A stretch of DNA of 46,223 nucleotides, taken from positions 1 to 46,223 of IMG/VR virus record IMGVR_UViG_3300017613_000353. One strand, given 5' to 3'. This stretch comes from a virus. Each line of letters opens with the position of its first letter. Positions within the stretch are counted from its first letter, which is position 1. The position numbers and the translations under genes are program-made. The notes beneath the pieces were generated by a model, which was not told the DNA's origin, ran no database searches, and saw only the letters and a list, made by a program, of their open reading frames with translations. Shown one piece after another: positions 1 to 46,223 of this stretch.

Positions 1-63
1 CCAGCGAGTCCAATGGGCCAATAATGGCCCCTTTGACCCCTTTATGACCCATGGGAGACTCTC

Positions 64-402
64 ATGGCTTGGTATTCAATTACACCTTCAACAAAACCCA
101 GAGAATATGGGACTAAGGCATACAAGGTCAAGGATGGGTGGACTTGGGGTATTAGCGGTGACTTGCTGATTATCGCTGATGCGGAGCAACATATCTTCAT
201 CAACATGCATGAGATCAGTTGCTTGTTCCGGGGCACGACCAGCAGGGACGTTACGATCCACTTCAACAACCCTAATGGCGATGTCTTCTTTAAGGACAAG
301 CTTGAGCATACTAAACAGTTATCTCGCATGAGGAGATCAGTCACTCAACATATGGCTGATGCTTCAATTCATCACAACTATCCAGTCGGACACAACAAAT
401 AA
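64..402 (+). CDS. hypothetical protein, 112 aa
   Basis: I do not recognise this family. The 112-residue product is soluble-looking, with no signal peptide or membrane segment, and is moderately rich in His and aromatic residues. The start is supported by GGGAG six bases before the ATG. The 63 bases upstream contain no gene I can support, so this is the first complete gene of the window. It heads a run of small genes that leads into the tRNA pair. Only the reading frame and ribosome-binding site support it. Confidence 0.7.
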   Translation: MAWYSITPSTKPREYGTKAYKVKDGWTWGISGDLLIIADAEQHIFINMHEISCLFRGTTSRDVTIHFNNPNGDVFFKDKLEHTKQLSRMRRSVTQHMADASIHHNYPVGHNK

Positions 403-412
403 GGGGGGGGAT

Positions 413-571
413 ATGAGCGAGGGTAATTCGGTTGAGGTAAGTACGTCTTTTGACACTTTGCCATTGGCATTAGTGATCTTGTTTATTTTTACTTGGGGTG
501 ATCCTGATATAATGGATGTAATCATATCTTATTTTACGAACCCCACTTTAATCATTTCCATCATGCGCTAA
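413..571 (+). CDS. small hydrophobic protein, 52 aa
   Basis: The frame is open from an earlier ATG at 359, but the ATG at 413 is preceded by a run of eight G (403-410) that can serve as ribosome-binding site, and starting there avoids overlap with the previous gene. The 52-residue product has a polar N-terminus followed by two hydrophobic stretches (about residues 17-27 and 36-50), so it may sit in the membrane. It resembles the many short membrane peptides of phages, whose roles are mostly unknown. No function is assigned. Confidence 0.55.
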   Translation: MSEGNSVEVSTSFDTLPLALVILFIFTWGDPDIMDVIISYFTNPTLIISIMR

Positions 572-581
572 TGGGGGTATA

Positions 582-794
582 ATGCATAGCTCGAAGAAAG
601 ACCATAAATGGGGTCGAGTGAAAGCTACCAAGCCAACGCCCGACAATCAGGCTCGATTCGATCGGAATCGATCTATCGTTAAGAATGATCTTTTCATTGC
701 TGCCTGTACAAAGGCTGGGGTAGACGTTACCTCACGGCAAGCATCCAAATGGAATAACAGAAAGGGTGCAGCATACAAGGGGAGAAACCTGTAA
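582..794 (+). CDS. small basic protein, 70 aa
   Basis: This 70-residue protein is rich in Lys and Arg, with Asn and Ala, and lacks hydrophobic segments. A nucleic-acid-binding role is possible but is only inference. The ATG at 582 follows TGGGGGT at proper distance. Its stop codon overlaps the ATG of the zinc-ribbon gene (TAATG at 792-796), which indicates translational coupling. Family not recognised. Confidence 0.65.
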   Translation: MHSSKKDHKWGRVKATKPTPDNQARFDRNRSIVKNDLFIAACTKAGVDVTSRQASKWNNRKGAAYKGRNL

Positions 795-1072
795 TGCCAA
801 CATATACTTTTGAATGTAGTAAGTGTGGGGAGTTCGATGTGATGTTGCCATTAAAGAAGGCAGGGCAAAAGAAACTCATGTGCCCTGACTGTAAGTTCAT
901 GGCAAAAAAAGTTATTACTGCCCCGGCAGTCCAATGTGATTCTATCCAAGATGTCCCTTGGCTGCCATCTGCGGTTAACAGCCTCATGCCCGAAGGTAAA
1001 GAGAAAGAGATCACCACACGGGCAGAGTACAACTCGTACCTTAAAAAGAAGGGTATCGCAGAAAGGGGCTAA
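794..1072 (+). CDS. FmdB-type zinc ribbon protein
   Basis: The 92-residue product begins with the pattern of FmdB/CxxC regulatory zinc ribbons: PTYTFECSKCG near residue 10, then CPDC about 22 residues later. The four Cys form a treble of the kind that binds one zinc. The C-terminal half is polar and charged. In bacteria this family is thought to be regulatory; phages often carry copies, sometimes near packaging or structural genes. The start overlaps the preceding stop. Fold assignment is fairly safe, the job is unknown. Confidence 0.75.
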   Translation: MPTYTFECSKCGEFDVMLPLKKAGQKKLMCPDCKFMAKKVITAPAVQCDSIQDVPWLPSAVNSLMPEGKEKEITTRAEYNSYLKKKGIAERG

Positions 1073-1192
1073 ATGGAAATGATTATTGATATTATCAAAC
1101 GCTGGATAAAGGGGAAGAAGACTGGCATTGTCCACATCTTTTTCCATGAAGGTGGGGTTCGTAAAATAAGAGTGGAACACGATATCAAATGA
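1073..1192 (+). CDS. small protein, 39 aa
   Basis: An ATG directly follows the stop of the zinc-ribbon gene and opens a 39-residue frame with an amphipathic N-terminal helix (M-E-M-I-I-D-I-I-K) and a polar remainder with two His. Its TGA (1190-1192) abuts the first base of the tRNA-Met. The coupling to the upstream gene and exact fit to the tRNA boundary argue for a real gene, but the size is too small for certainty. No function recognised. Confidence 0.45.
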   Translation: MEMIIDIIKRWIKGKKTGIVHIFFHEGGVRKIRVEHDIK

Positions 1193-1267
1193 TGCGGAGT
1201 AGTTCAGCGGCAGAACGCTGGGTTCATATCCCAGAGGCCATGGGTTCGATTCCCATCTCCGCTCCCA
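1193..1267 (+). tRNA. tRNA-Met(CAT), initiator-like features
   Basis: A full cloverleaf can be folded: acceptor 1193-1199 with 1257-1263, D arm 1202-1216, anticodon stem 1218-1222 with 1230-1234, anticodon CAT at 1225-1227, T arm 1240-1256 with loop TTCGATT, and an encoded CCA at 1265-1267. Three consecutive G:C pairs at the base of the anticodon stem and an unpaired first acceptor position (T1 opposite T72) are hallmarks of bacterial initiator tRNA. The 11:24 pair (T:A) is elongator-like, so identity is not fully settled. Discriminator base is C. Confidence 0.9.
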
Positions 1268-1272
1268 ATTTT

Positions 1273-1348
1273 AGGGGATAAGTCTCGTTGGTGAGACGGG
1301 TGCTTTGGGAGCATCAGGCGGCTGGTTCGACTCCAGTATCCCCTACCA
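1273..1348 (+). tRNA. tRNA-Pro(TGG)
   Basis: The acceptor stem pairs perfectly over seven bases (1273-1279 with 1338-1344). The D stem is 1282-1285 with 1294-1297, the anticodon stem 1299-1303 with 1311-1315 (one G:T pair), and the loop TTTGGGA places anticodon TGG at 1306-1308. The T loop is TTCGACT, and CCA is encoded at 1346-1348. Position 8 is A instead of the usual T. Five bases separate it from the Met tRNA, so both probably mature from one transcript. Confidence 0.92.
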
Positions 1349-1352
1349 TACA

Positions 1353-1382
1353 TTACAGTACAGAATACAATTTAACTATAGT
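1353..1382 (+). promoter_or_regulatory. possible weak promoter after the tRNA pair
   Basis: TTACAG (1353-1358) and TATAGT (1377-1382) are spaced by 18 bases, which could serve as a sigma-70-type promoter. The match is imperfect and a strong terminator follows at 1436, so a transcript from here would be short. The rest of 1349-1435 holds no gene I can support. Confidence 0.2.
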
Positions 1383-1435
1383 TTGTATTTCGTAACTTCG
1401 GATTCAACTAACTTCGCATTGAGCGGATTTTAGTC

Positions 1436-1503
1436 AGCCCGAATAGTTATAAGGTAACACAGGGCAATGCCTCTGTGCTTATAATTATTCGGGCTTTTTT
1501 TTT
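1436..1503 (+). terminator. Rho-independent terminator after tRNA cluster
   Basis: A long hairpin is closed by AGCCCGAATA paired with TATTCGGGCT. It has an inner arm (CACAG..GGC with GCC..CTGTG) and is followed by nine T (1495-1503). It separates the small-gene/tRNA segment from the head-gene operon. The bases 1504-1588 between it and the scaffold gene appear to be a leader carrying the ribosome-binding site AAGGAG; no obvious -35/-10 pair was found there. Confidence 0.9.
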
Positions 1504-1588
1504 AATCATTTTACACTTAGGGCAACCGGGAGATGGGCCTTAACAGGACAACCCTATGACTCTACCGGCCTAAGAGAAGGAGAACATC

Positions 1589-2422
1589 ATGCCTCAGAAA
1601 GTTATTCCAAGTGGCTCACAGTCGGTTATACCTGACCCTGACAAGTCTCAGGGCAAGTCGGGTAATAACGAGAGCGGTGATAGTCAAGGCAAGGGCAAAG
1701 CCCCAGAGAATTATCTTGGGGATTGGAAGTCCAAGGAAGATGCGTCAAAGGGACTGTCTGAATTGCAGTCAAAGATAGGCAGCCAAGGATCCGAACTTGG
1801 CACGTTGCGAAAGCAGAACAATGAAATGTTCACAGCTTTCCAGAATCTTCAAGCCAATCAACAGGTAGCTACCGCAGAACCTGAGACACAGGCAGCCGAA
1901 GAACTGAACAGCGTGATGGCCGAATATGCAAAATTGGACTTTGTTGAGGATGCCAAAGCGTCAGCAAAGGGTGCCAAGCTTATGCAAGATGCTATAGCAC
2001 TTACTGCTAAAATGGTGAAAGAGGACACTCTACAGGAAACTGATGCACAGGTAGCAAGCCTTCTGCAAGAGAAGGATGCAAGTGCATTACAGGACAAATT
2101 CCTTGAGTCGAATCCTAACTTCTCCAGTCTTCAAGAAGAGGGAGCTTTTCAGGCGCTAAAGTCTCAGAACCCTATGCACGATGACTTCTCTGCTTATTAC
2201 GAGCATCAAGCCACAGAGGCTATGACCAAAGTAACGGAGCTTGAAGCGGCCTTAGAGGAAGCCAAGAAAGTGGCTAATCTGGCCGGTGGAGATGAACCCA
2301 CCGCAAAGGTCTTCACCAAACCGGGGGGAGACTTGAGAGGTGGACAACAGAAAAAACCTCAATCAGTCTCTGAACTTAAAGCGGCTGCGATGGAAACGAT
2401 CCGCAACATGTCAGGGGCTTAA
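1589..2422 (+). CDS. capsid assembly scaffolding protein (predicted)
   Basis: The 277-residue protein is strongly polar and Gln/Glu/Ala/Lys-rich. It has a low-complexity N-terminus (Ser, Gly, Lys, Asp) and predicted helical, coiled-coil-like stretches (about residues 55-95 and 205-230). It ends in a basic, Gln/Lys-rich tail. This composition, and the position immediately before a capsid-like gene, are typical of scaffolding proteins that shape the procapsid and then leave. The start follows GAAGGAGAACATC. Scaffold sequences diverge quickly, so the call rests on composition and context. Confidence 0.75.
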   Translation: MPQKVIPSGSQSVIPDPDKSQGKSGNNESGDSQGKGKAPENYLGDWKSKEDASKGLSELQSKIGSQGSELGTLRKQNNEMFTAFQNLQANQQVATAEPETQAAEELNSVMAEYAKLDFVEDAKASAKGAKLMQDAIALTAKMVKEDTLQETDAQVASLLQEKDASALQDKFLESNPNFSSLQEEGAFQALKSQNPMHDDFSAYYEHQATEAMTKVTELEAALEEAKKVANLAGGDEPTAKVFTKPGGDLRGGQQKKPQSVSELKAAAMETIRNMSGA

Positions 2423-2435
2423 AGGAGAATAAATC

Positions 2436-3425
2436 ATGGCCTTAGACCTAACCCAGTTACAGGCAGCTACTGAAAACCTGTGGCTCAATACTGATCCTAT
2501 CGACATTAAATTCACGGACAATGCACTTCTGTGGATGCTGATGAAGCAGTCCAAAGCTGTTGATTTCGATGACTACTTCGTAAAGAACAATGAAACTGTC
2601 GATGGTGGGAAGAAGATCAAGGTACCGTTGGAATACGATGAGTCCAACAGCGGTTCCTATGGTCAAACGACTGTTATCCCACAGTCCAAAGTTGACATCA
2701 TCAACGCTGCCCTGTTTCCGTGGGGTGGGGTGTACGCAAGCAACAGCTTGGGTCTTGACGATCAGGTACAGAACTCCGGTGCGGAAGCTATCGTTGATCT
2801 GGCCTACCGATACACCCAGAATGTTTTGAAGACCGCATGGAAAAAGATGGGCCTTGCAGTCTTCGATCGTACTTCCGGTGATGACTACGCCATCAAGGCG
2901 CTTGAGGATGACCTGTTCAATACTGTCACTTCTACTGCTTACGGTGGAATTGCTGAAGATGACATGGCTCTCTGGGCACCCAACGTGGACACGAGTAACC
3001 CGGCGATTAACTTTGCTGCGTTACAGTTGTTCTGGCGTACCCCGGCAATCGGCCAGCATCGTTCAAAGCGCCCGAACCTTGGTATCACTACCGAAGTTCT
3101 CAAAGACGCTTACGAGAATGGCTTGCAGTCTCAGCAACGGTTCTCCGACCAGAAGATGGTCGAGGCTGGTTTCGACAACGTGCTGCACAAAGGCGCTCCT
3201 GTCGTAGCTGATGACAACGTCAACTCTGGTGATTTCTTTGCGCTGAACACCAACTTCTTGAAATTGAAGGCCCACAAGGATTACAATTTCACCGCTCCTA
3301 AATGGATTGCGAAAGAGGAGTCTGGACAACCGGACAACATCTATTGCAATACTCGCTGGGTCGGTCAGTTGGTGTGTACTCATCGTAAAGCTCACCTAAG
3401 AGCTACTGGTGTGACTGCCAGTTAG
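2436..3425 (+). CDS. major capsid protein (predicted)
   Basis: This 329-residue protein follows the scaffold gene by 13 bases with a strong ribosome-binding site (AAAGGAGAATAAATC), and a terminator-like hairpin follows. The N-terminal helical part, a glycine-rich basic stretch (GGKKIKVPLEYDES) and a following aromatic beta segment resemble the N-arm and E-loop region of HK97-fold capsid proteins used by several podovirus groups. It would build the icosahedral shell. I see no protease gene beside it, so cleavage of an N-terminal propeptide is not suggested. Fold not verified. Confidence 0.8.
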   Translation: MALDLTQLQAATENLWLNTDPIDIKFTDNALLWMLMKQSKAVDFDDYFVKNNETVDGGKKIKVPLEYDESNSGSYGQTTVIPQSKVDIINAALFPWGGVYASNSLGLDDQVQNSGAEAIVDLAYRYTQNVLKTAWKKMGLAVFDRTSGDDYAIKALEDDLFNTVTSTAYGGIAEDDMALWAPNVDTSNPAINFAALQLFWRTPAIGQHRSKRPNLGITTEVLKDAYENGLQSQQRFSDQKMVEAGFDNVLHKGAPVVADDNVNSGDFFALNTNFLKLKAHKDYNFTAPKWIAKEESGQPDNIYCNTRWVGQLVCTHRKAHLRATGVTAS

Positions 3426-3463
3426 AACTGTCTAACTGTCAATCTTACTACCCAACCTTAATT

Positions 3464-3491
3464 GGGGGGAATTCAACTTCCCCCCTTCTTC
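3464..3491 (+). terminator. GC hairpin after the capsid gene, likely attenuator
   Basis: GGGGGGAA (3464-3471) and TTCCCCCC (3478-3485) form a perfect 8-bp stem with a six-base loop, followed by a pyrimidine stretch TTCTTC rather than a pure T run. Placed right after the presumed capsid gene, it could protect the capsid mRNA 3' end or partly stop transcription so that capsid exceeds downstream products. Terminator efficiency is uncertain. Confidence 0.5.
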
Positions 3492-3503
3492 AAGGAGCTT
3501 ATT

Positions 3504-3866
3504 ATGAAGACTATCAATATTTCCATCACGGGTGGAACCGCTGCTGCGACTTCTTATGTGCTGGCACCGGCTCGTGGCGTTGTTGTTGCCGTGAGAGCCA
3601 CTTTTTCCAAAACCATTGCTGCCGCCGATACGGTGACCGTTTCCAGAGGTTCGGATACGGTTAACCTGATTACGGCTGGAGCAACCACAGCGGGCAAGGT
3701 TTATACCGGAACCCCGGATTCTACCTACAAGGAACTCATCTTTGATCCGGCCTCTGCAACTGAGGCAAACAAGATGATCAAGGTGGCAATCTCTGCTCTG
3801 GAGTCTACTCTGACTGAGGTTAATATCGAGATCACCTTCGATGAGTTCGCTCTACAAACGCAGTAA
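3504..3866 (+). CDS. small head protein, possible capsid decoration protein, 120 aa
   Basis: The frame opens at 3462, but the ATG at 3504 has AAGGAG at the right distance, and the earlier start would run through the hairpin. The 120-residue product is rich in Thr, Ala and Val, with alternating hydrophobic residues, and looks like an all-beta domain. Small beta proteins encoded just after the major capsid gene are often decoration (cement) proteins bound to the shell exterior. Assignment is by position, size and composition; no diagnostic motif. Confidence 0.5.
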   Translation: MKTINISITGGTAAATSYVLAPARGVVVAVRATFSKTIAAADTVTVSRGSDTVNLITAGATTAGKVYTGTPDSTYKELIFDPASATEANKMIKVAISALESTLTEVNIEITFDEFALQTQ

Positions 3867-3881
3867 ACAAAGGGGGAAGTC

Positions 3882-4592
3882 ATGGCAACTCTGAAAGAAA
3901 TTGACTACGCTATCAGATATGTTCTGCAAGAAAGGCTGTATGATCCTATTGATATACTCCTCCGTATCAATACGGGGATTAGTCGGATTGCAGCAGGGAT
4001 AAAACTCCCAGACGGCAGAGTTTCTCCCCCACTCCCTGATCTGTACACCACCGCATCAGTTGATACTGTTGATGGTGCAGCCATGGCTTCCCTGCCGTCA
4101 TCTCCAGCTACAAGCGTTTACCAGAGGGACGTTTTGACGGTAAGCGATTCTAACAAGGAACGAATTAATCCCCCCCGTGGGGGCAATTATTATTCGTTTA
4201 ATACTTTCATGCGAAGGGCTTACTACAAGGATCTGAGCGAGACAGGATCGGTGTACATGGCCGCCGTGAAAGGAAATTACCTGTATTATCAGGGTATTCC
4301 AACTTCCCCCGAAACTCTCCTCGTAGGATACTACCGCAAACCTGTTGACATGGTTGTTGCCAATTGGGGCACAGACACTCCAGACGGGATCCCTGTACCT
4401 TTTCAATTGGATCTGATTAAGCATCTGGTGTTAGCTGAACGCTTCGGTGACGCTATCGGCAGAAAGGATTCATCTGGGTATGCAAGAAAGCAAGACATCC
4501 ATATGAAGCGGTTCTATGAGATCCTCGATGAGATGATGCAGTTTGTTGGTGAGGAAGAAGGGCAACCCGAATACTATCACTACGGAGAATAA
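3882..4592 (+). CDS. head-tail adaptor protein, SU10-adaptor-like
   Basis: This 236-residue protein has an N-terminal helical part followed by a beta-rich middle. Its pattern of GYYRKP, then IP, then a helix (DLIKHLVLAERF) resembles the adaptor proteins that dock under the portal in short-tailed phages such as SU10. The next gene shows the same order of elements. An acidic C-terminal tail (GEEEGQPEYYHYGE) ends it. It probably forms part of the neck ring joining capsid to tail. The family call is from pattern resemblance and gene order, not from a search. Confidence 0.6.
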   Translation: MATLKEIDYAIRYVLQERLYDPIDILLRINTGISRIAAGIKLPDGRVSPPLPDLYTTASVDTVDGAAMASLPSSPATSVYQRDVLTVSDSNKERINPPRGGNYYSFNTFMRRAYYKDLSETGSVYMAAVKGNYLYYQGIPTSPETLLVGYYRKPVDMVVANWGTDTPDGIPVPFQLDLIKHLVLAERFGDAIGRKDSSGYARKQDIHMKRFYEILDEMMQFVGEEEGQPEYYHYGE

Positions 4593-4594
4593 TC

Positions 4595-5230
4595 ATGGCT
4601 GTCGCTGTTAATACTTTGGTAACAAGGATCACGGCCATTGTGGACGATGTGTCCTACACGGCCGGGGACTTTATCAATGCAATGAACAAAGGTTACCGGG
4701 AACTTGCTGGCAAGGTTTTGCTGAAGGATCTGGAAACGCTAACGACCCTGCAGACAGAACTCTCGCAAAACTACACAGCCCTTCCCAGCGGCTACCATAG
4801 GAACCTTTCTCGATGGGTGTATAGCTCGACTCAAAGCAAGAGATTAAAGCTGTATGACAGCCTCTCAGAGCTTATGATGAGCTACGGTGATATCGATGAG
4901 GCCGGTGCCCTGATCGGAGTGGCAAGGAATGAAAGGAACATGTTTTACCAGCCAATCCCTGCAAGCGCTGAGACCTTTTACATCATCCATCATTCGTATC
5001 CGACAACCATGACCGCTAACACAAATGTCCCGGCTGGAATACCGGAGCATCTAATGGAACCGATCCTCGTCCATTATGCCTGTGCCTCTATCTTTGAACA
5101 GATGGAAGATGGCATAGAGGGAGAGAAGGTCAATACTCTTTTTCACCTTGGGCTTTACGACAAGCATTTCAAGAGTCTCGAAGAGTTTGTCAAGCCGCCA
5201 ACCGGGGAACCTGACGGTATTCCCGAATAG
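4595..5230 (+). CDS. second head-tail adaptor/neck protein
   Basis: The start codon lies two bases after the previous stop. The 211-residue product shares the layout of its neighbour: an N-terminal helix with repeated small residues, a beta middle, a HHSYP segment, then IPEHLMEPILVHYACASIF. That last helix corresponds to the IP...LIKHLVLAERF segment upstream. I infer tandem duplication of an adaptor fold, with each copy making a separate neck ring. The Pro-rich C-terminus differs from the first copy. Confidence 0.55.
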   Translation: MAVAVNTLVTRITAIVDDVSYTAGDFINAMNKGYRELAGKVLLKDLETLTTLQTELSQNYTALPSGYHRNLSRWVYSSTQSKRLKLYDSLSELMMSYGDIDEAGALIGVARNERNMFYQPIPASAETFYIIHHSYPTTMTANTNVPAGIPEHLMEPILVHYACASIFEQMEDGIEGEKVNTLFHLGLYDKHFKSLEEFVKPPTGEPDGIPE

Positions 5231-5249
5231 TTCAAACAGGAGCGATAAC

Positions 5250-5540
5250 ATGGGATTTCTACATAAGATCGGGTTCTTAACTGAAGACCCGAATAAAAAG
5301 AAGAAGGTCAAGAAAGCCGGTGTTGCCGCCCGGAAAAAGCTGAACAAAGAGAAGAAGCATCCTGTCGGGAGTGCTGGTATGAAGAACCTGCCGTTACCAA
5401 AGCGGAAGAAGCATCCTGTCGGGGGCAAAGGTATGAAGAACCTGCCGTTGCCAAAGCCGAAACCCAGTCCGGGGTTGAAGACTATCAAGAAACAGGTCGG
5501 CAAGAGAAACAAGGCTCTCCAAGAAGTGATGAAGTGGTAA
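5250..5540 (+). CDS. lysine-rich repeat protein, 96 aa
   Basis: ATG at 5250 follows AGGAGCGATAAC; the longer open frame upstream overlaps the previous gene and is less likely. The product is extremely basic, with runs of Lys, and carries two copies of a repeat of the form KKHPVGxxGMKNLPLPK (about residues 35-51 and 53-69). It has no membrane segment. The strong positive charge suggests binding to DNA or to an acidic surface inside the head or neck. I know no family with this repeat. It sits between neck and nozzle genes. Confidence 0.7.
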   Translation: MGFLHKIGFLTEDPNKKKKVKKAGVAARKKLNKEKKHPVGSAGMKNLPLPKRKKHPVGGKGMKNLPLPKPKPSPGLKTIKKQVGKRNKALQEVMKW

Positions 5541-5541
5541 C

Positions 5542-6519
5542 ATGGGAAAAGAACTTACCTTATTCACAGGAACGACTGGACTGAATAACATCGTTGACCC
5601 CGTGCGTCTGGAGTACAACGAGGAGACTGGCGTTACTGAGTTGTCAGAGGCTATCAATGTTGAGATCGATTCCTCTGGTCGTATAAGCCGGTCTAAGGGC
5701 TTTACCCTGCTATCGTCTGGGGACTACCACAGTATGTGCCCCTTCGATTGTGGCGGCCACACGCTGGTCGTGAAGTCTAATTACGGTCTGGTTTCCATCG
5801 ATCAGTTTGGGAATGTCGCAGATGTATACCTTTCCTTGGGTGACTCTAATGCCAGAATGGATTATGAGATAGCATCCGATGGGCTGATAACCTATGTCTA
5901 CTATGTCAATGGGCATGATACCGGCAAGGTGTACGACCGGACTCGATCTGCATGGACAACCAATACCTACATAGGCCCGGACTCCACCAAGTATCTTGAG
6001 GATCCACCAGTAGGTCACCTGCTGTGCCTGTTCAATGGTCGCATGTACGTTGCCATGAACAATGCTGTGTACGCTTCTGAGCAGCATAATTTTGGCAAGT
6101 TCAATTTCGAGGAGAACTATGTGATCCTTCCCGGCCGAATCGCTTTCATAGATAGTGTCCCAGACGGGCTGTTCATCAGCGATGCCTATTCGACCTACTG
6201 GCTGGCCGGGACTGACCTTATGCCATCGTCAAGCGGAGAAGCCTTTCGTATCAAGAAGGTTTCTTCTAAACCAATTGTACAAGGCACCGGAGTCAAGACC
6301 GATGCCGAAGCCCTTGGGCTGGATATCAGCGGTCAAGTAATCCTCGTATGGACAGACTACGGTCTTTGTGTTGCAGGGCCGGGGGGCTACTTTCGTAACC
6401 TAACTATTAACAACCTTAAAAGGCGAACCCCTGCTGAAGGGAATAACTATTTGCCAGATTCAACCTACGGGTCGAGTATCATTCTGAATGACGAGCAGAT
6501 TGTAACGACTTTTATTTAA
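5542..6519 (+). CDS. tail nozzle/stopper-type beta-propeller protein (predicted)
   Basis: The 325-residue protein consists of repeated beta-strand segments with motifs such as GGHTLVV, LCLFNGRMYVA and VILVWTDYGLCVA. These look like propeller blades that report 'value, then label', as seen in nozzle or plug proteins of short-tailed phages (P22 gp10-type). The N-terminus (LNNIVDPVRL, then LSEAINVEIDSSGRISRSKGF) matches the usual opening of that group. It would close the lower neck and bind tail components. Call made from sequence pattern and gene order. Confidence 0.6.
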   Translation: MGKELTLFTGTTGLNNIVDPVRLEYNEETGVTELSEAINVEIDSSGRISRSKGFTLLSSGDYHSMCPFDCGGHTLVVKSNYGLVSIDQFGNVADVYLSLGDSNARMDYEIASDGLITYVYYVNGHDTGKVYDRTRSAWTTNTYIGPDSTKYLEDPPVGHLLCLFNGRMYVAMNNAVYASEQHNFGKFNFEENYVILPGRIAFIDSVPDGLFISDAYSTYWLAGTDLMPSSSGEAFRIKKVSSKPIVQGTGVKTDAEALGLDISGQVILVWTDYGLCVAGPGGYFRNLTINNLKRRTPAEGNNYLPDSTYGSSIILNDEQIVTTFI

Positions 6520-6530
6520 AGGAGAACACC

Positions 6531-7253
6531 ATGACTATTTCTATTTCTACTTGTCTTGCAAATAGGATTGCAGGTCAAGCCATAAGTGTGACCGATGCTG
6601 GAAGTCAGATTTCATTTACTGCTCCGAATTTGATTACTACAACTCAGAGTGACTGGCTAACTCAAGGCTTCCGGCCGGATCAGGCGATCCTGATTACCTC
6701 TGGGGGTTCGACAACTCAGACCGTTCTTTATCATAAGATCGCATCATTAACCTCTTCGGTTATAACGGTTGCAGCCGATATCGTGACTGAGGCCGCCGCA
6801 ATCGACACTTGTACCATTTCCGTAGTCAATGGGCTTAACTGGCTCACGATTTTTAAGCATGGCATCATGGAAGTCAGGTCTTCACCGATGCCCTCGACCG
6901 CAGATGTGGCTGAGACAGGTACTCTGTTGCTCAAGTTCACGGTAGATGCTGGCGCTTTTACTGCTGGTGTTTCTACTAATGGTCTCCAGTTTGAGTTCAA
7001 TTCCGCTGGTCAGATTCAGATCCTGTCAACGCAGACTTGGCAAGCGAGTGGTATCACAGACGGTACAGCGTACTATGCTCGTATCTATGACAATGCGTAC
7101 ATTACTGGCAATGATGCTGTCAATCTTCAATCGCCACGGATCCAAGGACGAGTCGGTACGAGTGGTCAGGACTTTGACATTACGTCTACTTCTGTAGTGT
7201 CCGGGGTACTGAACACCTGTGACTCGATGAACATTACTCAGCCTCTAACTTAG
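6531..7253 (+). CDS. virion structural protein, beta-rich, 240 aa
   Basis: The gene starts 11 bases after the nozzle gene with AAAGGAGAACACC. The product is Thr/Ser/Ala/Ile-rich with many short beta-like segments and no signal peptide. This is typical of tail or head surface proteins. No specific family is recognised. Its place between nozzle and adhesin genes suggests a tail component. Confidence 0.5.
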   Translation: MTISISTCLANRIAGQAISVTDAGSQISFTAPNLITTTQSDWLTQGFRPDQAILITSGGSTTQTVLYHKIASLTSSVITVAADIVTEAAAIDTCTISVVNGLNWLTIFKHGIMEVRSSPMPSTADVAETGTLLLKFTVDAGAFTAGVSTNGLQFEFNSAGQIQILSTQTWQASGITDGTAYYARIYDNAYITGNDAVNLQSPRIQGRVGTSGQDFDITSTSVVSGVLNTCDSMNITQPLT

Positions 7254-7281
7254 AGGTAAACCAAAACAGGGGGAAAGAACA

Positions 7282-8043
7282 ATGATTAAAGACAAATCGT
7301 ATTCAAACTTACAGGCACAGAATGCATTGGGGTTGTTGAAACCGGCCATCAAAACTGGTCGGCTCACCCCATTAGATGATGGAAGATTCCATGTCGATCT
7401 GAATATGGCTTGGTTTCTTCCATGGGCATTCATCAAGCACAGGCCAGATTTCCATTGTTACATCTGGCACTTTATCTACTGGTCATACTGTAATTTCATC
7501 CCGGCAGAATGTCATAACTGTTGGAAGATAGTGGTGCGTCCCCGGAACTTAAAAGCTGCATTTGACCTGTATGATGTCATGTGTGAGTTGGACTATCCGA
7601 GCAAGGTTGGATGGGAAGATCGTAAAACCGTTTTTGGTAACTTCGGAGCTTACTTCTACAATGCAAGCCTTGAGGAAGCCAAGACAAAGTTCGCTGTTAT
7701 CACAGAAGCGATTCGAGATATTCCTTTACTGCAAGATCCGTACACCGGGAAAGATATTCAGCCGCTTATCAAGAGGGGCTGTACCGAATACGAGATGAAA
7801 CACGGCCCAAGTAATGAATGGGAAATGACCGAAGAGGCCAAACAGAAGCAACGTCTGCTGGATTCTGTTGTGAATAAGGACTTGAAATTACATGTTCAGC
7901 ATGACTGGTATATGTCCGATACGATGCTCCTGTGGATACACAATGCGTACTCTACAGGGGATTTATCAGTACCGGAGTTCACTAACGGGAAGAAACTTTT
8001 CCCACCATATGTAACTTATAATCAGGAGAAAGACAATGGCTAA
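7282..8043 (+). CDS. hypothetical protein with Cys/Trp-rich centre, 253 aa
   Basis: I do not recognise this family. The middle is dense in aromatic and Cys residues (CYIWHFIYWSYCNF, then ECHNCWKIVVRPRN at about residues 53-83), followed by a helical charged half. The CHNC arrangement could hold a metal, but a second pair is not obvious. Its end overlaps the next gene by eight bases, so it belongs to the tail operon. A virion role or a morphogenesis chaperone role are both possible. Confidence 0.6.
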   Translation: MIKDKSYSNLQAQNALGLLKPAIKTGRLTPLDDGRFHVDLNMAWFLPWAFIKHRPDFHCYIWHFIYWSYCNFIPAECHNCWKIVVRPRNLKAAFDLYDVMCELDYPSKVGWEDRKTVFGNFGAYFYNASLEEAKTKFAVITEAIRDIPLLQDPYTGKDIQPLIKRGCTEYEMKHGPSNEWEMTEEAKQKQRLLDSVVNKDLKLHVQHDWYMSDTMLLWIHNAYSTGDLSVPEFTNGKKLFPPYVTYNQEKDNG

Positions 8044-8419
8044 ATGGCAAAATGACACCATGCTCGATCAGGCATTAAACTGGATCTCAACTAACTGTGA
8101 CGAGTTGAATGTAAATTCTTCGCAGCCCACTTCCTACGCCGAAGCGACTTCGACATACATGTTGGCTGATGTGGCGATGTCTGCTTCTTCGTTTACTGGC
8201 CCTGCTGCCGGTGATACGAGTGGTAGAAAGCTGACGATAGATCAGCAAGCAAATGTTTCTATTGATTCTACTGGTTCTGCTGCACACGTTTCGTTGACTG
8301 GTTCCATAGCGTCCACGGGCACCTTGCTGTATGTAACCACTACGTCTTCTCAGTCTCTGACTGCGTCTAACCAAGTGACTGTACCGGCATGGGACATCGA
8401 GCTTCGTGATGCTGCTTAA
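8036..8419 (+). CDS. small beta-rich virion protein, 127 aa
   Basis: The start overlaps the previous stop. The 127-residue product opens with an amphipathic helix (DQALNWISTNCDEL) and continues as Thr/Ser-rich beta sequence, ending AWDIELRDAA. That ending style is common in small tail-tip proteins of tailed phages. It lies two bases ahead of the adhesin gene, so it may be an accessory or attachment domain for the spike. Confidence 0.5.
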   Translation: MAKWQNDTMLDQALNWISTNCDELNVNSSQPTSYAEATSTYMLADVAMSASSFTGPAAGDTSGRKLTIDQQANVSIDSTGSAAHVSLTGSIASTGTLLYVTTTSSQSLTASNQVTVPAWDIELRDAA

Positions 8420-8421
8420 AA

Positions 8422-11400
8422 ATGGGAGATATCCTACTCCAAGGTGATGGTACCAAAGCTACATGGACATCTGCGTCCTCAGAATATTCGGGGGCTTACG
8501 CATCAGATAAGGCGTTTGATGGTACGTTTTCTGGTGGTTCGGGCGATCGTTGGATTACTAATACATCAACCGTTAACCTCGCCTCTCCATATGTAAGCAC
8601 GGGTTGGTACCAATGGGATTTTCAAAGTTCTAAAACAATTACGCAGATTCGGCTCGGTAAGTGCGGATATCTTGGACAGTATTTCTTCTTTCCAAAAGAC
8701 TGCACGATACTGACTTCCTCCACTGGAGCTTTCGCTGGTGAGGAGTCAAACGCTGGGGAAATCACGTTTTCCCATCCGGGTACTAATGGAACCTATTCGG
8801 ATTGGGAAGACGTTCCCACGCCAACTGCTGGTCAACATTTACGAATTCAGATCGACAACTGTTATTGGAATACTAATGTTGGAAGTAGTGGCTGGTTAGC
8901 GCTGGGCGAGATCGAGTTGTACGAGTTGGGGTGGACTAACGACACCTACCACAGCTTGGTTTCGGATGGAATAACGCTTCAGACACCGAATTGTTTTCAT
9001 GAACATTACGCAGATCAACCTACACTAACAACCAATTTTACTGTACACGATGCTCACCACGAGCATGAACCGGCTCAAGTTCTTTTACTTTCAGATCCTC
9101 CGCTCCAATTGTTACAGGGAAATTTAACAGATTGGCCGACTGCATATTTTACCGCAAGTTCAGTCTGGAGTTCTTCTTACGATACCTATGATGCCTTTGA
9201 CGGGGTTGTTGGGTCTGCCGCTTGGCTATCTGCTGATGCCGATGAACCAGACGGCACAAATGATACATTTTGGCAGATTGATGTAGGCACTAAGATGGAC
9301 TTCCGGGCCATGAGGATGGCATCTTGGAACCTCTCAAGCCATTGGACATTTCCCAAGGAGTTTAGAGTCTTTGGTAGTAATACTGGAGACTTCACAGGTG
9401 AAGAGACCCTCTTATTACAAGATGTCACCAAGGATGTTGGTTTATATGAGTGGGACGATTGGCGAGTTTTTGAGTCCCATGGTGAGTACAGGTACTACAG
9501 GGTCACCATTCAAAGTCGTTGGGATCGTGGGCAGACATCGTGGACATATGTTTCAATTGGTGAGTTTGAGTTCTACTTCGACCCATGGGTTGACGAGACA
9601 TACCATACTCATGTTACTGATCAGATAAACTTTTTTGGAGTTGATGAAACCCACCATGAGCAAGTGGCTGACAATGTTATGTTGTTGCCCGATACGCTTG
9701 AACTGTATCAAGGCGATGCTACTAAAAAAGAGTGGATGACCCATAGTACCAGATTCAATTCATCGTATGATTCTAAAGAGGCATTTGATGGTACCCTGAC
9801 AGGCTCTGGCAACTGTTGGATATCAAGTGCGGCCGGTGGCCCTAATGTAGATGGATCATGCTGGAACCAAGTAGACTTCCAAGAAGACATGACCATGTGG
9901 GCCGTCCGGGCGAACAGACGGGTGAACTCAGGTTCTGAGAATTATCCTGATAAAGTCGTTGTCTATGGTAGTGCTACTGGTGCTTTCTCCGGTGAAGAGG
10001 TAGAGCTTGGTTCTGGAAACTTCAATGACGTAGCCTATGGCGCTATGGGCTGGTGGGTGACCCTGCCACAAAAAGGTGCGTATCAATACTATCGTATTCA
10101 AGTTCATACGATGTATAAAAGTGGCAGCAATTACAATTGGGTAGCGGTCAACGAGTGGGAATGGTATCGAGATGCTACTACCTTTTTAACCGTTGACGAG
10201 ACATACCATACACTTATTAGCGATCCAATAGTTTATGACGTTGACGAGAGTTGTTATCACGATCATGTAGTTGACAATATAAAGCTACAGTTAAATGTAA
10301 AACCAAGTGATAGTTTTCACACCCATGGCACCGACAAGCTCTTGGCCGTTGACAATGAATGGCAAGAGTTAATTGGTGATGCAACTCGTCAGTATTGGGC
10401 AAGTTCAAGCGGTCAGTACAGTTCATATGCCCCCAGATATGCTTTTAACGGAGCAGATGGTACAGACTTTATTGTCGATACTACCCCCGGCCCTAATCCG
10501 GCCGGAACTTCATGGTGGCAGCTTACTCTGCCTACAGCAATGGAGTTTACTGGGTTTAGATTCCAGAACAGAAGTGGTTCAACTTACAATCACCTCTGGC
10601 ACTTCAAGGTTCTTGGCAGCAATACCGGATCGTTTAGTGGAGAAGAAACTGAACTGCTGGAAGAGTATGGCACGTTCCACGGGGAGGGTGGATGGGATAG
10701 CTGGTATTACTTCACATCTACAGGGAACTTCTTGTACTATCGTGTACAGTTCCTGTCGATGCATTACCTTGGGAATCCTAATGAGTGGTTGGGATTTGAA
10801 GAGTTTGAGTTCAAGTTCGATCCGTTTGTCAATGACTCTTATCATGCCCATGTTGCTGATCAGGTAGTCCTAGATATTGGGGCACCTTTGGTATGTCATG
10901 GTTCAGACCATCTGCACGTTGTTGACAATGTTGAGCTTGGTCTGAACCTGTCAACTACCAGCGAGACATACCACTTGCATGTTGCTGACCAGATCAACCT
11001 GATAAAGCAGTCGACTCTGGCCGGTATTAACGAAACATTTCATGCTCATGTTGTAGACAAAATCTCAACGATTTTGGTATACACCTTAGTGGTAGCTGAG
11101 ACCTATCATTTGCATTTTGCTGACAGTACAGCAGTTGGTGAAATGCTGGCTGTAAGGGACACGCACCACTATCATTTAGTTCGTAGCGAGTTCACTACCA
11201 ATATTGTACTAAGACATATTCTTGTATGGACGCTGGACTCTCATAGTACATATCACGAGCTTGAGAGCGATTACTTTCTCAGGTTTATCTATGAGAGTGT
11301 TCAGGTCAATGCCGATTTAACTATTCCATTTATTTCAATGGAAACAAGCTTTGGCAGCCGTGTTACGGTTGGGATCCCGGCCATTGAGGTAGACGGGAAT

Positions 11401-11721
11401 ATTATTGTCCTCAATGTCTTGTCTGGTGCCTTCAGTATCCCGATGGTTACGGTAGATGCCAGCATGACCCATGCAATACATTTGGACGGTGACTTCAACA
11501 TACCCTCTATTGAAGTGACTGCTAATTTTATTTTAAACAATAACCTGTCTGGGAGCTACACGATCCCGATCATCGAGGCTGATGGAAGTATCAGCTTTAA
11601 CAATGTAATAGATGGGAGCATTGCCATACCGATGATAATGTTCTCGAACACCCACATAAGGGCTGCCGATCCAGCGGATGAGGCAAGTTCCTCAATTATT
11701 CTCAAGCACTCAAGGTGGTAA
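8422..11721 (+). CDS. tail adhesin with four discoidin-like repeats and HxH motifs, 1099 aa
   Basis: Four related domains of about 160 residues (about 1-172, 228-390, 427-583 and 647-800) each start with LxxGD/N..W..SS..(Y)SS and contain AFDG or AFNG. They then show a WxQxD/WQLT strand and end in an aromatic strand (GEIELYE, GEFEFYF, NEWEWYR, EEFEFKF). This is the pattern of F5/8-type C (galactose-binding) domains. Between them lie about 15 copies of a (Y/F/H)HxH..D-type motif. The C-terminus (about 955-1085) has IP(F/S/M/I) beta repeats and ends ILKHSRW. It probably binds host surface glycan. The sequence ending is shared with the 281-residue paralogue. Confidence 0.75.
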   Translation: MGDILLQGDGTKATWTSASSEYSGAYASDKAFDGTFSGGSGDRWITNTSTVNLASPYVSTGWYQWDFQSSKTITQIRLGKCGYLGQYFFFPKDCTILTSSTGAFAGEESNAGEITFSHPGTNGTYSDWEDVPTPTAGQHLRIQIDNCYWNTNVGSSGWLALGEIELYELGWTNDTYHSLVSDGITLQTPNCFHEHYADQPTLTTNFTVHDAHHEHEPAQVLLLSDPPLQLLQGNLTDWPTAYFTASSVWSSSYDTYDAFDGVVGSAAWLSADADEPDGTNDTFWQIDVGTKMDFRAMRMASWNLSSHWTFPKEFRVFGSNTGDFTGEETLLLQDVTKDVGLYEWDDWRVFESHGEYRYYRVTIQSRWDRGQTSWTYVSIGEFEFYFDPWVDETYHTHVTDQINFFGVDETHHEQVADNVMLLPDTLELYQGDATKKEWMTHSTRFNSSYDSKEAFDGTLTGSGNCWISSAAGGPNVDGSCWNQVDFQEDMTMWAVRANRRVNSGSENYPDKVVVYGSATGAFSGEEVELGSGNFNDVAYGAMGWWVTLPQKGAYQYYRIQVHTMYKSGSNYNWVAVNEWEWYRDATTFLTVDETYHTLISDPIVYDVDESCYHDHVVDNIKLQLNVKPSDSFHTHGTDKLLAVDNEWQELIGDATRQYWASSSGQYSSYAPRYAFNGADGTDFIVDTTPGPNPAGTSWWQLTLPTAMEFTGFRFQNRSGSTYNHLWHFKVLGSNTGSFSGEETELLEEYGTFHGEGGWDSWYYFTSTGNFLYYRVQFLSMHYLGNPNEWLGFEEFEFKFDPFVNDSYHAHVADQVVLDIGAPLVCHGSDHLHVVDNVELGLNLSTTSETYHLHVADQINLIKQSTLAGINETFHAHVVDKISTILVYTLVVAETYHLHFADSTAVGEMLAVRDTHHYHLVRSEFTTNIVLRHILVWTLDSHSTYHELESDYFLRFIYESVQVNADLTIPFISMETSFGSRVTVGIPAIEVDGNIIVLNVLSGAFSIPMVTVDASMTHAIHLDGDFNIPSIEVTANFILNNNLSGSYTIPIIEADGSISFNNVIDGSIAIPMIMFSNTHIRAADPADEASSSIILKHSRW

Positions 11722-11724
11722 AAA

Positions 11725-12945
11725 ATGTCTTACGAAGCTACTGTATCAAAATCTGTTGGCAATACCCTTGCTTTTATCACGGAGATCGATACTCGACTCC
11801 AAGCTATGGGCTGGACGCTGTATGATGATTTGGATCTGGCAACTCCCCCATATCGTATCTATAGAAGCGAGGGAGAAGATAGCGCTGCTATGCCTGTTCA
11901 TGTTAAGATTAAATGGGATGATGTGGCAGACGTTGTCACGATTGATAAGTTTGTTTTTTGGGATACAGTCACTCATGCAGGTACTACGATGGTAGGGCCA
12001 GCGGCATCTCTGACGCTCTCTGTTGATGATGACAGTTCTTTCTATTGCTGGATCTATGGTAATAAAGACATCTTTGTGTTGATAACTAAAATTGCTACGA
12101 CATATGATGAAATGTGTGTGATGAGATGTCAGCCATTTTATTTGGCGAATGGAGACCTTCAGAGTAGCGTGTCCTCTGGGAGCAGCGTTGTCCTACAACT
12201 TGCTGCTGGAGAAGCAGATAACTTTATAGTTGGTGACTCATATCCAATCCTTGGATCAGGACAAAGTGAGGGTCAGGAATTAGTGACTGTTGAGGCTGTC
12301 GATACTGGCACTCATCAGGTTACGGTTGATTCTCTTACCCGTGGGTTGTCTGCAAACTCAAGGATCGGATACCACAATTTCCCATGGACACATGGAGACT
12401 TGACTTATCTTAATGGATGGTACTGCATTCCTTGGGATTTTAGCGGTACTGGAAACGCAAGCTATGGGTTTGATAGCGGATCTTCTGGCTTACTTAATAA
12501 GGCGGCGACCTCTCCAAGTGACATGACTGGATATTTTGATTTGAAACCAACATCTATTCAAGATGGTGGGCAGCTTTTTGGATGGATATCCGGGCCTATG
12601 TATAAATTTGATGTCTATAGCGTCTATTCCAGCGAACATACCATATCAGTTCAAGATATCACTACCGGGACTGCAACGTCAGGGTCTTCAACCACCCTTG
12701 TTGATTCGGGTGCCTCGTGGGGTGTAAACGCACATCAGAATAAATGCGTCATTATCACCGCTGGAACTAGCGTTGGCGAAATGAGGCTGATCTCTTCAAA
12801 CACATCAGACACGTTAACCGTTCCAGCATGGACGGTCGATGTAGATGCAACCTCTGTTTATACTATTTGTGAGAAGGGGTATCGATGGTTCTATTTTCGT
12901 AGTCTTAATAACGCTATGGCTTTACTTGAAGTAGGGACAGTATAA
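11725..12945 (+). CDS. tail structural protein, 406 aa
   Basis: The 406-residue product begins MSYEATVSKSVGNTLAFITEID. It then has beta-rich segments with many aromatic and Asp residues, and a GYHNFPWTHGDLTYLNGWYCIPWDFSG stretch near the centre (given here by parts: GYHNFPW, HGDLTYLNGWYC). It resembles the large family of phage tail or baseplate-periphery proteins found beside adhesins, but I cannot name it more closely. It begins three bases after the adhesin stop and overlaps the next gene by one base, so all are cotranslated. Confidence 0.5.
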   Translation: MSYEATVSKSVGNTLAFITEIDTRLQAMGWTLYDDLDLATPPYRIYRSEGEDSAAMPVHVKIKWDDVADVVTIDKFVFWDTVTHAGTTMVGPAASLTLSVDDDSSFYCWIYGNKDIFVLITKIATTYDEMCVMRCQPFYLANGDLQSSVSSGSSVVLQLAAGEADNFIVGDSYPILGSGQSEGQELVTVEAVDTGTHQVTVDSLTRGLSANSRIGYHNFPWTHGDLTYLNGWYCIPWDFSGTGNASYGFDSGSSGLLNKAATSPSDMTGYFDLKPTSIQDGGQLFGWISGPMYKFDVYSVYSSEHTISVQDITTGTATSGSSTTLVDSGASWGVNAHQNKCVIITAGTSVGEMRLISSNTSDTLTVPAWTVDVDATSVYTICEKGYRWFYFRSLNNAMALLEVGTV

Positions 12946-13130
12946 TGACTCACTATCAGGGTAGTGAAGAGATGGCCGACCAGACCGTCACCAATGCGCT
13001 TTGGACTATTGCGGCTGATCAAATGTCAACCAGACACGATCCCCCCATGAGTGCTGATTTATATTTACACATGAGGGGTATTCGAACACTAAATGAGCAA
13101 AACAATTATATATTCGGGGAGAGAGAATAG
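12945..13130 (+). CDS. small protein, 61 aa
   Basis: ATG overlaps the preceding TAA (TAATG). The frame could also begin at the internal ATG at 12972. The product is polar, starts MTHYQGSEE, and has two Trp/Tyr-containing helical stretches. Its TAG overlaps the GTG start of the next gene. A short linker gene between two tail proteins could encode a chaperone or a small structural piece. Family unknown. Confidence 0.5.
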   Translation: MTHYQGSEEMADQTVTNALWTIAADQMSTRHDPPMSADLYLHMRGIRTLNEQNNYIFGERE

Positions 13131-13975
13131 TGAGTCATTATAAGGCCAAGATACTTGACTTTTATTACCATATCCCCGTCTTGAAGATGTATGATCAACC
13201 ATACCATCTTCACATTGCGGAAGTGCCAAGAACTGTCTACCCTTTCTGCGATGCGGATGACAACTATCATTTGCATGAAGGTGAGCAGGTAGCACTTATT
13301 TATCCGTATGCTATCGCAGCAGATACTTATCACCTGCTCGTGTCTGATACGGCAGTTCTTGATCTTGCGAACTGGATTTTCCCGGCAGAGACTTATCATG
13401 TTAATGCCCCGGACAACGTAACCCTTGACTATATTTTCCTTGATGTTGTCAATGATACTTATCACGATCAGTTCGTTGATAATATAATCACTTCAGAGAT
13501 TCAAGTTTTAACGGTTCAAAGTTCATATCACACTCATTATGCACCATACTATTTTAGATTTTATGTACCAAGTGTTCAGATCAATGCTTCGTTTAGCATT
13601 CCGTTCCCAACATTCTCGACAAAGTTCGGAATGCAAGCAAATAACGATGTACCGTCCATTGTGGTAAGTGGAACAATCTGGACGCAGAACAACCTGACTA
13701 TCGACTACAATATTCCGATGGCTGTAATCGCTGGTGACTTCTCCCATGCAACTAATTTAACCGGGGATTTTAATATACCATTCATAACGGGGGCTGGAGC
13801 ATTTCAAACATCAGGTAATTTGACAGGAGACTTTGATATCCCATTCATTACAATTGAATCAGTAATAGGGGAAAACAATGTCCTGTCTGGAAGTTTCACG
13901 ATACCGTTTATAATTGTTTCTGGCAAGACTTCACATGCCAGAGAGGAAATCATTCTGAAACACTCAAGGTGGTAA
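13130..13975 (+). CDS. short paralogue of the adhesin, HxH-repeat protein, 281 aa
   Basis: It starts at a GTG overlapping the upstream TAG. The N-terminal half holds six YHxH-type repeats (YHLHIAE, YHLHEGE, YHLLVSD, YHVNAPD, YHDQFVD, YHTHYAP). The C-terminal half holds beta repeats with NIPF/DIPF/TIPF cores and ends IILKHSRW, like the 1099-residue adhesin. It lacks the discoidin-like domains. It most likely arose by duplication and loss of the glycan-binding parts, and may fill the same attachment site or cap it. Confidence 0.65.
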   Translation: MSHYKAKILDFYYHIPVLKMYDQPYHLHIAEVPRTVYPFCDADDNYHLHEGEQVALIYPYAIAADTYHLLVSDTAVLDLANWIFPAETYHVNAPDNVTLDYIFLDVVNDTYHDQFVDNIITSEIQVLTVQSSYHTHYAPYYFRFYVPSVQINASFSIPFPTFSTKFGMQANNDVPSIVVSGTIWTQNNLTIDYNIPMAVIAGDFSHATNLTGDFNIPFITGAGAFQTSGNLTGDFDIPFITIESVIGENNVLSGSFTIPFIIVSGKTSHAREEIILKHSRW

Positions 13976-13978
13976 TCA

Positions 13979-15328
13979 ATGGACATTGCAAAAGTTCCCC
14001 ATAAAGAATTTGATGTTGTTCGCAACGAAGCTGAAAGCATAGTTCAGGAGCAGATGGCCTACCTGAAAGAAAAGGCTGATGCAGCTTTAGCTGCGTTGAA
14101 CGATGCATTAGATGATCTCAAAAAAGAGATCACTTCTGCGTCTATGCCGCTTACTGGTGTTGACTACGACTATGTTGATGATGTCATTGAGTCCAACGTA
14201 GAGCAGAACCGGCCAGACGTACCTACTTTCCCAAATACCGATGACATCGATACACCATCTCAGGATCGTCAATACATTGACATTCAGATGCCTGTCTTTG
14301 AAGAAGTCCCGATATTTAATGAAACTGCCCCGGACGAGGTTCTCGACTATAGCGAGGATCCCTACCAGTCCACCCTGCTTACCGCTGTTAAGGCATCCGT
14401 ACTTACATGGATCAATGACGGTGGCACAGGCTTGGTGCTGGCAGTAGAGGAAGGAATCTTTTCACGGGCGAGGGTTCGTTTGACTGAAGAGTGGGATTTA
14501 GCCTTTGAAAATGCCATGGCCTTTTATCCCAACAGGGGATTTAACATTCCGACTGGCGGCCAGAATGCCATGATCCGTAGAGTTAACATGGACTTTGCCC
14601 GGAAGCTTGAGGATCTCAACTTTGAGATCGCAAAGCTGCAAGCTGAACTGGCACAGAACAATACTCAGTTCGCTCACACGACTGCCGTGCAACTTGAGAG
14701 AAACTTGCAAGACCATTTCAATGCGGTCGCTACTCGATTGTTGGATGCTGCCAAGTCTACTGTTCAGTTACTTTATCAGATTTTTACTGAAAAAGTGAAG
14801 GCCTATGTGGCTCATGTACAGGGAGTTTCCGCAGGTATCGATGCCGAAGCAAAGAAGATCGATGCACAGGTATCGATCAATAAAGATATAACTGATGAGT
14901 TCCTTGCTGATACTGAGCGATACAAGTCTGAGATCGGCGCTGTGATCTCCGTTATCGATGGACAGGCCAAAGTATACGCCGCACAGATTGGCGGCTATCA
15001 GGCCGACATAGACCTTGCCAAAGCCGAAATGTTGGCAGCCGTTGAGAGGCTCAAGGCTCTTATCTCTCAATCCAGAAACCAGACCGAATTGGAGATCAAA
15101 GAAGCAGAGGTCGAGCTACAGGCCTACCTTAACAGTCTGGGCCTTAATGTCGAGGTTTCAAAAGCGGTCGCTACCGTACTGGCTCAGATCGCAGCCAGTT
15201 CGTTAAGCGCAATTAATACCCATGCCGGTCTGACTGATAGCTCCTCAAGAAGCTACTCTGGATCTTACAGCCACAACGAGGGTCTACAGAACAGCATGAG
15301 TTACAACGAGTCGAAGGTATTGACATAA
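13979..15328 (+). CDS. coiled-coil virion protein, 449 aa
   Basis: The N-terminus (about residues 10-55) and the central-C-terminal part (about 200-400) are long Ala/Glu/Lys/Gln helices with heptad-like spacing. Between them lies an acidic, Pro-rich segment with ETAPDEVLDYSEDPYQ and a domain containing TEEWDLAFENAMAFYPNRGF. The tail end is Ser-rich (SSSRSYSGSYSHNEG). Trimeric fibres, tail needles and ejection proteins share such features. It follows the adhesin block directly and is probably a tail rod or attachment protein. Confidence 0.5.
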   Translation: MDIAKVPHKEFDVVRNEAESIVQEQMAYLKEKADAALAALNDALDDLKKEITSASMPLTGVDYDYVDDVIESNVEQNRPDVPTFPNTDDIDTPSQDRQYIDIQMPVFEEVPIFNETAPDEVLDYSEDPYQSTLLTAVKASVLTWINDGGTGLVLAVEEGIFSRARVRLTEEWDLAFENAMAFYPNRGFNIPTGGQNAMIRRVNMDFARKLEDLNFEIAKLQAELAQNNTQFAHTTAVQLERNLQDHFNAVATRLLDAAKSTVQLLYQIFTEKVKAYVAHVQGVSAGIDAEAKKIDAQVSINKDITDEFLADTERYKSEIGAVISVIDGQAKVYAAQIGGYQADIDLAKAEMLAAVERLKALISQSRNQTELEIKEAEVELQAYLNSLGLNVEVSKAVATVLAQIAASSLSAINTHAGLTDSSSRSYSGSYSHNEGLQNSMSYNESKVLT

Positions 15329-15330
15329 TA

Positions 15331-17136
15331 ATGTTCGCAGAGCCACGATTAGTATTGACCGGGAATGAGGTCAAAGCGGCTGAGTATACGAGATTTGCAT
15401 TTAAGATCCTGAATGAAGTCAAACGGGATATGCAATTTCAAGAACTGTTTCAGTTGCAACGAAGAGAACCTCTTCCCGGTGGCGGCTGGGTTAAGTGCAA
15501 GGTCACCGGCACAATACCCGAAGTGGAAATCTTTATGCCCATGGGTGGGTATAGGAAGATCAAGGTGGTAGAAGAGCAGAAATACCGGCCGCCAGTTTAT
15601 TATCTTGTGAACTTTTCCTATATGTACGTTGTAGGAGTGTTCTGGGAATCTGTACAAAGGTGTTCAGTTTGGGATGTGGCGAATGAAAGAGTCGCACAAG
15701 ATGTCCCTTTAAATGATGGATCAGGATACGCCACATTCCCATGTGGTTTTAATGAGATATCTGATATGGTGTATGGAATCCCATCTGAATATGTACAACC
15801 TATGAATCCTTTAAGTTATTATGAACCTACAAGGTGTGGCAACTCTTGGTCTGAGTGGGATAACGATCCTTCAGATTGGCACGTTTGTCGGGGAACCCAG
15901 CCCATTTTTGATGTTTCAAATGATGTTCCCCTATCCAGAAGTGGAACTTGCAGAGGGGTACATGGAGACTTGCAGACATTTAGCGACAGTCAAAGGGCAA
16001 TATGCCATCAGACACAAGTAATGGACGCTGATTATCATGGTGGGCATGATAAATGCTGCATTGTAAATGCTACCTACTGCTTGGATTATGAAGAGGGTAC
16101 TTTCAATTGGGACAGGTACTATTACAAAACTGCGTATGGTAGTTACGGTCACGGGATGGAAGGTAAGGGTATTACAACCTTTAGCGATGATGACTTCAGG
16201 ATGTACACAAAGTTAGCAAAGAGATCGAGGGACGTTGCCTTTACTCACGGGTTTCCGGGGGGAGCATCAGTATATTGTACTGCTGATTTTGTCCAATATG
16301 AGCGTGACTATACCCATGATATAACGAGAACGTGGGACATATTAGAAGATCATTGCCGCAATCCGGGTGGCATGGTAAAGCGTGATGAATACAATGTTAC
16401 ACGATGGGTACAGGAAATCCATGAGAGTGAACTTAACAATGTAACCAATATGACATGGCACCATCCATGGGGGTCATTGGTGCTGCCAGATCAAAGAACT
16501 CTTGAAGAATATACTTACCACAGGGCGACAGATGAATTTCCACAACCTGCTAATCATCTTCGCACAGTAACTGGGCAAAAAGTAATCGATCGGCTGGGTC
16601 TTCCAGCGCAGCCAGCTCCACCGGGGGGTATGATTTGGCCTGACACATACAGGGAAGAGAGTGGCAATTGTATTTTTCAGTCTCCTCACGGAGAACCTTA
16701 CTTGCCAGAGTATGCTTGTATCGTACAGAACCATGGGTTCCCTTGGTACTATACTCTATCCTATACTTATCCAGCAGAGCTTAAAGAGCCTAAGCCGCCG
16801 GATTGGTCGTCTCAATGGACATGGGGAGATAGGTATGAGTCAGCAGTAACAGAATACCCCCCTGTCTACATGGGAGCTATTGAGTTTCCGGTAGGTGGAG
16901 GGCAAATTCCTGATGAAGTGTTTGAAAGATACAATCCTAATGGCATGACTCCTGACTCAAAGTTTAGTGCTTGGCTTACGAACTTGGCATGGTCAACGAT
17001 AAAATATGCACCGTGGAAAGGCAAGGAAGTATGGGAAGGTGGACATACAATTAGAACCGTTCCACCCGGACATTTAACATTCAGACAACAAAGAATTATA
17101 CCTTGGCCTTGGGTTAGAAAAGATGAGGTTATTTAA
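15331..17136 (+). CDS. large aromatic- and Cys-rich protein, 601 aa, family unknown
   Basis: I do not recognise this protein. It is unusually rich in Trp, Tyr, His, Pro and Cys and low in long helices. Cys are concentrated between about residues 165 and 255 (for example SGTCRGVHG, DKCCIVNATYC). There is no signal peptide. Placement in the tail operon, with start 2 bases after the coiled-coil gene and stop overlapping the next ATG, argues for a virion part. A receptor-binding or enzymatic tail role is possible, but no catalytic motif is visible. Confidence 0.6.
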   Translation: MFAEPRLVLTGNEVKAAEYTRFAFKILNEVKRDMQFQELFQLQRREPLPGGGWVKCKVTGTIPEVEIFMPMGGYRKIKVVEEQKYRPPVYYLVNFSYMYVVGVFWESVQRCSVWDVANERVAQDVPLNDGSGYATFPCGFNEISDMVYGIPSEYVQPMNPLSYYEPTRCGNSWSEWDNDPSDWHVCRGTQPIFDVSNDVPLSRSGTCRGVHGDLQTFSDSQRAICHQTQVMDADYHGGHDKCCIVNATYCLDYEEGTFNWDRYYYKTAYGSYGHGMEGKGITTFSDDDFRMYTKLAKRSRDVAFTHGFPGGASVYCTADFVQYERDYTHDITRTWDILEDHCRNPGGMVKRDEYNVTRWVQEIHESELNNVTNMTWHHPWGSLVLPDQRTLEEYTYHRATDEFPQPANHLRTVTGQKVIDRLGLPAQPAPPGGMIWPDTYREESGNCIFQSPHGEPYLPEYACIVQNHGFPWYYTLSYTYPAELKEPKPPDWSSQWTWGDRYESAVTEYPPVYMGAIEFPVGGGQIPDEVFERYNPNGMTPDSKFSAWLTNLAWSTIKYAPWKGKEVWEGGHTIRTVPPGHLTFRQQRIIPWPWVRKDEVI

Positions 17137-17681
17137 TGTTAAGCATAACTACAGAACTATCAAAATTCGCTCCAACCCAGACTACCCTTATGGGGTTCAA
17201 TAGCTACTGCAAGGTTGGCTATCGATATCTGGCCGCTGATAGTGACGGTCTGTATGCCATTTACGAAGGTGAGGATGCCAACGGTACCAACATCGATTCG
17301 TATTTCAAGCTGGTCAGGACTGACTTCGGCATAGCGAATCATAAACGATTACGGGCTGCGTACATTGGCTATGAGGCCAGCGGCAACTTGAAACTCACTA
17401 TCACCGTGGATGAGAAGTTCAAAAGAGAATTTACTCTGGCACCGCAACAGTCAGGTCAATTGCAGCATGGCATCAGGGTACCATTAACCAGAGATTTAAG
17501 GGGCCGTTATTTTGAATTTAAGTTCGAGAATGTTAGCGGATGCGACTTTTCCATAGACTCAGTTAAATTAATTGCTACAGTCCTTGGCATGACAGCGAGA
17601 GCGATGGTGCGTATATCGTTACGGATTAACGAAGAAAGTGGAGCATTCCACTTACACGCATCAGAATCTCCTGTCTTGTAA
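17136..17681 (+). CDS. virion protein with C-terminal HxH motif, 181 aa
   Basis: ATG overlaps the preceding stop (TAATG). The product is beta-rich with a jelly-roll-like order of strands (KRLRAAYIGYEASGNLKLTITVDEKF is one repeat region at about residues 68-93). It finishes with GAFHLHASESPVL, one copy of the (Y/F)HxH element that is repeated in the adhesin and its paralogue. This hints at a shared assembly or metal-binding element. Tail-tip or hub position is likely. Confidence 0.5.
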   Translation: MLSITTELSKFAPTQTTLMGFNSYCKVGYRYLAADSDGLYAIYEGEDANGTNIDSYFKLVRTDFGIANHKRLRAAYIGYEASGNLKLTITVDEKFKREFTLAPQQSGQLQHGIRVPLTRDLRGRYFEFKFENVSGCDFSIDSVKLIATVLGMTARAMVRISLRINEESGAFHLHASESPVL

Positions 17682-17726
17682 GAGATTGTATTTGCACCAA
17701 TTCCACCACCTTAGAGGGAGTTAGCC

Positions 17727-19154
17727 ATGGCAACAGATGTAGAGTACAAAAAGAAACGTGAGCAGTTGATGAGGAACCCGGCTCCAGTTCAGAAGCCCGG
17801 ATATGAGAGTCCTCTGATGAAGTATTCTCCGAAGCATGGTCAAGCGGCTCGTGCTAAAATAGGTGTTACAGAAAGCGCCTATGCAGGTGGAGCGCTTGCC
17901 AAGAACGTCTATAGTCCAGAAGAGCGGAACTATATGAAGTCTACAGGATTCATGGCTCGTGGCGGCGGCGCTATTCCGGGTGGCACCAGAGATATTGGTG
18001 GCGTACTGGAGAAGAAGAAGCGACAGGAGTTCGAGGATCGTCAGGCTTTCCAATCGGCAAGAAGGGAGATTGCTTCAACTCTTGGGCTTGACTCTGCTGA
18101 AGGCAAGGCTGCCTATACCGATCTAATGAAGGGTACTACCGACATGAGATCCGGCCGCCAGCAAAGCGCCAGCGACCTAATGCTCGAACAAGAACGAGCT
18201 AAATCAGAGTTGGCGCTTGAGACAAGACGCAATGCTGTTGACTTGGCACTTGGAGATCAGCGAAGTGAAACTCAGTTGGCTACCCAGAGGATGGCTGAAC
18301 TTGGTCAGACCGGCAGACAAGCACAGTCAGACGCTGCTGCTATGGGTCGACTGAAGTTCGGTGAAGAATCTGACGCAGCCGTGAGGGAAGAGGCCGAAGC
18401 AAGAAATAAAGCTTTCATTAGCGCTTACACTCAGTACGGGAAAGATGATCCAACAGTACGGGCTGAGATGCTGACACGGGGAATAGATCCCGGCAAGAAA
18501 GATGTAGACCCATATGCTGCTCCAAATTTTATGGAGTTCTTTAAGGTGAGGTCACAGGCTAATCCTAATATAACTCCAGCGAATGCCCAGAAAGAATATG
18601 AGGCGCTTTATGGAACGTCACCACAAAGAAGCAGAGAGGCTGATGCAGCTAGAGATGCTGGCAAGCCTGATTTCTCTGGAGACAAAACTAAAAAAACGCC
18701 GGGAGCAACATCGGAAGCTGCAAAGAAAGCAAACTCAGGTTTATCGGTGCGTATGAAAGCAGGGAAAGCAAAGACTGTTTGGACTCCTGAGTCTGAAAGG
18801 TATCAAGGCGAAGGTGGCAGAAAGTCTATCCACAAGACAATAAAAGAGAAGATTGGAATGAAAAGCCCTACTTCGCAAGGTGGGGTGAGCGGTGTGGGCA
18901 AGTCGGGACAGGAATCCAAAATAGGGTCTGAGTTAAGAGCCTTGAAGAATCGTGGACAAGCTGCGGCAGGGCCGCCTGATGGTTTCCAGACTCCGGGGGG
19001 AACTCCTGTAGAGGCTGGGTATGTCCCTGCACCAGAACGCAGAGGCCCAGCGGAGCAGGTACTACAAGGCAAGACAGTCATGCAAGCTGCACGAGACAGA
19101 TTAAATAAGGTACGTCATAACCCTTCCCTCCGCTTCTTCCGGTTTGGGCTTTAA
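17727..19154 (+). CDS. internal virion/ejection protein (predicted), 475 aa
   Basis: The start follows GAGGGAGTTAGCC. The product is polar and helical, Lys/Arg/Ala/Gln-rich through residues 1-230. It has a glycine-rich spot (ARGGGAIPGGTRDIGG) and a low-complexity, Pro/Gly/Lys-rich C-terminus. It has no membrane helix. Genes of this type, placed after tail genes and before a large partly hydrophobic protein, usually encode internal head proteins that leave with the DNA. The specific family is not recognised. Confidence 0.5.
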   Translation: MATDVEYKKKREQLMRNPAPVQKPGYESPLMKYSPKHGQAARAKIGVTESAYAGGALAKNVYSPEERNYMKSTGFMARGGGAIPGGTRDIGGVLEKKKRQEFEDRQAFQSARREIASTLGLDSAEGKAAYTDLMKGTTDMRSGRQQSASDLMLEQERAKSELALETRRNAVDLALGDQRSETQLATQRMAELGQTGRQAQSDAAAMGRLKFGEESDAAVREEAEARNKAFISAYTQYGKDDPTVRAEMLTRGIDPGKKDVDPYAAPNFMEFFKVRSQANPNITPANAQKEYEALYGTSPQRSREADAARDAGKPDFSGDKTKKTPGATSEAAKKANSGLSVRMKAGKAKTVWTPESERYQGEGGRKSIHKTIKEKIGMKSPTSQGGVSGVGKSGQESKIGSELRALKNRGQAAAGPPDGFQTPGGTPVEAGYVPAPERRGPAEQVLQGKTVMQAARDRLNKVRHNPSLRFFRFGL

Positions 19155-19166
19155 AGGACTTTTTCA

Positions 19167-22142
19167 ATGCCATACGATCTTGAACAAATAAGACAATCTA
19201 CGCCAGCTTACAAGAACAGTTCTTTGCGAAGGATAGCTGAGAGCCTGTTCAATGAAAACGAAGCTGACTTCAAAGAGCATGGTATCAATAGTGTCGATGA
19301 CTGGGCAGATCAGTACGGGCTGCAAAAAGATTGGGCAGACGATGACAAAAAATTCGGTCAGCCCGGACAGGTTGCAGGGAGACCGGAAGCTCCAGACATC
19401 GAGAGAGGTACCATTGCAAGTGGCGTTTCATCTGTTACCCGTGGGTTATACGGTGCCGGTGAGATGGGGCTGCGTTTTTTACGCTCTCTTCCCGGCGGCC
19501 CTGAAGTCGGTGACGATAGTGCTTTGTCCCGTGGCATTGAGGGGATGCAAAAGTTTCAGGAAGAGACTCCCTTCCTTCAAGCCTCTCAGACTGAGGGCTG
19601 GGGTGGAACGTGGCGAGAGGGTGTTGAATCTGCTGTAACCTCTTTGACTACTGCTGCTCCCGGTGCAATCATTGGTGGGATCCTTGGGTCTTCTCTAGGC
19701 CCGTGGGGAACTGCCGGGGGTGCGTGGCTTGGTGGTCAGATATCTCGCATTATGGGCGCTCCTCTCTTCGGTGTTGCTGAGTATGATTCGTATGTCGAGA
19801 CAGGTCTCCAGTCGGACAAGTTTTTGCGTGGCGAGATCACAAGAGAAGAGGTCGAGGCTGCTGGTATTCGATCTGGCCTGTATGAAACGGGTTTTGAATT
19901 TGGATCCAACATTCTCGAAGCGATGATCGCTACTCCCGGTGTTGGAAAACTGCTGGGCGCTCCAGCAAAGGATGCCTTAAAGAAAGGTATTCGAGAACTG
20001 ATTGCCGGTGGAATCAAGGGCACCCGGAACAGAATCATCAAGACGATGGGGGCTGAGGTACCGTCTGAAATGGTCACGGCTGCTCTACAGGCAGGTGAAT
20101 ATAACCTGTTGACAGATGAAGAGCAAAGTTGGTTTGGGGCAGCAAAGGACGCATTTGGCCCGTCAATGGTGGCCTCACTCATCTTTGGTGGGCTGGCCGA
20201 TGTCCAGTTTCGCACGGGAGTCAGCAAACATGCTGAGATACTTGCCGACCCGATGGCCGAAGCAAAACAGAGGATGACCTCTGTCGAGGCTGTTGGCAAG
20301 GAGCTTGATGTAGTAGCTCCGCAGTATGCACAGCAATGGAGAGAGAACGCAGAAGCTGCCGTACAAAACAACCAGCCGATCGGTGATGAGCTTTTAAAGA
20401 GTGAGGAATTATCTGCACCCGAAGAGGGGATCCAATCCGCAGAAGAAGAGTATACGCCGACCACATCGAAAGCCGGGGTTCTCTACCATTCCGGGGTCAA
20501 GAAACAGAACGACCTTATTCGAGAGGCTGTTAGGGACGATCCTTTTAAAATTATTGCCATTCAGGAACAGACAGGGCCGGGGGCTGTGGCTTCGATGCTG
20601 TTCGAGGATCGAGCGACAAGCGGCATACTGAAGAATGCCTCTATCCGAAATGCCATCCAGAATCCAGAGGTTTCTGTGGTGGACAGAATGACTGCCATTA
20701 ACGATGTCAAAATGGAGCTTGAAAATGAGAGTTCCGATCTGGCTGGATTATGGGGTCAGACTGCGTCAAAAGCTGTGTACGAGAAGCTCCCTATTCCCTT
20801 GGATGAATCCCTGTCCGAATTCGAGATAGACGATACAGCGGCCTCTGAGACGGCCGTGGAGTCCACAGGCAATGATCAGCTTGATAAAATACTGAATACG
20901 TTTATCGGTGGTTTACAGGCTACGCAAGAGGCCAGAGACATCATTACACCGGCCGCTCCAGAGCCGACCGCATCTGCTGCCAGAATCGATGACAAAAAAG
21001 CTGCCAAGGAAGACCTGCGCTTTAACTCTATCATGGATCGTATTGGCAGGGGCGAAGAGGTCTCGAAAGAAGAGGATCAATATGTTAGCGATAGATTGCA
21101 GGGCAAGGTCGAAGAAGCGGCAGAAGAGGGTGGGGTCGAGGTTGAGCTTGCCAAGCAAAAAGCCGATAAAGAGGCTGCTGCAGAAGCTAAGGCTGCGGAG
21201 ACAAAGATAACGGAAAGATTTGGTGTCTATGATGCAGAGTCCAATAAGCTGAACACTTCAACTGGTAACGAGTTTTCCATCAAAAAGATCAATCGTGACA
21301 ATGAAGGAAAACCGATAAGCGTTTTGGTCAAGAGTGCTGCCAACCGGGAACGGACGATAACCGATGAAGGTTTCTCCCAATATGTTGCCGGGAAACAGGA
21401 TGAGAAAAAAGCTGCTGAGAAAAAAGCAACCGTATCTCTGCCCACTAAAGCAGGTGGACGCAGGGGAATGGCAGCCACATACGCCAAGGTTGGTGATACC
21501 GATTACAAGGGCTGGTATGATGAGTCTACCGGGAAGTTCGTTGTCGAGAGTGGCGCTGAAGCGTTAGCCTCTCAAGAAGAGGTCTCTTTGGATAATGGCA
21601 AGGTCGTGTCTCCCAATGACATCGTTTCCAAGGATGATCCGTGGGTTGACATTACGGGTCGTGAGCTTCCTGAGAGCAAGGTGCCTAATTGGGAAGCGCA
21701 GCCCACAGCCAAAGAAGCTAAAAAAGCTGCGGCACAAAAAGCTAAAGATGATCAATGGAGAGAGAACAATAAGGACATTTTGTCTCGTAAAAAAGAAGTC
21801 GGCTTAGACTATGAGGCAATGGAAAACAAGGACATGAAGAGTGTGTCTACGATGTCCTCAAGGGAACTGGCAAAGGAGTACCAAAATCATCCACATATCA
21901 AGCAAGATCCTGACGAGCTTCGCACCCTGTACTATAAGGACGAGGTTGCGATGGTCTCTCTTAGTGGGCACGAGGCTTTCCAAAAGCGCATAGGTGAGAA
22001 CAAAACCGAATCAGAACAGGCATGGTCACGAGCCTACGAGTTCGCACAGGAAGAGTACCTTTCCCCAGAAGAAGACTCCAAACAGGATTTGGATGATCGT
22101 ATTGAAAAGTACTATCAAATCAAAACATGTCTGGAGTTATGA
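19167..22142 (+). CDS. large internal virion protein with membrane-active segment, 991 aa
   Basis: The N-terminal 80 residues are polar helices. A Gly/Ala-rich hydrophobic stretch (about residues 160-200: TAAPGAIIGGILGSSLGPWG and following) and a second (about 330-345) could insert in a membrane. The rest is highly charged, Glu/Lys/Ala-rich, with coiled-coil-like parts at about 625-680 and 840-870. This mix is typical of ejection proteins that form a transit channel or follow the genome. Its stop overlaps the cupin start. Which step it serves cannot be read from sequence. Confidence 0.55.
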   Translation: MPYDLEQIRQSTPAYKNSSLRRIAESLFNENEADFKEHGINSVDDWADQYGLQKDWADDDKKFGQPGQVAGRPEAPDIERGTIASGVSSVTRGLYGAGEMGLRFLRSLPGGPEVGDDSALSRGIEGMQKFQEETPFLQASQTEGWGGTWREGVESAVTSLTTAAPGAIIGGILGSSLGPWGTAGGAWLGGQISRIMGAPLFGVAEYDSYVETGLQSDKFLRGEITREEVEAAGIRSGLYETGFEFGSNILEAMIATPGVGKLLGAPAKDALKKGIRELIAGGIKGTRNRIIKTMGAEVPSEMVTAALQAGEYNLLTDEEQSWFGAAKDAFGPSMVASLIFGGLADVQFRTGVSKHAEILADPMAEAKQRMTSVEAVGKELDVVAPQYAQQWRENAEAAVQNNQPIGDELLKSEELSAPEEGIQSAEEEYTPTTSKAGVLYHSGVKKQNDLIREAVRDDPFKIIAIQEQTGPGAVASMLFEDRATSGILKNASIRNAIQNPEVSVVDRMTAINDVKMELENESSDLAGLWGQTASKAVYEKLPIPLDESLSEFEIDDTAASETAVESTGNDQLDKILNTFIGGLQATQEARDIITPAAPEPTASAARIDDKKAAKEDLRFNSIMDRIGRGEEVSKEEDQYVSDRLQGKVEEAAEEGGVEVELAKQKADKEAAAEAKAAETKITERFGVYDAESNKLNTSTGNEFSIKKINRDNEGKPISVLVKSAANRERTITDEGFSQYVAGKQDEKKAAEKKATVSLPTKAGGRRGMAATYAKVGDTDYKGWYDESTGKFVVESGAEALASQEEVSLDNGKVVSPNDIVSKDDPWVDITGRELPESKVPNWEAQPTAKEAKKAAAQKAKDDQWRENNKDILSRKKEVGLDYEAMENKDMKSVSTMSSRELAKEYQNHPHIKQDPDELRTLYYKDEVAMVSLSGHEAFQKRIGENKTESEQAWSRAYEFAQEEYLSPEEDSKQDLDDRIEKYYQIKTCLEL

Positions 22143-22555
22143 TGAAAACTATCTTAGTTGTAGACAGCCCATATGTGAAAAGAATGAAAGCCATTACTCG
22201 TAAAGTGGCGAACTATAGAGAAATTGTCACGAGTGATAATCCGGGGTTTCAGACCCTCGATGCTGGTGGGAGAGCTGCCGTATCAAGGTTCCTTTACGAA
22301 AGTAAACGTGCCAGCGTGGCTAAATTCTACGGGGAGAAAGGAAGCTCGTTCCCAGAGCATGAGCATAACGAGGCAGAAATATTTGTTCTGACCGGGGGTC
22401 ATATTAAAATTGATATTGAAGGGAAGCCCTACGAATTGAAAGATATAGGAGTGTTGCATATGGCTCCAAACACACCACATCAAGTAACGTGTTTAGAAGA
22501 TACACATATGCTTTGCGTTGCTGTTCCACCGTCTGAGGATTTTCCACATGAGTGA
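22142..22555 (+). CDS. cupin-domain protein, 137 aa
   Basis: I chose the ATG at 22142, which overlaps the previous TGA and has GGAG five bases upstream; ATG at 22139 is the alternative. The centre carries cupin motif 1, in the exact spacing G-x5-H-x-H-x3-E-x6-G (about residues 66-85), and a motif-2 equivalent ending PNTPH. The His/His/Glu/His set can bind a metal. Cupins include enzymes, isomerases and small-molecule binders. Located between ejection and lysis genes, its role in a phage is unclear. Confidence 0.8.
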   Translation: MKTILVVDSPYVKRMKAITRKVANYREIVTSDNPGFQTLDAGGRAAVSRFLYESKRASVAKFYGEKGSSFPEHEHNEAEIFVLTGGHIKIDIEGKPYELKDIGVLHMAPNTPHQVTCLEDTHMLCVAVPPSEDFPHE

Positions 22556-22889
22556 TTACACAGATAGTCCTAACGAGTGCGTTTTCCATAGGTCACATGA
22601 GACAAGAATGGATAAACAAGACATTCGTTTTGAAAAAATAGAGGACAAACTCGATGAAATTAAGAGTGGCTTGGCTGTTCTTCAAGCCGACTTCGTTTCG
22701 TATTCTCACAACAATATAAAAGAAATAACCAATTTGAATACTTGTTTGCAACAAATCAAGGCAGATATGAAGAGGTTGGAAATTAAGAGTGCCATCTCTT
22801 CTGTTAAGCAAGGTGGCTGGGGAGTTCTGGGTGGCATGGTGCCGGTAGGGATCGCAGTCATAATTTGGTTTCTACAAAGTGGGGCATAA
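22548..22889 (+). CDS. XhlA-like membrane-anchored coiled-coil protein
   Basis: The ATG at 22548 overlaps the end of the cupin gene. The 113-residue product has a coiled-coil with a D-K-x-E-x-I pattern (about residues 23-50, RFEKIEDKLDEIKSGL), a second helix to about 83, and one C-terminal membrane segment (GVLGGMVPVGIAVIIWFL). This order matches haemolysin XhlA-type proteins, which accompany holin and endolysin genes. It directly precedes the amidase, which supports a lysis role. Confidence 0.6.
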   Translation: MSDYTDSPNECVFHRSHETRMDKQDIRFEKIEDKLDEIKSGLAVLQADFVSYSHNNIKEITNLNTCLQQIKADMKRLEIKSAISSVKQGGWGVLGGMVPVGIAVIIWFLQSGA

Positions 22890-23335
22890 TGAGAAAAATC
22901 AATAGGATCATTGTACATTGTTCGGCCTCTTCGTTTGGGGATGCATCCGATATCGACATGTGGCATCGTCAACGTGGATGGTCACAAATCGGGTACCACT
23001 ATGTTATCCTTAATGGCAAGAGGGACAAGCACATCCCGTATACCATAGGGGATGATGGAGTGATCGAAACAGGTCGGCCGGTTGACATTCAAGGCGCTCA
23101 CAGTAAAGGACAGAACCGTGACTCAATCGGGATCTGTGTAATCGGGACTCACTTCTTTACCGGCAAGCAACTATATGAATCGTTGCCCAATTTGTTGGCT
23201 TCGCTTCTTTTTACATATGACCTTACAAAGGATGATGTGTATGGGCATCACGATTTTAATCTTTATAAATCGTGCCCAAACATTAGCACAGACTTGATAA
23301 GGGGTGGGATATCCATGGGGATGCATAACGACTAA
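22889..23335 (+). CDS. N-acetylmuramoyl-L-alanine amidase (T7-lysozyme type endolysin)
   Basis: The 148-residue protein is about the length of T7 lysozyme (151). It keeps the amidase_2 zinc ligands and catalytic residues: His10 (IIVHCSAS), Tyr38 (GYHYVI), His120 (GHHDF), Lys127 and Cys129 (YKSCPN). It cuts the bond between N-acetylmuramate and L-alanine in peptidoglycan at lysis. No signal peptide is present, so it needs a holin. ATG at 22889 overlaps the upstream TAA. In T7 this protein also inhibits RNA polymerase; there is no evidence for that here. Confidence 0.93.
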   Translation: MRKINRIIVHCSASSFGDASDIDMWHRQRGWSQIGYHYVILNGKRDKHIPYTIGDDGVIETGRPVDIQGAHSKGQNRDSIGICVIGTHFFTGKQLYESLPNLLASLLFTYDLTKDDVYGHHDFNLYKSCPNISTDLIRGGISMGMHND

Positions 23336-23358
23336 TTGTAACAGAGAGGAGAAAGATC

Positions 23359-23676
23359 ATGGAAACATTGTTAACATTTTTTGATGGGTACACATCAGGG
23401 GAACTGATGAACATGCTTGTGGTGGCAGTCCTGTTTGCCGTACCGCAGTTCGGGGTTAAGGCAATCAACGCCATCAAGGAACATTTCGGTTTGGAAGGGC
23501 ATAAGGCACAGACACTATTCCTTTTTTCCCTGACCGTAGTTGCTCTTGGGACAATGTTTGTCACGGGGCAGATTACTGAAATTAACTTTACCTTGAAGAC
23601 CTTCCTGTCTACGTTTGCTGCTGCACTCGTACCGGCAAAGGTTGCTTACAAGGCATTCGTAAAGGGGGCTGGATAA
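23359..23676 (+). CDS. membrane protein, candidate holin, 105 aa
   Basis: Two to three hydrophobic segments are visible (about residues 17-32, 50-70 and 80-92), with a charged turn KAINAIKEHFGLEGHKA between the first two. Size, membrane pattern and the place after the amidase fit a holin, which would let the amidase reach the cell wall. The start is preceded by GAGAGGAGAAAGATC. The stop overlaps the next ATG (TAATG). A holin call is probable but not proven. Confidence 0.55.
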   Translation: METLLTFFDGYTSGELMNMLVVAVLFAVPQFGVKAINAIKEHFGLEGHKAQTLFLFSLTVVALGTMFVTGQITEINFTLKTFLSTFAAALVPAKVAYKAFVKGAG

Positions 23677-24257
23677 TGAAGCGTTTTATTTGTTTGCTTG
23701 TCATTATCGGCATGTTCTTTATGGTAGGGTGCGCTGGTAAATCCGTTAACCCGGATTACGATGCATACCTTAACGCAAAGACGGTCGCTATGAAAGAATC
23801 GCCGCCAACCTTCGAGATTGCATGCCCTGATGGGGGCTGTAATTTTAAGAAGCTGGCCTATTACGATCCACGGGATCGCATTGTAATCTCACAGAAGAAT
23901 CCTCATCCCGGCTGGACGTTTGCGTCCAACGTAGCTAAATACGGGTTCTACGGTTTCGCATCTTACTATGCCTTTGACTTCCTTGGTAGCGTTGCTACTA
24001 CCGGGAGTGACGCATACACCAACTCCTTCAATGAGGTCGGTGGTGATAACTTCTACGCACCGACTAATGTGGGTGCTGGGCGAGATGCACAGCGTAACGG
24101 CCCATGGCTGGGTGATGACAATGGTCTCCACGAGTCAGGGAATACAGATCGTAACCGGAGTCCTGATGATTCTGGCAATCGGAATGATAGCCATAATGAT
24201 TCCAATATCACAACGGGTGAAGTTGAACCTGTCGAACCCGTTGAGGTTGTAGAATAA
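23676..24257 (+). CDS. lipoprotein, 193 aa
   Basis: The N-terminus is a lipoprotein signal: KR, a hydrophobic core, then the lipobox VGC with the lipidated Cys at residue 19. The mature part has a Cys pair (CPDGGC) and a low-complexity, Asn/Asp/Gly-rich C-terminus with NRSPDDSGNRNDSHNDS and a final EPVEPVEVVE tail. It would sit in the outer membrane or periplasm. Being in the lysis cassette it could be a spanin component or an exclusion lipoprotein; neither can be decided from sequence. Confidence 0.7.
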   Translation: MKRFICLLVIIGMFFMVGCAGKSVNPDYDAYLNAKTVAMKESPPTFEIACPDGGCNFKKLAYYDPRDRIVISQKNPHPGWTFASNVAKYGFYGFASYYAFDFLGSVATTGSDAYTNSFNEVGGDNFYAPTNVGAGRDAQRNGPWLGDDNGLHESGNTDRNRSPDDSGNRNDSHNDSNITTGEVEPVEPVEVVE

Positions 24258-24709
24258 TGAGGAAGTCTCTCATAATTCTTTTGGTGATCATAGGCTTGGC
24301 CGGATGTGGTCTCCCCTATCAGGGAGCCGTAATGAATCAGCTTGAGTATGCCGGTTCTTTGAATCGGGTTACAAACGAGCTTGGATCGGCTCTCTCACGG
24401 GGAGAAGAATTCGGCCCAGTTGCCAGCCGGGAGATCAGGGAAGCCCTCGATGAGCAACGTGAGGCAGAGGCAATTGCGATCTATGCCCTTGAGCAATACC
24501 GTGTTACCAATGGTATGCTTGGGACAGGGTCTTTGGAAGTCGCATTGTCTGATCTCAAAAAAGCTTCAGAGAAAATAGAAGTCTTAATACATAAGTACGC
24601 CGCATATTCTACGGCTCCGCTCGATGAAGACGTAGGGGCACTTATGGAGCTTTACAGGGAAATGTCTGGAGAGCAAAGAGATCAGCTAATAAAAATAATA
24701 GGAGAGTAA
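24257..24709 (+). CDS. lipoprotein, 150 aa, helical
   Basis: A second lipoprotein signal (MRKSLIILLVIIGLAGC, lipidated Cys17) overlaps the previous stop (TAATG). The mature 134 residues are predicted helical with Glu/Arg/Leu-rich heptads. Outer-membrane spanins are lipoproteins with helical, partner-binding parts, so this could be one. No obvious inner-membrane partner is nearby except the membrane proteins upstream. The pairing is speculative. Confidence 0.7.
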   Translation: MRKSLIILLVIIGLAGCGLPYQGAVMNQLEYAGSLNRVTNELGSALSRGEEFGPVASREIREALDEQREAEAIAIYALEQYRVTNGMLGTGSLEVALSDLKKASEKIEVLIHKYAAYSTAPLDEDVGALMELYREMSGEQRDQLIKIIGE

Positions 24710-24710
24710 C

Positions 24711-24923
24711 GTGTCGCTTGAATATCTTATCAAGACATTGATGACCATGCTGCCAGCGGCTTCGCTGGGGCAGTTTAAGAAAATCATATCGGTGGAAGGT
24801 GGGGTTGAACTGTTGATGAAAATCATCTCTTCCGTGTCTGATCCTTCTGAAGTTTCCATAGAGAGGATTGAAGCAGAGAAGAAAAAGCTGAAGCATTCCT
24901 CTGGTTATGGTTGGAGATACTAA
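24711..24923 (+). CDS. small helical protein, 70 aa, GTG start
   Basis: The GTG at 24711 follows AGGAGAGTAAC, one base after the upstream stop. The 70-residue product contains amphipathic helices (SLEYLIKTLMTMLPA, VELLMKIISSV), a Glu/Lys-rich stretch, and a C-terminus ending YGWRY. It is cotranslated with the lipoprotein genes. Family not recognised. Confidence 0.55.
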   Translation: MSLEYLIKTLMTMLPAASLGQFKKIISVEGGVELLMKIISSVSDPSEVSIERIEAEKKKLKHSSGYGWRY

Positions 24924-24925
24924 TC

Positions 24926-24985
24926 TGCAGGGGATAACCTGTCTCACCCTTCCCCCCCCTGTTGGCTGGGACAGGTGCCCCTGCA
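24926..24985 (+). terminator. long hairpin between lysis cassette and the exported-protein gene
   Basis: TGCAGGGG (24926-24933) pairs with CCCCTGCA (24978-24985), and CCTGTC pairs with GACAGG inside it. The loop contains a run of eight C and CTGTTGGCTGGG. Only TTTCT follows, so termination would be partial. The next ribosome-binding site (AAAAGGAG) starts five bases later, so the hairpin may also regulate translation or RNA stability. Folding not computed. Confidence 0.5.
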
Positions 24986-25004
24986 TTTCTAAAAGGAGAA
25001 CAAA

Positions 25005-25445
25005 ATGAAATACCTAAAAATATTTGTGCTACTGATTGCAGCTTTGTTTTTTGTCGTACCGAATGGTTTCGCTCAGGACGAGTGGCATCCACCTACCTCT
25101 GCTTTGGTAGGATGGGATGAGGTCACTACCCTTTCGGATGGAACTCATATTCCTGAATTGGACGTTGTTTTTTATCGAACCTATATCCGCAGGGCTGAAG
25201 CTGGCGAAATTGTCGTTGCGAGTCCAGAGGTTGTAGACCTACAATACTACTTTACTTTTTCAGGTGAAGGCCGCTATCGGGTTGGAGTTCAGGCTGTTAG
25301 GGAACCCGAAGGCGAGGAAGAGATGGAGATAGAATCTGCTATCGCATGGTCGAGCGACCCTGCTGCCTGTGCAGATGGGATCGTCTTCGGCTTTATAACA
25401 TATCTTGATCCGGCTGCTCCGATGAATCTGAGATTTATCCAATGA
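25005..25445 (+). CDS. exported protein with signal peptide, 146 aa
   Basis: A Sec signal (MKYLKIFVLLIAALFFVVPNGFAQ) is visible, with likely cleavage after FAQ or GFA. The mature domain of about 120 residues is beta-rich and aromatic, with a repeated YR/YY pattern resembling an immunoglobulin or fibronectin-type fold (WDEVTTLSDGT, then DVVFYRTYIRR, DLQYYFTFSGEGRYRVGVQ). Start preceded by AAAAGGAGAACAAA. Its stop overlaps the ATG of the hydrolase gene, which suggests the two are partners. Confidence 0.65.
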   Translation: MKYLKIFVLLIAALFFVVPNGFAQDEWHPPTSALVGWDEVTTLSDGTHIPELDVVFYRTYIRRAEAGEIVVASPEVVDLQYYFTFSGEGRYRVGVQAVREPEGEEEMEIESAIAWSSDPAACADGIVFGFITYLDPAAPMNLRFIQ

Positions 25446-26011
25446 TAGTTAAGCCGGGAGATATATTCTTCTGTCAGTCTTCCTCATTACTGGGGAAGAC
25501 TATTCAATTTCTGAGCCGGGGCAAATACAACCATACGGGAATATTTGTTTTCCAGAATTCGCTAAGATGGGGACGATCTATCGAAGCGCTGTGGAACGGA
25601 GTAGTAAGCCATTCTATTTGGGACTACTACTCCGGTCGGTCAGTAAAGATTGAAATCTGGAGACCATTAAACATCTCAGACCGGGACAGGGTCAAGATCG
25701 CATTCGAGGCTTACAAGGATATCGGTGTAGGATACGGATGGTTTGACCTTACAGCCCAGTTTATGGATGCCCTAATTCCTTTCAATCCGTACATCTTCCG
25801 GCGGCTTGGGAAGTATGGGAAGGAAAGCGTGTGTTCTAATTTTGTGGCAAAGTGGTATCGTTCTGTTGGTCTGTCTTTTGGCCTTGAGCTTAATCAGGTA
25901 CAGCCAGATGATCTCCAGCGATTCTGTGCGGCAACTGAGGGACGGTACTATGAGAAGGTGAGAAAACTTAGCTATTTAATTGATGGAGACTCTGATGCCA
26001 ACGCTTGTTAA
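25442..26011 (+). CDS. permuted NlpC/P60-like (YiiX/YaeF-type) hydrolase
   Basis: The 189-residue protein has the permuted papain-like order: KPGDIFFCQS near the start, a catalytic His in YNHTGIFV (His31), and the catalytic Cys within SVCSNFV (Cys131), preceded by a segment with YGWFDL. Members of this fold cleave peptidoglycan peptides or act on lipids. No signal peptide is present. ATG overlaps the stop of the exported protein; its own end overlaps the giant gene by 17 bases. A peptidase or amidase role is inferred. Confidence 0.7.
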   Translation: MIVKPGDIFFCQSSSLLGKTIQFLSRGKYNHTGIFVFQNSLRWGRSIEALWNGVVSHSIWDYYSGRSVKIEIWRPLNISDRDRVKIAFEAYKDIGVGYGWFDLTAQFMDALIPFNPYIFRRLGKYGKESVCSNFVAKWYRSVGLSFGLELNQVQPDDLQRFCAATEGRYYEKVRKLSYLIDGDSDANAC

Positions 26012-29000
26012 ATGTATAGGTGTTTTAACTGGTAAGGAAAAAGCTGAATGCCTTACCAACGCCAAGAAATTTATGGGGGAAGGTTTCTCTGCTGAAGAAG
26101 AGGTCACGGGAGAAACAAAGGTAAAACTGGGCAAATTTCTTGATCAAGAAATCAAGGGTTTTCAGGAAAGTTCAGAGAAGCTATCTCCTAAAAAGGACAC
26201 TCCGAAAGACAAGATAATTGCCAAGCTCATTGGAAAGCCGAAGCTTCAAATAGAGGGTACCCCTGACCAGCCCTATACGAGAAAGACCGTTCAGCAAGCG
26301 TTTCCGGGGTCGAATGTTACACAACGATCAGATGGGTCAATGGTTGTCAGGCTGCCGAATGGAACAACCATCAACGTCTGGGAAGGAAACATACAGGTAA
26401 CGGACTCTGAGGGTAATAAGAGGGCTGTCCGTGGGGCATGGATCGATCGATATCGGACGATGTGGCTAACCTCTACAGCCGGAACTGATACTGTATTCCA
26501 TGAATCATTCCATGCAGCTTGGGCAATGGCTTTAGATAGAGCCGATAAGGCTGCGCTGATCAAGAAGTATGGCACAGAGGAAGTGGCTGCTAAGGCTTAT
26601 GCCAAATGGAAGGTGAAGAGGCTGGCTCGAAATCCTATCTTCCAAAAAATATTTGACTTCTTTTCCACCATTCGCAAGGCTATGTATCCGGGGTCTCCCG
26701 GTGCGGTCTTTGACCGGATCCATTCCGGGGAAGTCTTCAAGAGACACTCTGCCCTATTATCTGATATCGGCCCTGCTGCTTATGCTCTGGAGCATGATGA
26801 CAAGAAGTGGGAATACGATTACGATAATGTCGAGTTCGGTACCGTTAACAACCGGATAGCGAATGAACTGAATTGGATGGAATTAATGATAGGCAGTTCC
26901 AAACGAGCTATCAGTTTACCGGGGAAAGCGGTAGCAAAGGCAAGCGAAAGAGAAAGCCTGAAAAAGAAGGGTGTTAAGTTCAGGGGCGATCGAAGGATTG
27001 TTAGATCCATCACCGCACATGATCTGGGCAAGGATGTCGATGAGGCCTTACAGTCTGGTCGACTTGCTGAATTGATGGACGAGAAAATCTCTCCAATACA
27101 ATTGGCCGACAAACGTGAACTCAAGGGTAATGAACGGGCACGGTTTATTCGGGAACTGAAAAACCTTCGCAACGATACTGATTATCTTTCCACAAATTCC
27201 AAGACCGGGACTTCATCTAATTTCATCTTAGCGACTTGTCAACCTACCAGCCCATGCAAGCATTGCTACGCAGCCAGAGCCATGTTCAGATGGAGTGCTA
27301 TTCAAAAGGCATGGAAGGATACCATTCGGATATTGACTAACCCAACGGGTTGGGCTGAGAGGGTTTCTGAGGAAGTGAACATCAAGTCAAAGATCGAGAT
27401 GCCTATGGTCAGGATGCTGGGATCTGGAGACCTTACTTTTAAAGAGCAGGTCACAGCGTTCAACCACTTGGCTACCCTGATCGACCGGCCGATCCATGTC
27501 TTCAGTCGGCACCATGACAATCTTGAGAAGCTGAAGTCTCAGCCTAAATCTCCATTCGTTAAGATGGGTTCGATCGATGCACAGCTATACGAGACCTACG
27601 GTCACAAGTTCTTGACAGAGAACTTGAAGAAGCGTGGCATCATCAATGCTTTCCTACATACCGATGCATCTGAATACAAAGCAATGGACAAGCTGTACAA
27701 AGATAAATCGCTGGGGTTAGTGTTATCTGCATCTCATAAAATTCATAAACAATTAGCGAATCATAATTTTGGTCTATCTCAAGGTTCCTGTCCGTGTGAT
27801 GCGGATGAGCGCAGCCTTTACGGATCATGCATAGAATGTGCTTTTTCTGAGTCTGGCTGCTTCATGGCTGTCGCTGATTTGGGCTACGATATCGATGGAA
27901 AAATCTGGAAAGCAAGTGATATGAAAGCTCCAAAGCTTTACTACTTTACGGAGTTTATTGATCGTAAACCCGTGGATCTTATGAGTAAAGCTGAGTATGA
28001 AAAAGCAAAGGGGATGAAGTCTTTACGCAAGGATAAGAAGAGAAGAATGTTCGACTACGAGGGAGCTACCCTTGGCAAGGCTCGTGGATACTTTACTACT
28101 TTCGATCAATTAGTGTACAAGTCTATCAAAAATATGCAGTTGCGAGTTGACACTTATCTGAAAGGTTTCAAGGCTGCTGCATGGAAAAGGTATAAGAAGG
28201 ATCACCCGAATGCTGTTAGAAAGTCTGTTTCCAGAAAGATTAGTGCTATTGCCAAAAAGGATTACAAAAAATGGTTGAAGGGTGGGAAGAAAACTCCCTT
28301 TCCGGGTGAGAAAAAATCTATCAAGCTTTCATCTGTTATCCCTGACGAGTTGGAATCGACTGACCTTGTATACTCAGACGAGATAATTAATGATGATACC
28401 GTTACCATTGATACGGTTGAGAAGGCTGAACTGTATATTGAAAAGCTTAGAGCGATCGGTGCGAAAGCCAAGACTGGTAACTTCATGCTGAAAGGTGGGC
28501 CTATCCAAGATCCTGTCTATGTAAAGGACTGGAAGATATTAAGCAAGGAAGAACAGGCACAGCAAAAGTTAAATGCAAAGATCACAGAACAAAAAATCAA
28601 GTCGGCCGAATCCTCAAGGAACCAGATCCCTGCTTCATTTAAAAGGGTTGACTGGAAGCTGGGCAGTACGAATATCGATATTGGTGGGGGCAAGTATGAC
28701 AAGGCTACCGATTATCTCAAGGGCAAGGGTGTTACGAACCTTGTCTACGACCCCTTCAATCGATCCGAAGAATTTAATTACGAAATTATCCGGCAGCTTT
28801 CCATGGGGCCGGTTGATACTGCGACTGCAGCCAATGTTTTGAATGTTATTTCAGAAAAGGCACATCGAGTCAATGTCGTGCGTCAAGCTGCCAAGGCAAT
28901 CAAGGCTGATGGTGTTGCTTACTTCCAGATCCATGAGGGAGATGCCGATGGTAATGGCAGGGTAACCAAGGTTAAGGACGGGAAAGACATGGTATGGCAG

Positions 29001-32000
29001 AATCATCAGCCTACCAAGTGGTACATCGATGAGGTCAAGGAATACTTCAAGACTGTGAAAGTCGCTAACAAAACCATCACGGCCACTAATCCTATCAAAG
29101 ATAACTCCATGGCAACATGGGAAGTCAATGGGATGCCGCAGTATTCGATTACACAGGTAAAGGAAGACCCTGTCATTCTGCCGCCTGATCTGGCCGAATT
29201 GGAAGAGCCGTTTGATCTCTACTCTGGAACTGATCTTGTAGAAGCAATAAAATATGCTCAAGCATTAGAGTTGAAGCTGAGAGCATATGACCTTGCAACT
29301 CCAAAAGATGACTTCGTTGAATACTACAGGGATGAAACTGAAGAGGAGTTCCACGGTGTCGCAGATAACTCCATTGAATTGATTAATGGAATTTATGACC
29401 ATTGGCTTGAGAGACACAGGGGTGGCGAAGGTTGGGCAAACCAGATGTTCGATATCGATGGAGAGCAGGGTATATACAATAAACCAAGTGAAGCATTTAC
29501 AAATGGCGTAGTCGGCAAGATGGATACCGGAAGCTGGTCGTTCGATGTGGAACATGAAATCCTTCAAGCAGTTGAGGCAGAACATGGGATGCCAGAGATG
29601 CCACGAACCGTAGAAGGTGTACTCAAAGAACTTGATGAAGAGTACGGGGAAGACATTGATGAGTTGAAACAGCAGCTTGAAGATGGAGAGATCGAGGACT
29701 ACAATCTCGATGAGATGCTGCACGATCGTAGGGTTGAAGATTATCAATATGCTGATAAAATGATATATGGTGGGGAAAGCGGTGCAGAGTTGGGCGAAAT
29801 ATTGGATCAACAAGGATGGGACTCTCCTATCGGAGATACCATTCTTGAAGAATTGCAACTTAGCGGATATGAGGCATGGAGAGCAAATTGGGGATCAGTA
29901 TTAAAACAGACCGAAGATCGTATAGAAGCACAGCGCAAAAAGTTGGACGAGGCTGTGACACCGGCAGAGAAGCTGTCTGCTATTACGTTTGCCCTAAATG
30001 AAGAACACGTTTATGGCACGATGTCTGAGCATATGGACATAAGTGATACAGAGCTTGATGAGCTTTCCAATATGGGCGAGAATATCAAGGACTTCTCCAT
30101 GTTACTGCGGCGTAACTACCGGCCCGGAGCAATTCAATACAGCCTTGCCAACCCTTGGGATAAAGAAGGTTGGGTTGTCCGTACTGAGGGTGTAAGCGAC
30201 AAGTCTTTCAGACAGGTTGATGAAACAATCGCTGTAACAAGGGAAAATTTTGTTTACAGGGGGATGACTGAGGCTGAATTTAAAAATACTGTGGGAAAAA
30301 ACAAGGGGGTTGAATCTCGCAAGGACTTTTCTTTCGGAAAAGAAGGAACAAGTTTTGGAGAGGATTTTCAGACTGCTGAAAGTTATGTCAATTATGGCAG
30401 GGATGATCCACGGGAAACAGGGAAGCCCACATATCTCGTAGAAGTAGAAAAGGGTGAGAATTTAAAAAGGAATCGTCAGGGATATTATGAGGCAGAAGAC
30501 GCAATCCCCTCTTCCCAAATTAGCAGGGTGTGGAAAATGGAAGCAAGCGGCAGGGATGTCGTTGCTACACCAATACAGCCTCAGTACGGTCTCGCTTCGC
30601 AAGAGGTGATCCGCAGCTTGAAGACCGCAGACTTGCTGAAACATGATCGCCTAAAGAGTGCCAAAATCCATAAGACTCCAGACAACAACCTGCGAGTCAC
30701 CTTTCCTAATGGTAGGGGTTTTACGATCTATCAGGTAAACCACATTACCAAGGACAAGGCTGCCTTTGAAGCTGGCTATGGTGAAGCAAGTATGGAAACT
30801 GGCGAAGCGATTGCTGGTGAATACTGGCACGAGAAAGAGTCTTTGAAGCTCTCTCGCTATGCCGGGGTTTATACGATCGACCATGAGTTGATGCATTTTC
30901 TTGAACGGTCAGGTATGCTGAACCGTGCTGAGATCGCCGCTATTAACCGGGAGCTTGACAAGCAAGGCAAGGATAGGACAGAGGAAGAACGAGCCAAGTG
31001 GGTAGAGCGTGAGATGGCTAAGAGGGACATGGAGAGGCTCGAACCTAAGTCCATGGCAGAACGTGTGCTGAAAAGTATTAAGGACTTTATCGATACCATG
31101 CTGAACGCTTTTGGCAAAGCTACGCCTGAGAATGTTCTGCGACAGATGGAGTCTGGGAAAATCTTCGAGCGCAAAGCTACCGACAAGCTGTCCCATGAAA
31201 TTCAATACTCTAAATTGGCAGAGGCTTGGTACTCTCAGATGGAGCAGTTTCTTGGTGGTGACAAAGGGCTGCCGGGGAAAAGTACGCCTCAAGCGATGCT
31301 GCAAGTGATTGACAAGTTCGCCACTCCCCCGGTTGAAATCACGGACGAGATCAGCAGGTTGGACAAAATCCATCAGTCTCATCCCAACGCCTTTACTAAA
31401 GCTGAGTTAAAGAAAGCCCGGAAAAAGGCTGGCAAATATAAAGGTCATTTCAAAAGAGAGGAACTTGACTGGTCTGGGCTAAGGGATGAACTGGAAGAAA
31501 AAGCAAGAGTTAAAAAATGGCGATCAACAAAAGCTGGCAATCAATGGATTGTGCAGTTAGATGGTTCAAGCGATGATCTGACTGGTGGAAAAAGGTATTA
31601 TATGTTTGATGAGGAGTTTGGGATGCAAGAAAACAAAACTCCTTCTTTTCAAACATTAGAGGCAGCCATGCATTTTGCAGCGGAAGTCTCTGCTGAACGC
31701 AAGGGTGAGAAGGATGCACCAAGGCCTGATAGTGCTTATGTTGATTTTCAACAATTGCCAACCGACAAAATAACCAAGAAAGAAATCCTTGAATATCTGT
31801 CTGACAATATAATGTTCGTTGAAGAGATCATTAAATATCCTTCTGGTCATCCGAAGGCGAAGGCTGGAGAAACATTGGATGAAGGAGAAGATAGTGAATA
31901 TGATATTATATGGCACGATACAGTAGAAGTGATGGGTAGGCCCATGACGTGGGGTGATACTGAAGCAGAGGGTGTGATCGATTGGCAAAGGGATCTACCT

Positions 32001-35000
32001 GCTCTATCTTGGTTTGCTGATTCCGATCCCGATCAGCTAATAGCAGATAATCCTTCCAAGCACTTTACAGAAAAAGATGTTGAGCAGCTAAGATTTGCTC
32101 AAAAGCTGGGCGAGAAGAGAGGTCGTGATAAGATCGAGCGTGAGTTCGGTGAGTTCGCTCAACCTTCATGGCGGACAATTCTTCAGGAAACACAGAAAAT
32201 ACTTAGCAAAGGGGCAGTCTATCATGCTTGGCTGCCGTCAGGAACATGGGAAATAAAACCATCCGGTGAGATGTTTCCAAACGGTAGACAACCCGTGGAA
32301 CTGTTCCATAATGGTACTGTAGTGGAAGAGTATGACTCAGCAGAGATAGCCAAGGTTGAATCACAGGAATTAACAGGAGAACCCTTTGTGCGACCCGTAC
32401 CAGAAGAAGTAAAAGACACGAGAGTCAAGCACAACATGACATCGAGAAGGCTCGAAGGTAAAAGCAAGGGGTATCGTGAGATGGTGTTTCGGATACCTGC
32501 TTTGACTGAAAAGTGGGAGTTAGGATTTGTTGAGCCAGTCCATTATAACGAAACCAACATTGTTGTCTTCGTTAGATTCGATGAACGACAGCTACTGGAT
32601 GGAAGCAGAGTTCTTTATATCGATGAGATTCAAAGCGATCTGCATCAGAGGGGCAGAAAGAAGGGATATAAAGGAGTGCCGATGCAGAAAGGCTTTAAGG
32701 CCACCACAATGCTTCCCGGTGGAATTGAGCTTTCCGGCATTGGAAAGACTGAGGAAAAAGCTATCGAGTCTGCGAACCTACAGTTACGAGCTGGGGGTAA
32801 AGATCCCATTGATGCCGGGAAATATACTGTCGTACCCAACATGGTACGCAATCATCAAGACCATCTTTCTGAAAGAGAATCTGTACCCAATGCCCCCCAC
32901 AAAAAAGAGTGGCCGTTACTGGCAATGAAACGCATGGTGCGGTGGGCAGCAGAGAATGGATATGACAAATTGGCATGGAGTTCGGCTAAAATCCAGAATG
33001 AACGATGGGGCTTAGATAAGCACATCGATCAATTATACTGGGAAAGAACCAAGACTACAAGCAAGGGTCGGGGAGAACATTACAGATATACTATTGTTGG
33101 TTCAAAACACGATAGGCAAATCGTAGAAAAAGATAATCTAACCGAAGATGATCTTGAAGCGCATGTCGGAAAGGAACTTACTGAAAAGATTCTTGCTGGG
33201 GTAGGCTCACAACCGGAAGGTGGCCCTGACATGGGTTCATTGGACAACCTCGATCTGAAGGTCAAAGGCTTGGGAATGATCGGCTTCTATGATCGGATGC
33301 TGCCTAAAATGATGAAGAGCTTCTTCGGCAAGAAGGCATGGGGCAAGGCAGAAATAGAAGTTGTAACACTTAACGAGAGGCCACCAGTAAATAAGAAAAA
33401 ATACAAGCGTGATACCGAAGTGACGATAGCAATTTTGGATGATGACGGGGCACCCAGAATGGTAACAATTCCGGCGTATTCAACAAGTCTCCCCGGTATT
33501 GTTGTCACTCGATTTAAGGATCCACTCATTCAGGACGGAGCAGTATCTCTTACTATTACTCATCAGCCAAGTGGGCTGGCTATAGTTCCTCATGGTTTTA
33601 ATAAGACCATTGCAGAGGCTCAAGAAATGGTCGACAGAATTGGTGAAAGGACAGATGTAGACTGGACTGTGTCTGAAGGGGAGTTAGTTGCAATGATAAC
33701 GGCAAAAACTCTCGTGGGTGAGCTGCTTAGAAATACCGTAAATGAAATTAAAATGGCAAAGACTAAAGGGAAAAAGTATGCACCGGAAGATGTCTGGGCT
33801 ATCTCTATCAACAAGACAATGCGTGACAAGGCCAAGTCAGAGGGTATGCCTCAGTATGCTACTGCTCAAGCGTCTGCTGCTGTGAGAGGGCTGACCACAA
33901 AAATTACCAACCCTATCTCTGAATCTGAATTCTTCAAACAGAAGATGCATGACTGGGTGGACAAAAACCTTGCCATCAAAGAGATCCAAGACTTTATCGG
34001 TGGGGTCAAGGAAAGACTCAATGTCTTCATGCAAGAGACTCAGCGGCCAAAGGTTACGGCATATCGAACAGAGAAGTTCTATGACGAGATGGTTACCCCT
34101 ATAATCGAGGGTGCTGCCAAGGCCAAGCTGAAGCTATCAGAGATCGAGGAGCTTGCCCATGCACTCCATGCTGAAGAAGCCAATAAAGCATTGCGTGAGG
34201 CCGCTGCTCTGGAACAGGTTAATGATATTATCGACATGCCCAAGACGGTTGGTGTTACACCGGCAATGAAAAATGGGCTGCGTGATGAACTTGAGAATGT
34301 CGATAGGATGGGGACAGGCCCAGCCGGGAATCTCAGGGTGCTGGAAAACTTCCTTGTTAAACATGGGGATCTCGTTCCCGAACTGCGAGATTACTGGACG
34401 GTCTTCAGGGATGAAGCGGCTGGTATGACCGATAAGGAAGCCAAGCAGATAATTAATAAATGGCAAGGTAATGCCAAAAAAGCCCAGATATACGACTTAG
34501 TCGGCAAGATAAGTGACATTAACGATCGGAAGTTGGGACTGCTTTTTATGAGTGGTCAGATCAACGAGGAAGAGTTCAAGGCGTATTCAGGCAAGTATAA
34601 AAATTACGTTCCTCTTTATAGAGAAGGATTCGAGGGGGAACCTATTTCCAGCGCTGGCAGAGGCCTCTCTGCTCCGGGCAAGCCTGTCAAGGCTCGTGGT
34701 GGATCTCTGCGGAAAGTTACGGACATCTTAGCCAATACAATAAAAAATTATGAGATGGCAATCATCCGTTCTGAGAAAGCCCGATCTGCTGAAATGCTGC
34801 TGGGCATGGTCAGGGAGAATCCAAAGCCGGGTTTCTGGAAAGTAACCAAAAGCAAAAAAGCTCCGTACTTCGATAGCATGGGCAACCTGCGGCACTATCC
34901 CACCATGAAGGTAGGACTAAACGAAATGAATGTAAGGGTTAATGGAGAGAACTTCGTTATCCAAGTCGATCGAAATAACAAGACCGCTTTGAGAATGATA

Positions 35001-36596
35001 GAAACTCTCAGGGGAGAAGGTGTGCAGTCTGGGCCTTTGATCAATGCATTATCCAAGGTCAACCGCTATTTGTCTGCAATCAATACTATGTACGCACCTG
35101 AGTTTATTCTATCGAACTTTTTCCGTGATATTCAAACAGGCAGTATCAACATAAAAGACTCAGGCTTGAATACAACAGCCATGCTGAAGAAGGTCGGCCA
35201 GTCAGTCAGAACCATTGCAGGGATAGAATCCGGTAAAGGTAATGTCTCTCAAGCAGAGCAAGACCTTTATCGCCGCTACCGTCAGGCTGGTGGAAAGATT
35301 TCTTGGATGGACGTACACCAGACAGCCGAATCGGTTGCAAAGAAAATCGAGGCTGAATACCAGTATGCAGCCGGTAACCGGCCAGCAAGAAATACTCTGA
35401 GAAAATGGAACAAGTTCTGGCAGAGTATGAATACATCGATTGAAAATGGTGCGAGGTTTGCTGCGTTCAAACTTGCGATTGAAGCTGGAAAAAGCGATAA
35501 AGAAGCTGCAGTTATTGCTTCTGACCTGACAGTCGACTTTACAAGGAAGGGTGCAAAGGGACAAGTCCTCAATTCGCTCTACCTCTTTGCCAATGCTGGC
35601 ATACAGGGCAGCTTCCGAATGTTCCGGGCGCTGAAAAACAAACGGGTCAGACATGCTGCCGGTGGAATCGTTATGTTGGGCTTTACTGTCGGTGCTTGGA
35701 ATGCATTAAACGGAGATGATGATGACATCGAGGATTATTTGAAGGAACGCAACATAGTTATCCGCATTCCCGATTCAGACAAGATGATCAAAATCCCATT
35801 GCCTTGGGGTTTCAATGTCTTCTTCAATATGGGTGACGAGGCGGCCAAGGCTGTGTTCAAAGAGAACTACGATCCTTTGAATGGTGCTGCGAGAATGGTG
35901 TCCGTAATGGGCAATGCATTTAACCCATTACAATCAGGCACCGTGCTTCAGACCTTGCTACCCACAATAGCAGATCCTTTTGCTATGGTAGGAGAAAACA
36001 AAAATTGGTTCGGCGGCTCATTAATGCCAGAGAGAAATATATTCGCAAAGGTTCCAAAACCAGACTCGCAGAGGTTTTTCCGGTCAGCAAGCTCCCCATC
36101 AAAATGGGTTGCTGCGTCTTTGAACTCCATGACCGGGGGTGATGAGATCGAGAGAGGTGGAATTGATGTCAGCCCTGAGACCCTCGATATGGTAATTGAT
36201 CAAGTTGGTGGGTCTGCTTTCCGGTTCATTTCTGACTTGACATTGATGCCGGGACGTATTAAGAGAGACGAGGTTAAAGTTCATACCATCCCATTCCTTC
36301 GCAGGGTGGCTGCGGAGAAGTCTGAATATGTGGATAGAAAAAAATATTTTAAGGCGAGAGAGGAAATCAATATTGCAAAAGAACAGCTTAAATTGTATCC
36401 TGAAATGCGCCGGGAGAAAGCACACATCTTGCGGTTGGATTCATCCCTGAGACAATCTGAGAAGATGCTGAGGGTACTGAGAAAGCGCCTGAAGGGTACG
36501 CAAGACAGGGAAGAGGAACGTGCGATTTTAGACCGAATGAATGTAGTCTACCAGAATTTTATGATACGCTACGACCGTGTAGCAGAGGGGGAATAA
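25995..36596 (+). CDS. giant polyvalent protein, 3533 aa
   Basis: The open frame reaches back to TTG 25980, but ATG 25995 has GGAG at correct spacing. Domains in order: zincin-like HESFH (about 169-173); a Cys-cluster domain (C415, C421, C424 and a second cluster about 598-628) resembling phage Gp88-type proteins; a methyltransferase-like fold with IDIGGG (about 893); an ADP-ribosyltransferase-like region (YRGM, about 1419-1526); and a second zincin HELMH (about 1630-1634). Then comes a conserved polyvalent domain with EIQSD..RKKGY (about 2209), AENGYDKLAW (about 2310) and GFYDRMLP (about 2430). An LPD38-like C-terminal region follows (about 3146-3290), then a coiled-coil end. Such proteins are thought to travel with the DNA and blunt host defences. 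Confidence 0.85.
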   Translation: MPTLVKCIGVLTGKEKAECLTNAKKFMGEGFSAEEEVTGETKVKLGKFLDQEIKGFQESSEKLSPKKDTPKDKIIAKLIGKPKLQIEGTPDQPYTRKTVQQAFPGSNVTQRSDGSMVVRLPNGTTINVWEGNIQVTDSEGNKRAVRGAWIDRYRTMWLTSTAGTDTVFHESFHAAWAMALDRADKAALIKKYGTEEVAAKAYAKWKVKRLARNPIFQKIFDFFSTIRKAMYPGSPGAVFDRIHSGEVFKRHSALLSDIGPAAYALEHDDKKWEYDYDNVEFGTVNNRIANELNWMELMIGSSKRAISLPGKAVAKASERESLKKKGVKFRGDRRIVRSITAHDLGKDVDEALQSGRLAELMDEKISPIQLADKRELKGNERARFIRELKNLRNDTDYLSTNSKTGTSSNFILATCQPTSPCKHCYAARAMFRWSAIQKAWKDTIRILTNPTGWAERVSEEVNIKSKIEMPMVRMLGSGDLTFKEQVTAFNHLATLIDRPIHVFSRHHDNLEKLKSQPKSPFVKMGSIDAQLYETYGHKFLTENLKKRGIINAFLHTDASEYKAMDKLYKDKSLGLVLSASHKIHKQLANHNFGLSQGSCPCDADERSLYGSCIECAFSESGCFMAVADLGYDIDGKIWKASDMKAPKLYYFTEFIDRKPVDLMSKAEYEKAKGMKSLRKDKKRRMFDYEGATLGKARGYFTTFDQLVYKSIKNMQLRVDTYLKGFKAAAWKRYKKDHPNAVRKSVSRKISAIAKKDYKKWLKGGKKTPFPGEKKSIKLSSVIPDELESTDLVYSDEIINDDTVTIDTVEKAELYIEKLRAIGAKAKTGNFMLKGGPIQDPVYVKDWKILSKEEQAQQKLNAKITEQKIKSAESSRNQIPASFKRVDWKLGSTNIDIGGGKYDKATDYLKGKGVTNLVYDPFNRSEEFNYEIIRQLSMGPVDTATAANVLNVISEKAHRVNVVRQAAKAIKADGVAYFQIHEGDADGNGRVTKVKDGKDMVWQNHQPTKWYIDEVKEYFKTVKVANKTITATNPIKDNSMATWEVNGMPQYSITQVKEDPVILPPDLAELEEPFDLYSGTDLVEAIKYAQALELKLRAYDLATPKDDFVEYYRDETEEEFHGVADNSIELINGIYDHWLERHRGGEGWANQMFDIDGEQGIYNKPSEAFTNGVVGKMDTGSWSFDVEHEILQAVEAEHGMPEMPRTVEGVLKELDEEYGEDIDELKQQLEDGEIEDYNLDEMLHDRRVEDYQYADKMIYGGESGAELGEILDQQGWDSPIGDTILEELQLSGYEAWRANWGSVLKQTEDRIEAQRKKLDEAVTPAEKLSAITFALNEEHVYGTMSEHMDISDTELDELSNMGENIKDFSMLLRRNYRPGAIQYSLANPWDKEGWVVRTEGVSDKSFRQVDETIAVTRENFVYRGMTEAEFKNTVGKNKGVESRKDFSFGKEGTSFGEDFQTAESYVNYGRDDPRETGKPTYLVEVEKGENLKRNRQGYYEAEDAIPSSQISRVWKMEASGRDVVATPIQPQYGLASQEVIRSLKTADLLKHDRLKSAKIHKTPDNNLRVTFPNGRGFTIYQVNHITKDKAAFEAGYGEASMETGEAIAGEYWHEKESLKLSRYAGVYTIDHELMHFLERSGMLNRAEIAAINRELDKQGKDRTEEERAKWVEREMAKRDMERLEPKSMAERVLKSIKDFIDTMLNAFGKATPENVLRQMESGKIFERKATDKLSHEIQYSKLAEAWYSQMEQFLGGDKGLPGKSTPQAMLQVIDKFATPPVEITDEISRLDKIHQSHPNAFTKAELKKARKKAGKYKGHFKREELDWSGLRDELEEKARVKKWRSTKAGNQWIVQLDGSSDDLTGGKRYYMFDEEFGMQENKTPSFQTLEAAMHFAAEVSAERKGEKDAPRPDSAYVDFQQLPTDKITKKEILEYLSDNIMFVEEIIKYPSGHPKAKAGETLDEGEDSEYDIIWHDTVEVMGRPMTWGDTEAEGVIDWQRDLPALSWFADSDPDQLIADNPSKHFTEKDVEQLRFAQKLGEKRGRDKIEREFGEFAQPSWRTILQETQKILSKGAVYHAWLPSGTWEIKPSGEMFPNGRQPVELFHNGTVVEEYDSAEIAKVESQELTGEPFVRPVPEEVKDTRVKHNMTSRRLEGKSKGYREMVFRIPALTEKWELGFVEPVHYNETNIVVFVRFDERQLLDGSRVLYIDEIQSDLHQRGRKKGYKGVPMQKGFKATTMLPGGIELSGIGKTEEKAIESANLQLRAGGKDPIDAGKYTVVPNMVRNHQDHLSERESVPNAPHKKEWPLLAMKRMVRWAAENGYDKLAWSSAKIQNERWGLDKHIDQLYWERTKTTSKGRGEHYRYTIVGSKHDRQIVEKDNLTEDDLEAHVGKELTEKILAGVGSQPEGGPDMGSLDNLDLKVKGLGMIGFYDRMLPKMMKSFFGKKAWGKAEIEVVTLNERPPVNKKKYKRDTEVTIAILDDDGAPRMVTIPAYSTSLPGIVVTRFKDPLIQDGAVSLTITHQPSGLAIVPHGFNKTIAEAQEMVDRIGERTDVDWTVSEGELVAMITAKTLVGELLRNTVNEIKMAKTKGKKYAPEDVWAISINKTMRDKAKSEGMPQYATAQASAAVRGLTTKITNPISESEFFKQKMHDWVDKNLAIKEIQDFIGGVKERLNVFMQETQRPKVTAYRTEKFYDEMVTPIIEGAAKAKLKLSEIEELAHALHAEEANKALREAAALEQVNDIIDMPKTVGVTPAMKNGLRDELENVDRMGTGPAGNLRVLENFLVKHGDLVPELRDYWTVFRDEAAGMTDKEAKQIINKWQGNAKKAQIYDLVGKISDINDRKLGLLFMSGQINEEEFKAYSGKYKNYVPLYREGFEGEPISSAGRGLSAPGKPVKARGGSLRKVTDILANTIKNYEMAIIRSEKARSAEMLLGMVRENPKPGFWKVTKSKKAPYFDSMGNLRHYPTMKVGLNEMNVRVNGENFVIQVDRNNKTALRMIETLRGEGVQSGPLINALSKVNRYLSAINTMYAPEFILSNFFRDIQTGSINIKDSGLNTTAMLKKVGQSVRTIAGIESGKGNVSQAEQDLYRRYRQAGGKISWMDVHQTAESVAKKIEAEYQYAAGNRPARNTLRKWNKFWQSMNTSIENGARFAAFKLAIEAGKSDKEAAVIASDLTVDFTRKGAKGQVLNSLYLFANAGIQGSFRMFRALKNKRVRHAAGGIVMLGFTVGAWNALNGDDDDIEDYLKERNIVIRIPDSDKMIKIPLPWGFNVFFNMGDEAAKAVFKENYDPLNGAARMVSVMGNAFNPLQSGTVLQTLLPTIADPFAMVGENKNWFGGSLMPERNIFAKVPKPDSQRFFRSASSPSKWVAASLNSMTGGDEIERGGIDVSPETLDMVIDQVGGSAFRFISDLTLMPGRIKRDEVKVHTIPFLRRVAAEKSEYVDRKKYFKAREEINIAKEQLKLYPEMRREKAHILRLDSSLRQSEKMLRVLRKRLKGTQDREEERAILDRMNVVYQNFMIRYDRVAEGE

Positions 36597-36597
36597 A

Positions 36598-36930
36598 ATG
36601 AAGCGTCCTTTCAAATTTCTGCCTGTTGGTGGGCAGAAGGTAAAAATAAAAGATGTCAAGAATAAAAAGATAATGGATCAGTTTATTCAGTTCGGCGGCG
36701 AAGATGACGGTCGGTCAACGCTGGGTGTGTTCTTCGGACATGAGAATTCAATCTACATAGATCAGGATCTCGATGCAGCCGATTGGATGGTTACTTTGAT
36801 ACATGAACTGTGTGAGGCTATTAACAGCATCTTTAGCCTTGAACTGAACCATCTTCAAATCAGCGTTCTTGGGGAAGCATTGTATCAAGCATTTGGGCCT
36901 ACGCTACTTAAAAAAACAGGGGGAGTATGA
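36598..36930 (+). CDS. metallopeptidase-like protein with HELCE motif, 110 aa
   Basis: The 110-residue protein contains LIHELCEAINSIF at about residues 64-76, followed by a helix NHLQISVLGEALYQAF. Small phage proteins with HE(I/L)xEA followed by this type of helix are common beside replication genes and look like reduced zincins. The second His of HExxH is replaced by Glu, so proteolysis is doubtful. It starts one base after the giant gene and its end overlaps the exonuclease gene. Confidence 0.65.
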   Translation: MKRPFKFLPVGGQKVKIKDVKNKKIMDQFIQFGGEDDGRSTLGVFFGHENSIYIDQDLDAADWMVTLIHELCEAINSIFSLELNHLQISVLGEALYQAFGPTLLKKTGGV

Positions 36931-37796
36931 AAACTTATGGAGCAAGGATCAGGTTATCTGAAGAAGAGGTCGAACACATATTTAGTCGGCGTGAGGGCAT
37001 AGTATCCCAGCCCAAGAAGCTGGCAGGGCCGAAGGTATTGGTGTATGACATCGAGACCGCACCGATCAGCGCTTACGTCTGGTCTATCTGGCAAGACAAT
37101 GCCGGGGTGCAGGGAGTTGTCTCTGATTGGTTCTCGTTGTCATGGTCAGCCAAATGGCTATTCGATAGTAGAATAATGTCCAACGTATTAACGCCGAATG
37201 AGGCACTCGAAGAAGATGACGGCCGGATAATGAGAGAACTGTGGATGCTCATTGATGAAGCTGATATTCTAATAGGCCACAACATCGATAAATTTGATGT
37301 TAAAAAAATGAACACTCGTTTCATCATTCATGGGCTACTGCCGCCCAGTCCGTACCAAACAATCGATACGCTCAAAGCTGCGAAGAGGAGCTTCGCTTTT
37401 TCCAGCAACAAGCTGGACTATGTCAATCAGCTACTGGGTATCAGCCGTAAAATGAAAAATGATGGGTTCGATCTGTGGAAGCGGTGTCTCCGTGGGGATG
37501 GTGGAGCATTAAAAACAATGGATGAGTATTGCCGCAGGGATGTCGGCATTACTGAAGAAACGTATGTGACATTGAGACCGTGGATCAAGTCCCATCCCAA
37601 CATGGGATTGTACGTTGACGCTGACGGGCCGGTTTGCCCTGCTTGTCAGGGCGAGGATCTCCATGTCATAGGGAAGTACCGGACAATGGTGTCTGAGTAT
37701 GATGCATTCAGGTGTGCGGAGTGCGGATCGATCGGTCGGTATTCGACCGGCCAGAGGAAGGAGTTATCTAACAGGACGCAAAGTATCGCACGTTAA
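36927..37796 (+). CDS. DEDDy 3'-5' exonuclease with C-terminal zinc ribbon
   Basis: Exonuclease motifs of the DnaQ-like fold are visible: YDIETAP (Asp41, Glu43), GHNIDKFDVKKMNTR (about residues 117-131) and a YxxxD motif (YCRRD, about 202-206). Together these mark a DEDDy nuclease. A C-terminal CPAC ... CAEC pair (about 236-267) makes a zinc ribbon. It resembles stand-alone proofreading domains or phage DNA-degrading nucleases. No polymerase domain is attached, so it may proofread in trans or process ends. Confidence 0.8.
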   Translation: MKTYGARIRLSEEEVEHIFSRREGIVSQPKKLAGPKVLVYDIETAPISAYVWSIWQDNAGVQGVVSDWFSLSWSAKWLFDSRIMSNVLTPNEALEEDDGRIMRELWMLIDEADILIGHNIDKFDVKKMNTRFIIHGLLPPSPYQTIDTLKAAKRSFAFSSNKLDYVNQLLGISRKMKNDGFDLWKRCLRGDGGALKTMDEYCRRDVGITEETYVTLRPWIKSHPNMGLYVDADGPVCPACQGEDLHVIGKYRTMVSEYDAFRCAECGSIGRYSTGQRKELSNRTQSIAR

Positions 37797-37809
37797 AAAG
37801 GGGGTAGCA

Positions 37810-38145
37810 ATGGGAGTAGACCTTTATCTGTGGGTGGATCCAAAAGATCCGATTGTAAATCTGGGCAGGGAATATTGTCTCCGTGATCCGGGCGAGGAAA
37901 CAAACGATTACGAACAGATCGATTACAAACTGGAATGCTTACAAGACAAGCTGACAAAAATTATTAGGACGGTCTCAGCGTACACGCCCAAGGATTTTAT
38001 AGAGATCGACACCATCAACGAAAAACTTGATGAAGAAATCGAGTATGTTATTGAAAGAGCTTGCAATTGTGGTAAAAGAATGATGTTGGCACAGATGTTG
38101 CAAGGGGGCAATACATGGGCTGGAACCAATCCGAATAAATTATAG
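37810..38145 (+). CDS. hypothetical protein, 111 aa
   Basis: ATG at 37810 follows GGGGGTAGCA, and the longer frame from 37699 overlaps the exonuclease. The product starts MGVDLYLWVDPKDPIVNLG. It has an acidic, helical middle (YKLECLQDKLTKIIRTVS) and a CNCGKRM segment near the end. I do not recognise it. It is the last gene before the strong terminator. Confidence 0.6.
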   Translation: MGVDLYLWVDPKDPIVNLGREYCLRDPGEETNDYEQIDYKLECLQDKLTKIIRTVSAYTPKDFIEIDTINEKLDEEIEYVIERACNCGKRMMLAQMLQGGNTWAGTNPNKL

Positions 38146-38166
38146 CGCAACATAGCGCAAACCCTT

Positions 38167-38206
38167 AAAGGCGGCCGAATCTCAACATGATCCAGCCGCC
38201 TTTTTT
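38167..38206 (+). terminator. Rho-independent terminator ending the late region
   Basis: AAAGGCGGC (38167-38175) pairs with GCCGCCTTT (38195-38203), and six T follow from 38201. A promoter lies 30 bases downstream, so this marks the border between the late (virion) and early (replication) operons. Both units are on the same strand. Confidence 0.9.
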
Positions 38207-38235
38207 GCCTTTAGATGGAACGGCTGAAAAAAAGC

Positions 38236-38264
38236 TTGACAAATCTTTCCAAATATGAGACAAT
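38236..38264 (+). promoter_or_regulatory. sigma-70-type promoter for the replication module
   Basis: A perfect -35 box TTGACA (38236-38241) and a -10 box GACAAT (38259-38264, four of six consensus bases) are spaced by exactly 17 bases. It follows directly after a terminator and precedes the small genes and origin region. This would allow early transcription by the host polymerase. Confidence 0.75.
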
Positions 38265-38316
38265 CCCCTCTCCAAGATCACGATAGGTTAGATAAGTTAT
38301 TAAAAGGATAGTAAAT

Positions 38317-38499
38317 ATGTTCAATCCCATTTCCGGTCGAAGGGGGGTGATGCCTGTGTGGATTAATTTCTGTGATCTGGCTGAACATCGTAGGACGTTG
38401 AAATTAGCGGATGATATCTGGTTCGGCCTTGTGTGTGGGGCTTGTATCGGTGCATTCGCTTTTTTTGTTTGTGTTGGCTACAAAATTTTTGGGAGTTAA
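38317..38499 (+). CDS. small membrane protein, 60 aa
   Basis: A single hydrophobic segment spans about residues 37-56 (FGLVCGACIGAFAFFVCVGYKIF), with a basic, soluble N-terminus. It starts after AAAAGGATAGTAAAT, and is the first gene of the early operon. Early phage membrane peptides often act in superinfection exclusion or host takeover, but no family is recognised. Confidence 0.55.
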   Translation: MFNPISGRRGVMPVWINFCDLAEHRRTLKLADDIWFGLVCGACIGAFAFFVCVGYKIFGS

Positions 38500-38500
38500 T

Positions 38501-38779
38501 ATGTACAACAATTTAGCGTACAATAGACCTGCCATGAACCGAAACGAAATGTACGGCTCTATCTTTAGCAATCGTCTGGGCATGCGTAAGCCCACAATCG
38601 GCCAAGCACCGATCAGCCGGGGTCGTTTAAAGGGAACCCATATCTGGGTATACATCAATGTACCAAGGCGCTCTGATGCGGTTTGGGTGCGGATTCCGAA
38701 GAAAAACTTGGTAACGAAATCATACTGGGATTTTGACTGTGTACCGTCCGGGCAGCCGAAATCCTACGTTATTTATTAG
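38501..38779 (+). CDS. basic hypothetical protein, 92 aa
   Basis: ATG at 38501 follows GGGAGTTAAT, two bases after the upstream gene. The longer open frame from 38411 overlaps that gene and is unlikely. The product has an Asn/Met/Arg-rich N-terminal third, then a likely small beta domain (HIWVYINVPRRSDAVWVRIP). No cysteine pairs or membrane parts. Function unknown. Confidence 0.55.
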   Translation: MYNNLAYNRPAMNRNEMYGSIFSNRLGMRKPTIGQAPISRGRLKGTHIWVYINVPRRSDAVWVRIPKKNLVTKSYWDFDCVPSGQPKSYVIY

Positions 38780-38790
38780 GGAGAGAAATC

Positions 38791-38970
38791 ATGTATGTTA
38801 CTGAAAAACAAATGATGGAAATCGAAATGGCGCTACTTGGGCTGGCCGCTTTTGGGGAACCGGCAGCAGACGCTTTGCAAGACATCGGATACACAGCGAC
38901 AAGGGGTGAGCTTCTGAAGCGAGTCGAGACGGCTAACGAAGTTCTGGAAAAGATCAACGAACTGTATTAG
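38791..38970 (+). CDS. small helical protein, 59 aa
   Basis: The frame starts at ATG 38791 after GGGAGAGAAATC and encodes a 59-residue protein made of amphipathic helices (EKQMMEIEMALLGLAAF, GELLKRVETANEVLEKINEL). It ends six bases before the first DnaA box of the origin candidate. No family is recognised; a regulatory or antirepressor-like role would be speculation. Confidence 0.55.
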   Translation: MYVTEKQMMEIEMALLGLAAFGEPAADALQDIGYTATRGELLKRVETANEVLEKINELY

Positions 38971-39190
38971 ATTCTACTTGTGGATAATTCTCGCTGTTTA
39001 GTTGTTGTAATTCAATCCTATGGTGTTTTTCTATGTTATCGCTGACATTAGTCTGTAAATATTCAATAGAAAGACGGACAAAGTTATTAACCGGCTCAAA
39101 TCACGGACTTATGATTGTGACTAAACGCTGGCAAGCTATGAGATTGTTGATTGATTCGGTTAATTTGGAATTATCCACAAGTTGAATCGG
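38971..39190 (+). other. candidate replication origin bounded by inverted DnaA boxes
   Basis: This non-coding stretch is closed by ACTTGTGGATAATTC (38976-38990) and its exact reverse complement GAATTATCCACAAGT (39168-39182). Each contains TTATCCACA, the consensus DnaA box. Nested shorter inverted pairs occur inside: GTTTAGT (38996-39002) with ACTAAAC (39120-39126), and ATTAACC (39086-39092) with GGTTAAT (39158-39164). It looks AT-rich and has no supportable gene. I infer an origin that uses host DnaA. Confidence 0.6.
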
Positions 39191-39212
39191 GGGAGTTAGA
39201 TGAAAGGTGGCT

Positions 39213-39668
39213 ATGGAGTTGGCATTGATGAGAACGAATGCTGGGTTAATCCCGGCAGATGATGAAACCCTTGAAGAGGTTCAAAAGTTGCCCATGGGAT
39301 CAGTTATCATGGGGAAGTTTTCCAAACCTCGAAACTACCAGTTCCACAGGAAGCTGTTCTCGCTGTTGAGATTGGCTTACGATCATTGGGAACCGGGAGA
39401 GATCAACAATAAATACAAAAAGCCTATGAAAAGTTTTAATAGATTCCGAAAGGATCTGATCATTATGGCTGGATATTACAATGTAGTTATACGGTTGGAT
39501 GGATCTACTCGCATCGAAGCGCAGTCTTTATCTTTTGCCTCGATGTCACCGGAAAAATTTGAGAAGGTCTACTCCGCTATAATCGACAAAGTGCTATCGA
39601 AGGTAATGGTTAACATGCAGAGAGAAGATTTAACTGATCTCGTTGAAAAAGTAATCGGATACGCCTGA
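39213..39668 (+). CDS. DUF1367 family protein, recombination-associated
   Basis: The N-terminus MELALMRTNAGLIPADDE, followed by NYQFHRKLFSLLRLAYDHWEP, the FNRFRKDLIIMAGYY block and the STRIEAQSLSFASMSPEKFEKVYSA block (positions about 46-125), fits the DUF1367 family of lambdoid and related phages. That family is usually encoded beside nin-type recombination genes. I choose ATG 39213 over GTG 39207 because the family starts M(E/Q)LxLxRT. The molecular function is unsettled in the family. It leads the recombination block here. Confidence 0.7.
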   Translation: MELALMRTNAGLIPADDETLEEVQKLPMGSVIMGKFSKPRNYQFHRKLFSLLRLAYDHWEPGEINNKYKKPMKSFNRFRKDLIIMAGYYNVVIRLDGSTRIEAQSLSFASMSPEKFEKVYSAIIDKVLSKVMVNMQREDLTDLVEKVIGYA

Positions 39669-39970
39669 TGAACACACAGCGATATAAAAAAGAGGTTGCT
39701 GATATGGGCTGTATTGTCGATGGGTGTAATGCCCCGGCCGAATTACACCATCCACGGTTCGCTGACATTGGGGGAAGTCAACGAGCAAATGATATGCTGG
39801 TAATACCGCTGTGTGCTTATCACCACAGGCTGGGGGATTTTGGGCAAGCAGTCCATAACGGCAAAGCAACCTTCGAGAAGAACTTTGGAAAAGAATCAGA
39901 ACTACTGGCTAAAACATGGATGAAATTTTTAAGGCGAATTCACTATCTGTGGGGAGCTTACAATGGATGA
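39668..39970 (+). CDS. HNH-like nuclease (Ref/DUF968-type)
   Basis: The 100-residue protein shows C..D.GC.APAELHHPRF, then NDMLVIPLCAYHHRLGDFG and FEKNFG. This is the compact HNH fold with Cys/His zinc ligands seen in phage Ref/NinG-like and DUF968 proteins. These are thought to cut DNA during recombination. ATG overlaps the upstream TGA. Located next to DUF1367 and upstream of the recombinase, as in many phage recombination cassettes. Confidence 0.7.
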   Translation: MNTQRYKKEVADMGCIVDGCNAPAELHHPRFADIGGSQRANDMLVIPLCAYHHRLGDFGQAVHNGKATFEKNFGKESELLAKTWMKFLRRIHYLWGAYNG

Positions 39971-40208
39971 GTTTCTTAAAGAACAAATGAAGAAGAACAA
40001 GAGTGTGGCCGTTGACTACCTGAAAAATGTAGCCCTTCCAAAATGGGAAGCTGAGTATCGCCGGGGCAAGAAACTTGCCTTGCTACAGGAAACCCTGCCT
40101 CGTTGCCACAAGGAGGGCGCTTATTGGGACGATATTGATCGGATCGAAAAGGCAACTGGAGAAGCACTCCAAAACAGCAAATGTAAACAGGGGGAACAAT
40201 GGCTCTAA
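39963..40208 (+). CDS. hypothetical protein, 81 aa
   Basis: ATG at 39963 overlaps the end of the HNH gene. The product is polar, Lys-rich and helical (DEFLKEQMKKNKSVAVDYLKN), with a central helix and a Gln/Cys-ending tail. Its end overlaps the recombinase gene by ten bases. Possibly a DNA-binding helper; no family recognised. Confidence 0.6.
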   Translation: MDEFLKEQMKKNKSVAVDYLKNVALPKWEAEYRRGKKLALLQETLPRCHKEGAYWDDIDRIEKATGEALQNSKCKQGEQWL

Positions 40209-41146
40209 AGATTTTTCGAGAAACTGAGGTTTGGACGGTGGATCAATTGGTGATGGTACTTTATAGCGTTCCCGGTCTGGGGAAAACTACTCTTGGCTTT
40301 AGCAGCGAGAAACCGCTACTGTTGGATTTTGACGGGGGTGCATACCGTGCAAATCTGCGAAGTGATGTGGTACGGGTCAAGACATGGGAAGAGGTCAAGA
40401 GCATTACGCCCGATGACCTTGACCCGTATGAAACGATTGTCGTGGATACTGCCGGTCGGGCATTGGATTATCTGACCGCATCCATCATCAAAAACGATTA
40501 CAAAATGGGTAGCGGTGGATCCTTGACTATCCGTGGCTATGGTCAGCTAAAGACGCAGTTCACCGGCTGGCTCAAAGCTCTCAACATTTTGGGCAAGGAC
40601 GTTCTGCTGCTGGCTCATTCGACTGAAGATAAAAACGGTGACGATTTGATCGAGCGATTGGACATCGTTGGTGGGTCGAAAAATGAGATTTACAAAAGCG
40701 CCGATGCAATGGGGAGACTCTCTTTGAAGAGCGGCAAGAGAATCCTGAATTTCTCTCCTACGGATGTGTCCTTCGGAAAAAATCCGGGTAACCTCGCTCC
40801 CCTGCCTGTCCCTGAGATCAATTCTACCGGCACGTTCCTTGCTGGGGTGTTCAGAGATATCAAGGAACACTTGAACGAGATGACAGAGGTACAGAGGGGG
40901 GAACAGGCACAGCTTGAGGGCTGGGTGCAAGTGATAGACGGTCTTGTTACTCCTATGGACTTTACGTCTTTTGTTAAAGACATGCAAACATCCGATAACC
41001 TGTCTGAGAACTTGAAGGTTATGATTAAGGCTGCCTTCGGATCCGCTGTCAAAGAAAGTGGATTCGAGTGGGACAAGAATGCCGGATGCTACAAGGACAA
41101 GGTTGAAATCGTAGAGGATAAATCCAACGAGGGGAGTGCCGAATGA
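40199..41146 (+). CDS. Sak4-like RecA-fold recombinase/ATPase
   Basis: The 315-residue protein has Walker A SVPGLGKT (residues 23-30) and a Walker B-like strand ETIVVDTAGRALDYL (about 80-94), followed by RGYGQLKTQF and VLLLAHSTED. This fits the AAA_24/Sak4 group of phage single-strand annealing or pairing proteins. It would help strand annealing with SSB and the exonuclease encoded downstream. The start codon is supported by GGGGGAACA. Confidence 0.8.
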   Translation: MALKIFRETEVWTVDQLVMVLYSVPGLGKTTLGFSSEKPLLLDFDGGAYRANLRSDVVRVKTWEEVKSITPDDLDPYETIVVDTAGRALDYLTASIIKNDYKMGSGGSLTIRGYGQLKTQFTGWLKALNILGKDVLLLAHSTEDKNGDDLIERLDIVGGSKNEIYKSADAMGRLSLKSGKRILNFSPTDVSFGKNPGNLAPLPVPEINSTGTFLAGVFRDIKEHLNEMTEVQRGEQAQLEGWVQVIDGLVTPMDFTSFVKDMQTSDNLSENLKVMIKAAFGSAVKESGFEWDKNAGCYKDKVEIVEDKSNEGSAE

Positions 41147-41748
41147 AAACGTGCCGAATATCAGCCAGCGATCTCGATCAGATGGTGTGGTATTACCGCA
41201 TGTTGAATATGAGTACCGATGATCTTTGTCAGCGGCTGCTGCATAAAGCAGAGCCAAATGAAAAAATGAGAGTCGGTACTCTCTGGCATGAAGTTCTGGA
41301 AAATTCAACTGGTGATATCGATGAGATCGATCACGGTGGCTATCACTTCAAAGTTTTGGCCGATGCTCATATTACCTTGCCCAAGCTCAAGGAAGACAAG
41401 TCGACCATAGATTATCAGATCGGAGATGTGCTGGTAACTCTCGTGGGCAAAGTAGATGCCATTGATTGCTTTAAAATCATTGACCACAAGGCAACCTTTA
41501 AGGCACCCAACCTTGATACTTACATGGAGTCGTACCAATGGAAAGCTTACCTCGAAATTTTCAAGCACAATGTCTTCGAGTACATAGCTTATCAATGTAA
41601 GATCAAAGGCAAAACGGTGTCTATCGTCAATGTCGACAAGCTAAAAATGTACAGGTATCCGGGCATGAAGATGGATCTGTTTTGTGGCATTATTGACCTG
41701 CTGGACTTTTTTAAAGCGTACCTGCCTGAAAAAATAGAGGAGAAATAA
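41143..41748 (+). CDS. PD-(D/E)XK exonuclease (RecB/Cas4-like)
   Basis: The catalytic pattern of the RecB-type nuclease is visible: GTLWHEVLE (His49 and Glu50), Asp105 in KVDAID, Asp114-x-Lys116 in IIDHKA, and the QxxxY motif (Gln132, Tyr136). It would resect double-strand ends to give single strands for the Sak4-like partner. The start overlaps the recombinase stop (ATGA). Size (201) fits phage members of this family. Confidence 0.8.
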   Translation: MKTCRISASDLDQMVWYYRMLNMSTDDLCQRLLHKAEPNEKMRVGTLWHEVLENSTGDIDEIDHGGYHFKVLADAHITLPKLKEDKSTIDYQIGDVLVTLVGKVDAIDCFKIIDHKATFKAPNLDTYMESYQWKAYLEIFKHNVFEYIAYQCKIKGKTVSIVNVDKLKMYRYPGMKMDLFCGIIDLLDFFKAYLPEKIEEK

Positions 41749-41750
41749 TT

Positions 41751-42035
41751 ATGAATTATCTCGCTACGGCACGAGAAAAGTTTGCGAACTTCCATTTTGA
41801 GAACCCCAACGTGTTCAGGCGGCTCAGAGAGCGCTGCTGGGATTTAAAAGCGGTCGGACACAAAACCTATAGGATTGATCTCCTGATAGGTGAATTGGTC
41901 GTTAAATACGATGAGAGGACGTCTGACAGGAAATTTGGGATCAACAACAATCACAGACCGTACTATGCTCGTTTGCTGAACAAGCAGCCGGGACTGGAAG
42001 GCTTTTTTAAAACAAGGGCAATGACGGGGGAATAA
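41751..42035 (+). CDS. conserved phage protein, 94 aa
   Basis: The protein shows the pattern NPNVFRRLRERCWDLK, then HKTYRIDLLIGELVVKYD, and NNNHRPYYARLLNKQPGLEGFFKTR. I recognise it as a widespread small phage protein, usually found near replication and recombination genes, of unknown role. ATG follows GGAGAAATAATT. The stop overlaps the next start (TAATG). Confidence 0.7.
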   Translation: MNYLATAREKFANFHFENPNVFRRLRERCWDLKAVGHKTYRIDLLIGELVVKYDERTSDRKFGINNNHRPYYARLLNKQPGLEGFFKTRAMTGE

Positions 42036-42880
42036 TGGAATATTTTGAGATTAAAAACTGGAAAAAGTTCCAGATCATCAGACACGACAGACCGTATCGA
42101 TGGATCAAATTGCATCTGACGCTTCTGCAGAATTATGAATTTGATTTGTTGACCGAAGTCCAACAGGCCCACCTGATGAAAATCTGGCTTTTGGCTGGTG
42201 GATTGGCCGGTAAAATTCCCAACGATCCGACATGGGTCGGCCGGAAAATCGGGGCAAAATCGAGGGTCGACCTGAACACGATGGCTGAGGTCGGTTTTTT
42301 GATCCCAATTGACGTTCAGGTGGAAAAAGATAAAAGATGGATATCATTGGAAAAAGAGACCGCCGCACCCCTGCTCGCCAACGTTGCCGCACCCCTGCTC
42401 GCCAACGTGGCGAGCAAGGGGGTCGACACAGAGAAGAGAAGAGAAGAGAAGAGGAGAGTAGAGAAGAGAAGAGAAGATACCCCCTTCTTGTCGGGGACGG
42501 CTGAAAAATCTCCAGAAATTCCATATGAGCAAATCGTGATTGATTTGAATGAAAAAACGGGTAAAAATTTTAACCCTAATGCAAACGATACTCGAAAGCT
42601 GATCAAGGCACGATGGAACGAGGGATTCACTCTTGAAAATTTTATCGCTGTACATGATCTGAAAGTTCAGGAATGGGGAAGCGATCCGAAGATGAAACGA
42701 TATCTTAGGCCAACAACCCTGTATAGCGGCAAATTTGATCGTTACCTACAGGAATCAGGGGGCATTGACCATGACAAGCTTAAAGAGCTTAAAAAGAGTT
42801 TTGCCGACACCGATTACGGGGAAACAGAACTCCCAGAGTGGGCAAAAGACGATGAAGGCAACGACTCCAACCAAGCATGA
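42035..42880 (+). CDS. replisome organizer / replication initiation protein
   Basis: The N-terminal part (about residues 1-110) is a winged-helix-like DNA-binding region (QQAHLMKIWLLAGGLAGKIP). A low-complexity linker follows. The C-terminal part (about 167-255) with IPYEQIVIDLNEKTGKNF, LIKARWNEGFTLENF and KYLRPTTLYSGKFDRYL is the conserved phage replisome domain (Phg_2220_C type). It probably binds the origin and recruits the DnaC-like loader whose gene overlaps it. The linker DNA carries tandem and palindromic repeats. Confidence 0.8.
   Translation: MEYFEIKNWKKFQIIRHDRPYRWIKLHLTLLQNYEFDLLTEVQQAHLMKIWLLAGGLAGKIPNDPTWVGRKIGAKSRVDLNTMAEVGFLIPIDVQVEKDKRWISLEKETAAPLLANVAAPLLANVASKGVDTEKRREEKRRVEKRREDTPFLSGTAEKSPEIPYEQIVIDLNEKTGKNFNPNANDTRKLIKARWNEGFTLENFIAVHDLKVQEWGSDPKMKRYLRPTTLYSGKFDRYLQESGGIDHDKLKELKKSFADTDYGETELPEWAKDDEGNDSNQA
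42362..42408 (+). repeat. two 23-bp tandem units plus a perfect palindrome in the initiator gene
   Basis: Units at 42362-42384 and 42386-42408 are identical over 23 bases and repeat every 24. The second overlaps the palindrome GCTCGCCAACGTGGCGAGC (42397-42415), which can fold to an 8-bp stem with a 3-base loop. In protein it gives a duplicated AAPLLANV. Iterons inside the initiator gene recall the lambda O-gene origin. Confidence 0.7.
42431..42477 (+). repeat. 47-base polypurine tract
   Basis: All bases from 42431 to 42477 are A or G except a T at 42459, mainly as repeats of GAGAA. It encodes the charged linker EKRREEKRRVEKRRED of the replisome organizer. It could melt or form triplex/slipped structure, or may just be a fast-drifting linker. 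Confidence 0.75.
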
Positions 42881-43661
42881 CGTTAATCTTCTTCGGCAAG
42901 CCGACCCAGAAAATCTGGGGAGAAAATTGATTGACTGCAAGAAGCGAGGGCACGGTAATTACACAGCCACAGAGATGGGGGTCGTGCTTGGCAGAACGGT
43001 CTGGACGCAATGCCCGGAATGCGAGAAAGAGGCTGAGAAAAAGAAGGAAGCGGATCAGGCTGCAAAAAGGGAAGAGGATCTAATGAAGAGATTCTCAAGG
43101 GCTGGCATTCCGAAAAGATTTATCGGATCGTCTCTGGATGAATACGAGACAGGCAACCGGGAACAAAAGCTTGCCCTGAAAGTTTGCCAGCAATATGTTG
43201 ACAAGCTGGATGAAATTTATCTCAGGGGAACATCGTTAATCTTCTGCGGCAAGCCCGGAACCGGCAAAACACATCTGGCCTGTGCGATACTGATCGAGGC
43301 GATTAAACGAGGTTTCACGGCAAAATATTCCTCAGTCTACGATTTGGTATCGGATTACAAACGGACGTTTGGTACAGCCTCTGAGGAAACGGAGAGCAGC
43401 ATCCTGACTCGTTACTGTGATCCGGGTTTGCTCATATTGGATGAAGTGGGGGTTCAGTTCGGAACATCTGCTGAATTGGTAATTATCTTCAGGATCCTTA
43501 ACCAGCGCTACAACGCAGTTAGGCCCACGATCCTGATTACAAATCATTCGGAAAAGGATTTGGAGACTTTCATTGGTGAGCAAGTGGTAGACAGGCTCCG
43601 TGATAACAACGGGGCATTGGTCAAATTCATCTGGAATAGCTACCGAAAGGGGGGAAGATAA
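42852..43661 (+). CDS. DnaC-like helicase loader ATPase
   Basis: I choose ATG 42852; the frame is open further upstream, but that overlaps the initiator more deeply. The 269-residue product has a CPEC pair near residue 54, a basic helical part, Walker A GKPGTGKTH and Walker B LLILDEVG, followed by sensor-type ITNHS and an arginine-containing end (VVDRLRDN). This matches DnaC/DnaI family loaders, which place DnaB-type helicase on DNA. No helicase gene lies in this window, so it may load the host helicase. Confidence 0.85.
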   Translation: MKATTPTKHDVNLLRQADPENLGRKLIDCKKRGHGNYTATEMGVVLGRTVWTQCPECEKEAEKKKEADQAAKREEDLMKRFSRAGIPKRFIGSSLDEYETGNREQKLALKVCQQYVDKLDEIYLRGTSLIFCGKPGTGKTHLACAILIEAIKRGFTAKYSSVYDLVSDYKRTFGTASEETESSILTRYCDPGLLILDEVGVQFGTSAELVIIFRILNQRYNAVRPTILITNHSEKDLETFIGEQVVDRLRDNNGALVKFIWNSYRKGGR

Positions 43662-43828
43662 TGTCCGATGATGCACCGTGTGAGGATAAAAACGAAACCC
43701 GTGAAGTCCTCACGCCACCTTGTGAGGATAATTTACCGGCTGGATTCCGGCACAGGAGATCCGGCCTCTCTTACGTTACCGTGCCGGTCGCTCTCACACC
43801 ACCGTGCAGAGATGACCTGCCATTTTGA
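43661..43828 (+). CDS. 55-aa protein with an SSB-like C-terminal tip
   Basis: ATG at 43661 overlaps the upstream TAA and follows GGGGGGAAGATA. The protein has two copies of LTPPC(E/R)D(N/D)LP (residues 17-26 and 45-54) and ends DDLPF. That ending matches the acidic SSB C-terminal tip (DDIPF) which binds many repair and replication enzymes. The next gene encodes an SSB ending DDIPF. I infer a decoy or competitor for SSB-tail binding partners. Too short to place in a known family. Confidence 0.6.
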   Translation: MSDDAPCEDKNETREVLTPPCEDNLPAGFRHRRSGLSYVTVPVALTPPCRDDLPF

Positions 43829-43843
43829 AAAGGAGAAAATGTA

Positions 43844-44287
43844 ATGGGATCAGTTAACAGAGTTATGCTAATCGGGAATTTGGGGAAAGACCCGGAAGTG
43901 ACTTCCCTGCCTGATGGGAAAGCCGTATGCAACTTCTCGATGGCTACGTCCGAATCGTGGAAGGATAAAAACACCGGGGAAAAGAGGGAATCAACGGAAT
44001 GGCACAATTGCAAGTGCTTCGGAAAGCTGGCCGAAATCTGTGGGGAATACCTGCACAAAGGCAAGCAGGTACGGATCGTGGGCAAGAAAAAAACTCGCAG
44101 CTACGAGAAAGACGGCTACACTTTCTATGTGTGTGACGTTGTATTCCACGAGATGCTGATGCTGGGCAACAAGAGCGATTCTCCCCGGCGAGACGCAGAA
44201 GGTTATGGGCCGCCAGAGCCGCAATCATACCAACATCAGGATGCCGTAAGACCCTTGCCCAGTTACGAAGATGACATCCCGTTTTAG
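43844..44287 (+). CDS. ssb: single-stranded DNA-binding protein
   Basis: The 147-residue protein has the OB-fold pattern VNRVMLIGNLGKDPEV, FSMATSESWKD, TEWHNCKCFGKLAEICGEYLHKG and KQVRIVGKKKTRSY (about residues 1-100). A low-complexity linker follows, and the acidic tip YEDDIPF. It coats single strands in replication and recombination. AAAAGGAGAAAATGTA precedes the start. Gene order with Sak4-like, exonuclease and loader genes is typical of phage recombination modules. Confidence 0.95.
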   Translation: MGSVNRVMLIGNLGKDPEVTSLPDGKAVCNFSMATSESWKDKNTGEKRESTEWHNCKCFGKLAEICGEYLHKGKQVRIVGKKKTRSYEKDGYTFYVCDVVFHEMLMLGNKSDSPRRDAEGYGPPEPQSYQHQDAVRPLPSYEDDIPF

Positions 44288-44479
44288 ATGAAATCGGACA
44301 TGTCATGCAGGGCAGCCGACAAAAACCCCCGGACAGATGTGGTGATGTGTTATGAGCATATCTATCCCGTCTATCCGGGGCTGGCAAAGTCGAAGATTCG
44401 CCCAAGGAAAAAAAATATCAAACCATGTAACCGGCATCAACCCTACTGCAGGTATGATGCAATCAATCGAAAGGGGTAA
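44288..44479 (+). CDS. small basic protein, 63 aa
   Basis: ATG directly follows the SSB stop. The product is Arg/Lys/Pro-rich with four Cys (residues 7, 21, 47 and 54) and no hydrophobic part. It might bind metal through the Cys residues, but the spacing matches no motif I know. Possibly a translated extension of the SSB operon. Function unknown. Confidence 0.5.
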   Translation: MKSDMSCRAADKNPRTDVVMCYEHIYPVYPGLAKSKIRPRKKNIKPCNRHQPYCRYDAINRKG

Positions 44480-44482
44480 TAA

Positions 44483-44767
44483 ATGAGAAGCCTATGGACT
44501 CTGAGACACGAGAAAGCGTTTATCGACAGGCTGGGAGAGCATAACGAAGAGAGGTACTGTAAATACAACAAGAAAACGATGCTGATAAAGTACGTTTCCG
44601 CTCTTCCCCTGCGATCAAACTGGGGTGACCTGAACCCCGAAGAGGTCGTTGACTATGCGGTAGATATGCTGGAGAGGGTGATGGGGTATATCGACCAGCG
44701 CACGGCTGGCATGGTGATCAATGTCTGGGCATGGCTCGAAACGTACAAGGCCAACGAGGTCAAATAA
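44483..44767 (+). CDS. hypothetical protein, 94 aa
   Basis: ATG at 44483 follows AAAGGGGTAATAA. The product is helical and charged (HEKAFIDRLGEHNEERYCKYNKK), with a Trp-rich end (VINVWAWLETY). No signal peptide or motif. It is close to the SSB operon and probably cotranscribed. Family not recognised. Confidence 0.6.
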   Translation: MRSLWTLRHEKAFIDRLGEHNEERYCKYNKKTMLIKYVSALPLRSNWGDLNPEEVVDYAVDMLERVMGYIDQRTAGMVINVWAWLETYKANEVK

Positions 44768-44813
44768 TGGAATTCTCTCGTAGGTCATTATTAACATTAA
44801 CTTAGGGGATAAC

Positions 44814-44984
44814 ATGTTTGATCAAAAATCGTTTATTGTTTTGTTGGTTAGTTTGTGCATGCTCTTCATTCTTACAACGCTAAACCTATCATGGGCAGGG
44901 GAGAAGCCACAGCCGTGCCCACCGTACCTTTCAATCTACTGTGAGTCCGGGGTCATAAAAAAAGGAGGGAAAAATGACACTTAA
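44814..44984 (+). CDS. small exported or membrane-anchored Cys protein, 56 aa
   Basis: ATG at 44814 follows TAGGGGATAAC. A hydrophobic N-terminus (FIVLLVSLCMLFILTTLNLSWA, about 7-28) looks like a Sec signal with cleavage after SWA. The short mature part contains PQPCPPYLSIYC and ends in a Lys/Gly tail. Its end overlaps the next gene by 11 bases, so both are expressed together. The two exported Cys-containing proteins may act as a pair. Confidence 0.5.
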   Translation: MFDQKSFIVLLVSLCMLFILTTLNLSWAGEKPQPCPPYLSIYCESGVIKKGGKNDT

Positions 44985-45834
44985 AAAAGTATTTTATTTG
45001 GCAATCGCTGTTTGTTTGTTAGTTTGCAACGCTAATGCGGGCACACCACCATGTCCACCACCACCGCCCTGCGATCCGTGTGATTCGTGTTGCAAAGAGT
45101 GTGAACCGTGCGATCCGTGTGATTCGTGCTGCCCTCCCTGCAAAAAATGTCCGCCCGGAACGGAATGTAGGCCGCCGTGTATCCAAGAAGGCTGCCCACC
45201 GGGTACGGAATGTCGGCCACCTTGCACAACAGAAAAATGTCCTCCCGGCACCGAATGTCGTGGGCCATGCCCTAAATGTCCGCCTACGGTTCCATGCCCA
45301 TCACCTAAAACAGCGGATTGCCCATCGTGTTCAGGTGGCACTTGCTGCCGTGTTCACCTTGATTTCTATGTGGATAACGAATTACGCACCAGCCGTTTAT
45401 GGGGTGAAGTTCCGGGGCTGAACAACCATTTATTGTTTCCCGGTGGCACACAATGTGTGGTAGACGAAGTGCGTTGGCTGATGGGTAACAACGCCAAAGC
45501 CAAATTGTATTGCGCCGGTGCCACAGCGACCAAAACCGAATATGCCTATGCTGAATCGAATGGAACGTGCGATACTCAGATCACGTTCTACGTCAACGAG
45601 AGATTAAATTCGATTCGGCGTTGGTGCGAAGTGCCGAAACTGCATGAAACCATCGAATTACCGGATGGTTCGCTGTGCGGTATAGGCAAGGTGCTTTGGC
45701 ACGTTGATTCTCACGCCAATGTTGAGATTTATTGCACCGTTGGCAAAACCACGGCTGCGGCTTTATCGGTGGACGATGTTTTCACAGATGAAGAATCGGC
45801 TGGATTGTGTTTTATTAACAGCTTTAAATTGTAA
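44974..45834 (+). CDS. exported Cys/Pro-rich repeat protein with duplicated domain, 286 aa
   Basis: A Sec signal (residues 1-22, CNANA before the mature part) is followed by a Cys/Pro region at 24-125 with 26 Cys, two DPCDSCC copies and three CPPGTEC units. Two copies of a 58-residue domain follow (about 125-182 and 199-257), each with FYV(D/N)..L..R..W, E-V-P, PGG/PDG..C and YC. Ribosome-binding site AAAGGAGG. It is probably secreted and disulphide-bonded. I know no phage family like it. Confidence 0.7.
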   Translation: MTLKKVFYLAIAVCLLVCNANAGTPPCPPPPPCDPCDSCCKECEPCDPCDSCCPPCKKCPPGTECRPPCIQEGCPPGTECRPPCTTEKCPPGTECRGPCPKCPPTVPCPSPKTADCPSCSGGTCCRVHLDFYVDNELRTSRLWGEVPGLNNHLLFPGGTQCVVDEVRWLMGNNAKAKLYCAGATATKTEYAYAESNGTCDTQITFYVNERLNSIRRWCEVPKLHETIELPDGSLCGIGKVLWHVDSHANVEIYCTVGKTTAAALSVDDVFTDEESAGLCFINSFKL

Positions 45835-45854
45835 CAATGGCCGTTACTGGTGGG
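45832..45854 (+). repeat. 23-bp direct repeat, copy 1 (copy 2 at 46106-46128)
   Basis: The two copies agree at 22 of 23 bases. Each begins at or next to the stop codon of the upstream gene and continues with ATGGCCG and ACTGGTGGG. They flank the gene at 45863-46108, so the unit gene plus repeat could have been inserted or duplicated. Copy 2 also forms part of the inverted repeat at 46120-46202. Confidence 0.8.
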
Positions 45855-45862
45855 AGGATAAA

Positions 45863-46108
45863 ATGGGAAAACCTATAAATATTATTTTTGATGGGCCACC
45901 CGGACATGATGCACCCTGTTTTGTAGAGGTAGAAACAGACGATGGAAAATCTATCAAGATCGGAGAGTGGATACAGAAAGGGAATTATTGGGCGCTTCGG
46001 ATCACAGCTATGCCTACTGAGGCAGATTTGTGTAAATGCGACCCAAAGCCTGATACCTATTGGTACGAAGAAGAATTATGCGAAGGTTGCAAAAAACCAC
46101 GCTTATAA
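45863..46108 (+). CDS. small protein with Cys pairs, 81 aa
   Basis: ATG at 45863 follows GGGAGGATAAA, inside the long open frame that starts earlier but overlaps the secreted protein gene. The product (MGKPINIIFDGPPGHDAP at the start) has a beta half with FVEVETDDGKSIKIGEW, then four Cys (CKCDP, CEGC) that could hold zinc. It is flanked by the 23-bp direct repeats. I do not recognise the family; a small zinc-binding phage protein is likely. Confidence 0.6.
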   Translation: MGKPINIIFDGPPGHDAPCFVEVETDDGKSIKIGEWIQKGNYWALRITAMPTEADLCKCDPKPDTYWYEEELCEGCKKPRL

Positions 46109-46119
46109 CAATGGCCGGT

Positions 46120-46202
46120 ACTGGTGGGGTATGGTTATGATCTCTATTCGTTGTAACCGGAAGTGCGAATAAGGGTAAACTTAAAAGCCCTGCCCCACCA
46201 GT
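46120..46202 (+). other. inverted repeat in the leader of the last gene
   Basis: ACTGGTGGGG (46120-46129) pairs with CCCCACCAGT (46193-46202), spanning about 60 bases with possible inner pairing (AGGG with GCCCT). The strand between them holds only a 13-codon frame (46131-46172) that I do not accept. A ribosome-binding site AAAGGAGAACAA follows. It could act as a translation or transcription control element. Folding not computed. Confidence 0.45.
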
Positions 46203-46219
46203 TTATTAAAGGAGAACAA

Positions 46220-46223
46220 ATGA
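46220..46223 (+). CDS. start of a further gene, cut by the window end
   Basis: The last four bases are ATGA, preceded by AAAGGAGAACAA at ideal spacing, the same ribosome-binding site used before several late genes. Only the start codon is inside the window, so nothing can be said about the product. Confidence 0.6.

Follow-up and report, generated by a model that had tools for sequence, protein, structure and literature searches.

A gap of about 230 bases, located ahead of the recombination and replication genes of this uncultured virus, contains an inverted pair of DnaA boxes. Is this the origin of the phage, opened by the recruitment of host DnaA, as an earlier note on this DNA had proposed, or does replication start elsewhere and the element fulfil another role? 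The window, meaning the whole stretch of DNA that was analysed, corresponds to a linear virus record from IMG/VR, 46,223 bases long.

The inverted repeat and its DnaA boxes

The exact 15-base arms noticed earlier, ACTTGTGGATAATTC at 38976-38990 and its reverse complement GAATTATCCACAAGT at 39168-39182, are present and extend to 21 bases with one mismatch (GATTCTACTTGTGGATAATTC at 38970-38990 and GAATTATCCACAAGTTGAATC at 39168-39188; 20 of 21 positions complementary). The element is composed of the following parts.

38970..38990, minus strand: left arm of the 21-base inverted repeat, with an exact DnaA box, TTATCCACA, on the minus strand at 38979-38987
38991..39167, no strand: spacer of 177 bases between the arms, 64% AT, in the top 0.6% of the window
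39168..39188, plus strand: right arm of the inverted repeat, with an exact DnaA box, TTATCCACA, at 39171-39179

This is the top-scoring inverted repeat of the window and was equalled in none of 100 dinucleotide shuffles; at chance level, a score of at least 13 occurs about 0.24 times per dinucleotide shuffle of the window. The first base of the left arm is the G of the TAG stop of the upstream 59-aa ORF, and the end of the right arm, 39188, is directly 5' of a ribosome-binding-like GGGGGAG. The AT-richest 60 bases of the spacer (39009-39068) reach 72% AT; intergenic DNA in general may be AT-rich.

The non-coding nature of the region is confirmed. The gap extends from the TAG stop of the 59-aa ORF (38791-38970) to the start region of ninB (39200-39213), and it is taken as non-coding because the codons of the 50-codon ORF inside it (39033-39185) are used as in a wrong frame. 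The shorter inverted pairs described as nested within the element do exist, but they are weak, at or near chance: three exact stems of at least 7 bases were counted against 0.76 expected (3% of shuffles), and one of at least 8 (17% of shuffles).

Exact copies of TTATCCACA are overrepresented in the window (3 vs. 0.47 expected, P = 0.006). Two of the three are those of the arms, 192 bp apart, and the third (45369) is located within a coding ORF. The chance of an exact DnaA box in a random 21-mer arm is P ~1.2e-4. Within the element, no further box with at most one mismatch was found, and a single site with two mismatches is present at 39116. The arms match well beyond the boxes: among the 12 remaining positions, 11 are complementary (P ~2e-6). 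In DNA folding, the arms pair and the DnaA box comes to lie in the stem of a strand hairpin (z -4.4). The near-DnaA boxes of two 16-base repeats, at 43674 and 43716, were not accepted as sites, as the repeats lie within the repeated peptide motif of a 55-aa ORF (43661-43828); it is this PPCEDNLP-like motif that gives near-DnaA boxes in the DNA.

The window holds a second strong inverted repeat, reached in none of 100 shuffles. Its arms, 12941-12956 and 13127-13142 (TATAATGACTCACTAT), match at 16 of 16 bases and are 170 bases apart, each overlapping the start codon of one of two neighbouring genes (12945 and 13130). The motif itself is nearly palindromic and is possibly a regulatory site.

Gene neighbourhood and probable host

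The element had been placed ahead of recombination and replication genes, and the annotation bears this out.

38236..38264, plus strand: possible sigma-70 promoter ahead of the operon containing the element (TTGACA, 17, GACAAT; consensus match only)
38791..38970, plus strand: 59-aa ORF, directly upstream of the element
39207..39668, plus strand: ninB/orf recombination mediator (phrog_319 5e-41, PF07105), start more likely at ATG 39213
39668..39970, plus strand: HNH endonuclease-like protein (DUF968 / RecA-dependent nuclease)
40199..41146, plus strand: Sak4-like ssDNA annealing ATPase (phrog_124 5e-38, PF13479)
42035..42880, plus strand: replication initiator (Phg_2220_C; phrog_428 5e-31, PF09524 3e-25), carrying a competing origin candidate
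42735..43661, plus strand: DnaC/IstB-like helicase loader (phrog_50 8e-73)
43844..44287, plus strand: single-strand DNA-binding protein (phrog_44, PF00436)

The host is probably bacterial, as an amidase endolysin, a DnaC-type loader and a bacterial SSB are encoded, and such a host would be expected to possess DnaA. A point against a bacterial host is that Methanosarcina virus MetMV comes first among deposited phages for both the capsid protein and a 3538-aa protein. An archaeal host, considered in view of these matches, was judged unlikely on the basis of the same three genes.

The capsid protein (2436-3425) is 47% identical to that of MetMV, and the replication and lysis genes look bacterial. 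The resemblance could reflect a structural module common to the host domains, or the host stated for the MetMV record could be doubtful. The 3538-aa protein is very large (25980-36596) and, towards its C-terminus, carries a large polyvalent protein domain, LPD38.

A candidate origin inside the initiator gene

The competing candidate (42362-42477) is found 3.2 kb downstream of the element, in the initiator gene, which adjoins that of the loader.

42362..42409, plus strand: two tandem, iteron-like 24-bp repeats, GCCGCACCCCTGCTCGCCAACGTT, with an inverted 13-base half copy at 42408-42420
42430..42477, plus strand: 48-base purine-rich tract, (AGAGA)n, beside the iteron-like repeats

Three sequence features of a lambda-type origin are found together here: an initiator gene beside a loader, tandem iteron-like repeats in the linker and a strand-asymmetric tract. 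As in lambda, DnaA boxes are also present in the replication region. The iterons of lambda are four 19-bp repeats (PMC3985674), in comparison with the two 24-bp repeats of this phage.

Such repeats recur in relatives. The loader gene led to 28 non-redundant viral loci. In 25 of them, the ORF beside the loader contains tandem repeats, against 6 of 313 other ORFs, and the loaders themselves have none. A second set of 14 initiator genes, including that of the window, has them mid-gene in 12, with 76 repeat bases per kb vs. 10 outside. In both counts, it should be considered that protein linkers tolerate repeats. A Pfam search with ten of the repeat-bearing ORFs next to a loader identified two Phage_rep_O, one DnaT and one DUF1376, and the other six had no match. 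Exact DnaA boxes are rare across the 28 loci (2 in 361 kb), which places them outside the conserved module.

Given the tandem repeats in the corresponding gene of 25 of the 28 relatives, 42362-42477 is the likely origin. The main origin of this phage is more likely to reside there, inside the initiator gene, than at the inverted repeat.

Possible roles of the element

The reading that is tentatively preferred combines a lambda-type origin in the initiator gene with an auxiliary cis element, able to bind DnaA or to form a hairpin, at 38970-38990/39168-39188; the element itself would probably be a helper or control element. The repeat with its boxes, the gap, the order of the genes and the iteron-like repeats, of a kind that recurs in relatives, are observations; that DnaA would bind the element, with what effect, and where replication would start are inferred. 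The phage initiator would bind the iteron-like repeats, beside the purine tract, and the phage DnaC-type loader would then bring host DnaB to the origin in the initiator gene. The auxiliary element would belong to the same operon and act from the gap that precedes ninB. There, host DnaA on the inverted pair of consensus boxes could modulate transcription of the recombination and replication operon. Points against the reading are that the best promoter match is 0.7 kb upstream of the element, that the boxes number only two, and that distant relatives lack the element. Alternatively, when the region is single-stranded, the arms could pair, and a stem with a duplex DnaA box could aid helicase loading, like the A-site of the ABC primosome. 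This hairpin would account for the 12 matched positions beyond the box in each arm, which the binding of DnaA to duplex DNA alone does not.

Both variants have counterparts in known systems. In lambda, DnaA protects two box-like sites near pO (PMC3985674), and DnaA binding has been reported as necessary for transcriptional activation of ori-lambda (PMC8203912). Hairpins with a DnaA box load DnaB on ssDNA in vitro (PMC6127211). The A-site of the M13 constructs, like the strand hairpin predicted here, carries its DnaA box in the stem. That site is a single-box hairpin (PMC6127211), in contrast with the present stem, which would close a loop of 177 nt and whose role on ssDNA is putative. The resemblance to lambda also has its limits: two iteron-like repeats are present instead of four. 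To our knowledge, the DnaA-box-like sites of lambda do not form the ends of a 21-base inverted repeat.

The extended arms would equally be accounted for by an RNA element, a reading that we regard as unlikely. The arms would form a 21-bp stem in the operon transcript, involved in RNase III processing or in the control of stability or translation, and the DnaA box would be incidental. In agreement with this, the repeat fits exactly between the stop codon of the upstream gene and the ribosome-binding-like GGGGGAG, and the full element folds better than all of 200 shuffles (z -4.3). However, the opposite strand folds about as significantly (z -4.7), and structured RNA beyond the outer stem was rejected, as the interior folds no better than shuffles. 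The element has no Rfam match, two tRNAs being the only matches of the window, and no homologous element was found for covariation. The exact DnaA box would be left unexplained.

That the region 38970-39190 is itself the phage origin, with DnaA on the two inverted boxes opening it and the AT-rich spacer as the unwinding region, is improbable. The exact boxes, the AT-rich and non-coding spacer and the location before the recombination and replication genes all speak for it. Bacterial oriCs, too, can have exact DnaA boxes in inverted orientation, spaced by about 180 bp within non-coding DNA that is rich in AT. When the strict pattern (TTGTGGATAATT, 165-195 bases, AATTATCCACAA) was scanned in ~85,000 species genomes, only two loci were found (L157 and L158; Rickettsia and Heyndrickxia), and both look like chromosomal oriCs, which favours an origin. 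One is just before a dnaA-like gene and the other beside a hemE-like gene, like the oriC of Rickettsia; these genes were identified by reading the translations and by comparison with known oriC contexts. As oriCs are where exact DnaA boxes cluster, these hits allow only a limited inference to a phage origin. Moreover, oriCs have more boxes, and the element lacks a dnaA or hemE context, while its arms match over 21 bases. A looser pattern returned 102 stretches, oriC-like arrays and chance matches included, none of which resembles the element in sequence, and none of the 62 contigs retrieved with a single 15-mer arm has an inverted partner at similar spacing.

A symmetric, origin-like element was encountered in the phage contig L064 (562-847), which shows that such structures exist. 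Like the present one, it is intergenic, with an inverted repeat of 33 bases that contains TTATCCACA, 190 bases apart. Unlike the present one, it has mirrored GGTCAYAG iteron arrays (six per side) and a strongly AT-rich core, and its sequence is unrelated. This phage is unrelated as well, and its element is located between an ORF and a minor tail gene. DnaA boxes were also observed in gaps of two other contigs. An unrelated phage (L202, 7849-7883) has three boxes beside RecE/RecT/SSB genes, together with an AT-rich stretch; this array counts in favour of the preferred, auxiliary reading. A viral contig (L162, 5497-5602) has six exact boxes in direct orientation in a non-coding gap, the first five ~21-23 bases apart.

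Several observations argue against the element as the origin. It has only two boxes, with no ordered array and no iterons, and the phage encodes an initiator and a loader of its own; the initiator gene contains iteron-like repeats, as in 25 of the 28 relatives. The cumulative GC skew goes on rising at 39 kb, without the inflection that had been suggested as a check, although a transcription bias may mask one. NinB, Sak4, the exonuclease, the loader and the gene upstream of the element led to distant relatives only; among those examined, none has a comparable DnaA-box inverted repeat or an exact box upstream of ninB, and the sole exact box around the initiators examined in them belongs to Staphylococcus phage 77. 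For these reasons, the element makes a poor candidate, and the less likely one, for the main origin. The lack of such boxes and of the inverted repeat in distant relatives weakens, but does not refute, a role of the element in the phage's own lineage. The recruitment of host DnaA remains plausible in view of the two perfect boxes, the non-coding location, the probably bacterial host and the oriC-like hits of the strict pattern; it is the designation as the phage origin that is not favoured.

An even less probable reading is a functionless insertion, MITE-like or an inverted duplication by template switching. The 219-base unit with terminal inverted repeats, between a stop codon and a ribosome-binding-like site, has the appearance of such an insertion, and its absence from distant relatives fits. 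However, the flanks show no target-site duplication, and the unit is present as a single copy in the genome. Similar DNA was limited to short weak matches at most in phages and plasmids, and none was found in 398 genomes of one phylum, which is perhaps not that of the host.

Lower still is the probability of a second, DnaA-controlled start or priming site beside the origin in the initiator gene, where the hairpin would let DnaA load the helicase on the displaced strand or would tie lytic replication to the initiation state of the host. Just as doubtful is a pair of asymmetric ~21-bp sites for a phage-encoded regulator, inverted for looping and with a coincidental DnaA box: the arm identity does reach well past the box, but the window has no other good copy of the site, and an exact consensus box would arise by chance with P ~1e-4 per arm.

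Returning to the preferred reading of an auxiliary element beside a lambda-type origin, if DnaA does bind here, this uncultured phage would add to the cases, lambda among them, of host DnaA acting on a phage replication region, with an unusual, hairpin-capable arrangement. Perhaps more useful is a by-product of the comparison: in this large set of phages, the likely origin is marked by tandem repeats within an initiator gene that neighbours a DnaC-type loader, a signal that the sequence itself reveals.

Follow-up and report, generated by a model that had tools for sequence, protein, structure and literature searches.

A 55-residue orphan reading frame with an SSB-tip-like C-terminus beside the ssb gene of a virus record

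Gene arrangement around the 55-residue reading frame

The virus record IMGVR_UViG_3300017613_000353 (IMG/VR) was analysed as a single stretch of 46,223 bases, referred to here as the window. Its right arm carries, on the plus strand, a replication and recombination run that extends from a Sak4-like gene to ssb and includes a 55-aa ORF placed between the gene of a DnaC-like helicase loader and an OB-fold ssb (Table 1). The dnaC stop codon TAA overlaps the ATG of this ORF (TAATG), with AAAGGGGGGAAG ahead of the ATG, and its translation reads MSDDAPCEDKNETREVLTPPCEDNLPAGFRHRRSGLSYVTVPVALTPPCRDDLPF. The product is rich in Pro and Asp, contains three Cys and has a net charge of -4. As the original prediction had stated, it ends in DDLPF and the adjoining SSB, recognised by PF00436 and phrog_44, ends in DDIPF.

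Table 1. Features of the replication gene run and of the 55-aa ORF (window positions)
Feature	Position	Strand	Basis
Sak4-like ssDNA annealing recombinase	40199..41146	+	phrog_124 4.8e-38
PD-(D/E)XK-like nuclease	41143..41748	+	PF12705 E 0.0012, below curated cut-off
Replication-initiation-like protein	42035..42880	+	PF09524 3e-25, phrog_428 5e-31
DnaC-like helicase loader	42852..43661	+	phrog_50 2e-72, PF01695 2.7e-19
Putative G-rich Shine-Dalgarno-like stretch (GAAAGGGGGGAAG region), upstream of the 55-aa ORF	43646..43658	+	sequence
55-aa orphan ORF, ends DDLPF	43661..43828	+	sequence, codon score, repeats
Repeat copy 1 (protein APCEDK), partial	43674..43689	+	15/16 nt identical to copy 2
Repeat copy 2, LTPPCEDNLP	43709..43738	+	translation
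Repeat copy 3, LTPPCRDDLP, into C-terminal F	43793..43822	+	translation
SSB-tip-like C-terminus DDLPF	43811..43825	+	translation
Putative Shine-Dalgarno-like AAGGAG of ssb, past the 55-aa stop	43830..43835	+	sequence
Phage SSB (OB-fold), ends SYEDDIPF	43844..44287	+	PF00436 8e-31, phrog_44 4e-48

Elsewhere in the window, positions 2436-3425 encode a capsid-type protein with 47% identity to Methanosarcina virus MetMV, and six further proteins match MetMV at 26-42%. A single ORF of 3538 aa (25980-36596), a giant polyprotein-like gene, has a weak relative in the same virus (28% over 888 aa). Because these matches occur despite a DnaC and an SSB of bacterial type, the host is ambiguous between bacterial and archaeal. 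Downstream of ssb (44814-45834) lie two ORFs with secreted-protein-like starts; the 286-aa product of one of them is rich in Cys and Pro, contains repeats (CPPGTECRPPC) and matched nothing in PHROG or Pfam.

Repeats, coding character and predicted structure

The two LTPPC(E/R)D(N/D)LP repeats that had been described, the second running into the tail, were both recovered, together with a partial copy upstream of them. Copies 2 and 3 lie 84 nt apart, and copy 1 precedes copy 2 by 42 nt. Copies 2 and 3 share 8 of 10 residues while differing at 11 of 30 bases, seven of these differences falling at third positions, and the similarity of 8/10 in the ORF frame compares with 2-3 in the other forward frames. 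This degree of self-similarity was reached in none of 5000 residue shuffles of the 55-aa protein, and 11 random base changes kept at least 8/10 residues identical in none of 20,000 trials, statistics that are somewhat flattered because the repeat was spotted before testing and an out-of-frame 23-nt tandem DNA similarity (43761-43806, 74%) overlaps copy 3. Because of that overlap, the DNA history of the repeats is not a simple one.

The in-frame codon score of the ORF was +0.058. The phage's own genes, read in 165-nt windows, averaged +0.231 for the true frame, -0.50 for frame +1 and -0.79 for frame +2. The ORF thus scores above 98.5% of the +1-frame and 100% of the +2-frame windows, yet ranks in the bottom 4-5% of windows read in the true frame. 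Codon use and protein-level selection both point to an expressed protein, with a score that is low for real genes. From the codon score, the repeats and the Shine-Dalgarno-like stretch upstream, we infer that the ORF is translated. It is very unlikely, in our judgement, that the segment is non-functional as protein, serving instead as a spacer, leader or regulatory RNA, or is read out of frame. Such a role would fit the RNA fold of the region (z -2.05, with 7 of 200 shuffles equally stable) and a competing 58-aa ORF (43668-43844) that shows a TAATG overlap with the ssb start; however, that frame has a codon score of -0.13, the repeats are kept at the protein level in the 55-aa frame only, and no Rfam family was found. 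The weak fold and the competing ORF do not outweigh the coding evidence.

No OB-fold SSB domain was found in the 55-aa protein, which gave no match to Pfam, PHROG or an SSB HMM; on the same grounds, the possibility that it is a remnant of a tandem ssb was rejected. A PDB search returned one meaningless match (angiogenin, E 0.16). The single-sequence AlphaFold2 model (mean pLDDT 58.5) predicts a lone, low-confidence hairpin spanning residues 29-42, with pLDDT about 79 over residues 31-40, the rest being modelled as unstructured, which fits a flexible linker-type protein and proves nothing. The hairpin, together with the several ssDNA-binding families among the phage proteins that end in DDxPF (see below), would suit a small ssDNA-binding or SSB-companion protein whose basic central hairpin (RHRRSG...YVTVPV) is the binding site for ssDNA or SSB and whose acidic tail is autoregulatory, like that of SSB. 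We regard this role as improbable, given a single-sequence model of such low mean pLDDT and the lack of an OB fold or family match.

Relatives of the protein and occurrence of its tail

A degenerate-peptide scan and tblastn detected no homologue of the 55-aa protein in IMG/VR or in the GTDB species genomes (one genome each for about 85,000 prokaryote species), and tblastn in INPHARED gave only three chance matches (E 4-6). Likewise, no homologue was present in 21 records with related capsid genes, several of which are short fragments; among these, ssb occurs in contig G014 only, where the 85-aa ORF upstream of it is unrelated to the 55-aa ORF and the SSB itself ends in LDDLPF. The DNA patterns for PPCxD[DN]xPF-stop and TPPCxD[DN]LP matched 4 and 6 stretches of IMG/VR, respectively, all of them short chance frames.

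We also searched for the tail in front of ssb genes. A DDxPF end within 30 nt of an ATG with an N[KR][VA] start was found in 162 IMG/VR stretches, in none of which SSB came next, and among the SSB-anchored IMG/VR loci no ORF that precedes ssb bears a DDxPF-type tail. The stricter tail-before-ssb pattern returned six cases in the species genomes, all of them tandem ssb-ssb arrangements of Margulisbacteria, which serve as a positive control; these upstream copies with DDxPF ends come from Margulisiibacteriota, Saganbacteria, Marinamargulisbacteria and Termititenax (loci L364-L369). Some codons are set in the tail-before-ssb patterns (GATGAY or GACGAY; in genomes GATGAY only), so that tails encoded by different codons, or having a single acidic residue, escape them.

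The tail is rare outside SSBs. Among 15,984 six-frame ORFs from 162 loci, the loose acidic-[LIVMF]PF end occurs only in SSBs, in a phrog_37570-like family and in the 55-aa ORF. Within a set of 8262 distinct ORFs anchored on dnaC and capsid genes, the strict [DE][DE][LIVM]PF end was carried by three (one SSB and two phrog_37570-like proteins), a rarity to which no exact probability attaches, the pattern having been chosen after the sequence was read. The DDLPF tail is well beyond chance, and coincidence becomes less likely because the ORF sits directly before ssb. The phrog_37570-like proteins are themselves small (94-143 aa), end in NEIPF or DEIPF and lie in loci of DnaC-like genes (L014:5429-5713, L046:5381-5704 and L065:1168-1599; the family also occurs in L051).

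The same rarity, along with the position beside ssb, weighs against a chance resemblance, namely that a translated LTPPCxD[ND]LP-repeat orphan with some other role, such as metal or disulfide contacts through its Cys residues, has a last repeat that happens to end in Phe. This explanation, which we consider unlikely, is favoured by the reach of the repeat N-terminally past the tip, by the DNLP of the internal copy and by the genes at 44814-45834, likewise Cys/Pro-rich with PPC strings. Since internal repeat copies cannot be C-terminal tips, DDLP may belong to the function of the repeat rather than to SSB mimicry. By the same token, the full repeat is not a repeated SSB tip, because the internal unit has no free C-terminal Phe; as the repeat shows, the protein has, at least in part, a use beyond a free C-terminus.

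Tail patterns also yielded 161 phage ORFs ending in DDxPF, which formed 43 clusters; their proportions are rough, as sampling was tied to a following gene with an ATG...N[KR][VA] start. The largest cluster (41 members) consists of OB-fold SSBs. Further ssDNA-binding families that are not of the EcoSSB type are phrog_1192, phrog_378, phrog_9002 and the gp2.5-like phrog_112, and other clusters comprise a clamp (phrog_947), clamp loaders, DnaB-like helicase or primase-helicases, Holliday-junction resolvases, an Erf-like annealing protein and HNH endonucleases. No PHROG function is named for many clusters; those that have one belong mostly to replication or recombination, and therefore the tail marks that apparatus. 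The phrog_947 clamp-like proteins end in DDIPF or DDVPF (L335:2687-3865, with related ORFs in L315, L317 and L354). More short viral ORFs (41-77 aa) ending in DDLPF, DDIPF or DDMPF were noted at L216:413-535, L208:1076-1201, L246:2424-2654, L358:10980-11147 and L363:3070-3210.

A conserved family with a comparable end is phrog_23504, which comprises small Cys4 phage proteins of unnamed function with a C-x2-C...C...PP...GC arrangement. Ten members were aligned, from phages of Paracoccus, Stenotrophomonas, Erwinia, Sphingomonas, Xanthomonas, Shewanella, Vibrio (two), Sulfitobacter and Variovorax; all ten end in IPF and nine of them in [DE]IPF. An SF2 helicase gene immediately precedes the gene of this family, which in several phages is followed by those of the sliding clamp and DNA polymerase. 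Members were located in L370-L379 (for example L374:2917-3123 and L372:2941-3168), L314:11894-12157 and L333, and an unannotated one is present in Paracoccus phage vB_PmaS-R3. As the family demonstrates, an end of this kind can persist through wide divergence in small phage proteins other than SSBs. Because it retains an invariant IPF beside an SF2 helicase, small tip carriers appear to be selected for in phages, and on its sequence features phrog_23504 is a conserved candidate for an SSB-tip-bearing accessory. The 55-aa ORF shares the IPF or LPF end of this family (LPF); it was nevertheless rejected as a member, as it has no CxxC, hmmscan gave no match and its profile score was -1.2 bits.

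SSB-tip docking and comparison with known systems

Partner proteins of SSB bury its terminal Phe in a hydrophobic pocket, while a basic lip holds the carboxyl group of that residue and a basic ridge contacts the Asp residues of the tip (PMC10164576). The features recognised, namely the terminal Phe, its carboxyl group, Pro and Asp (PMC10164576, PMC3594151), are all present in DDLPF. The B. subtilis SSB ends in DDDLPF, Leu being a natural variant of Ile (PMC3594151), and this end, like that of the G014 SSB, bears out the earlier view of DDLPF as a genuine SSB tip. The tip of the 55-aa protein is probably real and points to a role in replication or recombination.

The interpretation we favour, with a confidence somewhat short of even, is that the ORF encodes a translated accessory of the replication module whose tip docks on SSB-tip pockets, most likely those of the phage's own proteins. 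The free C-terminal DDLPF would enter the basic and hydrophobic pockets in which the tip of SSB normally sits. The likeliest partner would be the phage Sak4-type annealase, possibly also the DnaC-type loader or the nuclease, and host SSB partners (ExoI, RecQ, PriA, RecO type) would be further possible targets. By docking, the protein would recruit, compete with or tune SSB-dependent loading, and its Pro/Cys-repeat body would supply a second contact. The Sak4-like gene is a candidate partner by analogy, because the Sak4 of HK620 can bind SSB-coated DNA and be stimulated only if its cognate SSB retains the final six residues, whose loss lowered recombineering 10-fold (PMC5928155). Counted against docking are the lack of a homologue in the searches above, the low codon score and a tip with just two acidic residues after an Arg. 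Strong SSB tips usually carry three or more acidic residues, the E. coli tip being DDDIPF.

The original prediction had named, among other roles, a decoy that blocks host repair factors. Such a host-directed decoy would flood the tip pockets of ExoI, RecQ, PriA and RecO and thereby block host nucleases or repair on phage DNA. Small-molecule mimics of the Pro-Phe end do compete with SSB for ExoI, RecQ and PriA (PMC3594151), and the 55-aa ORF has the tip without an ssDNA-binding domain (Pfam, PHROG). Because isolated tips bind weakly (for RecG, KD 3 µM; PMC10164576), a decoy would have to be abundant or hold a second contact. Moreover, no homologues of the protein were found, and the capsid relative is assigned to an archaeon, Methanosarcina, where SSB-tip partners may not exist. 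We therefore consider a host decoy quite unlikely; the mechanism is not specifically supported, as nothing separates a decoy from an adaptor and the phage Sak4 is an equal or better partner.

In E. coli the SSB tip is essential, and at least a dozen proteins of genome maintenance use it as their docking code. A phage protein with the code alone would act as a natural inhibitor or adaptor of the SSB hub and would offer a lead for drugs against that hub. The tail of the 55-aa ORF is a real observation and better than chance; reading it as an SSB tip is plausible but unproven, and other readings compete with it. That phages make dedicated small tip carriers free of an SSB domain, as the 55-aa orphan and phrog_23504 might be, and with them redirect or block the SSB hub during phage replication, is a wider proposal that we hold tentatively and with some doubt. 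By itself the orphan is weak evidence; combined with phrog_23504 and the tailed replication proteins, it makes the idea of a portable tag testable. This broader pattern, in which phage replication proteins, a conserved small family among them, carry the SSB tip as a movable tail, offers the better lead. It had also been proposed that no phage SSB-tip mimic of this kind was described. This holds in that phrog_23504 is undescribed as a mimic in the literature found, whereas at the sequence level the same family is a precedent.

The closest comparison is with the SSB C-terminus itself: the 55-aa ORF has the same D-D-L-P-F-type end with a free C-terminal Phe and adjoins a true ssb, but, unlike SSB, it has no OB domain, shows only two acidic residues after an Arg and carries a Cys/Pro repeat unit. 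In the Margulisbacteria tandem ssb arrangements, a DDxPF-ending ORF likewise stands immediately before ssb, although there the upstream gene is a full SSB. The gp32-like SSBs, phrog_378, the phrog_947 clamp, phrog_2367, phrog_862 and phrog_24909 have the DDxPF tail in common with the 55-aa ORF; these proteins are larger, and most of the named ones are ssDNA-binding proteins or replication enzymes. Finally, phrog_23504 resembles the 55-aa protein in being small, Cys-containing and non-SSB, with an SSB-tip-like end and an adjoining replication ATPase gene, but differs from it in its CxxC...C...PP...GC arrangement and its relatives in many phages, the two having no detectable homology.

Follow-up and report, generated by a model that had tools for sequence, protein, structure and literature searches.

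Cor of phage T1 and Llp of phage T5 are among the described systems closest to the locus analysed here. The Cor locus encodes an exported protein together with two upstream genes for small envelope proteins, and Cor blocks FhuA from the periplasmic side (PMC13164509). Like Cor and Llp (PMC13164509), the present protein is phage-encoded, apparently exported and probably an envelope protein, and its gene belongs to a small cassette in which genes for small envelope proteins lie upstream; Cor and Llp are lipoproteins, whereas this protein lacks a lipobox, and no sequence or fold match to either was found. One segment of the protein shares its very high Cys content and CxxC pairs with metallothioneins, from which the protein differs in being predicted as exported, Pro-rich, devoid of CxC and without a family match. 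Another part recalls small phage proteins of the phrog_33073 type. Those have one domain, are unexported and lack three conserved Cys, whereas this protein carries two Cys-bearing copies, joined to a Cys/Pro arm and probably exported.

The window, that is, the whole stretch of DNA analysed, is a 46,223-base IMG/VR virus record. An open reading frame of 286 aa with an ATG start was found on the plus strand at 44974-45834, where the initial annotation had placed the gene of an exported Cys/Pro-rich protein whose C-terminal domain is duplicated. Its product is a genuine protein that is under selection, and an unusual one. The features of the locus are as follows.

44814..44984, + strand: 56-aa peptide, predicted to be exported, with the signal-like segment MFDQKSFIVLLVSLCMLFILTTLNLSWA and the predicted mature sequence GEKPQPCPPYLSIYCESGVIKKGGKNDT, which has 2 Cys; own Shine-Dalgarno-like sequence.
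44974..45834, + strand: whole gene of the 286-aa Cys/Pro-rich protein, probably exported; ATG start.
44974..45039, + strand: signal-peptide-like N-terminus, residues 1-22, MTLKKVFYLAIAVCLLVCNANA with predicted cleavage before G, type I, without lipobox; sequence reading and hydrophobicity scan.
45040..45345, + strand: Cys/Pro arm, residues 23-124, 25 Cys (26 with C125); residue counts.
45067..45132, + strand: CDPCDSCC twice, as 27-nt copies 39 nt apart with 93% identical DNA; repeat scan, repeat family D5.
45148..45270, + strand: three CPPGTECxxPC units with a 45-nt period, at 45148-45180, 45193-45225 and 45238-45270; pattern scan.
45343..45519, + strand: beta domain 1, residues 124-182; domain-domain alignment.
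45565..45741, + strand: beta domain 2, residues 198-256, five predicted strands, AlphaFold2 mean pLDDT 80.9; alignment and model.
45742..45831, + strand: C-terminal tail, residues 257-286, with one Cys (279); sequence reading.

The whole protein reads as a fusion in which a signal-like peptide and a Cys/Pro arm precede two copies, both bearing Cys, of a small domain that is likely one widespread in phages. The sequence AAAAAAAGGAGGGA lies 5' of its ATG and constitutes a strong Shine-Dalgarno-like ribosome-binding site. The N-terminus runs from MTLKK through the hydrophobic stretch VFYLAIAVCLLVC to NANA followed by G, corresponding to the n-, h- and c-regions and a signal peptidase site, and these sequence features together with the hydrophobicity indicate that the protein is probably exported via Sec. 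Neither a lipobox nor an acylated Cys was found near the signal, where the residue preceding Cys is Val (AIAVC, LLVC).

The upstream frame at 44814-44984 overlaps the start of the Cys gene by 11 nt, which makes joint expression plausible and agrees with the short exported Cys protein that the initial annotation had described alongside. The 56-aa peptide matched no family in Pfam, PHROGs, NCBIfam or PADLOC. The overlap of a gene for a small exported Cys peptide with that for a larger exported Cys protein could also suggest that competing bacteria are attacked by a secreted effector of the toxin or bacteriocin type, the peptide being its partner or immunity protein. We regard this as very unlikely, given that no toxin or defence family was matched (Pfam, NCBIfam, PADLOC), no release machinery was seen and the peptide itself appears to be exported, unlike most immunity proteins.

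On the downstream side, a 20-nt repeat, CAATGGCCGNTACTGGTGGG, occurs at 45835-45854 and 46109-46128, directly after the stops of the Cys gene and of the next gene (45863-46108), with 0 occurrences expected by chance. That next gene encodes a DGPPG-type small phage protein matching phrog_28893 (E 6.8e-9), which is of unknown function. A hairpin (12-bp stem, z -1.93) without an Rfam match occupies intergenic DNA at 46120-46202.

The 286-aa protein has 35 Cys, of which 2 lie in the signal region (14 and 18), 26 in residues 23-126 and 7 in the C-terminal half. The 104 positions of residues 23-126 also hold 30 Pro, and the count of 26 Cys is the one earlier given for about 100 residues. The three CPPGTEC units that had been noticed start at residues 59, 74 and 89 with a period of exactly 15 residues, and the window contains 3 copies of the extended form CPPGTECxxPC versus 0 expected from shuffles. 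The three pairwise DNA comparisons between the CPPGTEC units yield 12 synonymous and 0 non-synonymous changes in total, showing selection on the protein sequence and arguing against an artefact of repeat DNA. A chance open frame in such DNA, encoding no real protein, could draw on a second open frame that runs across the arm (45035-45421) and on the orphan status of the protein in every whole-protein search. It was rejected as largely refuted and is extremely improbable, since the units vary only synonymously, two homologous domains lie in one frame and a strong ribosome-binding site precedes a signal-like start.

The composition of the arm bears on what we consider the main rival to a role as an envelope accessory, namely that the protein is an exported metallothionein-like protein whose arm captures soft metals where the habitat is sulfidic and rich in metals and thereby protects the infected cell or the phage, the beta domains being mere anchors. 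Besides the 26 Cys in 104 residues, CxxC pairs are enriched, with 10 in the arm versus 5.45 in shuffles (74 of the 5000 shuffles reach 10), and acidic residues sit between the Cys. The mature protein has 33 Cys, an odd number, so that full disulphide pairing inside one chain is impossible and at least one Cys must be free, metal-bound or shared between chains. Known Dsb oxidants turned up in only some genomes of the presumed host order (VKOR in 20 of 58, DsbB in 1 of 58), and the redox state of the arm therefore cannot be assumed; this patchiness, too, suits metal binding. CxC, however, is a mark of many metallothioneins, and the arm has none versus 5.4 expected. No metallothionein profile was matched by the whole protein in Pfam or NCBIfam, or by the arm searched alone in Pfam, where the arm had no match of any kind, and the protein is very rich in Pro and apparently exported rather than cytosolic. 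Metal binding as the main function is thus unlikely.

Searches with the whole 286-aa protein returned no match in Pfam, PHROGs, NCBIfam or PADLOC, among PDB sequences, in phages and plasmids (tblastn), or in IMG/VR and GTDB (exact 8-residue patterns). The initial annotation had named close similarity to a virion or host protein with an assigned function as contrary to its reading; none of these searches gave such a match. It had also proposed looking for the CPPGTEC units across environmental phages; CPPGTECxxPC proved absent from IMG/VR by pattern search, and likewise from 395 genomes of the phylum of genome G016. The literature on Cys-rich phage proteins offered nothing to the point. The idea of a secreted phage protein is supported, export by the sequence features and the arm by the synonymous-only variation of its units.

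The two C-terminal domains of 59 residues share 20 identities in 62 ungapped columns (32% identical), and their pairwise score of 112 compares with 48 for the best of 1000 shuffled pairs. By this sequence comparison the domains are homologous to each other, which bears out the twice-repeated domain of the initial annotation. Cys at domain positions 2, 38 and 57 is kept in both copies. A structure of domain 2 was predicted from the two-row alignment, and the five models ranged from pLDDT 80.9 down to 52.2.

When the model of domain 2 was compared with viral structures by Foldseek, the best match was a 61-aa protein of Sinorhizobium phage phiN3 (A0A0F6YPC5, E 9.2e-4, TM 0.81/0.83), followed by tens of uncharacterised phage proteins, mostly of 55-80 aa. 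A0A0F6YPC5 was taken to be PHIN3_372 (AKF13635.1), the sole profile match among the six 61-aa phiN3 proteins fetched, a set that left out phiN3 200001-206713. Independently of the fold comparison, phrog_33073, the family of PHIN3_372, was the one PHROG that hmmscan assigned to the domain; the match was weak and came from domain 2 (E 0.054), and domain 1 gave none. In the reverse direction, a profile built from the two window domains alone ranked the phiN3 protein first among 3,496 small open reading frames of four phages (E 6.4e-4). In pairwise comparison with the phiN3 family protein, domain 2 scored 49, a value reached by 0 of 2000 shuffles, and domain 1 scored 20, reached by 88 of 2000. A core is shared between the window domain and the phiN3 protein (EVPKLHETIELPDGSLCGIGKV against VPRVGEGVELPNGCLYRVMKV), and the counterpart from Erwinia phage Hena1 has HLPRVGEYVTVDCRLYKVVKI. 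The phiN3 protein lacks Cys at domain positions 2, 38 and 57 and has other Cys.

Taken alone, the sequence link to the phrog_33073 family is weak. The fold and sequence lines are each modest, and together they make it likely that the window domain belongs, as a divergent and Cys-bearing form, to a large set of small (about 55-80-aa) phage beta proteins of unknown function. The earlier statement that no family was recognised consequently stands for the whole protein and for the Cys arm, which had no matches, and no longer holds for the doubled domain, in view of the phiN3 fold match, phrog_33073 and the reverse profile.

Other searches with the domain were less productive. DUF3913 (PF13052) was matched by the phiN3 protein alone, at 14.8 bits against a cut-off of 25, with no match for the window domains, and the literature on DUF3913 held nothing to the point. 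Fold searches of the PDB gave no convincing match (best E 0.2 in Foldseek, best Z 6.5 in VIA-align). With domain 2 as the sole query, tblastn against phages gave nothing up to E 10, and the two-domain alignment likewise had no match in IMG/VR. Nor did the two-domain profile match anything in 389 genomes from the class of G016, an absence that is weak evidence as the profile has two rows. A three-row alignment run against phages Atu_ph07, Hena1 and pf16 missed even expected members, and its empty answers are not decisive. A degenerate domain pattern matched a single IMG/VR contig, antisense to a helicase gene, and this match was rejected as chance.

The genome setting of the gene was also considered. 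The window encodes a major capsid protein at 2436-3425, an SU10-type adaptor, two tRNA genes, replication genes, NinB, an IstB-like ATPase and SSB, and the Cys gene sits shortly after SSB, beside small accessory genes. No terminase or portal gene was seen in the window. Relatives carry, in this order, terminase, portal, homologues of 794-1072 and 1589-2422 and the capsid gene, so the record is probably incomplete. Relatives of the capsid protein were found in IMG/VR contigs (up to 74% identical), in two Desulfobacterales genomes (47-48%) and in Methanosarcina virus MetMV (47%). The copies in Desulfobacterales genomes make a Gram-negative anaerobic host likely, as far as capsid sequence relatedness can tell. 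The similar identities to MetMV and to the Desulfobacterales copies suggest that head genes cross domains, or that one of the host assignments deserves a check. An inverted pair at 38970-38990 and 39168-39188 contains the DnaA-box-like TTATCCACAA and may mark a replication origin.

This setting also bears on whether the protein is a virion component, that is, a fibre, decoration or adhesion protein whose N-terminus resembles a signal by chance. Between terminase and portal, relatives encode proteins with signal-like starts (contig L083, 3273-5183; contig L084, 378-1070), and by eye the latter resembles a protein of contig L115 (5202-5654) that has no signal. The Cys gene, however, follows SSB near small accessory genes, away from the tail genes; such high Cys content is unusual in virion proteins, which are assembled in the reducing cytoplasm, and no virion family was matched in PHROGs. 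This alternative appears quite unlikely.

Two adjacent genes for exported products also recall a spanin pair, and a spanin-like or wall-binding accessory of lysis might be considered. The lysis cassette, however, lies 20 kb from the Cys gene, at 22865-24709, with an amidase (22865-23335) and then a holin-like protein and two lipoproteins (23359-24709), the genes of the lipoproteins overlapping by one base; moreover, the 286-aa protein has neither a lipobox nor a second transmembrane segment after the signal. A lysis role is very unlikely. Beyond the cassette, 25005-25445 encodes another putatively exported protein (146 aa, signal-like start, no family match). The product of 25442-26011 resembles by eye a permuted NlpC/P60 peptidase, the label of phrog_1128 being enoyl-CoA hydratase-like, and the product of 25980-36596 is 3,538 aa long and includes an LPD38 polyvalent-protein domain. 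The Cys gene lies outside the lysis cassette, and the only relative whose SSB-to-terminase interval is intact lacks it; both observations fit an accessory gene.

The reading we favour, tentatively and at somewhat less than even chances, is that of a phage accessory protein exported via Sec during infection that works in the host envelope, where excluding superinfecting phages or remodelling the envelope would be the likeliest benefit. A small cytoplasmic phage beta domain would have been moved outside the cytoplasm, and in the simplest history export would have come first, followed by the gain of three Cys per copy and then by duplication. The paired domains may form a binding head for an envelope target (a receptor, a transporter or a wall component) in the periplasm or at the surface of a Gram-negative anaerobe, and the Cys/Pro arm may form an extended spacer that disulphides or metal ions keep stiff. 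Binding by the beta domains is assumed, as their family has neither a known function nor a solved relative. The leading use would be superinfection exclusion, for which Cor and Llp set the precedent, with the 56-aa exported peptide of the overlapping gene as a probable partner.

A slightly bolder and correspondingly less certain proposal is that the protein represents a new class of phage envelope effectors, in which a widespread small phage domain, exported, arranged in tandem and adapted to disulphides, would serve as the binding head of an ultra-Cys/Pro-rich arm and act beyond the cytoplasm of a Gram-negative anaerobe. The matched small beta proteins are common in phages, and the exported, doubled and Cys-bearing form suggests a binding module that is portable; it is also a form that could be studied outside the cell. 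In the Cys/Pro arm, moreover, we would have a striking example of an extremely Cys-rich segment that a phage puts into the envelope of an anaerobe.
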